A model generated the notes under the pieces. That model searched no databases. It was not told the origin of the DNA and saw only the letters and a program-made list of their open reading frames with translations. Below are positions 1 to 45,586 of a stretch of DNA of 45,586 nt, piece after piece. Numbering within the stretch: the first letter of the stretch is position 1; the number at the start of each line of letters is the position of its first letter. Source of the DNA: Salinivirgaceae bacterium (lineage in GTDB: Bacteria; Bacteroidota; Bacteroidia; Bacteroidales; SZUA-534); contig JAEINW010000016.1 of assembly GCA_016342715.1 (NCBI GenBank), positions 1 through 45,586 on the forward strand, in the 5' to 3' direction. Position numbers and translations under genes: made by a program.

Positions 1-111
1 GGGTAAATGATACTAGCTTTTTCATGTATAGAGTAGCAAAGATTTATGCGTAACAACCCTAATGTTGAAATGATCCGCTATTTTGAATAAAACTTAACAA
101 CAAAATATAAT

Positions 112-311
112 GAGGCTGTCTCAATAGTAATCCTTTATGAATTTTTACTTTAAAAATGAAGTGATGGAACACACCTGTCGGTAGGCAGGGATGACGCAGA
201 TTTGGGAGATTTTATCAGTGATTATCAGTTAAAATCTGTGTCATCAGCGTTCTATTTTTATTTTCAAGATGTAATTTTTAAGGATACTCAAACCCCTGTT
301 GAGACAAGCTC
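112..311. repeat. MITE-like element with imperfect terminal inverted repeats
   Basis: The ends GAGGCTGTCTCAA (112-124) and TTGAGACAAGCTC (299-311) are imperfect inverted repeats, about 11 of 13 matching. Inside is a second inverted repeat, GATGACGCAGATTT (190-203) and AAATCTGTGTCATC (232-245), 13 of 14 matching. There is no room for a transposase. A 200-bp non-coding unit with IS-like termini fits a MITE or dispersed repeat. Bases 1-111 hold no gene I can recognise; an open frame ending with a stop at 49-51 could be the tail of a gene starting outside the window, but it matches nothing I know. Confidence 0.45.
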
Positions 312-321
312 TTTAATATTT

Positions 322-753
322 TTAAAATATCCATCTTACGTTTAAACCAAAACTATCCGCACCAAAATCGGTATTATCAACAAGTCTAAAATATGGACGC
401 CAGTCTGCTGATAATGAAATAGGAACTTCTTTAAACCTATATTCAATTCCTAATTCACCAACGACTCCCAGACTAAATGGATCGCCAATAAATGCATAGG
501 GTCCAACTCCAGTGTACCAATTCAAGGCTTCACTGCCAAGTGGTTTATATAAAAAGTCCCATAACAAATCAACTCCAATTCCATTGCCGAAGGATACATC
601 TGCATGAATTCTTCCAAAATCGCCGGTTGAAAAGACACCATCAAGCGCCACGTTTCCACCAGTTACATTTCCAAAGCGCACCCCAATTTCTTGTGCGTTA
701 GTACCAGCAACAAACAATACAGATAGCGCTACAATAAGTGTAAATTTTCTCAT
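322..753 (-). CDS. small outer-membrane beta-barrel-like protein
   Basis: 143 residues with a classical signal peptide (about residues 1-20, ending GTNAQ). The mature part is a series of alternating hydrophobic/polar strands rich in Gly and aromatic residues (for example GVGPYAFIGDPFSLGVVGELGIEYRF) and ends in a C-terminal Phe (RWIF*), as outer-membrane barrels do. No catalytic motif is visible. It is short for a complete porin (perhaps six to eight strands) and may be an OmpW/OmpX-sized barrel. It stands alone, with a MITE-like repeat just downstream and a long non-coding stretch upstream. The barrel class is inferred from composition and strand pattern; the function is unknown. Confidence 0.7.
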   Translation of the reverse strand: MRKFTLIVALSVLFVAGTNAQEIGVRFGNVTGGNVALDGVFSTGDFGRIHADVSFGNGIGVDLLWDFLYKPLGSEALNWYTGVGPYAFIGDPFSLGVVGELGIEYRFKEVPISLSADWRPYFRLVDNTDFGADSFGLNVRWIF

Positions 754-990
754 ACTAATGAATTTAAATTGTTAGTTGTCAATGTTTTTAAATTAAAAAT
801 TGCTGCTTAAAAATTACCAGCCTACTCTAATACAAATGAGATTTAATTATGTTATTACAAAGTCTTTTTTTTGTGAATCGCTTAAGGAGTTAATCATTTT
901 GTTGATATTTTACTAAAACAACTATCTTTTAGCTTTACCCTGAAATTATATAAAAAGACACAGATTAATCTGATTAAAAATCAGTTAATT

Positions 991-1070
991 AGTCATGCCA
1001 CGAATTCATTATTAACTATTCAGTAATTTGACGGCAAGCTACTTGTTTTCAGTGTATTCGTGGTACGACT
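991..1070. repeat. imperfect inverted repeat in the 754-1139 intergenic region
   Basis: The arms AGTCATGCCACGAATTCA (991-1008) and TGTATTCGTGGTACGACT (1053-1070) match at 15 of 18 positions as an inverted repeat with a 44-base centre. It lies in a 386-bp stretch without a gene, between the divergently placed ends of the neighbouring genes. It has the look of a dispersed intergenic repeat rather than a terminator, since no T-run follows. Nothing else was recognised in this stretch. Confidence 0.4.
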
Positions 1071-1139
1071 TGTTTTTTTATGTATTATCAGAGAGGATCA
1101 GGTAAAACAATTTTATTAATTGTTTTGAAAAAGATGTGA

Positions 1140-1733
1140 TCAAAACAACCATCTTTTAACGGCATGCTTATATTTCTCGTATTCTTCACCCAATTCTTTC
1201 AGTAAAAATTCTTCCTCTAATCGAATTTGCACTTGTATAACAATAGTGCCTAAAACTAAAATAATGGCTGTTAAAACATTGGGAAGTATTAAAAACAAGC
1301 TTACAAAAGTGAGAATAACACATAAGAAGATGGGATTGCGAGAAATACCAAATAAACCATGAGTTACCAAGTTTACTTTATTGGTACTATCAATGCCTAT
1401 GCGCCAACTGTTGGCCATGTTTTGTTGAGCTACAAATATGAATACCAAAGCCAAATGCATTAAGCTTAAACCGATCCATTTAAAATAGGCTATTTCTAAA
1501 TAAGAAATTGGAACCAAATAGGTCATTACATGGGGTGCAAAGGCATTAAGTATTATGGTTATAAAAACTAAAGAAGAGATCAATCGGTAAATCTTACCCA
1601 CATAGTTAATGGGGCTATCTTCTTTACTAAAACGCATGGGGTTTCTGCCAGTTTTTTTGCGAGTTTTTATGGTTGGTATAACAAATAAAAACACTAAAAA
1701 AAAGCAATAGAAAAAAAATAAATAATAATCCAT
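1140..1733 (-). CDS. isoprenylcysteine carboxyl methyltransferase (ICMT)-like membrane protein
   Basis: 197 residues, four to five membrane segments. The C-terminal part carries the pattern of the ICMT/phospholipid methyltransferase fold: VTHGLFGISRNPIFL (SAM-binding region, with the typical RNP) followed after a hydrophobic stretch by an acidic segment (RLEEEFLLKELGEEYEKYK) and a closing RW. Bacterial members (PEMT/ICMT superfamily) methylate lipids or small molecules; the substrate here is unknown because bacteria lack prenylated proteins. It lies 32 bp downstream of the VOC-protein gene on the same strand, so co-transcription is likely. The family call is good, the substrate open. Confidence 0.75.
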   Translation of the reverse strand: MDYYLFFFYCFFLVFLFVIPTIKTRKKTGRNPMRFSKEDSPINYVGKIYRLISSLVFITIILNAFAPHVMTYLVPISYLEIAYFKWIGLSLMHLALVFIFVAQQNMANSWRIGIDSTNKVNLVTHGLFGISRNPIFLCVILTFVSLFLILPNVLTAIILVLGTIVIQVQIRLEEEFLLKELGEEYEKYKHAVKRWLF

Positions 1734-1765
1734 GGCTGTATATTTTTAAATAAAATAGTTTATTA

Positions 1766-2089
1766 CTAACTCTTGTTTTTATATTCCATTAATTCAACCG
1801 GAGCTCCATGGTCTTCGATAAATGCAACGATTAAACCTTCCGATGGTGAATTGGGTTCAATAAGTACTTTTTGCCCTTTTAGCGCTTCTTCCAAACATTT
1901 AACCTCAAAAGCAACATGTGGAACTGTAAGTACCAATTCGGGATACGGTGCATCAGATTCAAACCGCATCCATTGAATTCCGTTTGGGCTTTCTTCATGA
2001 TTGGTAACATACATTTTTAAATGTGGAAGATGAATCTCACCTTCTTTAATCTCGCTTGTGGGAATACCCAAATGATTATATTTTTTCAT
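1766..2089 (-). CDS. VOC-superfamily (glyoxalase/bleomycin-resistance-like) protein
   Basis: 107 residues, close to one complete VOC (vicinal oxygen chelate) module. It shows an N-terminal YNHLGIPT strand, a central HVAFEVKCLEEAL segment and a closing FIEDHGAPVELMEYK, with His and Glu residues at the positions used for metal binding in many VOC proteins. No signal peptide, so cytoplasmic. Possible roles are metal-dependent lyase, dioxygenase or binding protein; the sequence does not decide. It sits upstream of the ICMT-like gene and downstream of the GIDE-domain gene on the same strand. Confidence 0.7.
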   Translation of the reverse strand: MKKYNHLGIPTSEIKEGEIHLPHLKMYVTNHEESPNGIQWMRFESDAPYPELVLTVPHVAFEVKCLEEALKGQKVLIEPNSPSEGLIVAFIEDHGAPVELMEYKNKS

Positions 2090-2145
2090 TGGTTTATAAT
2101 TTTATTTATTGGTCAGATAGTCTGCCGCGATATTTCATAAGGCTA

Positions 2146-2292
2146 TTAATATTTTATGGTAATTAACAGGGTTGGTATCAAACAAATATAGAGTTTCCTT
2201 TTTATGGTATCCATAAAAGCACCTATCCAGATATCATACCAGGCAAACGATAAACGAAATTTTCCTATTTCAATAAGTTTAATGTCTTTCAT
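2146..2292 (-). CDS. 48-residue hypothetical protein overlapping the preceding gene
   Basis: A 48-residue frame starting with ATG at 2292 and overlapping the last 14 bases of the GIDE-domain gene in another frame. It contains FAWYDIWIGAFMD followed by KRKLYICLIPTLLITIKY. A WYDxWxG...D...LYIC-P pattern resembles a small uncharacterised protein family that I remember from other bacteria; this is recollection, not a search. The overlap suggests translational coupling. The function is unknown, and the frame could still be fortuitous. Confidence 0.45.
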   Translation of the reverse strand: MKDIKLIEIGKFRLSFAWYDIWIGAFMDTIKRKLYICLIPTLLITIKY

Positions 2293-2980
2293 AATTTTTT
2301 GAGTATCGTTCTCTTTTTTTGTTTTTAAGCACATCAGGATCATCGCTAAGGTAAACTGGTACATTTTCTGTAGAATAGAGACTTAAAATTTTCCCAAAAG
2401 AATCTGGTAGCTTAAGCTCATCGGCCTCTTTCCATTGCGCTTTGCCAAAAACAGCGATCATTTCTTGGGGCTCAAGAATCCCCTCCTTGTAACGTATTTT
2501 TTTGTTGAATCCCAACATTCCTTCGCTATGTTGATCGTGTTTACGAAGGTAATTTTCAAGTACTTCAGAGGCATCGTCCCATACGCCTGAATAGTACTTT
2601 CTATCCTCAACCAAGTAGCTTTTTATTTGTCGGCTATTAATAAAAGCATTATTTGTGCCGTCGTTTATTACATAGCTACCACCCACCTCTTCTTCAATTA
2701 TGGTTGACCAATGCGAACTTTTGCCCGACGAAACTTTTTTCTCCACATGCACATAATAATAAGCACAGTCTCGACCCGATAAAGGTGCCTTGAGTGCATC
2801 ACCAACAAGGGTAACTTTACCTATAATCTTGACAAATTCTCCATCCCTAACATCAGAAATAGGTTTTGCAATGGCTTTTTTTAGTTTGCGCTTAACCATT
2901 GCCTTTTTACTAAAAAGGAAAGCAATAAGCACAATACTGGCAATAATTGCAGCAATAATTAGTATCGGTAGATTCTCCAT
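2279..2980 (-). CDS. membrane-anchored GIDE-domain protein
   Basis: 233 residues. Residues 5-24 form one membrane segment followed by a basic stretch (KKAMVKRKLKKA). The next part, with GEFVKIIGKVTLVGDALKAPLSGRDCAYYYVHVEK, is typical of the GIDE domain (named after the eukaryotic E3 ligase MUL1/GIDE): a G-x-V strand, the APLSG turn and a C-x-Y-Y-x-V core. No RING finger is present, as usual for bacterial members. Later come a YYSGVWDDASEV segment and a loop with EGILEPQEMIAVFGKA. The role in bacteria is unknown. The small ORF at 2146-2292 overlaps its 3' end. Confidence 0.65.
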   Translation of the reverse strand: MENLPILIIAAIIASIVLIAFLFSKKAMVKRKLKKAIAKPISDVRDGEFVKIIGKVTLVGDALKAPLSGRDCAYYYVHVEKKVSSGKSSHWSTIIEEEVGGSYVINDGTNNAFINSRQIKSYLVEDRKYYSGVWDDASEVLENYLRKHDQHSEGMLGFNKKIRYKEGILEPQEMIAVFGKAQWKEADELKLPDSFGKILSLYSTENVPVYLSDDPDVLKNKKRERYSKNYERH

Positions 2981-3365
2981 GGGCTTGTTGTTTCGGTTTC
3001 AGAAACAAACTTAATAATATTCTTTGAATGTTAATTGGTAGCACAGGCATGTACAGGGAAATTGTTTTTAAAAAACAGGTGTATCAGGAAACATTACTAA
3101 TCGATGTGTTATGTGCACTAGCAGAGGAAATTAGCAATATATCAAATAAACGTTCACCATAATACCTTCTATTAACTTTGCAACAGAATTCAGCGCATAC
3201 TAATAATACAAACACAAATTAAGAAGAAATTTTTACAATGAATAAAATGAAAATGGGATTTGAGAATCATAAATATATGATATCCTGCGTAACAATATTT
3301 TTTACAAAAAAATACCTTGATTACTTGCAGCGAGTTAGTCTTTTATTCAAATGAATTATTCTCCT

Positions 3366-3373
3366 TATATTTG
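3366..3373 (+). promoter_or_regulatory. Bacteroidota -7 promoter element of the queuosine-precursor transporter gene
   Basis: TATATTTG is an exact match to the Bacteroidota -7 consensus TAnnTTTG. Transcription would begin around 3380, just before the riboswitch-like hairpin at 3396. Upstream, 2981-3360 contains no recognisable gene. Confidence 0.55.
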
Positions 3374-3395
3374 CATCCTGAATCTAGTATAAAAA

Positions 3396-3430
3396 GCAGG
3401 TGGCATCACCCTGCAACGAAGTAAAAAAGG
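3396..3430 (+). ncRNA. probable preQ1-I riboswitch aptamer
   Basis: GCAGG (3396-3400) pairs with CCTGC (3410-3414) across a nine-base loop ending in CAC, and an A-rich tail ending AAAAAAGG (3423-3430) follows. This matches the layout of the short preQ1-I aptamers: a 4-5 bp P1, a C before the 3' P1 strand that pairs with the ligand, an A-rich L3, and a GG or ACUAA end forming pseudoknot P2. It lies directly upstream of a YhhQ-type queuosine-precursor transporter, the gene class this riboswitch controls. No terminator hairpin is visible and the gene starts 55 bases downstream, so the expression platform is unclear. Confidence 0.62.
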
Positions 3431-3485
3431 CATAACGACAATTGTTTGTGTATATCTTTTCAGTCTTCAACTAAAAAATAAAAAA

Positions 3486-4190
3486 ATGCAAAACGAGATT
3501 TTATGGCTAGTCATGTTGCTGGCAAACTTCCTGTTAATTATTTTGGCATATCGCATATTTGGTAAATGGGGACTTATTATTTGGATTCCAATTTCTGTTA
3601 TTGTTGCCAATATTCAAGTTATTCAAACCGTTAAGTTTTTCGGATTTGCTGCAACTTTAGGTAATATTGTTTATGCCTCGTCGTTTTTAGTTACCGATAT
3701 TTTGTCGGAAAATTACGGTAAACAAGAGGCAAAAAAGGCTGTTTGGATAGGATTTTTCAGCCTCATTTCCATGACTCTATTAATGAATTTGGCTTTACTT
3801 TTTATACCACCCGAAGGAGATGAGTTTGCCGGTCTTGTACACGAAGCAACCCGTACTATATTTAGTTTAATGCCCCGTATAGCCGTTGCTAGCTTTACTG
3901 CATATTTACTTTCTCAACGACATGATGTTTGGGCTTATCATTTTTGGCGTAAACGTTTTCCAAAAGACAAGCAAATTTGGATACGTAATAATTTGAGCAC
4001 AACGGTATCGCAGTTTATTGATAGTTCTGTTTTTGTACTTATTGCCTTCTGGGGAGTATTTGAAACGGCTGTTATGTGGGAAATATTTATAACCACGTAT
4101 TTCTTGAAATTTATTGTTGCTGCAGCCGATACCCCATTCGTATATTGGAGCAAAAGAATTTTCCAAAAAGGGAAGTTCTATTTAGATTAA
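3486..4190 (+). CDS. yhhQ: queuosine precursor transporter (YhhQ/VUT family)
   Basis: 234 residues, six hydrophobic segments. The family signature is clear: GNIVYASSFLVTDILSENYGKQEAKKAVWIGF near residues 58-90, then a central amphipathic linker, RIAVASFTAYLLSQ, and FIDSSVFVLIAFWGVF followed by the AAADTPFVYW tail. YhhQ proteins bring preQ0/preQ1 across the inner membrane for queuosine modification of tRNA. The gene is single, preceded by a TATATTTG promoter and a preQ1-I-like aptamer, so it is probably shut down when preQ1 is plentiful. It converges on the lipocalin gene with nine bases between the two stops. Confidence 0.9.
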   Translation: MQNEILWLVMLLANFLLIILAYRIFGKWGLIIWIPISVIVANIQVIQTVKFFGFAATLGNIVYASSFLVTDILSENYGKQEAKKAVWIGFFSLISMTLLMNLALLFIPPEGDEFAGLVHEATRTIFSLMPRIAVASFTAYLLSQRHDVWAYHFWRKRFPKDKQIWIRNNLSTTVSQFIDSSVFVLIAFWGVFETAVMWEIFITTYFLKFIVAAADTPFVYWSKRIFQKGKFYLD

Positions 4191-4199
4191 TGCCTTTTA

Positions 4200-4733
4200 T
4201 CAGAGAGTTTTTTGTTTCACCCGAATGAGTTTATTCACATCATAGCCTCGTTTTGTTAGCTTTGCCAATAATTCGCGGTATAAATCTTCACCCACTTGAG
4301 GAGTGCGTGAAAGAATCCATAAATAATTGTCCGATTTACTCCCAATAAGTGCCCATTGATAATTTTCGTCCAATTCGAGCACAAAATAATCGGCATAAAA
4401 AATCCAAAAGAAAGAGACTTTTAATTTCGATGGAACAGTTGCATCAGGAATTTTTGCTTTGCCTATGGCTTGCGATTTTGGTCCATCTAAAGTTTCTTTA
4501 AAACCCGTATTCAACACTTTAATTTTTCCATCATCGCAAAACGAATAGTTTGCAGTAACACCTACCAAACCGCGTTCAAATTTATGGTCGTAGCGAGCTA
4601 TTTCATACCAAGTACCCAGATATTTTTCAATCGATAATTCTTTTACTACGCTTTTATCAATCATTGAAGGTTGAGTTTTACAAGATATACATACAAATAA
4701 TAGGACTATAAAGAAAGGAATGCTTTTCATCAT
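4200..4733 (-). CDS. blc: bacterial lipocalin (Blc-type lipoprotein)
   Basis: 177 residues. The N terminus is hydrophobic and ends in a possible lipobox cysteine (VCISC, Cys18). The first lipocalin motif is clear (YLGTWYEIARYDHKFERG), followed by VTANYSFCDDGKIKVLN, a central FFWIFYADYFVLELDENYQWALIGS and LWILSRTP, all typical of Blc/apolipoprotein-D-like lipocalins. These bind fatty acids or lysophospholipids and help in outer-membrane maintenance. It is a single gene convergent with the transporter. Start: two Met codons in a row, and the first was taken. Confidence 0.9.
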   Translation of the reverse strand: MMKSIPFFIVLLFVCISCKTQPSMIDKSVVKELSIEKYLGTWYEIARYDHKFERGLVGVTANYSFCDDGKIKVLNTGFKETLDGPKSQAIGKAKIPDATVPSKLKVSFFWIFYADYFVLELDENYQWALIGSKSDNYLWILSRTPQVGEDLYRELLAKLTKRGYDVNKLIRVKQKTL

Positions 4734-5124
4734 GACTTAAAATTTACATAGACGTTTCTTTTATCAAAGTTATCTTTCTTTTTCTGATAAATTTTAATTT
4801 TTAAAAGGTTTATTATTTGTTTGTGTAAAGATTGTTTTCTGCTACTTCTTTCAAAACCAGCCAGAAAGATTAATCAGGTTGATGAGAAGTGACATTGAAG
4901 AACAGAAAAATATACAAGTTTTTAAACGAAAAATGATGGGTGTTTTAGATATGGATTTCACGATCATGACGCCTTAAAAATGGTTTTGTAATTTATACAC
5001 TGATTGTTTATTAGCTATATCGGAACAAAGAATATTATTGTAATCATAGGAATATTGAAAACTGCAAAATTTATTTTTCAATAATATTAGTAAAGAATAA
5101 CCACATCAAAATTTAATTAATAGA

Positions 5125-5132
5125 TATCTTTG
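5125..5132 (+). promoter_or_regulatory. -7 promoter element of the AspT-type transporter gene
   Basis: TATCTTTG fits TAnnTTTG exactly and leaves a leader of about 45 bases before the ATG at 5185. The rest of 4734-5184 is AT-rich. It holds a short open stretch around 4868-4977 that I cannot match to any family. Confidence 0.5.
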
Positions 5133-5184
5133 CAATGCTTTAAAAATAAAAAAGCTTTAATACATTATCATAAAAATATTTTAA

Positions 5185-6846
5185 ATGGATTCTTTAGTAA
5201 GCTTGTTTTCAGGAACAGGTACAGCATCAACAATTGTTTTTTTAAGTCTTGCAGGACTTTTGGGTATTTTATTGGGAAAAGTTAAATTATTAAACATTAA
5301 ACTGGGCATTGCTGGGGTTTTGTTTTCAGGACTTTTACTGGGTCATTTGGGAGCAACATCAAACCCTGAAACATTACATTTCGCCAAAGAATTTGGTTTA
5401 ATCCTTTTTGTATATACCATTGGTCTTGAAGTAGGACCGCGTTTTATGAATTCTCTTAAAAGTCAGGGGCTATCATTAAACATGATGGCGTCGCTTATTG
5501 TTTTTTTAAATGTAGGAATTGCCATAGCCATTAAGTTTATTTTTAAGGTTCCTTTGGTAACCATCGCTGGTTTACTTAGTGGAGCGGTAACAAATACTCC
5601 TAGCTTGGGAGCTGCCGAACAAGTATTAAGAGATCAGGGGGGCGACTTGGCTCAAAATGCAGCTCAAATAGGTATTGGTTATGCGTTGGCCTATCCATTT
5701 GGCATATTAGGAATTATATTTACCATGATTCTAATACGTGTGTTTTTTAAGATAAAAATAGAAAAAGAAGCCAAAGAATATACCGATGATTTGAATAAGA
5801 ATAGAGTTAAATTGGAATCGGTTTCTATCAAGGTTACCAATCCAAATTTAGTTGGAGTAAAAATTAAGGAGTTAAAGAATACCATTAAAGAAGAATTTGT
5901 CATATCTCGTTTAGTTCGAAACCAACAAATTAGTATCCCTGATGAAGATTTAACTATTGAAAATGGCGATATACTAACCGGCGTTTCTACAGAAAAATAT
6001 TTTAGCGAACTAAAGCTAAAGATTGGTGATGTTACTATTGTTAAAAAACCAGAGATTATTGGCGCTGTTGCAATGAAGCACATTCTGGTAACAAATAAAC
6101 GTTTGGTAGGAAAAACCATTGAGCAAATTGGAATTTACCGACGCTACCCAGCCAATATTACCCGTATTTTTAGAGCCGGTAGCGATATCATGGCAAATCC
6201 TGATTCTACCATTGAGTTTGGAGATACTGTTCGAGTTGTGGGTAAAAAGGATATTCTTGAAGAAGTTGCCAACGAATTGGGTGACTCTATGAAAGAATTA
6301 TCGCATCCCAATGTATTGCCTATATTCTTAGGTATTTTTCTTGGAATAGTTATTGGAAGTATCCCTATTTATATTCCTGGCTTACCTGCAGCAGCAAAAC
6401 TTGGGCTTGCGGGTGGACCCCTTTTGGTAGCTATTTTTCTAGGGCATAAAGGGCGAATAGGCAAACTTGATTTTTATATGACCCCAGGAGCAAACTTAAT
6501 GTTGCGTGAAATTGGTATTGTATTGTTCTTGGCTTGTGTTGGTTTATCCTCAGGAGAAAACTTTGTTTCTTCTTTAATGAATGGTGGCTTGGCTTGGATG
6601 GGTTATGGAGCACTTATTACGTTTATTCCCTTAATAATTGTTGGATTTATAGCACGACTTCGTAAATACAATTACCTTACCATTAGTGGTTTCTTGGCCG
6701 GATCGATGACCGATCCTCCAGCCTTGGAATTTGCTAACTCAATTGCTCCGGTTCAGGCACAAGCAACGGCTTATGCAACAGTATATCCGCTAGTAATGTT
6801 CTTGCGCGTATTGACCGCTCAAATAATGATTTTGCTTTTTGTTTAA
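5185..6846 (+). CDS. AspT/YidE-family transporter with two TrkA-C (RCK_C) domains
   Basis: 553 residues. Two membrane halves of about five to six helices flank a cytoplasmic region (about 190-370) holding two RCK_C domains: one begins with VSIKVTNPNLVGVKIKEL, the other with HILVTNKRLVGKTIEQIG and ends EFGDTVRVVGKK. Each membrane half ends in a family repeat: GAVTNTPSLGAAEQ (first) and GSMTDPPALEFANS (second). This is the arrangement of the aspartate:alanine exchanger family and of YidE/YbjL. The substrate is unknown; an organic-acid or amino-acid antiporter is likely. It is a single gene with its own promoter. Confidence 0.85.
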   Translation: MDSLVSLFSGTGTASTIVFLSLAGLLGILLGKVKLLNIKLGIAGVLFSGLLLGHLGATSNPETLHFAKEFGLILFVYTIGLEVGPRFMNSLKSQGLSLNMMASLIVFLNVGIAIAIKFIFKVPLVTIAGLLSGAVTNTPSLGAAEQVLRDQGGDLAQNAAQIGIGYALAYPFGILGIIFTMILIRVFFKIKIEKEAKEYTDDLNKNRVKLESVSIKVTNPNLVGVKIKELKNTIKEEFVISRLVRNQQISIPDEDLTIENGDILTGVSTEKYFSELKLKIGDVTIVKKPEIIGAVAMKHILVTNKRLVGKTIEQIGIYRRYPANITRIFRAGSDIMANPDSTIEFGDTVRVVGKKDILEEVANELGDSMKELSHPNVLPIFLGIFLGIVIGSIPIYIPGLPAAAKLGLAGGPLLVAIFLGHKGRIGKLDFYMTPGANLMLREIGIVLFLACVGLSSGENFVSSLMNGGLAWMGYGALITFIPLIIVGFIARLRKYNYLTISGFLAGSMTDPPALEFANSIAPVQAQATAYATVYPLVMFLRVLTAQIMILLFV

Positions 6847-7159
6847 TCTAAAATTATTGCTTTTGTAGTTTCTTTTATCATTCATTAATTAAGAAAAAAA
6901 GACATCTTCTCTTTTAACCGATGCATAAGGAAATTGCTTTTAGCTTTAACAATTGTTATTTTCGAGGTATGCTATCTTTCTGTTCAATTTTAATATTTCT
7001 GCTTGCGCCTATTTTCATTATATACCCTCTTGTTTGTTGTTAGGAATAAGTGATGCAAGCATAAAATTGATTTTTATGAAATTATCTGCATGCATTGCCA
7101 TCTTTAATTTTAAATATACAGGTGATTTTATTTTAAGCCCCAACTTTTTTCTGTGATCC

Positions 7160-7449
7160 GTAAATATGGCGAATTTTTTAGATATAAGTTTTTTCTCATC
7201 AATTGGTTTTGATATGTGAACATTGCAACCCGCATCTAAAGCATTTTTAATATCCTCTGATTTTGCAAGGGCACTTTGGGCAATTATTGGTAAGTTTGGT
7301 GCAATTTCTTTAATTTGTGTTGTTGCTTCAAATCCATCAAGCACAGGCATCTTAAGGTTCATTAAAACCAAATTTATGGATGAATCTATTCTACATTTAT
7401 CAACAGTTTCTTGACCATTTTGAGCTCTTATAATATCACATCCGTAGGG
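7160..7449 (-). pseudogene. decayed response-regulator receiver domain
   Basis: The minus strand encodes the middle and end of a REC domain: a GCDIIRAQNGQETVD segment, then VLMNLKMPVLDGFEA, then PIIAQSALAKSED and the HISKPIDEKKL loop with the conserved Lys-Pro. The N-terminal acidic pocket is missing because a stop (7450-7452) interrupts the frame before it. The phospho-acceptor position of LMDxxMP is Asn (LMNLKMP), and the sequence past about 7160 no longer resembles a REC domain. It is probably a leftover from a hybrid histidine kinase, and no other part of that gene is visible. Bases 6847-7159 hold nothing else. Confidence 0.7.
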
Positions 7450-7481
7450 TTAACATATCGCCATTTTAAAGTTTACGAAGC

Positions 7482-8198
7482 TTAAAAAGTATCCGTTAGA
7501 TCAGCTATTTTAAATAAGTCTAAAGGTCTGTTTACAATAATTTTGCGACCTTTTTTTACTATCAGTTTTTCATTGGCAAAATCGCTTAAAATTCTCACAA
7601 GGGTTTCGGTAGCAATACCAACAATATTGGCAAAATCTTCACGTGTAAGTTCAATTTCAATATATTCTTCTTGATTTCTGTCTTTTCTGAAGTTTTCGTT
7701 TAAAATTAGTAATGTAAGAGCCACCCTTTCGCGAACGCTTTTTTTTGTGAAAGTGACAATGAAATTTACCATTACACCAAATTCGTGGCTCAGTTTCTTA
7801 ACTAATAATTTCGATAATTCCTGATGCTTATCTAATAATCGCACCAATCGATCTTTTGATATATATCCAATTAATGAATCTGTTAAAGCAGCAGCTGAAT
7901 CATGGTATCTTTCTTCACCCATAAAAGCAGCATAACCAAGCATTTCGCCATCACTACAGAGGTAAATAATTTGTTCTTTTCCACTATTCAAGGTTTTAAA
8001 TTTCTTAATCTTGCCTTTTTTCACAAAAAAAATTCCTGAAGGGAAGGCGCCTTCGGTAAAGATTGTTTGTCCTCGTTTAAAATGTTTAACAATCATTTGA
8101 TTAGTAAAATCTTTCTGTACGTGCTCAGGTAAACTTTCAAAATCGAATTCCCGTTTCAAATGAAAACGCTCGCGTATTTTTATTAATGAATCTTCCAT
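7482..8198 (-). CDS. Crp/Fnr-family transcription regulator
   Basis: 238 residues. An N-terminal cyclic-nucleotide-binding-like barrel (about 40-150; FKRGQTIFTEGAFPSGIFFVKKGKIK) is followed by a dimer helix and a winged helix (about 165-235). The HTH reads TREDFANIVGIATETLVRILSDF, in which the recognition helix keeps the Glu and Arg (ETLVR) that read the TGA core in CRP and FNR. Only one Cys is present, so there is no FNR-type [4Fe-4S] sensor; the effector is unknown. It is divergent from the Ehr-like operon, and two FNR-type palindromes lie in between, 32 bp before its own start, so it may control both itself and the operon. Confidence 0.85.
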   Translation of the reverse strand: MEDSLIKIRERFHLKREFDFESLPEHVQKDFTNQMIVKHFKRGQTIFTEGAFPSGIFFVKKGKIKKFKTLNSGKEQIIYLCSDGEMLGYAAFMGEERYHDSAAALTDSLIGYISKDRLVRLLDKHQELSKLLVKKLSHEFGVMVNFIVTFTKKSVRERVALTLLILNENFRKDRNQEEYIEIELTREDFANIVGIATETLVRILSDFANEKLIVKKGRKIIVNRPLDLFKIADLTDTF

Positions 8199-8229
8199 AA
8201 TGTTTATTTCAACACGAAATTACAATAAA

Positions 8230-8265
8230 TTGATTACAATCAATTCTATAATTAATTGTAATCAA
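8230..8265. promoter_or_regulatory. two FNR-type operator boxes, centres 22 bp apart
   Basis: TTGATTACAATCAA (8230-8243) is a perfect TTGATnnnnATCAA palindrome, and TTAATTGTAATCAA (8252-8265) differs from it by one base in one half. Centres are 22 bp apart, two helical turns, so two dimers would bind the same face. Relative to a start near 8300 (from the -7 element at 8288) the centres fall near -42 and -64, like class II and class I CRP/FNR activator sites. The adjacent Crp/Fnr gene is the obvious candidate regulator. Confidence 0.7.
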
Positions 8266-8287
8266 TAAATTCAAGATAAAACAAGAC

Positions 8288-8295
8288 TACTTTTG
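8288..8295 (+). promoter_or_regulatory. -7 promoter element of the Ehr-like operon
   Basis: TACTTTTG fits TAnnTTTG and lies 40 bp before the first gene of the operon. No good -33 TTTG is visible, as expected for an activator-dependent promoter with a regulator box at about -42. Confidence 0.5.
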
Positions 8296-8335
8296 CCTTG
8301 GTTTTAATTTATAGGGATAGATTATTCATTCATTT

Positions 8336-10345
8336 ATGGAAGTTTCGCAAATAGTATTGGTCACCTTGTTTGTTTTTCTAGGTGGAATTATAGCGCTGTC
8401 GGTGGTTTCTGAAAAGCACCGGGCATTGATAGCTATAATTGTTGTTGTAATAAATGCGCTACTTACTTCTATACCCTCGGTATTAGCTTTATCGGGACAG
8501 GTGCAACTCGGAACGCTTTTATTACCCCATTTGCCCGGACAAGTTATTAATGTTAGAATAGATAGTCTTTCGGCATGGTTTATTCTGATTATCAATTTTA
8601 CTTCTATTAATGGGGCATTATTTGGCAGTGGATATTTAAAATCATACCAACATTTAAAAACTAACATTGGCTTTCATTGGATATTTTACATATTGTTTCA
8701 TATTTCTATGATATGGGTTTGCATGTTTGACCATGGTATCATCTTTCTTATTTCATGGGAATTGATGTCTATTTCGTCTTTAATGCTTGTAATATTTGAA
8801 TATCAAAATAAGGCTACACTAAAAGCGGGTATAAATTACATGATTCAAATGCACTTAAGTGTTGTGTTTTTAACCATGGGATTTATTTGGTTATATACCG
8901 AAACGGGTTCTTTTAACTTATCCTCTTTAGCATCGGTGGTGTCAAATAATCATTCCATCTGGATATTTGTTCTCTTTTTTATCGGCTTTGCCATAAAAGC
9001 CGGGTTCCTGCCTTTTCATACTTGGTTGCCTCATGCACATCCCTCGGCTCCTTCACATGTTTCGGGCGTCATGTCAGGTGTAATCGTTAAATTAGGCATA
9101 TTCGGCATCTTTCGAATCATTTCATATATAAACCACGATTGGTTTATTATTGGGGAAGTAATTCTGAGTCTTTCGGTAATTACGGCATTGTATGGCATTA
9201 TTAACGCAGCTGTTAAGTATGATTTTAAAAAGAGTTTAGCCTTTTGTACCATTGAAAATATTGGTATTATAGGTATTGGTATGGGTTTAGGGCTTATTGG
9301 AATTGGAACACAAAATGAAATAATTGCTATCCTTGGTTTTGGTGGAGCCTTGCTACACGTCTTGAATCATTCCTTATTCAAATCGTTATTATTCTTTAGT
9401 GCAGGGAGTGTTTATCAGCAAACACATACACGAAATATCGAAAAGCTCGGTGGGCTTATCAAAACAATGCCAGTAACTGCATTCTTTTTTCTGATGGGAG
9501 CATTGGCCATTGGTGGTTTGCCTCTATTTAATGGGTTTATTTCAGAATACCTGCTCTATTCAGGATTGTTTAAGGGCTTGCTTTCGGGAACCGGCATTTC
9601 TCATGTTATTTTAATTGTTTTATCTATCGTTGGTTTGGTAATGGTAGGTGGCATATCTATTATAAGTTTTACCAAATTATTTGGTGTTATGTTTTTAGGC
9701 AACCCTCGAACAGAATTGCAACATGAACCAAGAGAAGCATCTTTTATTATGCTTTTCCCTCAGTATATTATTGTTGCGCTTATGTTATCAATTGCTTTTT
9801 TCCCTCAATTTTATTTTGGGCATGTACTTGACATTATTCATTCAACATTTCCTAATCTCGTAGCATTAAATAATGTTCAAATTGGTGTTATAAATACGAA
9901 TCTGACTACCATTGGACATCTTAGTTTATACTTTATACTTTTATTACTTGTGGCTTTTGTGGTACGATTTATATTGCTTAGAAAAAGAAAGATTAGCAGC
10001 TGTGAAACATGGGGTTGTGGATATGTAGCACCTGTTCCAAAAGCGCAATACACTGGTCGTTCCTATGCTAGGTCTTTTGGTAATCTTTTCGGGTTTGTAG
10101 TAATTGAAAGAAAAAATTTCAAAAGAATTTCAAAAGCACTTTTGTATCCAACTTCTCGTAAGTTTTCTACTTATTACTTTGATTTGCTGGAAAAATACCT
10201 TGTTATGCCACTCATGAAAAGGATATCGTTTGTTATGAATTATTTTCAATTTATTCAGAACGGAAAAATTCAGTCGTATGTAATTTACGGTTTGTTTTTT
10301 ATCCTTATTGTATTTATTGGAACGGTATTCCATTTAATTAAATAA
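8336..10345 (+). CDS. HyfB-like antiporter-type membrane subunit, copy 1
   Basis: 669 residues with about 14-16 membrane helices; E. coli HyfB is of similar length. The proton-translocation core is intact: the helix-5 Glu (LISWELMSISS), a Lys in GFAIKAGFLPFHTWLPHAHPSAPSH, and a second Lys in MSGVIVKLGIFG, then the broken-helix region HVLNHSLFKSLLF. The C-terminal HyfB tail with CETWGCGYV is present. Such subunits pump or exchange H+ or Na+ in complex I, Mrp antiporters and group 4 hydrogenases. It is first in the operon, ten bases before its paralogue. The similarity is clear for HyfB but not enough to infer hydrogenase activity. Confidence 0.88.
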   Translation: MEVSQIVLVTLFVFLGGIIALSVVSEKHRALIAIIVVVINALLTSIPSVLALSGQVQLGTLLLPHLPGQVINVRIDSLSAWFILIINFTSINGALFGSGYLKSYQHLKTNIGFHWIFYILFHISMIWVCMFDHGIIFLISWELMSISSLMLVIFEYQNKATLKAGINYMIQMHLSVVFLTMGFIWLYTETGSFNLSSLASVVSNNHSIWIFVLFFIGFAIKAGFLPFHTWLPHAHPSAPSHVSGVMSGVIVKLGIFGIFRIISYINHDWFIIGEVILSLSVITALYGIINAAVKYDFKKSLAFCTIENIGIIGIGMGLGLIGIGTQNEIIAILGFGGALLHVLNHSLFKSLLFFSAGSVYQQTHTRNIEKLGGLIKTMPVTAFFFLMGALAIGGLPLFNGFISEYLLYSGLFKGLLSGTGISHVILIVLSIVGLVMVGGISIISFTKLFGVMFLGNPRTELQHEPREASFIMLFPQYIIVALMLSIAFFPQFYFGHVLDIIHSTFPNLVALNNVQIGVINTNLTTIGHLSLYFILLLLVAFVVRFILLRKRKISSCETWGCGYVAPVPKAQYTGRSYARSFGNLFGFVVIERKNFKRISKALLYPTSRKFSTYYFDLLEKYLVMPLMKRISFVMNYFQFIQNGKIQSYVIYGLFFILIVFIGTVFHLIK

Positions 10346-10355
10346 AGGCTAAAGA

Positions 10356-12386
10356 ATGGAAAAAATCCTGATAGAGATAATTAACCTGCTTGCCGTTTTT
10401 TCGCTAATAACTTTGCCTTTTTTAAATTCAAAGCGCTTAGGCATTGTTGCGCTTGTAACAATTACTATTCAGGTTCTTATTTCATTTGCTTTAGTGTTTT
10501 TAGTATTTACCCATGGGAACGTGGAATATTACTACCAAGGGTCTTTTATTACCGGTAATATTCCCATACGCATCGATTATTTATCAGTCTGGTTCATTCT
10601 TCTTATCAGCTTCACATTTCTAACTGGAGCTTGGTATGGGTTTCAGTATATGAAAAAGTATCAGGAACAAACTAGCAATCTTCAATTACATGCAATTAGC
10701 TATATATTAACTTTTACGGCATTAATAGATATTTGTATTGTTCAGAACGCTATCGTTTTTCTGTTAGTTTGGGAAATTATGGCTTTTGGTTCATTCATTC
10801 TTATAATATTTGAGCATTATAAAAAAGAGACCTTAAGAGCGGGTATTAACTTTTTAGTGCAATCGCATATCTCCATACTTTTTCTCACACTTTCATTTAT
10901 TTGGGTTAAAGTTAAAACAGGATCTTTCGATTTTGCGACAATTACAAGCTACTCGGCTTTGCACCCGTCAATGGGAATTGGGCTGTTTATTTTTCTATTT
11001 ATTGGCTTTGCGATAAAAGCTGGTTTTGTACCTTTTCATACCTGGTTGCCTTTAGCTCATCCTGCCGCACCTGCACATATTTCTGGTGTTATGTCAGGAG
11101 TAATTATTAAAATTGGCATTTTTGGCATTTTACGAATGCTGACTCTTATAAAAACTGATTTTATTATTATTGGCTATTTTATTCTAATTATTTCAGTAAT
11201 ATCTGGATTATATGGAGTAATACTAGCCATAATACAACATAACCTAAAAAAGTTATTGGCCTATCATAGTATCGAAAATATTGGAATAATAGGAATAGGT
11301 ATTGGTCTTGGTTGTCTTGGCTTAGGACATGAAAACCAATGGCTTGTTGTTGCTGGTTTTGGTGGTGCATTGCTTCACACTCTTAACCATTCGCTTTTTA
11401 AATCGCTGTTGTTTTATAGCGCGGGTAATGTGTATCAGTTTACACATACCATGAATATAGAATCCCTTGGTGGATTATTAAAGAAAATGCCTCATTCGGC
11501 TTATCTTTTTCTTATAGGGTCGTTAGCAATATGTGGCCTACCTCCTTTTAATGGTTTTGTTTCGGAATTTTTTATTTACAGTGGATTATTTAAAGGATTA
11601 ACATCAAATCAATTTACGCTCACTTTAACTATGCTATTTTCAATAGTAGCATTGGTACTTATTGGAGGATTGGCTTTGATATGTTTTACCAAAGCATTTG
11701 GAATTGTCTTTTTGGGTACAAACCGAACCGAAATAAAAGCTGATAAATATTTTGAAAAACCTTTGCATTTTTACCCCTTATATCTGATAGCTTTAATCAT
11801 ACTAGTGTTAGGATTACTACCATTTTTGTTTTCGTCGACACTTTTGAAAATAATTGGTTTATTTCAGATTAATTCAGGGACAATTACTATTGGTTTTATG
11901 GATCGTACATTAACTAATTTAACAGTAATTGGAGCCTATTCTTTTGCTTTTATAATTTTAACAGGAATAGTATTTTTTGTGCGATGGCTAATCATAAAGC
12001 GACGCACCAGCAAAGCCGATTTAACATGGGGATGTGGCTATGTGGGAGAAACAAAAAAAGCTCAATATACGGCTTCATCATTTATACGAAGCTACCGAAA
12101 ATTGGTAGAACCCTTGCTTTACATAAAGAAGAAGAAAATTGGCGCAAAAGGTATTTATCCTAATTCTCTAAAACATATTACTCATCCCTATGATAGAATT
12201 GAGTCATATCTAATAGACAAACCCATTTATTTATTTAGAAGAATATTAAACCGATTTGCTTTTCTTCAGAATGGGAATATTCAATCCTATATTTTATATG
12301 GATTCGTTTTTTTGGTTGCAGCTATTCTGTTCCCAATTTTTATTTCAAAAATTATGGTATTCATTCATTTATTAAATCAATTATAA
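10356..12386 (+). CDS. HyfB-like antiporter-type membrane subunit, copy 2
   Basis: 676 residues, clearly a paralogue of the preceding protein over the whole length: helix-5 Glu in LLVWEIMAFGSF, GFAIKAGFVPFHTWLPLAHPAAPAH, MSGVIIKIGIFG, HTLNHSLFKSLLFYSAGNVYQFTHT, and the tail motif LTWGCGYVG. E. coli Hyf has HyfB and a distinct HyfD at this place; here the second antiporter module is another HyfB. With HyfF the complex would have three antiporter-like modules, a number equal to complex I. It begins ten bases after copy 1 and ends one base before hyfC. Confidence 0.88.
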   Translation: MEKILIEIINLLAVFSLITLPFLNSKRLGIVALVTITIQVLISFALVFLVFTHGNVEYYYQGSFITGNIPIRIDYLSVWFILLISFTFLTGAWYGFQYMKKYQEQTSNLQLHAISYILTFTALIDICIVQNAIVFLLVWEIMAFGSFILIIFEHYKKETLRAGINFLVQSHISILFLTLSFIWVKVKTGSFDFATITSYSALHPSMGIGLFIFLFIGFAIKAGFVPFHTWLPLAHPAAPAHISGVMSGVIIKIGIFGILRMLTLIKTDFIIIGYFILIISVISGLYGVILAIIQHNLKKLLAYHSIENIGIIGIGIGLGCLGLGHENQWLVVAGFGGALLHTLNHSLFKSLLFYSAGNVYQFTHTMNIESLGGLLKKMPHSAYLFLIGSLAICGLPPFNGFVSEFFIYSGLFKGLTSNQFTLTLTMLFSIVALVLIGGLALICFTKAFGIVFLGTNRTEIKADKYFEKPLHFYPLYLIALIILVLGLLPFLFSSTLLKIIGLFQINSGTITIGFMDRTLTNLTVIGAYSFAFIILTGIVFFVRWLIIKRRTSKADLTWGCGYVGETKKAQYTASSFIRSYRKLVEPLLYIKKKKIGAKGIYPNSLKHITHPYDRIESYLIDKPIYLFRRILNRFAFLQNGNIQSYILYGFVFLVAAILFPIFISKIMVFIHLLNQL

Positions 12387-12387
12387 T

Positions 12388-13293
12388 ATGCTTAGCTTTT
12401 TACTGATAATATTGGTAAGTATTTTCTTTATGGGCTTGGTGATTCGCACCAAAAGTTTGGCCTCGGGCAGAAAAGGCCCCGGTATTTTACAGCCCATGAA
12501 AGATATTGTGAGGCTTTGGAAAAAAGGATCTGTTTATAGTACCACTACCAGTATCATATTCCGAATTGCCCCAACAGTGTATTTTAGTTCTATTATTATG
12601 GCTATCTTAATGATACCGCATGGAAATCAGCCTGGTATTATTTCATTTGGTGGCGATTTTGTATTGTTTGCTTATATTCTGGCCTTGGGTAAATTCTTAA
12701 TGATAATCTCGGCGTTGGATACTGGCAGCAGTTTCGAAGGTATGGGTGCTAGTCGCGAAGCACTTTTTTCTATGCTTGTTGAACCTGCTTTTTTTATTAT
12801 CATGGGATCGCTAGCCTTATTCACCGGACATACTTCATTTTATGATATGTTTAGTGTGCTTAATTACGGATCGTACATTTCCTATCTGATTGGGGCATTG
12901 TCAACATTTGTTTTGATATTGATAGCCATGATAGAAAATAGCCGTATGCCTGTTGACGACCCTAAAACTCACTTGGAACTTACTATGATTCACGAAGTGA
13001 TGATTTTGGATAATAGTGGATTTGACCTGGGTGTAATTTTATACTGTACGCCATTAAAATTTGCCATGTATGGCGCATTAATCGCTAATTTTTTTATCGG
13101 ATCGCTTCCGCTGCAAATTTCGCTACCCTTGTTTTTTGCCATACAAATTGTTTTTGCAGTAACCGTGGGTATACTAGAATCGTTTATGGCTAGGTTCAGA
13201 ATGAGTCACAACCCACAATTTATTTTTATTCTTACTTCGGTTTCACTACTTATCTTTTTTGGAGTATTACTGGTATTAGGAAAATTTATTTAA
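12388..13293 (+). CDS. HyfC/NuoH-like membrane subunit
   Basis: 301 residues, eight hydrophobic segments. It carries the charged loops of the quinone-chamber/ion-path subunit: DTGSSFEGMGASREALFSMLVEP and ENSRMPVDDPKTHLELTMIHEVM, with the conserved Glu residues. In complex I and group 4 hydrogenases NuoH/HyfC links the peripheral arm to the antiporter subunits. It starts one base after the preceding stop, so it is translationally coupled. The start is well supported by the N-terminal MLSFLLIILVSIFFMGL helix. Confidence 0.9.
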   Translation: MLSFLLIILVSIFFMGLVIRTKSLASGRKGPGILQPMKDIVRLWKKGSVYSTTTSIIFRIAPTVYFSSIIMAILMIPHGNQPGIISFGGDFVLFAYILALGKFLMIISALDTGSSFEGMGASREALFSMLVEPAFFIIMGSLALFTGHTSFYDMFSVLNYGSYISYLIGALSTFVLILIAMIENSRMPVDDPKTHLELTMIHEVMILDNSGFDLGVILYCTPLKFAMYGALIANFFIGSLPLQISLPLFFAIQIVFAVTVGILESFMARFRMSHNPQFIFILTSVSLLIFFGVLLVLGKFI

Positions 13294-13303
13294 ACCAACG
13301 AAT

Positions 13304-13933
13304 ATGACTGATATTTTATTGATAATTTTTACGATAACAGTGCTCTTTATGAGTATTGCCAATAGGATATATACCTATATCAACATTCTTATTTTTCAAG
13401 GATTTATCCTTTTTGGAGTGGCGTATTTTTCACTTTCTGAGATTAATACCTTAAACCTTATACTTATCTTGCTGGAGACCATTATTTTTAAGGCTCTTGC
13501 AGTACCTCTGTTTATAAAATACCTTATTAAGCGAAATAAAATTACACGTGAGGCAGAACCTTACCTTCCAAATTTTATTTCATTAATTATTGTAACCACT
13601 GTTATTATTGTAACCATAATTATGTCAAGTTCAATAGATGACAAAAACCTTGATAAAACCTATTTTGTGGTTGCCTTATCAAATTTATTTACGGGTTTAT
13701 ATCTGATTGTATCACGAAAAAAAATCATTACTCATGTAATAGGTTATCTGGTAATTGAAAATGGAGTATTTGTACTTGCACTTGCTGTGGGAAATGAAAT
13801 GCCAATGTTAGTAAACCTTGGAATCATGCTTGATATTTTTGCCAGTGTTCTTATTCTTGGAATATTCTTTAATAAAATTGGTGATTTTTTAAAGGATCCT
13901 GACGCCACTTTTTTACGAAATCTTAAAGATTAA
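13304..13933 (+). CDS. HyfE-like membrane subunit
   Basis: 209 residues; E. coli HyfE is similar in size. About six membrane helices, with NuoK-like features in the second half (HVIGYLVIENGVFVLAL, with the Glu in the middle of a helix, then MLVNLGIMLDIFASVLILGIFF). HyfE is a fusion of NuoK-like helices to extra N-terminal helices and forms part of the ion path. It lies ten bases after hyfC and five before the next gene. The family is well supported by order and motifs. Confidence 0.85.
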   Translation: MTDILLIIFTITVLFMSIANRIYTYINILIFQGFILFGVAYFSLSEINTLNLILILLETIIFKALAVPLFIKYLIKRNKITREAEPYLPNFISLIIVTTVIIVTIIMSSSIDDKNLDKTYFVVALSNLFTGLYLIVSRKKIITHVIGYLVIENGVFVLALAVGNEMPMLVNLGIMLDIFASVLILGIFFNKIGDFLKDPDATFLRNLKD

Positions 13934-13938
13934 TTATA

Positions 13939-15363
13939 ATGATTGCTACATTTTTAATAGGCACGCTTCTAATAAGCACTTTGCTTTTTTTTAATAAAAA
14001 TACCATACTTAATTATGTTTTAGTAATTGGCTATACCATTCTGCTTTGGATATTGGGATTTTATGAATACAATCATATCAATACCATTGAACTTGAATAC
14101 TTTAAGCCGGATGCGTTAGGTGTTTTACTTCTTTTTGTCATGTGCATTGTAAGCATCCCGGCATTTTATCACAGCTATCGTTACCTGTCAACTCACGATG
14201 AAACCCCTCGTTCTCGAGGTATTTTCTTTGCTTCCATGGTCATGCTGATTTCAGCCTGTAGCATGGCATATATTTCTAACCATATTGCAGTTACCTGGAT
14301 ATTTGTTGAAATAACCACCTTGAGCGCTTCTGCATTAATTTACCATCACCGAAATATTCGAGCACTTGAAGGTGTATGGAAATATGTGTTTATATGTGCA
14401 CTAAGCATTAGCTTTATTTATATTGGCATTTTGTTTTTGAGTTTGGCTATGAAACAAGCTGGAATCGAGGATATGTCTTTTGATTCTATTATGGAACATT
14501 ACGACCTACTCAACCTGTTTTGGCTTAAACTTTCGTTCTTATTTATTTTTACAGGCTTTACTGCAAAAATTGGCTTGGTACCTATGTACACAGCAGGAAT
14601 TGATGCCAAAGACAAAGCACCCGCACCTGCCGGGGCGTTGCTTTCAAGTGTATTAATGAATATGGGCTTTGTAGGCATTTATCGTGTGTATGCGGTTGTT
14701 TCTCATACCCAAATTCAGCATTGGGCTTCTGTTATCATAATAATATCTGCCCTTTTATCAATTTTTGTGGCCACGGTATATATGACCCGTATTAAAAATA
14801 TTAAACGGATGTTTGCTTATTCAAGCATCGAACACATGGGAATTGTAATGCTTGGTCTAGCCGTTGGTGGAATAGGAGTTTATGCCGCCATTCTTCATAT
14901 TATTCTGCACACTTTTGTAAAAACCAGTTTGTTTTTTCAGTTTAATCAAATTTACAGGGTTTATCAAAGTAAAAGTATTTACGATGTGGGGCACTATTTT
15001 AAATACAATAAGGCTGGAGCTATCGTAATTTTATTAGGCTTTATTTCGGCAACGGCCATGCCACCTTCTGGATTGTTTATTAGTGAATTTTTGATTTTTC
15101 AATCGCTTTTTGAAGCACACTATTTCTTAATTCTGATTGTTGTATTGATTTTGTTAACTATGATCATATGGGGTTTTGGCTCCAATATTTTTAAACTTCT
15201 GTTTACTCCACCCATGAATATTAATGAAAGTAGGATACCTAAAATAAATCCCATTGATTCGGTTTCGCAATATATATTATTGGCAATGGCTGTTTATTTG
15301 GCTTATAATCCTCCTGCTGAGTTTGTGAATTTAATTCAGGAAGCTGTTAAACTAATTCAATAA
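13939..15363 (+). CDS. HyfF/NuoN-like antiporter-type membrane subunit
   Basis: 474 residues with about 14 helices. It shows the helix-5 Glu (VTWIFVEITTLSASA), GFTAKIGLVPMYTAGIDAKDKAPAPAGALLSSVLMN, and IEHMGIVMLGLAVGG, then ILHTFVKTSLFF. The second Lys seen in the two HyfB copies (SGVIVK) is replaced (SSVLMN), as in other HyfF/NuoN proteins. It is the third antiporter-like subunit. A 94-base gap follows before the large-subunit gene. Confidence 0.87.
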   Translation: MIATFLIGTLLISTLLFFNKNTILNYVLVIGYTILLWILGFYEYNHINTIELEYFKPDALGVLLLFVMCIVSIPAFYHSYRYLSTHDETPRSRGIFFASMVMLISACSMAYISNHIAVTWIFVEITTLSASALIYHHRNIRALEGVWKYVFICALSISFIYIGILFLSLAMKQAGIEDMSFDSIMEHYDLLNLFWLKLSFLFIFTGFTAKIGLVPMYTAGIDAKDKAPAPAGALLSSVLMNMGFVGIYRVYAVVSHTQIQHWASVIIIISALLSIFVATVYMTRIKNIKRMFAYSSIEHMGIVMLGLAVGGIGVYAAILHIILHTFVKTSLFFQFNQIYRVYQSKSIYDVGHYFKYNKAGAIVILLGFISATAMPPSGLFISEFLIFQSLFEAHYFLILIVVLILLTMIIWGFGSNIFKLLFTPPMNINESRIPKINPIDSVSQYILLAMAVYLAYNPPAEFVNLIQEAVKLIQ

Positions 15364-15370
15364 TAAAAAT

Positions 15371-15426
15371 GAAACATCCATTAAGATGCTCATCAAACAT
15401 AGGTATGAATATAATTTGGATGTTCC
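15371..15426. repeat. intercistronic inverted repeat before the large-subunit gene
   Basis: GAAACATCCA (15371-15380) and TGGATGTTCC (15417-15426) pair at nine of ten positions across a 36-base loop, in the only sizeable gap (94 bp) of the first six operon genes. There is no T-run after it. It may be an mRNA processing or stabilising hairpin that sets the ratio of membrane to soluble subunits; this is inference. Confidence 0.3.
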
Positions 15427-15457
15427 ATGTGGCAATTAAAAAACAAATTTTATACAC

Positions 15458-16960
15458 ATGAAATATTTAACCATACATAACAACCAAACTGTTAATATAA
15501 AGGATATTCCCGTATTTACATATCGTGAATTTCTTGAAGAAAATATAGTTTTGTTGAAAGGCCAAGCAAAGAAACATTGCGTAAATTATTTTGGTGTTAA
15601 CGATAATTTGCAGATAAAGCTGTATTGTTGTATTGCCGATGATGATACTCATGAAATATTTATTAATTCTTCCATTATTAATATTGCAGATAGTATACCT
15701 TCTTTATCAGCTCAAAACCATAATTTCGAGAAATTTGAACGCGAAATTCACGAAAACTTTGGTATTAAATATACCGATCATCCTTGGCTAAAACCAATGC
15801 GCTATGCAAATAACAGAGCAAATAAGCAACTAGGTATTGCCGATTATCCATTTTACAAAGCCGATAGCGAGGAACTGCACGAAGTTGGGGTTGGCCCCAT
15901 TCATGCTGGAATAATTGAACCGGGACATTTTCGATTTATTTGCAATGGCGAGCAGATATTGCATCTCGAAATACAATTGGGTTACCAACATCGAGGAATT
16001 GAGCAATTATTTCTGCAAAAAACCAAACTACTAGAACGAGCCACCTTAGCTGAAAATATTGCAGGTGACACAACTGTTGGACATACCTCAGCTTTTTCTA
16101 ATTTATGGGAAAGTTTATGCGATGTTAGTTCTGATAAATCATTGCAATTTTCACGAACCTTAGCGCTTGAATTAGAACGAATAGCAATCCATACAGGCGA
16201 TTTAGCAGCCATTTGTGCCGATATAGGTTATCAACTTGGCAATTCGGTTTTTGGAAGACTACGAACTCCAATTGTAAACTTTTTTCAAGAATGGGGAGGC
16301 AATCGTTTGGCAAAAGGATTAATACGCCCCGGCAAAATAAATTACCCATTTACGAAGGAATTGGCACAAAGGCTGAAGGAAATATTCATTGCTTATGAAC
16401 GTGATTTTAACGAAATGGCAGATAAATTCTTTTCATTACCCAGTGTTTTGTCACGATTAGAAAAAACGGGAATTGTATCCTATGAGGAAGCTCTCGAAAT
16501 TGGTACAGTAGGCATGGTTGCAAGAACCTGTGGGTTAAATCGGGATATTCGTTCTTCGCATCCTTCAAATTTGTATGGCGACTTATTTAACCATGAGCCA
16601 ATAATTAAACATCAGGGCGATGTATATTCCCGAGTTAAATTAAGAGAAGAAGAAATACAGCAATCCATTTTATACTGTAAAAAATTATTGGAAAATATTC
16701 CAGAATTCAACAAAGCAGAAAATACCGAAATTAAGCCGGGTAATGATAAATTTACCTTATCGTTAATTGAAGGCTGGCGGGGAGAAATATGCCATTGTGC
16801 CATTACTGATGAACAAGGGAACCTAAAAGCATATAAAATAAAAGATCCCTCACACCACAACTGGATGGCGTTGGCGCAATCTGTACGAAACAATGAAATT
16901 TCAGATTTTCCGGTATGTAATAAAAGTTTCAACCTTTCATATTCCGGTCACGATTTATAG
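15458..16960 (+). CDS. NuoC-NuoD/HyfG-like large subunit without [NiFe] ligands
   Basis: 500 residues: NuoC-like domain (about 30-115) fused to a NuoD/hydrogenase large-subunit domain (about 130-500), as in HyfG/HycE. The fold is well kept: VGPIHAGIIEPGHFRFICNGE and LGYQHRGIEQLF. The first metal motif RxCGxCxxxH reads AENIAGDTTVGHT (residues 198-210), so both Cys are replaced (Ala202, Thr205) while His209 stays. The second, DPCxxC, reads DPSHHN (463-468), again without Cys. It therefore cannot hold a [NiFe] centre and belongs with the Ehr (energy-converting hydrogenase-related) proteins described between group 4 hydrogenases and complex I. The reaction is unknown. Confidence 0.88.
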   Translation: MKYLTIHNNQTVNIKDIPVFTYREFLEENIVLLKGQAKKHCVNYFGVNDNLQIKLYCCIADDDTHEIFINSSIINIADSIPSLSAQNHNFEKFEREIHENFGIKYTDHPWLKPMRYANNRANKQLGIADYPFYKADSEELHEVGVGPIHAGIIEPGHFRFICNGEQILHLEIQLGYQHRGIEQLFLQKTKLLERATLAENIAGDTTVGHTSAFSNLWESLCDVSSDKSLQFSRTLALELERIAIHTGDLAAICADIGYQLGNSVFGRLRTPIVNFFQEWGGNRLAKGLIRPGKINYPFTKELAQRLKEIFIAYERDFNEMADKFFSLPSVLSRLEKTGIVSYEEALEIGTVGMVARTCGLNRDIRSSHPSNLYGDLFNHEPIIKHQGDVYSRVKLREEEIQQSILYCKKLLENIPEFNKAENTEIKPGNDKFTLSLIEGWRGEICHCAITDEQGNLKAYKIKDPSHHNWMALAQSVRNNEISDFPVCNKSFNLSYSGHDL

Positions 16961-16968
16961 CATTTATT

Positions 16969-17337
16969 ATGAAAGGAGTTTACACCATATTATTGTTAAT
17001 TATATCCAATGCCTTTATGACATTTGCATGGTATGGCCATTTGAAATTTAAAGAGTTTGTCTGGTTTAATAAACTTGGGTTAATTGCTATAATTCTTATT
17101 AGTTGGGGTATTGCTTTATTCGAGTACCTTTTTCAGATTCCAGCTAACAGAATTGGTTATTCAGCGAATGGAGGACCATTTTCTTTGCTACAACTGAAAG
17201 TAATACAAGAAATAATTACCCTTGTTGTATTTACTGGATTTTCTACACTTTTTTTTAAAAACGAGTCGTTTAGGATGAATCATATCATCGGCTTTGTGTT
17301 CTTAATACTGGCGGTATATTTTATTTTCAAAAAGTAA
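16969..17337 (+). CDS. DMT-family (DUF486) small membrane protein
   Basis: 122 residues, four membrane helices. The DUF486 pattern is recognisable: AWYGHLKF, SWGIALFEYLFQIPANRIGY, then GPFSLLQLKVIQEIITLVVF and a C-terminal IGFVFLILAVYFIF. The family is related to small drug/metabolite transporters, with unknown substrate. It follows the large-subunit gene by eight bases and precedes the malic enzyme by 63, so it is inside the operon; it may be a passenger or may move a metabolite linked to it. Confidence 0.8.
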   Translation: MKGVYTILLLIISNAFMTFAWYGHLKFKEFVWFNKLGLIAIILISWGIALFEYLFQIPANRIGYSANGGPFSLLQLKVIQEIITLVVFTGFSTLFFKNESFRMNHIIGFVFLILAVYFIFKK

Positions 17338-17400
17338 TCCTGACAAAGATGAAACATAAAGATAATTTTTAATAAAAGTTAGTCGATTTATAATAAAATT

Positions 17401-18663
17401 ATGGATACAAAATTAAACAAAGAAGCTTTATGTTATCATAGCAGTACCCGCCCTGGTAAAATTGAAGTTAAACCAATGAAAGCTTGTGACTCATCACATG
17501 ATTTATCACTGGCCTACACTCCGGGTGTTGCTGAACCTTGTTTGAAAATCAAAGAAAACCCCGATGATGTTTATAAATACACCATTAAAGGAAATCTTGT
17601 AGCAGTTATCACTAACGGAACAGCTGTTTTGGGTCTTGGCAACTTAGGCGCATTGGCATCGAAACCAGTTATGGAAGGAAAAGTTATGCTGCTTAAAAAA
17701 TATGCCGATATTGATGGATTTGATATTGAACTTAATACTACTGATGTTGATGTATTTGTAAGAACGGTGATTACTATGAGTCCTACATTTGGTGCTATTA
17801 ACCTCGAAGATATTAAAGCTCCGGAATGTTTTGAAATAGAGAAACGGCTCATTGATGCGCTCGACATACCTGTCATGCACGATGACCAACACGGAACTGC
17901 TATCGTATCAGGAGCAGGACTAATAAATGCCTGTGAAATTGCCGAAAAAAAATTGCAGGACATTAAGCTTGTGATTAGCGGTGCAGGAGCGGCTGCTATG
18001 GCTTGTGCCGAGATGTATTTGTCGTTGGGAGTTAAAAAAGAAAATCTTTTGATGCTTGATAGCAAAGGGGTGATTTCAAAAAAACGCTTAGATCTCAATA
18101 AATATAAACAAGCATTCGCCGTAAATACTAACCTGGAAACCTTAGAGGAAGCTCTTGCAGGTGCAGATGCTTTTGTAGGTCTGTCTAAAGCAAATATAAT
18201 GACTGTTGAAATGGCTCAATCAATGGCAGAAAATCCCATAGTATTTGCCCTTGCAAATCCTAATCCTGAAATTGCATATAGTGATGCTATTAAAGCAAAA
18301 TATGGAATTATTTATGCTTCGGGTCGTAGCGATATTCCTAATCAAATAAATAAGGTATTAGGATTTCCTTATATTTTTCGAGCGGCGCTTGATGTACGCG
18401 CATCAAAAATTAACACTGAAATGAAAAAGGCTGCTGTTTACGCCCTGGCTTCATTGGCTAAAGAATCTTTTTTAAGTATTGATGGTAGTGTTTCACTTTC
18501 TTTTGGTAGAGATTATTTTATTCCACTACCTTCTGATTTAAGATTATTTAGAACTATTGTTCCTGCTGTGGCCGAAGCTGCCATAAAAAGTGGAGTTGCA
18601 GGCAAAGCTATTCCTGATATGAATAGCTACATAAATGAATTAGATAAACGCATTATAAAATAA
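17401..18663 (+). CDS. NAD(P)-dependent malic enzyme (short MaeB type)
   Basis: 420 residues, the catalytic part of the MaeB class without the C-terminal phosphotransacetylase domain. Visible motifs: SLAYTPGVAEPC, ITNGTAVLGLGNLGALASKPVMEGKV, a metal/substrate region DDQHGTAIVSGAGL, and the nucleotide fold VISGAGAAAMA followed by MLDSKGV. It converts malate to pyruvate and CO2 with reduction of NAD or NADP; the sequence as seen does not settle the cofactor. It sits between the large and small subunits of the Ehr-like complex, six bases before the latter, which is not a usual place for this enzyme and suggests a metabolic link. Confidence 0.92.
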   Translation: MDTKLNKEALCYHSSTRPGKIEVKPMKACDSSHDLSLAYTPGVAEPCLKIKENPDDVYKYTIKGNLVAVITNGTAVLGLGNLGALASKPVMEGKVMLLKKYADIDGFDIELNTTDVDVFVRTVITMSPTFGAINLEDIKAPECFEIEKRLIDALDIPVMHDDQHGTAIVSGAGLINACEIAEKKLQDIKLVISGAGAAAMACAEMYLSLGVKKENLLMLDSKGVISKKRLDLNKYKQAFAVNTNLETLEEALAGADAFVGLSKANIMTVEMAQSMAENPIVFALANPNPEIAYSDAIKAKYGIIYASGRSDIPNQINKVLGFPYIFRAALDVRASKINTEMKKAAVYALASLAKESFLSIDGSVSLSFGRDYFIPLPSDLRLFRTIVPAVAEAAIKSGVAGKAIPDMNSYINELDKRIIK

Positions 18664-18669
18664 CAGGAT

Positions 18670-19431
18670 ATGTTTGATAATCTGAAAATAGTTTGGCATC
18701 AGGGGAAACAATTTATTCCCGATGTTGTTGCGGAGGTAGTTCCTGGAATATTTAGAGGACGGCCTATAATATCGCTTGCAAAGGTTAATGAAGATAAATT
18801 GGTTGAATTGTGTCCAACAGGTGCTATTTCAAAAGCGCCTTGTAGTATAAATTTGGGGAAATGTACTTTTTGTGGAGAATGTGCCATACAATTCCCCGAA
18901 AAAATAGCCTTTACCAAAGACAATAAACTTTCAACGAACCAACTTGATAGGCTAATTATTAAGGAGGGTGAAGATTCTCCAATTGTGCTCAACCCTGCAA
19001 AAATACGAGCAGAGATTAGAAAAACATTCGGAAATTCGTTAAAACTACGCAGTGTTTCTGCCGGAGGCGATAATAGTTGCGAATGGGAATTGACTGCATC
19101 AAACAATGTTCAATTTGATATGAGCCGTTTTGGAATTGATTTTGTAGCCTCTCCGCGCCATGCCGATGGCATAGTTATAACCGGCCCCATAACGGAAAAC
19201 ATGGCCGAACCCTTGCAACGTTGTTATAATGCTATTCCCGAACCAAAAATTATCATTCTTGCTGGAACCGATGCCATTAGTGGAGGAATTTTTGCAGATA
19301 GCCCGGCCATTGACCGAAGCTTTTTATCAAAATACCCTGTTGATTTATATATAGCCGGAAACCCTGTGCATCCACTAACTTTTATAAATGGGGTGTTAGA
19401 ATTAACTAGATCGAAATACATGAAAAAATAA
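18670..19431 (+). CDS. fused ferredoxin-NuoB/HyfI-like subunit with altered cluster ligands
   Basis: 253 residues. Residues 40-85 are a ferredoxin-like domain with CPTGAI (Cys48) and CTFCGEC (Cys65, 68, 71); the fourth Cys of the second motif is Phe75 and the first motif keeps only its last Cys. That leaves exactly the four ligands of one [4Fe-4S] cluster. Residues 120-253 are NuoB/HyfI-like (RFGIDFVASPRHADGIVITGP, then SGGIF). The proximal-cluster ligands are mostly gone: CxxCE reads DNSCE (Asp134, Cys137), GxC reads GTD (Asp201), and PGCPP reads AGNPV (Asn231). The HyfH and HyfI functions are thus fused, and the N2-type cluster is probably absent or unusual. Confidence 0.85.
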   Translation: MFDNLKIVWHQGKQFIPDVVAEVVPGIFRGRPIISLAKVNEDKLVELCPTGAISKAPCSINLGKCTFCGECAIQFPEKIAFTKDNKLSTNQLDRLIIKEGEDSPIVLNPAKIRAEIRKTFGNSLKLRSVSAGGDNSCEWELTASNNVQFDMSRFGIDFVASPRHADGIVITGPITENMAEPLQRCYNAIPEPKIIILAGTDAISGGIFADSPAIDRSFLSKYPVDLYIAGNPVHPLTFINGVLELTRSKYMKK

Positions 19432-19483
19432 AAGTTCATTATTTCATGAATTGAATCTATTGCACAACAAATAATTTGAGAAA

Positions 19484-19930
19484 ATGGAAAAATTACGATT
19501 TGCTTTTGCAATATGCAAAAACAACCTAATATCAGAAGATACATTTGGTAAAGCACCAAAATATCACATTTATGACTATTGTTTTGTTCAGAAGCAATTC
19601 TTTTTTTTTGCCGAAGTAAGTAATCCATCAATTGGGAAACTAACTAAAGGGAAGAAGCTAAATGCCATTATTGGATTTTTTAAACAACATTCAATTGATG
19701 TTTTAGTGGCAAAAACCTATGAAAAATTACTTAATGCAGAGAACAAATTTGTTATTCCTATACTTATTAATACATCAACTCCTCAAGATGCATGTTTAGT
19801 TTTAAAAAGACATATAAAATGGCTTTACGATGAAAAAAACTTAAATAAAAAGGAGTACATGCTTTTTAAAATCGAAAAAGGGATTGTTAAATATAAATTA
19901 GAAGATAATGAAAGATATACAGTAAATTAA
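19484..19930 (+). CDS. NifX/dinitrogenase FeMo-cofactor-binding-like protein
   Basis: 148 residues. The N-terminal 100 residues follow the NifB/NifX-type cofactor-binding fold (PF02579): an initial RFAFAICKN strand, the ISEDTFGKAPKYHIYDY segment matching the typical I-S-x-x-F-G-x-A-x-x-F-x-I-Y, then LNAIIGFFKQHSIDVLVA. The usual Gly-rich region after it is changed (KTYEKLL). A further 45 residues are not familiar. It follows the fused small-subunit gene by 52 bases, so it may be the last gene of the operon and could carry a metal cofactor or sense metal. No nitrogenase genes are near. Confidence 0.55.
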   Translation: MEKLRFAFAICKNNLISEDTFGKAPKYHIYDYCFVQKQFFFFAEVSNPSIGKLTKGKKLNAIIGFFKQHSIDVLVAKTYEKLLNAENKFVIPILINTSTPQDACLVLKRHIKWLYDEKNLNKKEYMLFKIEKGIVKYKLEDNERYTVN

Positions 19931-19950
19931 AAACAACTTCGATAACTACC

Positions 19951-20058
19951 ATGCCTTTGGTGAAAAGTGAAGATTTAAACCATCATGGGACATTATTTGC
20001 GGGACGAACTGCTGAGTGGTTTCATGCATTAAATATTACACCAACCGAAAATGTTTAA
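19951..20058 (+). pseudogene. 5' remnant of a hotdog-fold acyl-CoA thioesterase gene
   Basis: A 35-codon frame begins MPLVKSEDLNHHGTLFAGR and continues TAEWFHALN before a stop. The N-HHGTLF-G-R pattern followed by a Trp is the start of acyl-CoA thioesterases of the 4HBT/hotdog superfamily, normally 130-160 residues. The remainder is missing; bases 20059-20170 do not continue the fold in any frame that I can follow. It is best read as the relic of a deleted gene. Confidence 0.55.
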
Positions 20059-20170
20059 CATGAATATTCCCCCACACTTGCTACGAAACACAATGTTTTG
20101 TTCAAAATTGATACCTCGACTGTTTGCCGCGAGGTTGTTCATTTTATGTTTTTTGGTTTTAACTTTAGCA

Positions 20171-20212
20171 TTGTTTAAAAGAATCTAATTTTTGATGAAT
20201 TCTTTTAAACAA
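20171..20212. repeat. perfect 14-bp inverted repeat upstream of rubrerythrin
   Basis: TTGTTTAAAAGAAT (20171-20184) and ATTCTTTTAAACAA (20199-20212) are perfect inverted copies around a 14-base loop, ending 45 bp before the rubrerythrin start. With no following T-run it is a weak terminator, and it could be an operator, for example for a peroxide or redox regulator. Neither role is proven by sequence. Confidence 0.4.
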
Positions 20213-20257
20213 CGAATTCAAAATAGTGTAAATTAGAAATAAACAAATTCACTCGTT

Positions 20258-20818
20258 ATGAATCTAAAAGGAACCCAAACCGAAAAGAATTTATTAAAAG
20301 CCTTTGCTGGAGAATCACAGGCAAAAAACAGATACGAATTTTATGCAAAAGTAGCCAAGAAAGAAGGTTACGAGCAAATAGCTGCCATTTTTCTCTTAAC
20401 AGCGAGCCAGGAGCAGTCGCATGCAAAAACATTCTTTAAGTTTTTACAAGGGGGCGAAATTGAAATAACAGCAACTTATCCTGCTGGGAAAATTGGACCA
20501 ACTATTGAAAACCTGAAAGATGCAGCAAGTGGTGAAAATGAAGAATGGACAAATTTATATCCAAAATTTGCTGAAATAGCCAAAGAAGAAGGGTTTAGGC
20601 AAATTGCAGCGTTGTTTAAAATAATTGGTAAAATAGAAGCAGTTCACGAAAAAAGATTCAATAAACTTCTTGAAAATATGGAACAGGAAAAGGTTTTTAC
20701 ACGTGAAGAGAACGTTCGGTGGTCTTGCCGAAAATGTGGCCATATTCATGAAGGAAAAAGTGCTCCTCAAGTTTGTCCTGGTTGCAATCATCCTCAAGGG
20801 TATTTTGAAATTGAATAG
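20258..20818 (+). CDS. rbr: rubrerythrin
   Basis: 186 residues. The four-helix di-iron domain has the expected ligands: LKAFAGESQAKNRYEFYAKVA (Glu in helix 1), ASQEQSHAKTFF (E-x-x-H), and later FKIIGKIEAVHEKRF (E-x-x-H). The C-terminal rubredoxin-like domain has CRKCGHIHEG and CPGCNHP. Rubrerythrin reduces hydrogen peroxide with electrons from rubredoxin or ferredoxin in anaerobes. It is a single gene with a perfect inverted repeat upstream. Its presence fits an oxygen-sensitive lifestyle. Confidence 0.95.
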   Translation: MNLKGTQTEKNLLKAFAGESQAKNRYEFYAKVAKKEGYEQIAAIFLLTASQEQSHAKTFFKFLQGGEIEITATYPAGKIGPTIENLKDAASGENEEWTNLYPKFAEIAKEEGFRQIAALFKIIGKIEAVHEKRFNKLLENMEQEKVFTREENVRWSCRKCGHIHEGKSAPQVCPGCNHPQGYFEIE

Positions 20819-21011
20819 AATAACTATTAATAATCTTGTACAATTATTTATATTAGAATTCTGATTGTTTTTTACATAGAGTAATTATAATAATTCACTT
20901 TTCTGCCATACAATTAAGTTAATGTATATTTTTTGTTTAGGGTGTAACTAAAATGGAATAAACTTGTCTATTAACCTGAACTCACTGAACACAAATTTTA
21001 AGCTTAAAAAA

Positions 21012-22481
21012 ATGACTAAATTACTAGCAACAATTTTTTCGATAACTGTATTATCAATTTCAACTTTAAATGCTCAAAACAAAATACATGCAGACGAGCT
21101 AGAAAAACATGTAGTATACCTTGCTTCAGATGAACTTGAAGGCAGAGGTCTTAGCACTGCTTGTGGAGAAAAAGCAGCAGCCTACATTATTGAACACTTT
21201 AAAAGCTTTGATATTAAACCTTATGGTGACACTTACTTACATAATTTCAGCCATCGTTTAGGGCAAACAAACATTGAAGGAAACAATGTTGTAGGAATAA
21301 TTGAAGGATCAGATCCTATTTTAAAAAACGAATATATTTTATTGGGGGCTCACTACGATCATATTGGATTTAAACTTGAGGGAAATGAAAAAATTGTGTA
21401 CAATGGTGCCGACGATAATGCCTCTGGTGTTTCCACAATTATTGAATTAGGTCGCCTTTTAGCCGAGAACAAAAGCAAACTTAAACGAAGTATTATTCTT
21501 GTGGGCTTTGATGGTGAGGAAAGTGGTCTCATTGGTTCAAATAACATGGTTAAAGATGCCTATGTTCCTTTGGAAAAAATAAAAGTAATGTTCAGTATTG
21601 ACATGGTTGGAATGCTAAACACCAATCAAGGTCTTGAAATGAAGGGTATTGAACTATTAAATAATTGGCAAGAACTTTTTGTTGATCAAGCCGCAAAGCA
21701 CAATATTAAAATAACTAAAAAAGGAGACGGCGTTGTTTCAAGAACAGATACAAAGCCTTTTGGTGATGTCGGAATTCCCGCAATTAGCGTAACCACAGGA
21801 ACAAAATCGCCCTATCATAAACCAGAAGATGATGCAGACTTACTGGAATATGATGGCATGGAAAAAGTTGCCAATTTTATGTATGATGTTACCTTAAAAT
21901 TAGCTATTGAAGATGAAATATCATCTAAAATGATACTAATTGCCGCAGATGAAAAGGAAAGTAAATCGACAATATTTGAATATGGTGTAAGACTAAATCT
22001 TGGCGGAAACAAGCATAATTATGATAAAGAGTTTTTTTTAGGAAAACCAGTCTTTGCATTTGAAGGAGGTGTTTACGGGAAACTAAATATGGGTAAAAGG
22101 TGGGCTTTTCAGCCAGAATTACTTTACAGTACCTTGGGGAGCGATTATATAAGTGGCAAATATCGAACTCATTCGATTTCAGTTCCTGTAAACATTTTAT
22201 TTGCTCTGGCAACAACAAATGGTGTTGATGGAACCTTTTATTTAATGAGTGGAGGTTATTATAGCTATTTCTTTGGTGGAAAACTGGATGGAAAAAAAGC
22301 TGATTTTGATAACGTTTTTGAAGACTCGGAATATGGATTAAATGCAGGATTTATTTTTGAAATTGAAAATGTACAATTGGGCTTTACCAGTAAAATTGGC
22401 TTGTCAAACTTACATCAAGACAACAGCTTAAAATCAATAACAAATCAAGGCTCCTATTTTACTTTGGGTATGCGATTTTAA
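21012..22481 (+). CDS. M28 aminopeptidase fused to an outer-membrane beta-barrel domain
   Basis: 489 residues from the ATG at 21012; an in-frame TTG 48 bases upstream is possible, but the ATG gives a proper signal peptide (MTKLLATIFSITVLSISTLNAQ). Next, to about residue 310, is an M28 zinc peptidase: LGAHYDH, NGADDNASG, GFDGEESGLIGS, SIDMVGM and SPYHKPEDD supply the two-zinc ligands and catalytic Glu. The final 165 residues are strand-rich and look like a porin-type barrel (YGVRLNLGG, EGGVYGKLN, WAFQPELLYS, LGFTSKIGLS) ending GMRF. Such a fusion would anchor the peptidase in the outer membrane. The zinc-site call is strong, the barrel call moderate. Confidence 0.8.
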   Translation: MTKLLATIFSITVLSISTLNAQNKIHADELEKHVVYLASDELEGRGLSTACGEKAAAYIIEHFKSFDIKPYGDTYLHNFSHRLGQTNIEGNNVVGIIEGSDPILKNEYILLGAHYDHIGFKLEGNEKIVYNGADDNASGVSTIIELGRLLAENKSKLKRSIILVGFDGEESGLIGSNNMVKDAYVPLEKIKVMFSIDMVGMLNTNQGLEMKGIELLNNWQELFVDQAAKHNIKITKKGDGVVSRTDTKPFGDVGIPAISVTTGTKSPYHKPEDDADLLEYDGMEKVANFMYDVTLKLAIEDEISSKMILIAADEKESKSTIFEYGVRLNLGGNKHNYDKEFFLGKPVFAFEGGVYGKLNMGKRWAFQPELLYSTLGSDYISGKYRTHSISVPVNILFALATTNGVDGTFYLMSGGYYSYFFGGKLDGKKADFDNVFEDSEYGLNAGFIFEIENVQLGFTSKIGLSNLHQDNSLKSITNQGSYFTLGMRF

Positions 22482-22509
22482 AATATAAAATATTTTCAAA
22501 AATGTATTG

Positions 22510-22538
22510 TGCCATTGGAATAGTCCAATGGCATTTTT
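22510..22538 (+). terminator. Rho-independent terminator after the M28-barrel gene
   Basis: TGCCATTGGA (22510-22519) pairs perfectly with TCCAATGGCA (22524-22533) around the loop ATAG, and a T-run follows. Confidence 0.85.
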
Positions 22539-22591
22539 GTTTAAAAAAGATTCGGTATCTTTAATTATACAGAAATAAAAATGATAGAATA

Positions 22592-22735
22592 ATGGCAAAA
22601 TATATTGGATTACTAACATCGGGTGGCGATACTCCCGGTTTAAATGCTGCGTTAAGAGCAATTGGAAAAACAGAATTTGTACATATAATAAGCCTGTATA
22701 ATTGCTGCCTCTGTACATATGAACTTATCTGCTAA
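22592..22735 (+). pseudogene. 5' remnant of a 6-phosphofructokinase gene
   Basis: A 47-codon frame begins [20 protein letters not shown], the nucleotide-binding start of ATP- or PPi-dependent phosphofructokinase (T-S-G-G-D-x-P-G-x-N-A). After about 27 residues (LRAIGKTE) the similarity stops and an unrelated stretch runs to a stop. A full enzyme has more than 300 residues. The break marks a deletion or insertion junction. Confidence 0.75.
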
Positions 22736-22805
22736 AATTTTATTGTTATTTATTTAGCATTAAAAATAAACAGATACTCTGTATTATTCATTTCTGTATC
22801 AACTT

Positions 22806-22880
22806 AGGTATAAGTATCCTGATGAAAAAATGGGAGAAGAGTTAAAGAAATCGTTGATAATATTGTTATATTATAAATGA
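22806..22880 (+). pseudogene. 3' remnant of a second TPR-ATPase gene
   Basis: The frame reads YKYPDEKMGEELKKS and ends at TGA (22878). The intact protein at 28261-30774 ends with DKYPDEIKKMGEELKETVES and more, so the match covers about 15 residues, with nucleotide similarity continuing (a TTGxxAxTATTGTT block) to near the stop. It appears to be the tail of a lost homologue, about 5.4 kb before the intact gene. Confidence 0.55.
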
Positions 22881-22953
22881 AAACATAAGTAAACAATTCT
22901 TAAAAACATATTAACAAATAACAAACAAGTATTTTTTCAATCCTACAGTTTCG

Positions 22954-22961
22954 TATTTTTG
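22954..22961 (+). promoter_or_regulatory. -7 promoter element of the SNF2 helicase gene
   Basis: TATTTTTG fits TAnnTTTG and lies 26 bp before the ATG. The gap from 22736 to 22953 holds only the TPR-ATPase tail remnant. Confidence 0.45.
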
Positions 22962-22987
22962 TTTGCTGAAAACTAAAAAGGCGTATT

Positions 22988-25459
22988 ATGGATTTCCAGA
23001 AAATTGACGAGTATTATAAAAAAGTATCGTACCACAAGCAACACTCAGAATTAACCTTACAAGAATGGCAATACGCACTCAGAATGAAGTTTGCTGAGAA
23101 GTCGGCTTTTGGAATTGAAAAGTTAGATGGGCATTACGTTTTTAGCGATTATCTAGTAAAAAACTCAGAAACAAAAAATACTTATAAAGTATCAATTCGT
23201 GATAACGACAACTCAATGAATTTTTGTTCGTGCTATGATTTTAAAACAAATCACTTGGGTACATGCAAACATATTGAAGCCGTTCTTTTAAAAATAAAGA
23301 ATAATAAAAACAAGGTTAAATCACTGGAGAATAGTTATCATCCCCCATATTCATCAATGTATGTTGATTATAGAAATGGAAGGACAATTAAATTTAGATT
23401 AGGTACTGACAATAAGGATGAATTTACTCTGTTTAAGGAAAATTATTTTAATGAAAATAATACATTAAGTGAAAAATATTATTCCGAATTTTATTCAATT
23501 TATAAAGAAGCACTAAAAATAAATTCCGATCTAAAATGTTACCCCGATGTAATAAGCTTTATTGTTGACAGGGTTGAAGATGAAAAGCGCTTAAAGAAAA
23601 TTAGTGCTAAATACGATAACAATGCTCAAATATTTAATAATGGTTTAATAAAAGCAAAACTATTTCTATACCAACAGCAAGGTGTTGTTTTTGCAGCAAA
23701 AGCCGGACGCTGTTTAATAGCCGATGATATGGGGCTTGGTAAGACCATACAGGCAATTGCAGCAACTGAGGTAATGAAAACAGAAGTGGGAATTGAAAAA
23801 GTACTTATTGTTTGCCCCACATCTCTTAAGTATCAGTGGAAAGCTGAAATAGAAAAATTTACTAACAGTTCTGTTTTAGTGATTGAAGGTGCACCAGATA
23901 AACGCCCCGAGCAATATAATACTGACCACTTATACCATATTGTATCATACCATACCGCTGCAAATGACATTGAAGTTATTGATAAGCTCTTGCCAGATTT
24001 AGTAATACTAGACGAAGCTCAACGAATAAAAAATTTTAGAGCTAAAATTTCACAGAAAATTAAAAAGATTTCTTCAGATTACACTTTTGTTCTAACAGGC
24101 ACTCCTCTTGAAAACAAGCTTGAGGAACTCTATTCTATTATCCAGTTTATTGATCCATTTGTGTTAGGACCTTTTCATGAATTTATGGCAAATCACCAAA
24201 TAAAAAATGAAAATGGAAAAATTACTGGTTACCAAAATCTCAATCAGATTGGCAAAAAATTAGCTCATTTGATGATAAGGCGTACAAAAAAAGAAGTACT
24301 GAGCCAGTTACCCGAGCGAATAGATAAAGTTCTTTTAATGCCAATGACTAAAGAGCAAAGTGAATGGCACGAAGAATATAAATCGGTAGTTGCTAAATTG
24401 GTGCATAAATGGCAGCGTTTAGGGTTTTTACCCGAAAAAGACAGACAACGCCTAATGATTAATATGAATATGATGCGTATGGTATGCGATAGTACTTATA
24501 TTATTGATCAAAAATCGAGAAATGACACAAAGGTGGAAGAGCTCATGAATATTATTGAAGAGATAGATTCTGAAGGTTCTGAAAAAGTGGTTGTGTTTAG
24601 TCAGTGGCAACGTATGACAAGCATAATTGCTGCTGAACTTGATAAAAAAGGCATAAAGTATGAATATTTGCATGGAGGTGTTCCAAGCTCAAAAAGAGAA
24701 GCATTGTTTACCAATTTTACTAATGATCCTGAAGTAAAAGTGTTTTTGTCTACCGATGCCGGAGGAATTGGGCTTAATCTGCAAGTAGCCTCTCATTTAA
24801 TTAATGTGGATATTCCATGGAATCCGGCTGTGTTAGAGCAACGAATAGGGCGAATTCATAGATTGGGACAGAAGAAAAACATTTCAATAACCAATATGGT
24901 TTCGGTTGGAACAATTGAACACCGAATGCTTGATGTGCTAAGTTTTAAGTCATCATTAGCTGAAGGAATTCTTGATGACGGTGAAGATTCTATTTTTATG
25001 GGCGAAAGCAAGTTCAATAAGTTTATGGAAACAATTGACAATATGGTTCAAACCGATGAGCATGTTATACCAGAAACCATTGACGAAATTGAAACAGAAT
25101 TATATGATGAACCAATAAAACAAGATAGCCTTATAAGCAATGTTGATGAAACAATTTCTGATACTCAAATTGACAAAGAGCCTGAAGCAAATGCGGTTTA
25201 TGAAGAGAAAGAACCAACTATAGCGCATGAAAAACAAGTGCCAGAAGAAAATATATTTACAGCAGGAATAAAGCTTTTGGGTCGTTTGTCAGAAACATTA
25301 GCCGATAAAGAAGCTACAAAAAAATTGGTGGACTCGGTAATTGAAAAAGATAAAGAAACTGGAAAAACATATTTAAAAATACCTGTTGAAAATGACAAAG
25401 TTGTTGAAAATGCTTTAAATCTATTGGGTACTTTTATACAAAACTTATCAAATAAATAA
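22988..25459 (+). CDS. SNF2-family helicase with SWIM zinc finger
   Basis: 823 residues. A SWIM finger is at 80-95 (C-x-C ... C-x-H in FCSCYDFKTNHLGTCKH). The SNF2 motor follows: motif I DDMGLGKTIQ (about 246), Ia ICPTSLKYQW-like, motif II DEAQRIKN, III LTGTPLENKLEEL, IV QWQRM, V STDAGGIGLNLQ and VI QRIGRIHRLGQ. The last 130 residues are acidic and of no known fold. Such stand-alone SNF2-SWIM proteins are common in bacteria; roles in DNA remodelling or phage defence have been proposed for relatives, but there is no known defence partner here. It has its own promoter and a strong terminator. Confidence 0.9.
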   Translation: MDFQKIDEYYKKVSYHKQHSELTLQEWQYALRMKFAEKSAFGIEKLDGHYVFSDYLVKNSETKNTYKVSIRDNDNSMNFCSCYDFKTNHLGTCKHIEAVLLKIKNNKNKVKSLENSYHPPYSSMYVDYRNGRTIKFRLGTDNKDEFTLFKENYFNENNTLSEKYYSEFYSIYKEALKINSDLKCYPDVISFIVDRVEDEKRLKKISAKYDNNAQIFNNGLIKAKLFLYQQQGVVFAAKAGRCLIADDMGLGKTIQAIAATEVMKTEVGIEKVLIVCPTSLKYQWKAEIEKFTNSSVLVIEGAPDKRPEQYNTDHLYHIVSYHTAANDIEVIDKLLPDLVILDEAQRIKNFRAKISQKIKKISSDYTFVLTGTPLENKLEELYSIIQFIDPFVLGPFHEFMANHQIKNENGKITGYQNLNQIGKKLAHLMIRRTKKEVLSQLPERIDKVLLMPMTKEQSEWHEEYKSVVAKLVHKWQRLGFLPEKDRQRLMINMNMMRMVCDSTYIIDQKSRNDTKVEELMNIIEEIDSEGSEKVVVFSQWQRMTSIIAAELDKKGIKYEYLHGGVPSSKREALFTNFTNDPEVKVFLSTDAGGIGLNLQVASHLINVDIPWNPAVLEQRIGRIHRLGQKKNISITNMVSVGTIEHRMLDVLSFKSSLAEGILDDGEDSIFMGESKFNKFMETIDNMVQTDEHVIPETIDEIETELYDEPIKQDSLISNVDETISDTQIDKEPEANAVYEEKEPTIAHEKQVPEENIFTAGIKLLGRLSETLADKEATKKLVDSVIEKDKETGKTYLKIPVENDKVVENALNLLGTFIQNLSNK

Positions 25460-25477
25460 TTTAGAGAAAAAATTACA

Positions 25478-25510
25478 AAAGACCAGAATAGTTGCTGCTC
25501 TGGTCTTTTT
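25478..25510. terminator. terminator between convergent genes
   Basis: AAAGACCAGA (25478-25487) pairs with TCTGGTCTTT (25499-25508) and T-runs lie on both sides of the stem, so it can serve the helicase gene (+) and the ATPase gene (-). Confidence 0.85.
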
Positions 25511-25525
25511 AATTGTAAAATCATA

Positions 25526-26653
25526 TCAATCCATAATAAACTCGGTAAAGTTTTCTTGACTAATCACCTTAGTTTCAGTTCCAGGATAGCCTTCGATAAA
25601 TGATTTTGGGAATTTTACTTTTCTTCTTGGATTCCATTTAAACTCAAAGGCAAAAAGCTTTCCCTCTCGTTCTTCAATAAAATCAACTTCTTGTTGAGCA
25701 TGGTTACGCCAAAAATAATAGTTAGAATAATTTCCGTTATAATGATTGTATTTCATACGCTCGCTAATTAGAAAATTCTCCCATAAACCACCAATATCTT
25801 GACGAAGACTCAACATATTGAAATTATTTAAAATGGCATTTCGTACCCCATTGTCGTAAAAATACACTTTACGAGTTCGTTTTAGCTCGTTGCGCAAATT
25901 ACGATTTAAAGTGGGTAAACGAAATATTACAAATGCTTGTTCAAGCAAGCGAATATATTTTTCTACAGTAGCCTTATCTAACCCTATTAATTGAGCTAAT
26001 TCGTTATACGATACTTGCTGCCCAACTTGTAAAGCCAACGCTTGCAAAAGCTTTTCAATTTTATTCGATTTTTTAATATTATCCAATATCAGAATATCTT
26101 TATAAAGATAACTATCCGAAATTAATTTAAGAATCTCTACTTGATTACCTGCAGAAGTAACTACTTCAGGGTAATAACCATAAATCAAACGCTGTTCCAA
26201 ATTCTGAAACTCTTCCCAAAAACTTGTATGATTAACCATTTCTGCAAACGACATAGGAAATAACAGATATTCCCATTTGCGTCCGGTTAGTGGTTCATTT
26301 ATTATATTCGCTAATTCAAATGCCGACGAACCCGTAGCAACAACCTGCACACCTTTCATTTCGTCAACTATCATTTTAAGTGTAACACCAATATTTTCAA
26401 TGCGTTGGGCTTCATCAATAAATATCACTTTATTGTTTCCTACTATCTGTTTGAGCTGGCTAAAAGTAGGGTTATTCAGCATTTGTCGTACAGCAGGGTC
26501 GTCACCATTTAAAAACATTTGTTTTTGCTTAACTAAATTGCTTAGTTTTTTAATAATAGTTGTTTTTCCAGCTTGTCTTGATCCAAGAATAATAATAACT
26601 TTTCCAGAAAACATTTGTTTGTCAATTCTAGCACTTAATCTCCTAGGAATCAC
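25526..26653 (-). CDS. AAA ATPase with DUF4143 domain
   Basis: 375 residues. The N-terminal ATPase (AAA_14) has Walker A GSRQAGKTT (about 24-32), Walker B VIFIDEAQR, and sensor VATGSSAFELA. A linker with a helix-turn-helix-like part (SYNELAQLIGLDKATVEKYIRLLEQAFVI) leads to the DUF4143 region, with the conserved KVYFYDNGVRNAIL and FWRNHAQQEVDFIEER. The last motif resembles a PD-(D/E)xK-like nuclease core (E-x-D-F-I-E...FEFKWN), as noted for this family. Function unknown. The start is GTG at 26653: the only in-frame codon after the upstream stop; the first ATG is 13 residues in and would cut the ATPase start. Confidence 0.88.
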   Translation of the reverse strand: MIPRRLSARIDKQMFSGKVIIILGSRQAGKTTIIKKLSNLVKQKQMFLNGDDPAVRQMLNNPTFSQLKQIVGNNKVIFIDEAQRIENIGVTLKMIVDEMKGVQVVATGSSAFELANIINEPLTGRKWEYLLFPMSFAEMVNHTSFWEEFQNLEQRLIYGYYPEVVTSAGNQVEILKLISDSYLYKDILILDNIKKSNKIEKLLQALALQVGQQVSYNELAQLIGLDKATVEKYIRLLEQAFVIFRLPTLNRNLRNELKRTRKVYFYDNGVRNAILNNFNMLSLRQDIGGLWENFLISERMKYNHYNGNYSNYYFWRNHAQQEVDFIEEREGKLFAFEFKWNPRRKVKFPKSFIEGYPGTETKVISQENFTEFIMD

Positions 26654-26852
26654 AACATTAAAATTTTGCTAAATTATGAAAAAAGGAAATGCAATGCCAA
26701 TATATATACATATATTACGATTTAAATAACATATATAGTATAATTAGAGTGATTATAATATAAATAATTATATTAATAATGGGAACGTAAGCACATAATT
26801 AATATAAAAAATGGGAATATAATTATGTATAATAGAAATTAGATGATTTAAT

Positions 26853-26888
26853 AAAACCTAAAGCCAAAGGATCTGACTCTAGGTTTTT
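26853..26888 (-). terminator. terminator-like hairpin after the valS 3' remnant
   Basis: AAAACCTA (26853-26860) pairs with TAGGTTTT (26880-26887), eight bases perfect around a 19-base loop, lying just downstream of the minus-strand valS remnant. The rest of 26654-26852 is AT-rich and holds a weak inverted repeat (26793-26800 with 26821-26828). Confidence 0.45.
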
Positions 26889-26896
26889 GAAATGTG

Positions 26897-26984
26897 CTAT
26901 TTATTTAAATTAGCCATTTGTTCTTCAATAGCTTTGATTTTTGCTTCAGCATCGGCCTGTTTTTTTGCGTTCTATTGCAAATGC
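26897..26984 (-). pseudogene. displaced 3' end of a valS gene
   Basis: On the minus strand the frame reads [20 protein letters not shown] and a stop (26897-26899); the intact ValS ends [20 protein letters not shown]. Bases 26912-26972 match 30849-30908 with one substitution and one inserted T, which breaks the frame (KKQ to KKT). Upstream of that, ttt-gca-ata-gaa-cgc here versus gtg-gcc-att-gaa-cgc there shows similar protein with changed codons, so this copy came from a diverged valS. It is a fragment only. Confidence 0.8.
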
Positions 26985-27020
26985 ATTTCTGAAAATCACA
27001 CATGTTAAACATTAGCTTTG

Positions 27021-27063
27021 ACAAAATATATTTTGCTAAAAACTTTAACAAAATATATTTTGT
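27021..27063. promoter_or_regulatory. double palindromic operator of the ATPase cassette
   Basis: ACAAAATATATTTTGT (27048-27063) is a perfect 16-bp palindrome, and ACAAAATATATTTTGC (27021-27036) is the same sequence with one end base changed. Centres are 27 bp apart. The downstream copy ends four bases before the -7 element at 27067, where a bound protein would block RNA polymerase; the upstream copy would allow cooperative or looped binding. No separate regulator gene is adjacent, so a distant one or the winged-helix part of the first ATPase would bind here. Confidence 0.65.
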
Positions 27064-27066
27064 CAT

Positions 27067-27074
27067 TATCTTTG
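27067..27074 (+). promoter_or_regulatory. -7 promoter element of the ATPase cassette
   Basis: TATCTTTG fits TAnnTTTG, 22 bp before the ATG at 27097, immediately behind the second operator copy. Confidence 0.6.
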
Positions 27075-27096
27075 TTGCGAATTAACAAAAAATATC

Positions 27097-28257
27097 ATGA
27101 ATACAATTATTGGACAGGCAGCAACTGGAGATAAGTTTTATATAAGAAAAAAGTTAATTGAGAGGTTGTGGAGAAAAATAGAGGCGGAAAACAATATCCT
27201 TCTTTCTGCTCCCAGAAGAATCGGCAAAACATCCATAATGCTATACTGCCTGAATAATCCCAAAGAAAACTATGACATCATCTATTTAATAACTGAATCG
27301 GTGAATAATCAGAATGAATTTTATCGAAAACTAGTGAAAGATTTAGATGAAAAATTAAAAACTTCGAAAAAAGTAAAAAATTACATTCGAAATATTGTCA
27401 ATTCTAATAAAATAAAATCCATTGGACCTGATGGTGTTACCTTCGACAACAAAGAAGTTAACTATTATGAAGATTTTGTAAATATTTCAGAACAACTCGA
27501 ATTAGATGGTTGCAAAATGATCATTATGATAGATGAATTTGCCCAAACAGTTGAAAATATAATGCAGGATGAAGGAGACCAGTCGGCAATTAAGTTTCTG
27601 GAATCAGTTCGGGAACTCCGAATTAATCCAAAAATAAGTGATAAAGTTCAATTTATTTTTGCGGGTTCAATTGGTTTAGAAAACATTGCAAGTCAGCTTA
27701 ATTCCATAAGTACAATAAATGATTTATATCCGTTTCAAGTTACTCCTTTTTCTATTGAAGAAGCAGAGGAGTACATCTATACAATACCTTTAAAAAATGA
27801 AAAATACGATTTTCAAAAAGAGAATATTAAGTATCTGTTAGATCGATTGGCGTGGAACATTCCTTATTTTATTAATATAATATTGGATGAAGTTGATGAC
27901 ATTTGTTTTGATCAAGGAACAAAAATAATAACAAAGGAAATTATTGATGTAGCTTTTAAAAATTCATTAAAAAATCGCACTTATTTTGAGCATTGGCATA
28001 GAAGATTGAGAAAAGCATATAAACAGAATTATTATAATTTTTCAAAGGACATTTTGAATTGTGCAGCAAAAAACGGATCCATTTCACGTGCTGAAATTTC
28101 CAATATTGCTATAGGATTAGAGATTTCTGAAACCTATAAAGATGTATTAAACTCGTTGATTTATGATGGTTATTTAAATAATCAAAACAATCAAAATATT
28201 TATGTTTTTAATTCTCCTCTATTAAGAGAATGGTGGTTTAACGAAGTAACAAATTAA
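27097..28257 (+). CDS. AAA+ ATPase with C-terminal winged-helix domain
   Basis: 386 residues. Residues 10-45 fit an archaeal-ATPase-like/STAND-type P-loop module: YIRKKLIERLW then Walker A SAPRRIGKTS (37-46). Walker B is MIIMIDEF (near 140), followed by FIFAGSIGLEN (sensor) and FQVTPFSIEEAEEYI. From about 300 it has a winged-helix-like end (ILNCAAKNGSISRAEISNI, then VLNSLIYDGYLNN and YVFNSPLLREWW). The build is that of ATPases that hold an HTH and a ligand-induced switch. It is the first gene of a two-gene operon: the next gene starts three bases after its stop. Function unknown; a defence or toxin-type signal system is one possibility. Confidence 0.75.
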   Translation: MNTIIGQAATGDKFYIRKKLIERLWRKIEAENNILLSAPRRIGKTSIMLYCLNNPKENYDIIYLITESVNNQNEFYRKLVKDLDEKLKTSKKVKNYIRNIVNSNKIKSIGPDGVTFDNKEVNYYEDFVNISEQLELDGCKMIIMIDEFAQTVENIMQDEGDQSAIKFLESVRELRINPKISDKVQFIFAGSIGLENIASQLNSISTINDLYPFQVTPFSIEEAEEYIYTIPLKNEKYDFQKENIKYLLDRLAWNIPYFINIILDEVDDICFDQGTKIITKEIIDVAFKNSLKNRTYFEHWHRRLRKAYKQNYYNFSKDILNCAAKNGSISRAEISNIAIGLEISETYKDVLNSLIYDGYLNNQNNQNIYVFNSPLLREWWFNEVTN

Positions 28258-28260
28258 ACA

Positions 28261-30774
28261 ATGAATACTTTCCAAATATTTAATCCAGGAAACCAGTCAG
28301 AGAAAGAGCTTGTGCAAAATTTTTGTATTCGCAAAAATGAATTCAACAAGATCAGGAAAATTATTATCGATGACACTATGGAAACAGCACCTCAGCATTT
28401 TATTATACAGGGTATACGTGGAAGTGGAAAAACAACCTTGTTGTTACGAACATACTATGAATTGAAAAATGATAAAAAATTAAGTAAGTGGTTAATACCT
28501 ATTATTTTTAATGAAGAGCAATATAGTGTTAACAAGTTATTTAAATTCTGGGAACAAATCGCCATTGAGTTAGAACAGGAATCAAAAGGTTATTGTGGGT
28601 TGGTAGATAAAATGCAGGAGTCTGATAAAGTTGAAACTTATGAAGAACACTGTTATGATACATTGTTTAAAGTCTTAGAAGTCAATAAAAACAAAATATG
28701 TGTTTTTATTGACAATATTGGGGATATTTTACAAAAGCTAACAAAAAAAGATCAGCAAAGGTTAAGGGAGGTTTTGATAACTAATAATCAAATTAGAATT
28801 ATTGGTGCTTCATCGGTTGTGTTGGAATCTACATACAAGTATGATGAACCTTTTTATGAATATTTTAAAATAATTGCTTTAAATGAGCTAAAAAGTCAGG
28901 AAGCAAGAGACTTTCTTTTAGAATTAGATAAGATAAATAACTCGAATAAAATTCAAAAAATAATTGAAAAATCTCCAGGAAGAATCGAAGCGCTAAGAAT
29001 TATCACAGGAGGTGTACCTCGAACCATTGTTCTATTGTATGAGATATTTATAAATGACAAAAATGGAGATTCTTTTAAAGATTTGGAAGTGCTATTGGAC
29101 AGAGTTACTCCGCTCTATAAACACCGAATGGATGATTTGCCAACCCAACAACAGGAAATAGTTGATTGTATTGCATTAAATTGGGATGCTATACCAGTAA
29201 AAGAAATTGCCCGAAAAACCCGAATGGAAAGCAAAGCGGTTTCGGCACAACTTCGTTTGTTAGAAAAAAACTCTGTGGTAATAATGAAAACAACCACAAC
29301 AAAAAACCACTTGTACCAGATAAAAGAACGATTTTTTAATATTTGGTATATAATGCGGAATGGTAGAAAATCTGATAAAAATAAGGTTAAATGGTTGACT
29401 AATTTTTTAGAAGTTTGGTGTGACAAGGACTCACTTAATGAAATGATAGACCAGCACATTGAAAAATTGAAAACTGGAGATGTATATGATATATATGCAT
29501 ATAGTTTATCTGAAGCTTTTGCAAATATTATTCCTTCATCGGATAAGCAACACCTCTTATTAAAGAAGACCAAGTCATATTTGAAAACTGAAAAAAGTGA
29601 ATTGTCTGGCAAACTTTCAAAGTCAGATATTCAACTCGTCTATGAAGATATAATTACTTTAATAGAAGGGAAACAATTTAATAAAGCAATTCAAAAACTT
29701 AAGCAAAAAGAATCGAAAACAGGATATATTGAATATGCACTTGCCTATATTTATTGGTATTGTCTAAAGGATAAGGAGAATGCAGAAAAACAATATATAA
29801 TAGCAATAGATAAAGGATATGATAGGGCATTATACTATCTAGCATTACTTTATAGAAACGAATTTAAAGAATATATCAAAGCAGAGAAGTACTATTTAGA
29901 GGCTCTTGAAAGAGGCAATACGGAAGTCAACTTTAATTTAGCAGATCTTTATGAAAAAGAATTAAAAGATTTTGTTAAAGCTGAGAAATTTTATCTGAAG
30001 GCTATTGAAAAAGGTAATGTGAACGCTATGAATAATTTAGCTGTGATTTATTTTAATGAATTCCAAGATTACATTCAGGCTGAGAAATATTTTCTTATGG
30101 CAAGTAAGTTTGAGAACAAAATAGCTATAAATAATTTGGCCCAGTTATATGGGAATATATTTAAGAATTATGAAAAAGCTGAAAAATATTATAAAATTGC
30201 GGCTGAAAAGGGAGATGATGCTGCAATGAATAATCTTGGAACTCTTTACTTCAATGGAATAAAAAATTATTCTGAAGCTGAAAAATATTTTCGTTTAGCC
30301 TCTGAGAAAGGTAACTTAAATGCTATATGCAACCTTGGAAAGTTGTTTTTCAAATTCAGAAAAGATAAAATTGAAGCATTACAAGTTACTGAAAAAGCAT
30401 TTAATCTTAATTCTAATTATGAAGATTTAATTCTCACTTATTCTTTAATCCTCATATGGCACAATAAAATTGAAAAAGCGATAGAAATTTCAAAACCAGT
30501 TTTCAATAGTAAAATTTATATTGGCAAAAATTCAATTAATGTTGAAACTCTTATAAAAATATTAATCGCTAAAAAACAATACAACTATGTATATAAAATA
30601 TTTAAAGAAAATAAACACCAAATTAAAGACCGTTTAAAACCCATTTATTATGCGCTTATGCATTTTATGCAGGATAAATACCCTGATGAAATTAAAAAAA
30701 TGGGCGAAGAATTAAAAGAAACGGTTGAAAGTATTGTTCAAGTTATACTAGAAATGAGAGAAAAATATAAGTAA
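28261..30774 (+). CDS. STAND-like ATPase with Sel1/TPR repeats
   Basis: 837 residues. Residues 18-260: P-loop ATPase, Walker A GIRGSGKTTL (51-60), Walker B KICVFIDNIGD (about 145), sensor RIIGASSVVLE. Residues 290-365: winged helix (QQEIVDCIALNWDAIPVKEIARKTRM, with LRLLEKNSVVIM and RFFNIWYIMRNG). From about 490 to 720 are tandem Sel1-like repeats of about 36 residues with A-x-K-Y-Y-x-x-A-x-x-x-G-x-x-x-A-x-x-N-L-A-x-L-Y. The TPR array likely senses a protein ligand and the ATPase acts as the switch, as in STAND proteins. No effector domain is seen in either gene. A tail fragment of a relative survives at 22806-22880. Possible role: phage defence; this is inference. Confidence 0.72.
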   Translation: MNTFQIFNPGNQSEKELVQNFCIRKNEFNKIRKIIIDDTMETAPQHFIIQGIRGSGKTTLLLRTYYELKNDKKLSKWLIPIIFNEEQYSVNKLFKFWEQIAIELEQESKGYCGLVDKMQESDKVETYEEHCYDTLFKVLEVNKNKICVFIDNIGDILQKLTKKDQQRLREVLITNNQIRIIGASSVVLESTYKYDEPFYEYFKIIALNELKSQEARDFLLELDKINNSNKIQKIIEKSPGRIEALRIITGGVPRTIVLLYEIFINDKNGDSFKDLEVLLDRVTPLYKHRMDDLPTQQQEIVDCIALNWDAIPVKEIARKTRMESKAVSAQLRLLEKNSVVIMKTTTTKNHLYQIKERFFNIWYIMRNGRKSDKNKVKWLTNFLEVWCDKDSLNEMIDQHIEKLKTGDVYDIYAYSLSEAFANIIPSSDKQHLLLKKTKSYLKTEKSELSGKLSKSDIQLVYEDIITLIEGKQFNKAIQKLKQKESKTGYIEYALAYIYWYCLKDKENAEKQYIIAIDKGYDRALYYLALLYRNEFKEYIKAEKYYLEALERGNTEVNFNLADLYEKELKDFVKAEKFYLKAIEKGNVNAMNNLAVIYFNEFQDYIQAEKYFLMASKFENKIAINNLAQLYGNIFKNYEKAEKYYKIAAEKGDDAAMNNLGTLYFNGIKNYSEAEKYFRLASEKGNLNAICNLGKLFFKFRKDKIEALQVTEKAFNLNSNYEDLILTYSLILIWHNKIEKAIEISKPVFNSKIYIGKNSINVETLIKILIAKKQYNYVYKIFKENKHQIKDRLKPIYYALMHFMQDKYPDEIKKMGEELKETVESIVQVILEMREKYK

Positions 30775-30778
30775 AATA

Positions 30779-30813
30779 AAAACGTCCGATGTTTTAAAAA
30801 CATCGGACGTTTT
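30779..30813. terminator. strong bidirectional terminator
   Basis: AAAACGTCCGATGTTTT (30779-30795) and AAAACATCGGACGTTTT (30797-30813) are perfect inverted copies, able to form a long stem with runs of T on either strand. It separates the convergent ATPase cassette and valS. Confidence 0.92.
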
Positions 30814-30833
30814 GTTTATATCTAGCTTTTTAA

Positions 30834-33476
30834 TTACCCTTTTAATGAAGCCATTTGTTCTTCAATAGCTTTAATTTTTGCTTCAGCATCGGCCTGTTTT
30901 TTGCGTTCAATGGCCACCACTTTTTCGGGAGCACTATTCACAAATTTTTCATTGCTAAGTTTTCCCATAACACCTTTTAAGAATCCTTTATGATGTGCCA
31001 ATTCTTTGCTTAGTTTTTCCATTTCGGCTTCCACATCAATGTTTCCATCGAGAGGAATAAAAAACTCGCTTGTTTTAACCATAAAAGCAGCAGCATTATC
31101 CATTTTTTCGTCTACAATATCAATAGCTGAAAGGCCTCCCATTTTAATTATAACAGAATTAAATGCTGCATTAAATCCATCAACACCTTGTTTAACGTGT
31201 AAGGCTAACATATCTTTATACGAGATGTTACGAACTTTTCGTACGGTTCTAATTTCAGAAATAACAGCTTGTGTATCTTCAAATTGAGTTAATAAAGGCA
31301 TATTATATTTACCAACTTCAGGCCACTGAGCAAGCATTATACAATCACTTTCTTCACGAGCATCGATCAAATGCCAAATTTCTTCAGTTATAAATGGCAT
31401 AAAGGGGTGAAGAAGTTTTAATAATTTTTCAAATATTTCAATGCTTGCATCGTAAGTAGTTTTATCACAAGGTTGCTGATAAGCTGGTTTAACGATCTCT
31501 AAATACCACGAGGAAAAATCATCCCAAAATAAGCGATAAACAGTCATTAATGCGTCTGACAATCTAAATTTATCAAAATGATCATTTAATGTTTCAATGC
31601 TCTGATCCAGTTTGGCATTCATCCATTCAACTCCAACTTTTGCCGATGCTGGTTGATCAATGCTTGCATCAACTTCCCAGTTTTTAACCAAACGGAAAGC
31701 ATTCCATATTTTATTTGAGAAATTACGACCTTGTTCTGTTAAAGCTTCGTCGAATAGCAGATCGCCTCCTGCAGGAGAGCACAGTAGCATTCCCACACGA
31801 ACCCCATCAGCGCCATATTTGTCTATCAACATAAGTGGATCGGGCGAGTTACCCAGCGATTTCGACATTTTTCTACGCTGTTGGTCGCGCACAATTCCAG
31901 TATAATAAACGTTTTTGAAAGGAATATCTTTTCGGTACTCTTTTCCGGCAATGATCATACGAGCCACCCAAAAAAACATAATTTCAGGAGCCGTAACCAA
32001 ATCGTTGGTAGGATAATAGTAATTGATTTCCTCATTGTCAGGATTTGCAATTCCATCAAAAACAGCAATGGGCCACAGCCAACTACTAAACCAGGTATCC
32101 ATAACATCATCTTCCTGATGTAAATCTGCAGTTGTTAAATTTGCATTACCCGATTTTGTTTTTGCCAGTTCTAATGCTTCTTCAATGGTTTTTGCCACCA
32201 CAAAGTCATTGGTCGATCCAATATAATAGGCAGGTATTCTTTGTCCCCACCACAATTGACGACTTATGCACCAGTCCTGAATGTTTTCCATCCAGTGTTT
32301 GTAGGTGTTTTTAAATTTGGCAGGATGAAATTGTACTTCATCATTCATTACAACTTCTAAGGCTGGTTTTGAAAGATCTTCCATTTTCAAAAACCATTGC
32401 ATCGAAAGTTTGGGTTCAATAACAGCACTGGTACGTTCGGAGCGACCTACCTTGTTTTTATAATCTTCAATTTTAACAATATTACCCGCTTTTTCTAATT
32501 CAGGTAAAATTTGTTTTCTTGCTTCAAATCTATCCACCCCAACAAATAGTTGAGCAGCCTCATTTAAAGTTCCGTTATCGTTAAAAATATCAATGCTCTC
32601 CAATCCATGACGATTTCCAATTTCATAGTCATTTAAATCGTGAGCAGGCGTAATTTTAAGGCAACCGGTTCCAAATTCCATATCCACATAATCGTCTTCA
32701 ATAATTGGAATAGAACGATTTATTAAGGGAACCAAAACACGCTTTCCTTTCAGGTGTTTGAAGCGATCATCGTTTGGATTAATACATACAGCGGTATCTC
32801 CCAATATGGTTTCAGGACGTGTGGTGGCAATAGTTACAAATTCTTCTTCGCCTTCAATTTTATAACGCAGGTAATATAATTTAGAGTTTTCTTCGGTGTG
32901 CATTACCTCCTCATCGGAAACGGCAGTTTGCGCATCAGGATCCCAATTTACCATGCGAACGCCACGATAAATAAGACCTTTGTTAAATAAATCAATAAAG
33001 GTATCAATTACACTTTCGTAATAGCCTTCGTCCATTGTAAAGCTTGTGCGATCCCAATCGCATGAGGCACCTAATTTTTTAAGTTGTTCAAGAATAATTC
33101 CGCCATGTTTTTCCTTCCATTCCCAGGCATGTTTCATAAATTCATCGCGAGTCAATTGCGATTTATCAATGCCTTCAGCTTTCAATTTTGCAACAACCTT
33201 TGCTTCGGTTGCAATTGAGGCATGATCGGTTCCAGGAACCCAACAAGCATTTTTTCCTTGCATCCGTGCACGGCGTACTAAAATATCTTGTATGGAATTG
33301 TTCAACATATGTCCCATATGCAACACTCCTGTAACATTTGGAGGAGGAATCACAATACAATAAGGTTCACGCTCATCGGGTGTAGATTTAAAAAACCCGT
33401 TATCCATCCAGTATTTGTACCACTTATCTTCTGCACTCGCAGGATTATACGTTGTTGCTATTTCCTGATTGCTCAT
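30834..33476 (-). CDS. valS: valine--tRNA ligase
   Basis: 880 residues, the normal ValRS length. Class I motifs: [15 protein letters not shown] (HIGH-type, near 46-60) and [12 protein letters not shown] (KMSKS, mid-protein). The editing CP1 insert with [14 protein letters not shown], an anticodon-binding domain, and a C-terminal coiled coil ([27 protein letters not shown] to the end) are all there. The ligase charges tRNA-Val in the cytoplasm. It has a TATTTTTG promoter on the minus strand and ends at the strong hairpin. A diverged copy of its last 80 bases lies at 26897-26984, on the other side of the ATPase cassette. Confidence 0.97.
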
Positions 33477-33523
33477 ATTTTTATAATTGAACTATTTTTA
33501 AATCCTTAATTTATTGGAATTTG

Positions 33524-33531
33524 CAAAAATA
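33524..33531 (-). promoter_or_regulatory. -7 promoter element of valS
   Basis: Read on the minus strand the bases are TATTTTTG, fitting TAnnTTTG, 47 bp before the valS start. Confidence 0.45.
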
Positions 33532-33665
33532 ATAATTGCTTTTAAGAAATGAACATTAAAAAAGAATAATTACCAATTTATTATTCCAATGTCGTGAATT
33601 AGTACTATTTGTCTGGAAGAAAACTCTGTCTTTGATAAGAAAACGTCAAAAACAAGACTTTCGAA

Positions 33666-33712
33666 GCCAGAAAAAGCGGAGTTTAACATGTGTAAATGAG
33701 TATTTTTCTGGC
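33666..33712. repeat. inverted repeat between valS and the M28 peptidase gene
   Basis: GCCAGAAAAA (33666-33675) and TTTTTCTGGC (33703-33712) are perfect inverted copies around 27 bases. A direct copy of CCAGAAAA-like sequence does not follow, and no T-run ends it on the plus strand beyond the arm. It lies in the 33477-33748 gap; the sequence has the look of a dispersed intergenic repeat. Confidence 0.45.
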
Positions 33713-33748
33713 TAGTATAACGCAGTATTTGGCATTTTCATGCAAAGA

Positions 33749-34993
33749 CTATTTAACAAATTCAATCAAAAGCTTCTGTAATTCAAGTGTTTTCGTAAAA
33801 GGCACATTATCAATTACATCGTTTAAATTGTGATATTCGATGCACTCAGGTCCTTGGGTGTAAATAAAAATTGCAGGAACCCCTTTTTTATGAAAAAAGC
33901 AGTGATCACTATTACAAGATTCTCCTCTAAGTTTTATGTTAGAAAAATAGTTATTTGCATCATTTATTTTGGTTATTTGATTGGTGATTTGCGGATTGGC
34001 TTTGCTATTTACAATAGCAATTCCTTCACTGCCAGATCCTACCATATCGAGATTAATCAAAGCTTTAATGTGTTTCAATGGAAAAACAGGGTTTTCGGTA
34101 TAATATGATGATCCGAGTAAACCAGCTTCTTCGGCAGCAAAAAATATAAATGCTACACTATATTTTGGTTTGTTTTCTGCTTTACTAAAATATTTTGCCA
34201 GACCCATCACCAAGGCCGTGCCACTGGCATTATCATTTGCTCCAGGGAAAATGTTTCCTTTTCCCATTAATCCCAAATGATCGTAATGTGCAGTAAAAAC
34301 AATAAAAGAATCAGGAAGCTCAGATCCCGGAATAAATCCCACAATATTTTGAGTGCTATACTTCTTAATGAATTTGTTTTTAATATTTATTGTTAGGGTG
34401 GTCGGTTTTTTCAATAAAAGAGAATTTAAAATATGAATGATTGGGAGCTCAGCAACCGAATGACCATTTGAAGCCCACCAAATCAAACTTGTTTTTGGAA
34501 TAATGAATCCAGCAGCATTAATTGTATTCGTAGCATTAATTTTTCTTTTACTAAAAGGTGTTACTACAAATTTATTGGAATAATCCATTTTCGAGATATT
34601 ATCAAATATCAAATCAGAGGTGTCAGCTTCTGCGGGTAAATACACAACATCAAATGTTCCTTCAATCGATTTGCAATTGGGAGAAACTACAAATTCGCTA
34701 ACGGGTTTTAATTTTTTGCTATCCAATGAAACTTCCATTTTTCCAGGAAATGTATTCATTGGAAAACTGAAGGGCTGTCTGTAGTTTTTTTGTAATGGTT
34801 CAACTCCAGACGATCTTAGTTCATTGATGATGAATTTTGCGGCCCGCAGATCCCCCTTTTTTACATAAGCTCTACCATGCATTTCGGGTGAAGAGAGCTG
34901 TTTTGCAAAACCAGAAATGTATTCAATATCTTGAGCGAATAACCCAAATAAATGGAATGCAAAGACAAAGGCAAGGGCTGAATGTTTAACCAT
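33749..34993 (-). CDS. secreted M28-family zinc peptidase
   Basis: 414 residues from the chosen ATG at 34993 (signal peptide MVKHSALAFVFAFHLFGLFAQ); a start 30 bases further upstream exists but adds residues in front of the signal. The zinc site is complete: FTAHYDHLGL, FPGANDNASGTALV, FFAAEEAGLLGS, LINLDMVG and the SDHCFFHKKGVP end region. A protease-associated-type insert lies between about 100 and 215. It cleaves N-terminal residues from peptides in the periplasm or outside. Here there is no fused barrel, unlike the M28 protein at 21012. A single gene. Confidence 0.88.
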   Translation of the reverse strand: MVKHSALAFVFAFHLFGLFAQDIEYISGFAKQLSSPEMHGRAYVKKGDLRAAKFIINELRSSGVEPLQKNYRQPFSFPMNTFPGKMEVSLDSKKLKPVSEFVVSPNCKSIEGTFDVVYLPAEADTSDLIFDNISKMDYSNKFVVTPFSKRKINATNTINAAGFIIPKTSLIWWASNGHSVAELPIIHILNSLLLKKPTTLTINIKNKFIKKYSTQNIVGFIPGSELPDSFIVFTAHYDHLGLMGKGNIFPGANDNASGTALVMGLAKYFSKAENKPKYSVAFIFFAAEEAGLLGSSYYTENPVFPLKHIKALINLDMVGSGSEGIAIVNSKANPQITNQITKINDANNYFSNIKLRGESCNSDHCFFHKKGVPAIFIYTQGPECIEYHNLNDVIDNVPFTKTLELQKLLIEFVK

Positions 34994-35043
34994 ATTCAAT
35001 AGTTTAAAAAAAGCAATTAGCAAACCTACTAAACTTTACAAAC

Positions 35044-35075
35044 AAAAAAAATCCGCATGAGTTTTCATGCGGATT
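35044..35075 (-). terminator. minus-strand terminator without an obvious gene in front
   Basis: AATCCGCATGA (35050-35060) pairs perfectly with TCATGCGGATT (35065-35075). On the minus strand the hairpin is followed by seven T's (35044-35050), so it ends transcripts coming from the right. A second small hairpin, ATCAAGT/ACTTGAT (35085-35091 and 35099-35105), lies next to it. The 35076-35462 gap shows no protein I can support on either strand; an 18-residue minus-strand tail (DSFEQVNNLIQNHQVKHT) is preceded by a stop. Confidence 0.65.
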
Positions 35076-35462
35076 GGGTAATTAATCAAGTGTGTTTTAC
35101 TTGATGATTCTGTATCAAATTATTAACTTGTTCAAACGAATCTTAATTCAAATTTACGACAGATTATTTAAATTACTTGCTGTTGATACTGCGCATGTTT
35201 ATTCGATAGAAAAGACAAAGAAATATATAAGAATGACTGAGAATTCGCTGTTTTATACCAATAGACAATGTTAAAAGCAGCTTAATTATCGCTTTATTGG
35301 TTCATAAATGATGTGATATTTGTTAATTAATAATTGGTTCGCAAACGGTTTAGATATTGAGTTTATGATATATCTATTTAACTGTTCGGGGAAGCTTGTA
35401 TTTCTAAGTTGTTAAATTATTGAAATTATGGTATTTTGTAAGTGAGTAAAAAAATAGGAATT

Positions 35463-37466
35463 ATGATAAAATTATTAAACCGAATGGCTGTAAGAACTAA
35501 ACTAATGTCTAGCTTTTTATTATTGGCCTCATTTGTACTAATATTGGGTGTTACTGCTATTATAATTCAGGAAAAACTAGAAAAAAGTCAAAATGAAACT
35601 TTGGTAAGCAAAAGTTTATCAGATGCTTTTTTTGAAGGTAAATATTTTCTACGTTCCGATATGCATATTTTTACGGAGTTAGTTAAAACTGAAAAAGAAG
35701 AACGCTTGAATTATTGGTGGGGTGAGCATGATTTTCAAATACAATTTTTTACTGATCAAATTAAGAAAGTAGAAAAGACTTTTCTAATTGACAAATCCAT
35801 TCAAAATGATACTTTAAAAAATACATTACTCTCGATTATTCAAACGATAGAAAATGAATATGAAAATAGTATGTTGCCTATTTTCTCTCAAATTAAAGTG
35901 CTTAAAATAAAAGAACTAGAACTCCATTATAAGTTAAATGATTCCTTGTTGTCTCTTGATCAAAATTTGAAAATTGAAAGTAGAATTAAACTTATAAAAG
36001 ATGAATATATTGTTCTAAATAAACGGATTACCGATGTTGGACTTGGGATTATTAAAAGTCTTGATAAAGGTAAAGATTTAGTTCAATTGGTTATAAATCA
36101 GATTGAAGCTAATGGAAACTCATTAATGGCAAGCACCTATAATATATTTTTACTTTTTACCATTTTTGGTGTTTTATTTTCGTTTGTAGTTGCACTTTAT
36201 ATTTCTAAATTAATAACTCGCCCGGTAAAAAGAATTCTTAAGCATGTTTACTTATTGGGGCAAGGTGAACATCCTGAAAAAATGAACATTGTGGTAGAAG
36301 ATGAATTTGGTAAAATTCAGAATTCCTTAAACGCATTAACAAATTCTTTAGTTGAAACATCTGTTTTTTCAGAAGAAATTGGGCAAGGAAATTTCGAAAG
36401 TAATTTTACTCCTATGGGCGATAATGATATACTTGGAAACTCTTTATTGCAAATGCGAAATAGCCTAAAAACAGCACGATTCGAAGAAGAAAAACGTAAG
36501 GCTGAAGACGATCGAAGAAATTGGGCAGCTAGCGGCATTGCAAAATTTGGAGATATTATGCGTCAATCGGGTAATAGTCTTGAAAAACTTGGTTTTAACT
36601 TAATTTCAAATCTTGTTGATTATTTAGATGCTGTACAGGGTGCTCTTTTTGTAATTAATGAAGAAAATGAAGATGATAAATTTTATGAATTAATATCGGC
36701 CATTGCTTTTGGTAGAGATAAGTTTATGCGGAAAGAAATCAGAGTTGGAGAAGGCCTTGTAGGGAGGGTAGCCTACGAAGAAAAAACCATTTATTTGAAA
36801 GAAATTCCTGAAAATTATGTGAAGATTACTTCTGGTTTAGGAAATTCAAATCCACAAACCATATTGTTGGTGCCGGTTAAATTAGAACATCAGGTTAATG
36901 GAGTTATTGAGCTTATTTCATTTAAAGAATTTGAGGATTACCAAATTGAATTTGTAGAAAAAATAGGCGAGAATATTGCATCCTATATTTCCACTATAAA
37001 AATTAATGAAAAAACAGCCATTCTATTGACTGATTCTCAGCATAAATCTGAAGAATTGACAGCTCAAGAAGAAGAAATGCGTCAAAATATGGAGGAGCTG
37101 CAAGCTACTCAGGAAGAGGCTGCCAGAAGAGAGGAAGAGCGCAATATGCTTTGGGATTCACTTGGTAAAATGACCGGAATGGTAGAAACTGATTTATCGG
37201 GTAGTATTATTAATGTAAATACAAAAGCTTCTTTGCTTTTAGGAACAAGCCCTGGTGATCTTGATAATCAAAACTATAAAAGCTTATTTCTTAAAAATAT
37301 TGATGGAAATACAGAAGCCATTTGGGATAGTATTTTAAACGGAATTCCTCAAACGCTTAGCTCCAAATGGAATGATTCAACCGAATTGGTGCAAGAGATT
37401 GTATTGGTATGCGACAATTATGGAATTGGAGTTAAAGTTTTATCCTTAATCCGGAATAAGAACTAA
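35463..37466 (+). CDS. membrane sensor-like protein: HAMP, GAF, coiled coil, PAS
   Basis: 667 residues from the ATG at 35463; an in-frame GTG lies 21 bases upstream. TM1 is about residues 10-33, an extracytoplasmic helical region follows to about 220 and TM2 to 245, after which comes HAMP (KLITRPVKRILKHVYLLGQGEHP). A GAF domain occupies about 380-515 (ending ENIASYIST), followed by a coiled coil (ELTAQEEEMRQNMEELQATQ) and a PAS-like domain (about 575-640, MTGMVETDLSGSIINVNTKA). No histidine kinase, cyclase or MCP signalling domain is present. The layout is known in Bacteroidota gliding/secretion or YfiR-linked sensors; the output is unknown. It converges on the PAP2 gene, six bases between stops. 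Confidence 0.75.
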   Translation: MIKLLNRMAVRTKLMSSFLLLASFVLILGVTAIIIQEKLEKSQNETLVSKSLSDAFFEGKYFLRSDMHIFTELVKTEKEERLNYWWGEHDFQIQFFTDQIKKVEKTFLIDKSIQNDTLKNTLLSIIQTIENEYENSMLPIFSQIKVLKIKELELHYKLNDSLLSLDQNLKIESRIKLIKDEYIVLNKRITDVGLGIIKSLDKGKDLVQLVINQIEANGNSLMASTYNIFLLFTIFGVLFSFVVALYISKLITRPVKRILKHVYLLGQGEHPEKMNIVVEDEFGKIQNSLNALTNSLVETSVFSEEIGQGNFESNFTPMGDNDILGNSLLQMRNSLKTARFEEEKRKAEDDRRNWAASGIAKFGDIMRQSGNSLEKLGFNLISNLVDYLDAVQGALFVINEENEDDKFYELISAIAFGRDKFMRKEIRVGEGLVGRVAYEEKTIYLKEIPENYVKITSGLGNSNPQTILLVPVKLEHQVNGVIELISFKEFEDYQIEFVEKIGENIASYISTIKINEKTAILLTDSQHKSEELTAQEEEMRQNMEELQATQEEAARREEERNMLWDSLGKMTGMVETDLSGSIINVNTKASLLLGTSPGDLDNQNYKSLFLKNIDGNTEAIWDSILNGIPQTLSSKWNDSTELVQEIVLVCDNYGIGVKVLSLIRNKN

Positions 37467-37472
37467 ATTATT

Positions 37473-38036
37473 CTACTTAGCTAATCTTTTAAGCGTATAG
37501 TTGTACGCATAAAAGAGTAAAGTACCAATTGTAATTCCGAGTATGGCTCCACCAACAACGTCGGCAGGATAATGAACGCCCAAATAAATGCGACTATAAG
37601 CTATTATTGATGCCCAAAATAATAATGAAATAGACAGCCATTTTTTTGAAAAGTACCAAGAAAGAAAAATTGCCAATGCAAAAACATTGGAGGCGTGCGA
37701 ACTAACAAAACCATATAATCCCCCACATTTCCCGTTTACTAAATGAACTATCATTTTTAGTTCCAGATTATGACAAGGGCGGTATCTTTTAAAAAGCTCT
37801 TTAAAAAGTCTGACTGAAGTTTGATCAGCTATAATAATTAATAAACTAATTGCTATTATAAGAAGCCACCAATATTTCTTTTCTTTTTTTATCGCAAAAA
37901 ATAATAAAACGGCATATAAAGGAATCCACGACAGAGTGCCACTAATAAAGGTCATAAGCCAATCAAAAAATGGGTTGTGAAACCCATTTATCAATTGAAA
38001 CAAAACAGTATCGTAGTATTCTATAAGATCAATCAT
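37473..38036 (-). CDS. PAP2-family membrane phosphatase
   Basis: 187 residues, about five to six membrane helices. All three PAP2 motifs are present: KELFKRYRPC (K-x6-RP), SSHASN (P-S-G-H type, here SSHAS) and RIYLGVHYPADVVGG (S-R-x5-H-x3-D). Members dephosphorylate undecaprenyl diphosphate or lipid phosphates at the outer face of the inner membrane. The gene starts directly at the end of obgE (38036/38037), so it is likely co-transcribed with it. Confidence 0.9.
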   Translation of the reverse strand: MIDLIEYYDTVLFQLINGFHNPFFDWLMTFISGTLSWIPLYAVLLFFAIKKEKKYWWLLIIAISLLIIIADQTSVRLFKELFKRYRPCHNLELKMIVHLVNGKCGGLYGFVSSHASNVFALAIFLSWYFSKKWLSISLLFWASIIAYSRIYLGVHYPADVVGGAILGITIGTLLFYAYNYTLKRLAK

Positions 38037-39026
38037 TTATTGATTTAGTGCTTTCCAAATTTCATCTTTCAGTTCATTCAAACCTTGCTGTGCAACCGAT
38101 GAAATAAATACGTACGGAATGGTAGGTAAGTCTTTTTTAATTTCATCCTTTAATTCATCATCTAGCATGTCTGATTTTGAAATTGCCAAAATTCGCTCTT
38201 TATCGAGTAATTCTGGATTATATAATTTTAGCTCATTTACTAAAACATTATATTCCTTATGAATATCATCACTATCGGCAGGCACCAAAAACAACAACAT
38301 GGAGTTTCTTTCAATATGTCGAAGAAAACGCAATCCTAGGCCTTTCCCTTCATGAGCTCCTTCAATAATACCTGGAATATCGGCCATTACAAATGATTTG
38401 TTATCGCGATAGGAAACAATACCTAAATTCGGAACCAATGTAGTAAAAGCATAATCAGCAATTTTCGGTTTTGCCGCAGAAACAACACTTAATAATGTCG
38501 ATTTTCCTGCATTTGGAAATCCAACCAAACCCACATCAGCAAGTAATTTAAGTTCTAAAATTCTCCATCCTTCTAATCCATCCTCCCCTGGCTGAGCATA
38601 TCTTGGCGCTTGATTGGTGGCTGTTTTAAAATGATCGTTACCTAATCCACCTTTACCACCTTTCATTAGAAACACTTCTTGTCCATGTTCGGTAATTTCA
38701 AAAAGTTCTTCAAAGGTGTCGGGATCTTTTGCTATTGTTCCAAGGGGTACTTCCAAAACAATATCGTCGCCATAAGCACCAGTACTTAATGACCCTCCAC
38801 CAGACAAACCATGCCCTGCGAAAACATGTTTTCTAAATTTTAAATGCAGTAAAGTCCAGAGTTGTTCATTTCCTCTTAAAATTACGTGTCCTCCTCTTCC
38901 GCCATCTCCGCCATCAGGTCCCCCTTTGGCTATGAATTTTTCTCTGCGCATGTGCGAAGAACCCGGTCCTCCGTTTCCACTTCTCACAAACACCTTCACA
39001 TAATCTACAAAGTTCGACTGTGCCAT
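38037..39026 (-). CDS. obgE: Obg-family GTPase (CgtA/ObgE)
   Basis: 329 residues. The N-terminal Obg fold (about 1-158) is glycine-rich ([38 protein letters not shown]). The G domain follows: G1 [11 protein letters not shown]3 [17 protein letters not shown]4 ISKSD. There is no extra C-terminal OCT domain, common in Bacteroidota. Obg acts in 50S ribosome maturation and stress control. A TATCTTTG promoter lies just upstream on the minus strand. Confidence 0.96.
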
Positions 39027-39052
39027 AAACTTTTTACTAATTAATTTTGTTA

Positions 39053-39060
39053 CAAAGATA
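39053..39060 (-). promoter_or_regulatory. -7 promoter element of obgE
   Basis: Read on the minus strand the bases are TATCTTTG, an exact TAnnTTTG match, 26 bp before the obgE start. Confidence 0.5.
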
Positions 39061-39176
39061 ATCTCTATTTAGAATTCTGAATGAATTTTGGAATAAATGT
39101 GTTAACTTTAATGTTATGGGATACACATAATTGAATAAAGTGCATGTTTTTTTAATATCAATGAAAAGCAGCAATT

Positions 39177-39698
39177 ATGAGAATTATTTTTATTTTGTTA
39201 TTGCTTACCGGGTCTTTCACAATGAATGGTCAGGAGGATGTTATTGCTAAATATAAAGCAATGTTTACACTTAATTTTATTCGATATATTGGTTGGCCCG
39301 AAGACGCAAAGCAAGGAGATTTTGTAATTGGTGTGGTTAGAGATGCTATGATAGCAGAATATTTGCAAAGCCAATCAGCGGGTAAAAAGTATGGTTATCA
39401 GAACATTGTAATTAAAGAGTTTAGAAAAATTGAAGAAATAACTGATTGTCAAATTTTATATTTTGCTAATAGTTATAGTTTTGCTAAAAATGCTGCTGTT
39501 GTAAAGCAAAAACTTGGAGGTAAAAATTCATTAATAATTAGCGAAACTGAAGGTGCTATTAGTGATGGGTCGATAATAAATTTTGTTGTACGAGATGGTA
39601 AGTTAAAATTTGAATTGAGTCAACAAAACGCCAATGCCTTTGGTATTAAGTTAAGTAATTCTCTTACTGCTTTATCAAATTCCATTCTAGTAAATTAA
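39177..39698 (+). CDS. YfiR-family (DUF4154) periplasmic protein
   Basis: 173 residues with a signal peptide ending around residue 18 (SFTMNGQ). The family pattern is clear: VIAKYKAMFTLNFIRYIGWPEDAKQGDFVIGVVRD, then ITDCQILYFANSYSF and NSLIISETEGAISDGSIINFVVRDGKLKFELSQQNA followed by a conserved LSNSL end. YfiR-type proteins sit in the periplasm and in Pseudomonas repress a membrane cyclic-di-GMP cyclase; in Bacteroidota they usually precede a HAMP/GAF sensor gene. Here the sensor gene following it (39715-40313) is decayed. Confidence 0.88.
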   Translation: MRIIFILLLLTGSFTMNGQEDVIAKYKAMFTLNFIRYIGWPEDAKQGDFVIGVVRDAMIAEYLQSQSAGKKYGYQNIVIKEFRKIEEITDCQILYFANSYSFAKNAAVVKQKLGGKNSLIISETEGAISDGSIINFVVRDGKLKFELSQQNANAFGIKLSNSLTALSNSILVN

Positions 39699-39714
39699 CT
39701 AACAGCAAAAGATA

Positions 39715-40313
39715 TGACTTTTAAGGCTACTATTTAAAACAAGCTAACATTTGGCTTTGGTAAATATTGCTAGTAATACTTATTAATAGTATCATTTCAT
39801 TCAACACATTAACTACAAGTCAAAAATTAAATAATTGAGGTTTATGCACCAACAATTAGTGAACTACAGTCGCTTATGGGCTTGGTCTCAGAGTCGAAAA
39901 ACTTAATTCGGGGGTGGTTTTTATTGATAAACAAGCTAACACATCTGATAAAAGAAGACTAAAAAATTTATGGGATAATTCAATGCCTAGGTCAATTGAA
40001 AAAATCAATCAGCTTTCAAAAAAATTGGAATGATTTGCTTTATGTTGATACAATAAAACTTGGATTATCAGAAATAAATAGTTTAAAAGTTTTGCACAAA
40101 ATGCTTATGGAATCGTTGGTTATTTTTGATTCTTATATGGATTTCATGATTACAGCACAAATTGAATCGATGGTTATTGACGATGGGGATGTTATTGTTA
40201 AATCAAATCGATTGAATATAATTCTAATATCTGATGACTTAGCTACTAGTACTGATGAACTGTCAAATTTAGCACAAAGCTTAAAGGAAGCGGTAAATTA
40301 CTTTAATATATAA
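39715..40313 (+). pseudogene. decayed gene for the N-terminal part of a membrane sensor
   Basis: Three frames joined by shifts rebuild a typical sensor start: an MTFKATI and KLTFGFG segment, then EVYAPTISELQSLMGLVSES and KNLIRG, next frame VVFIDKQANTSDKRRLKNLW with DNSMPRSIEKINQ, then from about 40014 NWNDLLYVDTIKLGLSEINS and on to the stop at 40313. Several in-frame stops lie in the first 130 bases. The pattern (periplasmic four-helix bundle after one TM) fits the sensor that normally follows yfiR. The last 105 codons are open by chance and begin with TTG, so they are not a good gene on their own. Confidence 0.7.
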
Positions 40314-40341
40314 AAAAAGGAAGGGTTTAAGCTTCCCTTAA
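40313..40341. terminator. terminator between the decayed sensor gene and adk
   Basis: GGAAG (40319-40323) pairs with CTTCC (40333-40337), with A-rich sequence on the left that gives seven T's on the minus strand. It most likely ends the hpt-adk transcript. Confidence 0.6.
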
Positions 40342-40344
40342 TTT

Positions 40345-40914
40345 TTACTTGTCTATGGCAGTGCAAATTCTTTCAAAAACTTCTTCCATGGTTCCTATGC
40401 CTTGTATAGGGATATGCTTATCTAGTTTTCTGTAAAAATCTTTTACCACTTTCGTTCTGGTATGATAAATTTCAAGTCTGTTTCGTATTATTTCATCATC
40501 CTGATCATCTGGTCTTCCTAGCTCCTTTCCTCTTCCTGCTAATCGCTTTTTTAATTCCTGATCGTCCACTTCAAGCGATATCATTACCTTAATTTCACTT
40601 CCCAGAGTTGCAAGCAAATTTCTCAACCATTGAGCTTGATTGACAGTTCTAGGGAAACCATCAAAAATGAATCCATTACCTGCCTGATTTTTAGTAATAA
40701 AATCTTCCACCATGGTTTTTACCATTTCGTCAGGCACTAAATTTCCGCCATCAATTAAGAGGCTAATTTGTTTTCCTAATTCTGATCCAGAGCGTATTTC
40801 ATCTCTTAATAAATCACCTGTGGAAATATGCTGAACACCATATTTTTTTATGATGTTGTTAGACTGTGTTCCTTTGCCAGATCCTGGAGGACCAAAAATA
40901 ATAAGGTTTAACAT
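40345..40914 (-). CDS. adk: adenylate kinase
   Basis: 189 residues. P-loop GPPGSGKGTQ at 8-17, the AMP-binding region STGDLLRDEIRSGSELGKQI, FIFDGFPRTVNQAQWL, and a short LID (LAGRGKELGRPDDQDDEIIRNRL) without zinc Cys. It interconverts ATP, ADP and AMP in the cytoplasm. Eight bases downstream of hpt, same strand, so an operon. The length is normal for Bacteroidota. Confidence 0.97.
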   Translation of the reverse strand: MLNLIIFGPPGSGKGTQSNNIIKKYGVQHISTGDLLRDEIRSGSELGKQISLLIDGGNLVPDEMVKTMVEDFITKNQAGNGFIFDGFPRTVNQAQWLRNLLATLGSEIKVMISLEVDDQELKKRLAGRGKELGRPDDQDDEIIRNRLEIYHTRTKVVKDFYRKLDKHIPIQGIGTMEEVFERICTAIDK

Positions 40915-40922
40915 ATATGCTA

Positions 40923-41459
40923 TTATTCAATAATTGTATAAATATCTCTTAAATTTCTTCCATAGCCATCGTAATCTAAACCATAGCCTAAAATAAATTC
41001 GTCTGGAATTTCAATGCCTATATAATCAATTTTTATATCTTTAACGTAAGCATCTGGTTTGTAGAGTAATGTTGCTACTTTAATTTCAGCAGGTTCATAA
41101 CCCTTCAATTGTTTAAGAATACTTTCAAGAGTGTTTCCAGTATCAATAATATCCTCAAGAATTACTACGGTTTTATTTTCAATATCTTCATTAATTCCAA
41201 TCAATCTTTTAACATTTCCTGTTGAGGAAGTGCCTTGATAGGATGCAAGTTTTAAAAATGTAATCTGACATTCTAAATCAATACATTTAAATAAATCACT
41301 TGCAAATAAAAAGCACCCATTCAATATGCCTAAAAAAATCACGTCTTTACCTTTGAAATCTTCATTCATTTTTTGAGCCATTTGCTCAATGGATTTCAAA
41401 ATTTTCTCTTCTGGAATCGAAACTCTAAATCGCTTATCAAGTACCTGAACTTCTTTCAT
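40923..41459 (-). CDS. hpt: hypoxanthine phosphoribosyltransferase
   Basis: 178 residues. The PRPP-binding motif reads VVILEDIIDTGNTL, and the KDVIFLGILNGCFLFASDL and EFILGYGLDYDGYGRN segments are the other parts of the HPRT active site. It converts hypoxanthine or guanine plus PRPP to IMP or GMP. It is the first gene of the hpt-adk operon, with a -7 element at 41481. Confidence 0.96.
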   Translation of the reverse strand: MKEVQVLDKRFRVSIPEEKILKSIEQMAQKMNEDFKGKDVIFLGILNGCFLFASDLFKCIDLECQITFLKLASYQGTSSTGNVKRLIGINEDIENKTVVILEDIIDTGNTLESILKQLKGYEPAEIKVATLLYKPDAYVKDIKIDYIGIEIPDEFILGYGLDYDGYGRNLRDIYTIIE

Positions 41460-41480
41460 TATATTGTTTTTTTGAGTTTA

Positions 41481-41488
41481 CAAAAATA
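41481..41488 (-). promoter_or_regulatory. -7 promoter element of the hpt-adk operon
   Basis: Read on the minus strand the bases are TATTTTTG, an exact TAnnTTTG match, 21 bp before the hpt start. Confidence 0.5.
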
Positions 41489-41743
41489 TGTAGCAGTAAT
41501 TTTGTGCTAATATATCTTATTAGCTTTCAACAATCTATACGAAACATATGTTTTTTTGAACATATAAAAAAATTGAGTATTTGTATAACATTCATTTATT
41601 GAGAACTTTACATCTATTAGCATGTTATTAAATAATAAAATTGATGTAAAATAATGAGAATGAATAACAAAAAATTACTTTATTTGCTGCGAAAATAATA
41701 AATTTTAATTGGACAGGTGTAATAATTTAAAAAAAGGAAGAAA

Positions 41744-42250
41744 ATGGAACCAAAAGTTAGCATCATAATGGGAAGTACTTCTGATTTGCCGGTAATGGAA
41801 AAAGCCGCAAAAATATTGAACGAATTTAGAATTCCATTTGAAATGAATGCCTTATCGGCACATAGAACTCCTGAACAAGTTGAAAAATTTGCAAAAGAAG
41901 CTGCCGGTCGTGGTATTAAAGTTATTATTGCTGGTGCTGGAATGGCAGCTCATTTACCAGGTGTAATTGCATCAATGACTCCGCTACCAATTATTGGAGT
42001 TCCCATTAATGCAACGCTTGATGGCTTTGATTCTATTTTTTCAATTTTACAAATGCCTCCTGGAATTCCTGTGGCAACTGTTGGGCTAAATGCTGCGCAA
42101 AATGCTGGTATTTTAGCAGCTCAAATTTTAGGTGTTGCTAGTGAGGAAGTTTTTAAAGCTACTGTTGAATACAAAGAAAGCTTAAAACAAAAAATTATTA
42201 AAGCCAACATGGATTTGGAAGAGATACAATATGATTACAAAACAAACTAA
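41744..42250 (+). CDS. purE: N5-carboxyaminoimidazole ribonucleotide mutase
   Basis: 168 residues, class I PurE length. GSTSDLPVMEKAAKILNEF at 10-28, SAHRTPE (41-47 region), AGAGMAAHLPGVIAS, and GVPINATLDGFDSIFSILQMPPGIPVATVGL all match. It moves the carboxyl group from N5 to C4 of the imidazole in purine synthesis. No purK is adjacent. It has a hairpin terminator. The run 41489-41743 is AT-rich and holds no gene. Confidence 0.96.
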   Translation: MEPKVSIIMGSTSDLPVMEKAAKILNEFRIPFEMNALSAHRTPEQVEKFAKEAAGRGIKVIIAGAGMAAHLPGVIASMTPLPIIGVPINATLDGFDSIFSILQMPPGIPVATVGLNAAQNAGILAAQILGVASEEVFKATVEYKESLKQKIIKANMDLEEIQYDYKTN

Positions 42251-42270
42251 AATACTTTTTATTGAAATTA

Positions 42271-42304
42271 AAATGCGTTCTCAATAAGGGAGCGCATTTT
42301 TTTT
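42271..42304 (+). terminator. terminator after purE
   Basis: AAATGCGTTCTC (42271-42282) pairs with GGGAGCGCATTT (42288-42299) including G-T pairs, followed by a T-run. Confidence 0.85.
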
Positions 42305-42410
42305 AAGGGAAAATTAGCAAATGCATGTACTTGCTTATACAATTATATCAACATTAGCTATTCATGTTGAACAATAGATGAATATACTAATTGGTTTATG
42401 GTTTAAATTG

Positions 42411-42418
42411 TATTTTTG
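42411..42418 (+). promoter_or_regulatory. -7 promoter element of the DUF1573 gene
   Basis: TATTTTTG fits TAnnTTTG exactly and leaves a leader of about 20 bases to the ATG at 42445. Confidence 0.45.
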
Positions 42419-42444
42419 ATGTTTCATTTTTCAGAAAACATTGA

Positions 42445-42915
42445 ATGATTAAAGTTTTAAACATTGGACTATTTCTTATTTTGCTGGCTTTTTCAAGTTT
42501 AGCTCAAATTAAACCTGATACTAGCTTTATATTGCAAGATAATAAAGTGCAGGTAAATGAATATCAGCACGATTTTGGGATTATTGAAAAGGGTGCAAAA
42601 GCTAATTTTAAATTTGAAATCACCAATTCAAGTAACGATATGCTATTCATAAAACATGTGACTACCTCTTGTGGATGCACCACACCAGAATGGTCAAAAA
42701 AACCCATTAAAAATGGAAAGAAGGGGAATGTTAAAGTAATTTATGATAGTAATAAAATTGGAAGCTTTAATAAATCGGTTTATGTGTATACAAATTTTGA
42801 TGAAAAACCTATACATGTGACTATTAAAGGAATGGTTGTACCCTTGCCCTCAGAAAAAAATAATGTGTCAAAAAAGTCATTTAAAATAAATGGTGAATTA
42901 CCAGTAAAACAATAA
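42445..42915 (+). CDS. secreted DUF1573 protein
   Basis: 156 residues with a signal peptide (about 1-20, FSSLAQ). The DUF1573 immunoglobulin-like fold is evident: HDFGIIEKGAKANFKFEITNSSNDMLFIKHVTTSCGCTTPEW, with the conserved S-C-G-C, then VKVIYDSNKIGSFNKSVYVYTNF and HVTIKGMVV. The family is frequent in Bacteroidota and of unknown role, perhaps part of envelope proteins. It precedes the aminotransferase by 12 bases, so a two-gene operon. Confidence 0.87.
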   Translation: MIKVLNIGLFLILLAFSSLAQIKPDTSFILQDNKVQVNEYQHDFGIIEKGAKANFKFEITNSSNDMLFIKHVTTSCGCTTPEWSKKPIKNGKKGNVKVIYDSNKIGSFNKSVYVYTNFDEKPIHVTIKGMVVPLPSEKNNVSKKSFKINGELPVKQ

Positions 42916-42927
42916 AATTATAACAAC

Positions 42928-44124
42928 ATGCCACAAATATCAAATAAAGGAAACCAAATGCCAGCTTCACCAATTCGTAAGTTGGTTCCCTTCGCAGAAG
43001 GTGCTAAAAGTAAAGGTAGAAAAGTTTATCATTTGAACATTGGACAACCTGATATTAAAACGCCTAAAGTTGCATTGGATGCAATTCGTAACTTGAAGGA
43101 AGAAGTAATCGAATATAGTCATTCAGCCGGTAATGAATCGTACAGAAGAAAGTTAGCCGACTATTATAAAAACATTGGTATAGATGTTGATTATACCGAG
43201 ATTCTAATTACAACTGGAGGTTCTGAAGCTTTACTTTTTGTTTTTCAGAGTACCCTTAATCCAGGTGACGAGGTAATTATTCCTGAGCCTTTTTATGCAA
43301 ATTACAATGCTTTTGCTACCATGGCTGGAATTAAATTAGTACCTGTTACTGCTAAAATTGAAGACGGATTTGCCTTACCTCCCATTGAAAAATTTAATGA
43401 ATTAATTAATGAGAAAACTAAAGGAATAATTGTTTGTAATCCTAGCAATCCTACAGGTTATTTATATAGCAAAGAAGAACTGGTTCAATTGGCTGAAATT
43501 GCAAAAAAACACGATTTATATATTTATTCCGATGAGGTTTATCGCGAATTTTGCTACGACGGACATACTCATTTTTCAGCAATGAATCTTGGCATCGAGC
43601 AAAATGTAATTTTGATAGATTCTGTATCGAAACGCTATAGTTCTTGCGGAACAAGAATTGGTGCTATTGTTACGAAAAACTGTGAAGTATTGACTACGGC
43701 ACTAAAATTTGCTCAAGCACGTTTAAGCCCTCCAAGTTTGGGTCAAATTGCCGGCGAAGCATCCTTAGATACTCCCAAAGAATATTTTGAAGAAGTTTAT
43801 GCTGAATACATTGAACGTAGAAACTTTACTGTAAATGCTTTGAACAAGATAGAAGGTGTTGTTTGTCCTATGCCAAAAGGTGCTTTTTATACCATTGTTC
43901 GACTTCCTGTTGATAATAGCGAGAAATTCTGCAAATGGATATTAAGTGACTTTGAATATAACAATCAAACAGTAATGATGGCTCCTGCTAATGGATTTTA
44001 TTCAACTCCTGGGCTGGGTCTCGATGAAGTAAGAATTGCTTACGTTTTAAAGATTGAAGATTTAGAAAAAGCAATGGTGGTTCTTGAAAAAGCTTTATTG
44101 GCATATCCAGGACGAACTTTGTAA
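42928..44124 (+). CDS. class I PLP-dependent aminotransferase (aspartate type)
   Basis: 398 residues, normal length. GQPDIKTPK, TTGGSEALLFVFQSTLNPGDEVIIPEPFYANYNAFA, VCNPSNPTGYLYS and SDEVYREF are the PLP-fold motifs, and the Lys of DSVSKRYSSCGTRIGA forms the Schiff base. The C-terminal part has GAFYTIVRLP. Aspartate or a similar amino acid with 2-oxoglutarate is the most likely pair; the sequence does not settle the specificity. It is followed by a strong terminator. Confidence 0.9.
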   Translation: MPQISNKGNQMPASPIRKLVPFAEGAKSKGRKVYHLNIGQPDIKTPKVALDAIRNLKEEVIEYSHSAGNESYRRKLADYYKNIGIDVDYTEILITTGGSEALLFVFQSTLNPGDEVIIPEPFYANYNAFATMAGIKLVPVTAKIEDGFALPPIEKFNELINEKTKGIIVCNPSNPTGYLYSKEELVQLAEIAKKHDLYIYSDEVYREFCYDGHTHFSAMNLGIEQNVILIDSVSKRYSSCGTRIGAIVTKNCEVLTTALKFAQARLSPPSLGQIAGEASLDTPKEYFEEVYAEYIERRNFTVNALNKIEGVVCPMPKGAFYTIVRLPVDNSEKFCKWILSDFEYNNQTVMMAPANGFYSTPGLGLDEVRIAYVLKIEDLEKAMVVLEKALLAYPGRTL

Positions 44125-44140
44125 TATAAAAAAGTAAATT

Positions 44141-44178
44141 AAAAAAGCTCTGTCAGAAAATTTTGACAGAGCTTTTTT
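44141..44178. terminator. bidirectional terminator between the aminotransferase and phosphodiesterase genes
   Basis: AAAAAAGCTCTGTCA (44141-44155) pairs perfectly with TGACAGAGCTTTTTT (44164-44178), with runs of T on each strand. Confidence 0.92.
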
Positions 44179-44195
44179 TATGTGTAATTTGTTTG

Positions 44196-45431
44196 TTATT
44201 CTTTTAAAACATGAAAAATATTTTCCGGGGTTCCATCATTTGGAGCGGGTTTTATTTCAAGAATATTAGCAATTAAATTATAAATGTCAACATTATAAAG
44301 AGTGCCAGCGTTATAATTAGTTTTAAAGTTAGGACCTATTCCATAAAAAATTCCATACATATCCTTATTTGTGTTGTCGTATCCATGGGTGCCTCCGGTA
44401 TATGATCTACCTTTATTTTTATAAGTAACAGTCCATCCACTGTCAGCCACAACTACAATATCAGAAACCCTTTTGCTTTGTTTGTAATGAAATCTTTCGG
44501 GGATATCTTCCTTTTTCCAAACTGATAATCCCTCTATCTTTTTTAATGAGTTTATTATGGAATCGGCACAATCTTCTTTTGCATCAATTAATGCAAAAGG
44601 ATTTTTACCAAAGGAGGTATCCATCCAATTTAAATTCATATGCTCTTCAAGATAAATAGTTTTTCCTTCGGTTAATGCACCCATTCCATGATCAGAAACA
44701 ATAATAAAATTTACAGAATCTTTAATTTTAGTTGAGTTCAATTTGTTAATAAAAATGCCAACGATACTATCTAAATAGTGAACAGAAGTTTTTATTTCAG
44801 GACTATCAGGCCCAAATTTGTGACCAACGCCATCCGTTTGATCCAGATACCAGGTAACCAAATGTGGTCTTTCTCCATAAGGTTTTTCAAGCCAATTAAT
44901 AACCGAATCAATGCGTTGTTCGTACGGAAAGTTGTGATCGTATTTTTTCCAATAGGTAGGTTGGTAGCCTTTAATTTTTGCTTCGGAACCCACCCAAAAA
45001 TAGGAAGCTGTTTTTACACGTTGAGCTTCAGCTGTTACCCATATAGGTTCTCCTTTATAAAATTTGCCATTTTCAACTTTGCTCCGGTCTCCCATTGTAT
45101 AATGATTATTTATGTCGGGAGCATAAAAACTATTTGAAATTAATTCATGATTGCCAGGGTATAATCCGGTGGCAATTGTATAATGATTCGGAAATGTTTT
45201 AGATGGAAATGCAGGTTGCAGGCCATCTGCTTTTACTCCATTTTTTGTAAGAAAATCTAAGTTCGGTGTTTCAGTTTTGTCTTGATAATCCCACCGGAAT
45301 CCATCAAGCGAAAGCATGACTACATATGGTCTTGGTGAAAGCGGAGTGTTTTTTTTCTTTTTTAAAAAGAAATCTTGCAATAACACTATTAGAGCAAGAA
45401 CAGCCAAAATTATAATAATAGTTTTTTTCAT
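44196..45431 (-). CDS. ectonucleotide pyrophosphatase/phosphodiesterase-type enzyme
   Basis: 411 residues with one N-terminal membrane anchor (about 1-22). The alkaline-phosphatase superfamily core is clear: VVMLSLDGFRWDY, PAFPSKTFPNHYTIATGLYPGNHEL (Thr nucleophile), TWYLDQTDGVGHKFGPDS, IVSDHGMG and GGTHGYDN supply the two-metal ligands. The family cleaves nucleotide pyrophosphates or phosphodiesters outside the cytoplasmic membrane; the substrate cannot be read. The end lies at a hairpin shared with the aminotransferase gene. The upstream region on the minus strand has a near-match to TAnnTTTG. Confidence 0.92.
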   Translation of the reverse strand: MKKTIIIILAVLALIVLLQDFFLKKKKNTPLSPRPYVVMLSLDGFRWDYQDKTETPNLDFLTKNGVKADGLQPAFPSKTFPNHYTIATGLYPGNHELISNSFYAPDINNHYTMGDRSKVENGKFYKGEPIWVTAEAQRVKTASYFWVGSEAKIKGYQPTYWKKYDHNFPYEQRIDSVINWLEKPYGERPHLVTWYLDQTDGVGHKFGPDSPEIKTSVHYLDSIVGIFINKLNSTKIKDSVNFIIVSDHGMGALTEGKTIYLEEHMNLNWMDTSFGKNPFALIDAKEDCADSIINSLKKIEGLSVWKKEDIPERFHYKQSKRVSDIVVVADSGWTVTYKNKGRSYTGGTHGYDNTNKDMYGIFYGIGPNFKTNYNAGTLYNVDIYNLIANILEIKPAPNDGTPENIFHVLKE

Positions 45432-45464
45432 TGATAATTTATTTTTGTATTACAAAGTAAAATA

Positions 45465-45497
45465 AAAAACCAGCACTTATTTTTAATGCCGGTTTTT
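45465..45497. terminator. hairpin with T-runs upstream of the phosphodiesterase gene
   Basis: AAAAACCAGCA (45465-45475) pairs with TGCCGGTTTTT (45487-45497), with one A-C mismatch and T-runs on both sides. It would end transcripts from outside the window. Bases 45498-45586 hold a 12-bp palindrome (GTAGTTAACTAC, 45523-45534) and an inverted repeat CTGACAA/TTGTCAG near the window end, but no gene. Confidence 0.7.
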
Positions 45498-45586
45498 ATT
45501 TTTAAATAAATATTTAGAGGCTGTAGTTAACTACTTAGTTTCATTTCGTGAGAGAGACGCTGACAAGACCTTCGGACGTTGTCAGG

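Follow-up and report, generated by a model that had tools for sequence, protein, structure and literature searches.

The NuoB-like small subunit (S) encoded in a 45,586-nucleotide Salinivirgaceae contig (the whole stretch analyzed, hereafter the window) carries Asp, Cys, Asp, and Asn at the four cysteine positions that hold the N2/proximal iron-sulfur cluster in its homologues, and this D-x-D-N state is a conserved family trait, shared throughout a large clade. Judged from the sequences, the best explanation is that S no longer builds the cluster and that the complex is of the Ehr type. On balance, we favor a complex that would move ions without N2 redox, being electron-silent at N2 and having its membrane arm driven otherwise. 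The central question about complex I is how electron transfer near N2 brings about ion movement far out in the membrane arm, and a homologue with a conserved ion path from which both N2 and the catalytic site are gone would separate the two halves of the machine.

The proximal-cluster site of the small subunit

S (positions 18670 to 19431, plus strand; 253 residues) is the product of the last gene of the operon and consists of a ferredoxin-like N-terminal domain, which has a single cluster ligand set, and a NuoB/HycG-like domain joined to it (Pfam Fer4 and Oxidored_q6). Alignment to the solved structures of MbhJ (6cfw_J; E value, 6e-23) and HycG (7z0s_G; E value, 2e-21) bore out the NuoB-like identity given in the earlier note and placed Asp134 (GAT, 19069 to 19071), Cys137 (TGC, 19078 to 19080), Asp201 (GAT, 19270 to 19272), and Asn231 (AAC, 19360 to 19362), all on the plus strand, on proximal-cluster Cys ligands 1 to 4, respectively. 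The AlphaFold2 model of S (mean pLDDT of 87) matched 6cfw_J with a Z score of 13.3 and an rmsd of 2.1 Å over 133 residues, the NuoB fold being kept in the model. The window's genome was searched for other NuoB homologues, and none was found.

The earlier note counted three of the four ligands as lost. Asp134, Asp201, and Asn231 do replace Cys, but the count was an understatement, because Cys137 is dispensable; since it is not a conserved ligand, all four N2 ligands are functionally gone. Among 102 distinct relatives, mostly from Bacteroidota, Cys137 is present in 80, and A, T, S, G, V, N, D, or H stands there in the other 22. These counts bear on whether a normal or modified Fe-S cluster could still form on Asp, Cys, Asp, and Asn. 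Asp-ligated Fe-S clusters are known, and 80 sequences have Cys137; however, in the remaining 22 all four sites lack Cys, and no compensating Cys column was found in them (Cys185 is common, but it also occurs in sequences that keep Cys137). A cluster on the remaining ligands was rejected for these 22 sequences, and for the family we regard it as very improbable.

Conservation of the altered site among relatives

Asp134, Asp201, and Asn231 are invariant in an alignment of 21 sequences (A1), and among the 102 distinct relatives they are found in 99, 100, and 100 sequences, respectively. The earlier note proposed checking whether D-x2-C, D, and N are conserved in close relatives; the two Asp residues and the Asn are nearly invariant, while the Cys is variable, so that the four-site pattern reads DCDN in 79 of the 102 and DADN, DTDN, DSDN, and the like in the rest. 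The codons are split between GAC and GAT at the Asp sites and between AAT and AAC at the Asn site, and because the codons drift synonymously and the residues stay, it is selection that keeps the three residues. Pairwise dN/dS values of about 0.04 to 0.08 for the S gene (NG86, with dS near saturation) indicate strong purifying selection.

The S protein of the window was matched in 70 of 99 related genomes; about 35 of these matches are close relatives, the weaker ones being NuoB-type proteins of other kinds. When named genomes were scanned, many more turned up in Bacteroidota, a few in Spirochaetota, and one in a Brocadiaceae metagenome-assembled genome. Isolates are in the same state, among them Chryseolinea serpens DSM 24574 and Arcticibacter eurypsychrophilus MJ9-5, both of which carry D-C-D-N. 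The codons GAT, TGC, GAT, and AAC, when re-read from the DNA, agreed with those reported before, and a simple misreading is excluded by about 100 relatives in the same state. With these distinct sequences, isolates included, and the strong purifying selection, local decay of the gene or a wrong reading of the DNA was rejected and has a negligible probability.

Exactly two carboxylates (Asp or Glu) are found among the four former ligand sites in 102 of 102 sequences. In the three sequences that lost the acid at 134 or 201 (ADDN, GDDN, and DDHS), an acid appears at 137, as against none of the 99 others, although these compensations amount to two events (L069 and L081 are sisters), and sequences related by descent do not test the rule independently. 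Asn231 can be replaced by His or Ser. In the Spirochaetota loci L261 to L266 (clade 2), the same four sites are N-x-E-D, which once more makes two acids and one amide, and L268 and L269 have Glu137 and Asp200 plus Asn or Asp at 231. In these two further lineages, too, the Cys set is missing and acids or amides stand at the N2 sites.

We also compared the members that lost the ligands (lost group) with the Cys-type members; in these comparisons, which covered S columns, ion-path residues, neighboring genes, and SulP counts, the lost group contains one four-Cys row (L267). In S, the groups differ most cleanly at the ligand columns, the remainder being little changed, and the loss of the N2 ligands was not accompanied by any gain of His or Cys.

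The earlier suggestion of a carboxylate-held metal should be weighed against this pattern. Two carboxylates and an amide might hold a mono- or dinuclear metal (Fe, Zn, Mn, or Mg) or a cation, either structurally or as a new cofactor. Asp, Asp, and Asn are good oxygen ligands, they are nearly invariant at positions that formerly faced a metal cluster, and His164, also in S, is invariant; that conserved carboxylates can equally bind metal counts against our best explanation. However, no His or Cys accompanied the loss, the acid shifts among positions 134, 137, and 201, and Asn231 gives way to His or Ser, all of which fits a requirement for charge better than a fixed coordination geometry. A metal site is possible, but we consider it unlikely.

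Clusters of the ferredoxin-like domain

Cys48, Cys65, Cys68, and Cys71 (18811 to 18882, plus strand) form the full ligand set of one [4Fe-4S] cluster, which we take to be of the N6b type from the order of the motif compared with NuoI. This set is invariant in A1 and conserved in 110 of 110 sequences. The ligands of the distal cluster (N6a type) are mostly lost, and nearly all lost members keep only the C48/C65/C68/C71 set. Three lost members near the Cys-type pair in the tree (L085, L088, and L103) keep both ferredoxin-domain clusters without having N2 ligands, which suggests that the loss of N2 probably preceded that of the distal cluster.

That an Fe-S ligand set should stay invariant is odd for a purely redox-silent machine, and this counts against the best explanation. 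The surviving cluster may have a structural role or serve as a redox sensor. Alternatively, electrons could enter at the N6b-type cluster and exit to another acceptor, in the large subunit (L) or a soluble partner, so that the complex would work as a redox enzyme by a new route. The 110 of 110 conservation speaks for this, as does clade 2, which lacks the N2 cysteines and keeps two full ferredoxin-domain sets. On the other side, no alternative cofactor-binding domain and no gained metal ligand was found in S or L, and a comparison of lost loci (L267 among them) and Cys-type loci revealed no recurrent dehydrogenase or redox partner gene beside the operons. Moreover, when N2 is missing from Yarrowia complex I, the enzyme still assembles natively but no longer reduces any quinone (PMC8042128), so that onward electron transfer does not occur there; as this case shows, a NuoB lacking N2 can stay structurally sound while passing no electrons. 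We hold a new electron route to be doubtful, slightly more so than the metal site.

Ancestry of the loss

Four-Cys members of the S family are common in Gastranaerophilales, Spirochaetota, Planctomycetota, and some Bacteroidota, and since these sister lineages have them so commonly, the Cys state is taken as ancestral. The earlier note held that relatives with four normal Cys would point to local decay; such relatives do exist, but in sister lineages, and within a large clade D-x-D-N is the fixed state. The D-x-D-N group lies inside a clade with an SH-aLRT value of 98, in which only L105 (Kapabacterium) and L113 are of the Cys type. A single loss for the D-x-D-N clade fits the data (AU P values of 0.594 for S and 0.547 for L), and the free careful tree gives two changes. 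For clade 2, the AU test did not reject a shared loss (P values of 0.188 on S and 0.572 on L), and a loss shared between clade 3 and clade 1 is borderline (AU P value of 0.064). On a Brocadiaceae contig (L078, positions 153 to 9759), a Cys-type pair of large and small subunits is located directly upstream of a D-x-D-N operon.

Large subunit and membrane arm

L is a NuoC/NuoD (HycE)-like protein without NiFe cysteines (15458 to 16960, plus strand). In alignment with HycE, A202-G203-D204-T205 (16061 to 16072) corresponds to C-G-I-C, the first NiFe Cys pair, and S494-Y495-S496-G497 (16937 to 16948) corresponds to C-Y-S-C, the second pair; the alignment extends to S496, and G497, read from the sequence, is presumably opposite the last Cys of this motif. 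All four NiFe Cys positions are therefore altered (A202, T205, S494, and G497), confirming that the metal site of the large subunit is also lost and that the usual electron path is cut twice, once at N2 and once at the NiFe site. The positions aligned to His38 and Tyr87, which we take to be the quinone-binding residues in Thermus, are I153 and G203. Because Cys-type relatives have the same L motifs at the NiFe positions, the loss of the catalytic site came first and that of N2 later.

The membrane arm is encoded upstream of L on the plus strand and comprises two copies of a HyfB-like antiporter subunit with conserved ion-path residues (8336 to 10345 and 10356 to 12386), a NuoH/HyfC-like subunit with conserved acidic residues (12388 to 13293), a HyfE-like subunit (13304 to 13933), and a HyfF-like antiporter subunit (13939 to 15363). 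The lost group (L267 included) and the Cys-type group alike conserve the charged ion-path residues of their antiporter and NuoH-like subunits. The tandem HyfB-like duplication (8336 to 12386) recurs in many Bacteroidales operons of the D-x-D-N clade.

Comparison with known systems

An L without the four NiFe Cys and antiporter- and NuoH-like genes in the same cluster are both found in the window, and by sequence the complex can be assigned to the Ehr type. It shares with Ehr complexes the group 4-type cluster, the HyfB-, HyfE-, and HyfF-like and NuoH-like membrane subunits, and the missing NiFe Cys of L, whereas its S also lacks the N2/proximal ligands (a cluster expected by homology, though perhaps not part of the published definition). 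Ehr complexes have been described as lacking NiFe motifs and having an unknown function (PMC6349859, PMC10284858, PMC7304191, PMC10432482). In the literature searched, within the portions consulted, we found no report of N2 loss in Ehr complexes; the founding descriptions (Coppi; Marreiros 2013) lie outside it, so the priority of this finding is uncertain.

The best sequence and structure matches are group 4 [NiFe] hydrogenases of the FHL/Hyf and Mbh types (7z0s_G/E and 6cfw_J/L), but the window complex has neither a NiFe site nor a proximal cluster, and its relatives mostly have one ferredoxin-domain cluster. Respiratory complex I has homologous S, L, and membrane subunits (NuoB, NuoCD, NuoH, and NuoLMN) with the charged ion-path residues conserved; unlike it, the window complex lacks the N2 ligands and the quinone His/Tyr, and there is no NADH module in the window. 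Such operons should be labeled neither hydrogenases nor complex I. Mrp antiporters and DAB complexes use NuoL-like antiporter-type subunits without N2 redox input, but the window complex keeps NuoB- and NuoD-like subunits, homologues of which, to our knowledge, are not found in Mrp antiporters or DAB inorganic-carbon complexes. The carbonic-anhydrase-like DabA-type family is absent among the operon proteins.

Proposed mode of action

An oxidized [4Fe-4S](Cys)4 center has a net charge of −2. Since the altered site has two acids, the simplest reading is that the two carboxylates and the amide would serve as an electrostatic stand-in for the oxidized cluster, with an inferred net charge of −2. 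The acidic pocket may keep the S-L interface and the proton network working, with no electron reaching L by the N2 route. Ion gradients or a partner would then power the membrane arm in exchanging or pumping H+/Na+ or similar ions; in some lineages, a SulP anion transporter is probably a co-worker. DAB2, which is coupled to the proton motive force, is a precedent for redox-free NuoL-type subunits (PMC13144422). The earlier idea of a redox-insensitive ion channel agrees with the intact ion-translocation residues and the cut N2/NiFe route, but "channel" is too specific.

More tentatively, and with less confidence than in ion movement without N2, we suggest that these operons could represent a phylum-wide complex I-like class that passed from redox-driven to electron-free operation by way of a charge-matched pocket of two carboxylates, possibly energizing the uptake of anions (bicarbonate type) together with SulP. 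If true, this would be a natural "redox-dead" complex I in which ion movement goes on. A homologue that keeps its ion path but lacks N2 and the catalytic site would also reveal what the N2 pocket has to provide for the machine to stay assembled and useful, be it a constant charge of −2, a site for a proton, or a bound metal.

Neighboring genes

A SulP-family transporter gene directly follows S in 5 of 67 lost loci (the group with L267), 2 of 24 Cys-type loci, and 5 of 6 clade 2 loci, often overlapping or only a few bases away (L081, L082, L094, L101, L103, L105, L271, and L261 to L265). That it is missing beside most Bacteroidales operons, including that of the window, counts against the best explanation; the window's genome has one SulP gene elsewhere as well as two NQR2/RnfD genes. 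In 16 Cys-type operons (L272 to L290), a gene for an HTH and PTS EIIA protein immediately precedes the first antiporter gene, and this gene was not seen upstream of D-x-D-N operons. Such neighbors are hints, not proof, of a role in ion homeostasis or anion uptake.

Between L and S, the window contains genes for a DMT-family (DUF486) membrane protein (16969 to 17337, plus strand), found at that place in the window only, and a lineage-specific malic-enzyme-like protein (17401 to 18663, plus strand). The latter is probably not part of the complex; as a general partner it was rejected, the insertion being common only to the window and its nearest relative (L002). A Crp-family regulator gene (7482 to 8198, minus strand) is divergent from the operon and is a candidate regulator. 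Farther downstream, positions 25526 to 30774 encode an AAA/DUF4143 ATPase and a Sel1/TPR-repeat NTPase that weakly matches STAND; a gene for an SNF2 helicase is nearby, and this neighborhood is possibly defense-like or mobile.
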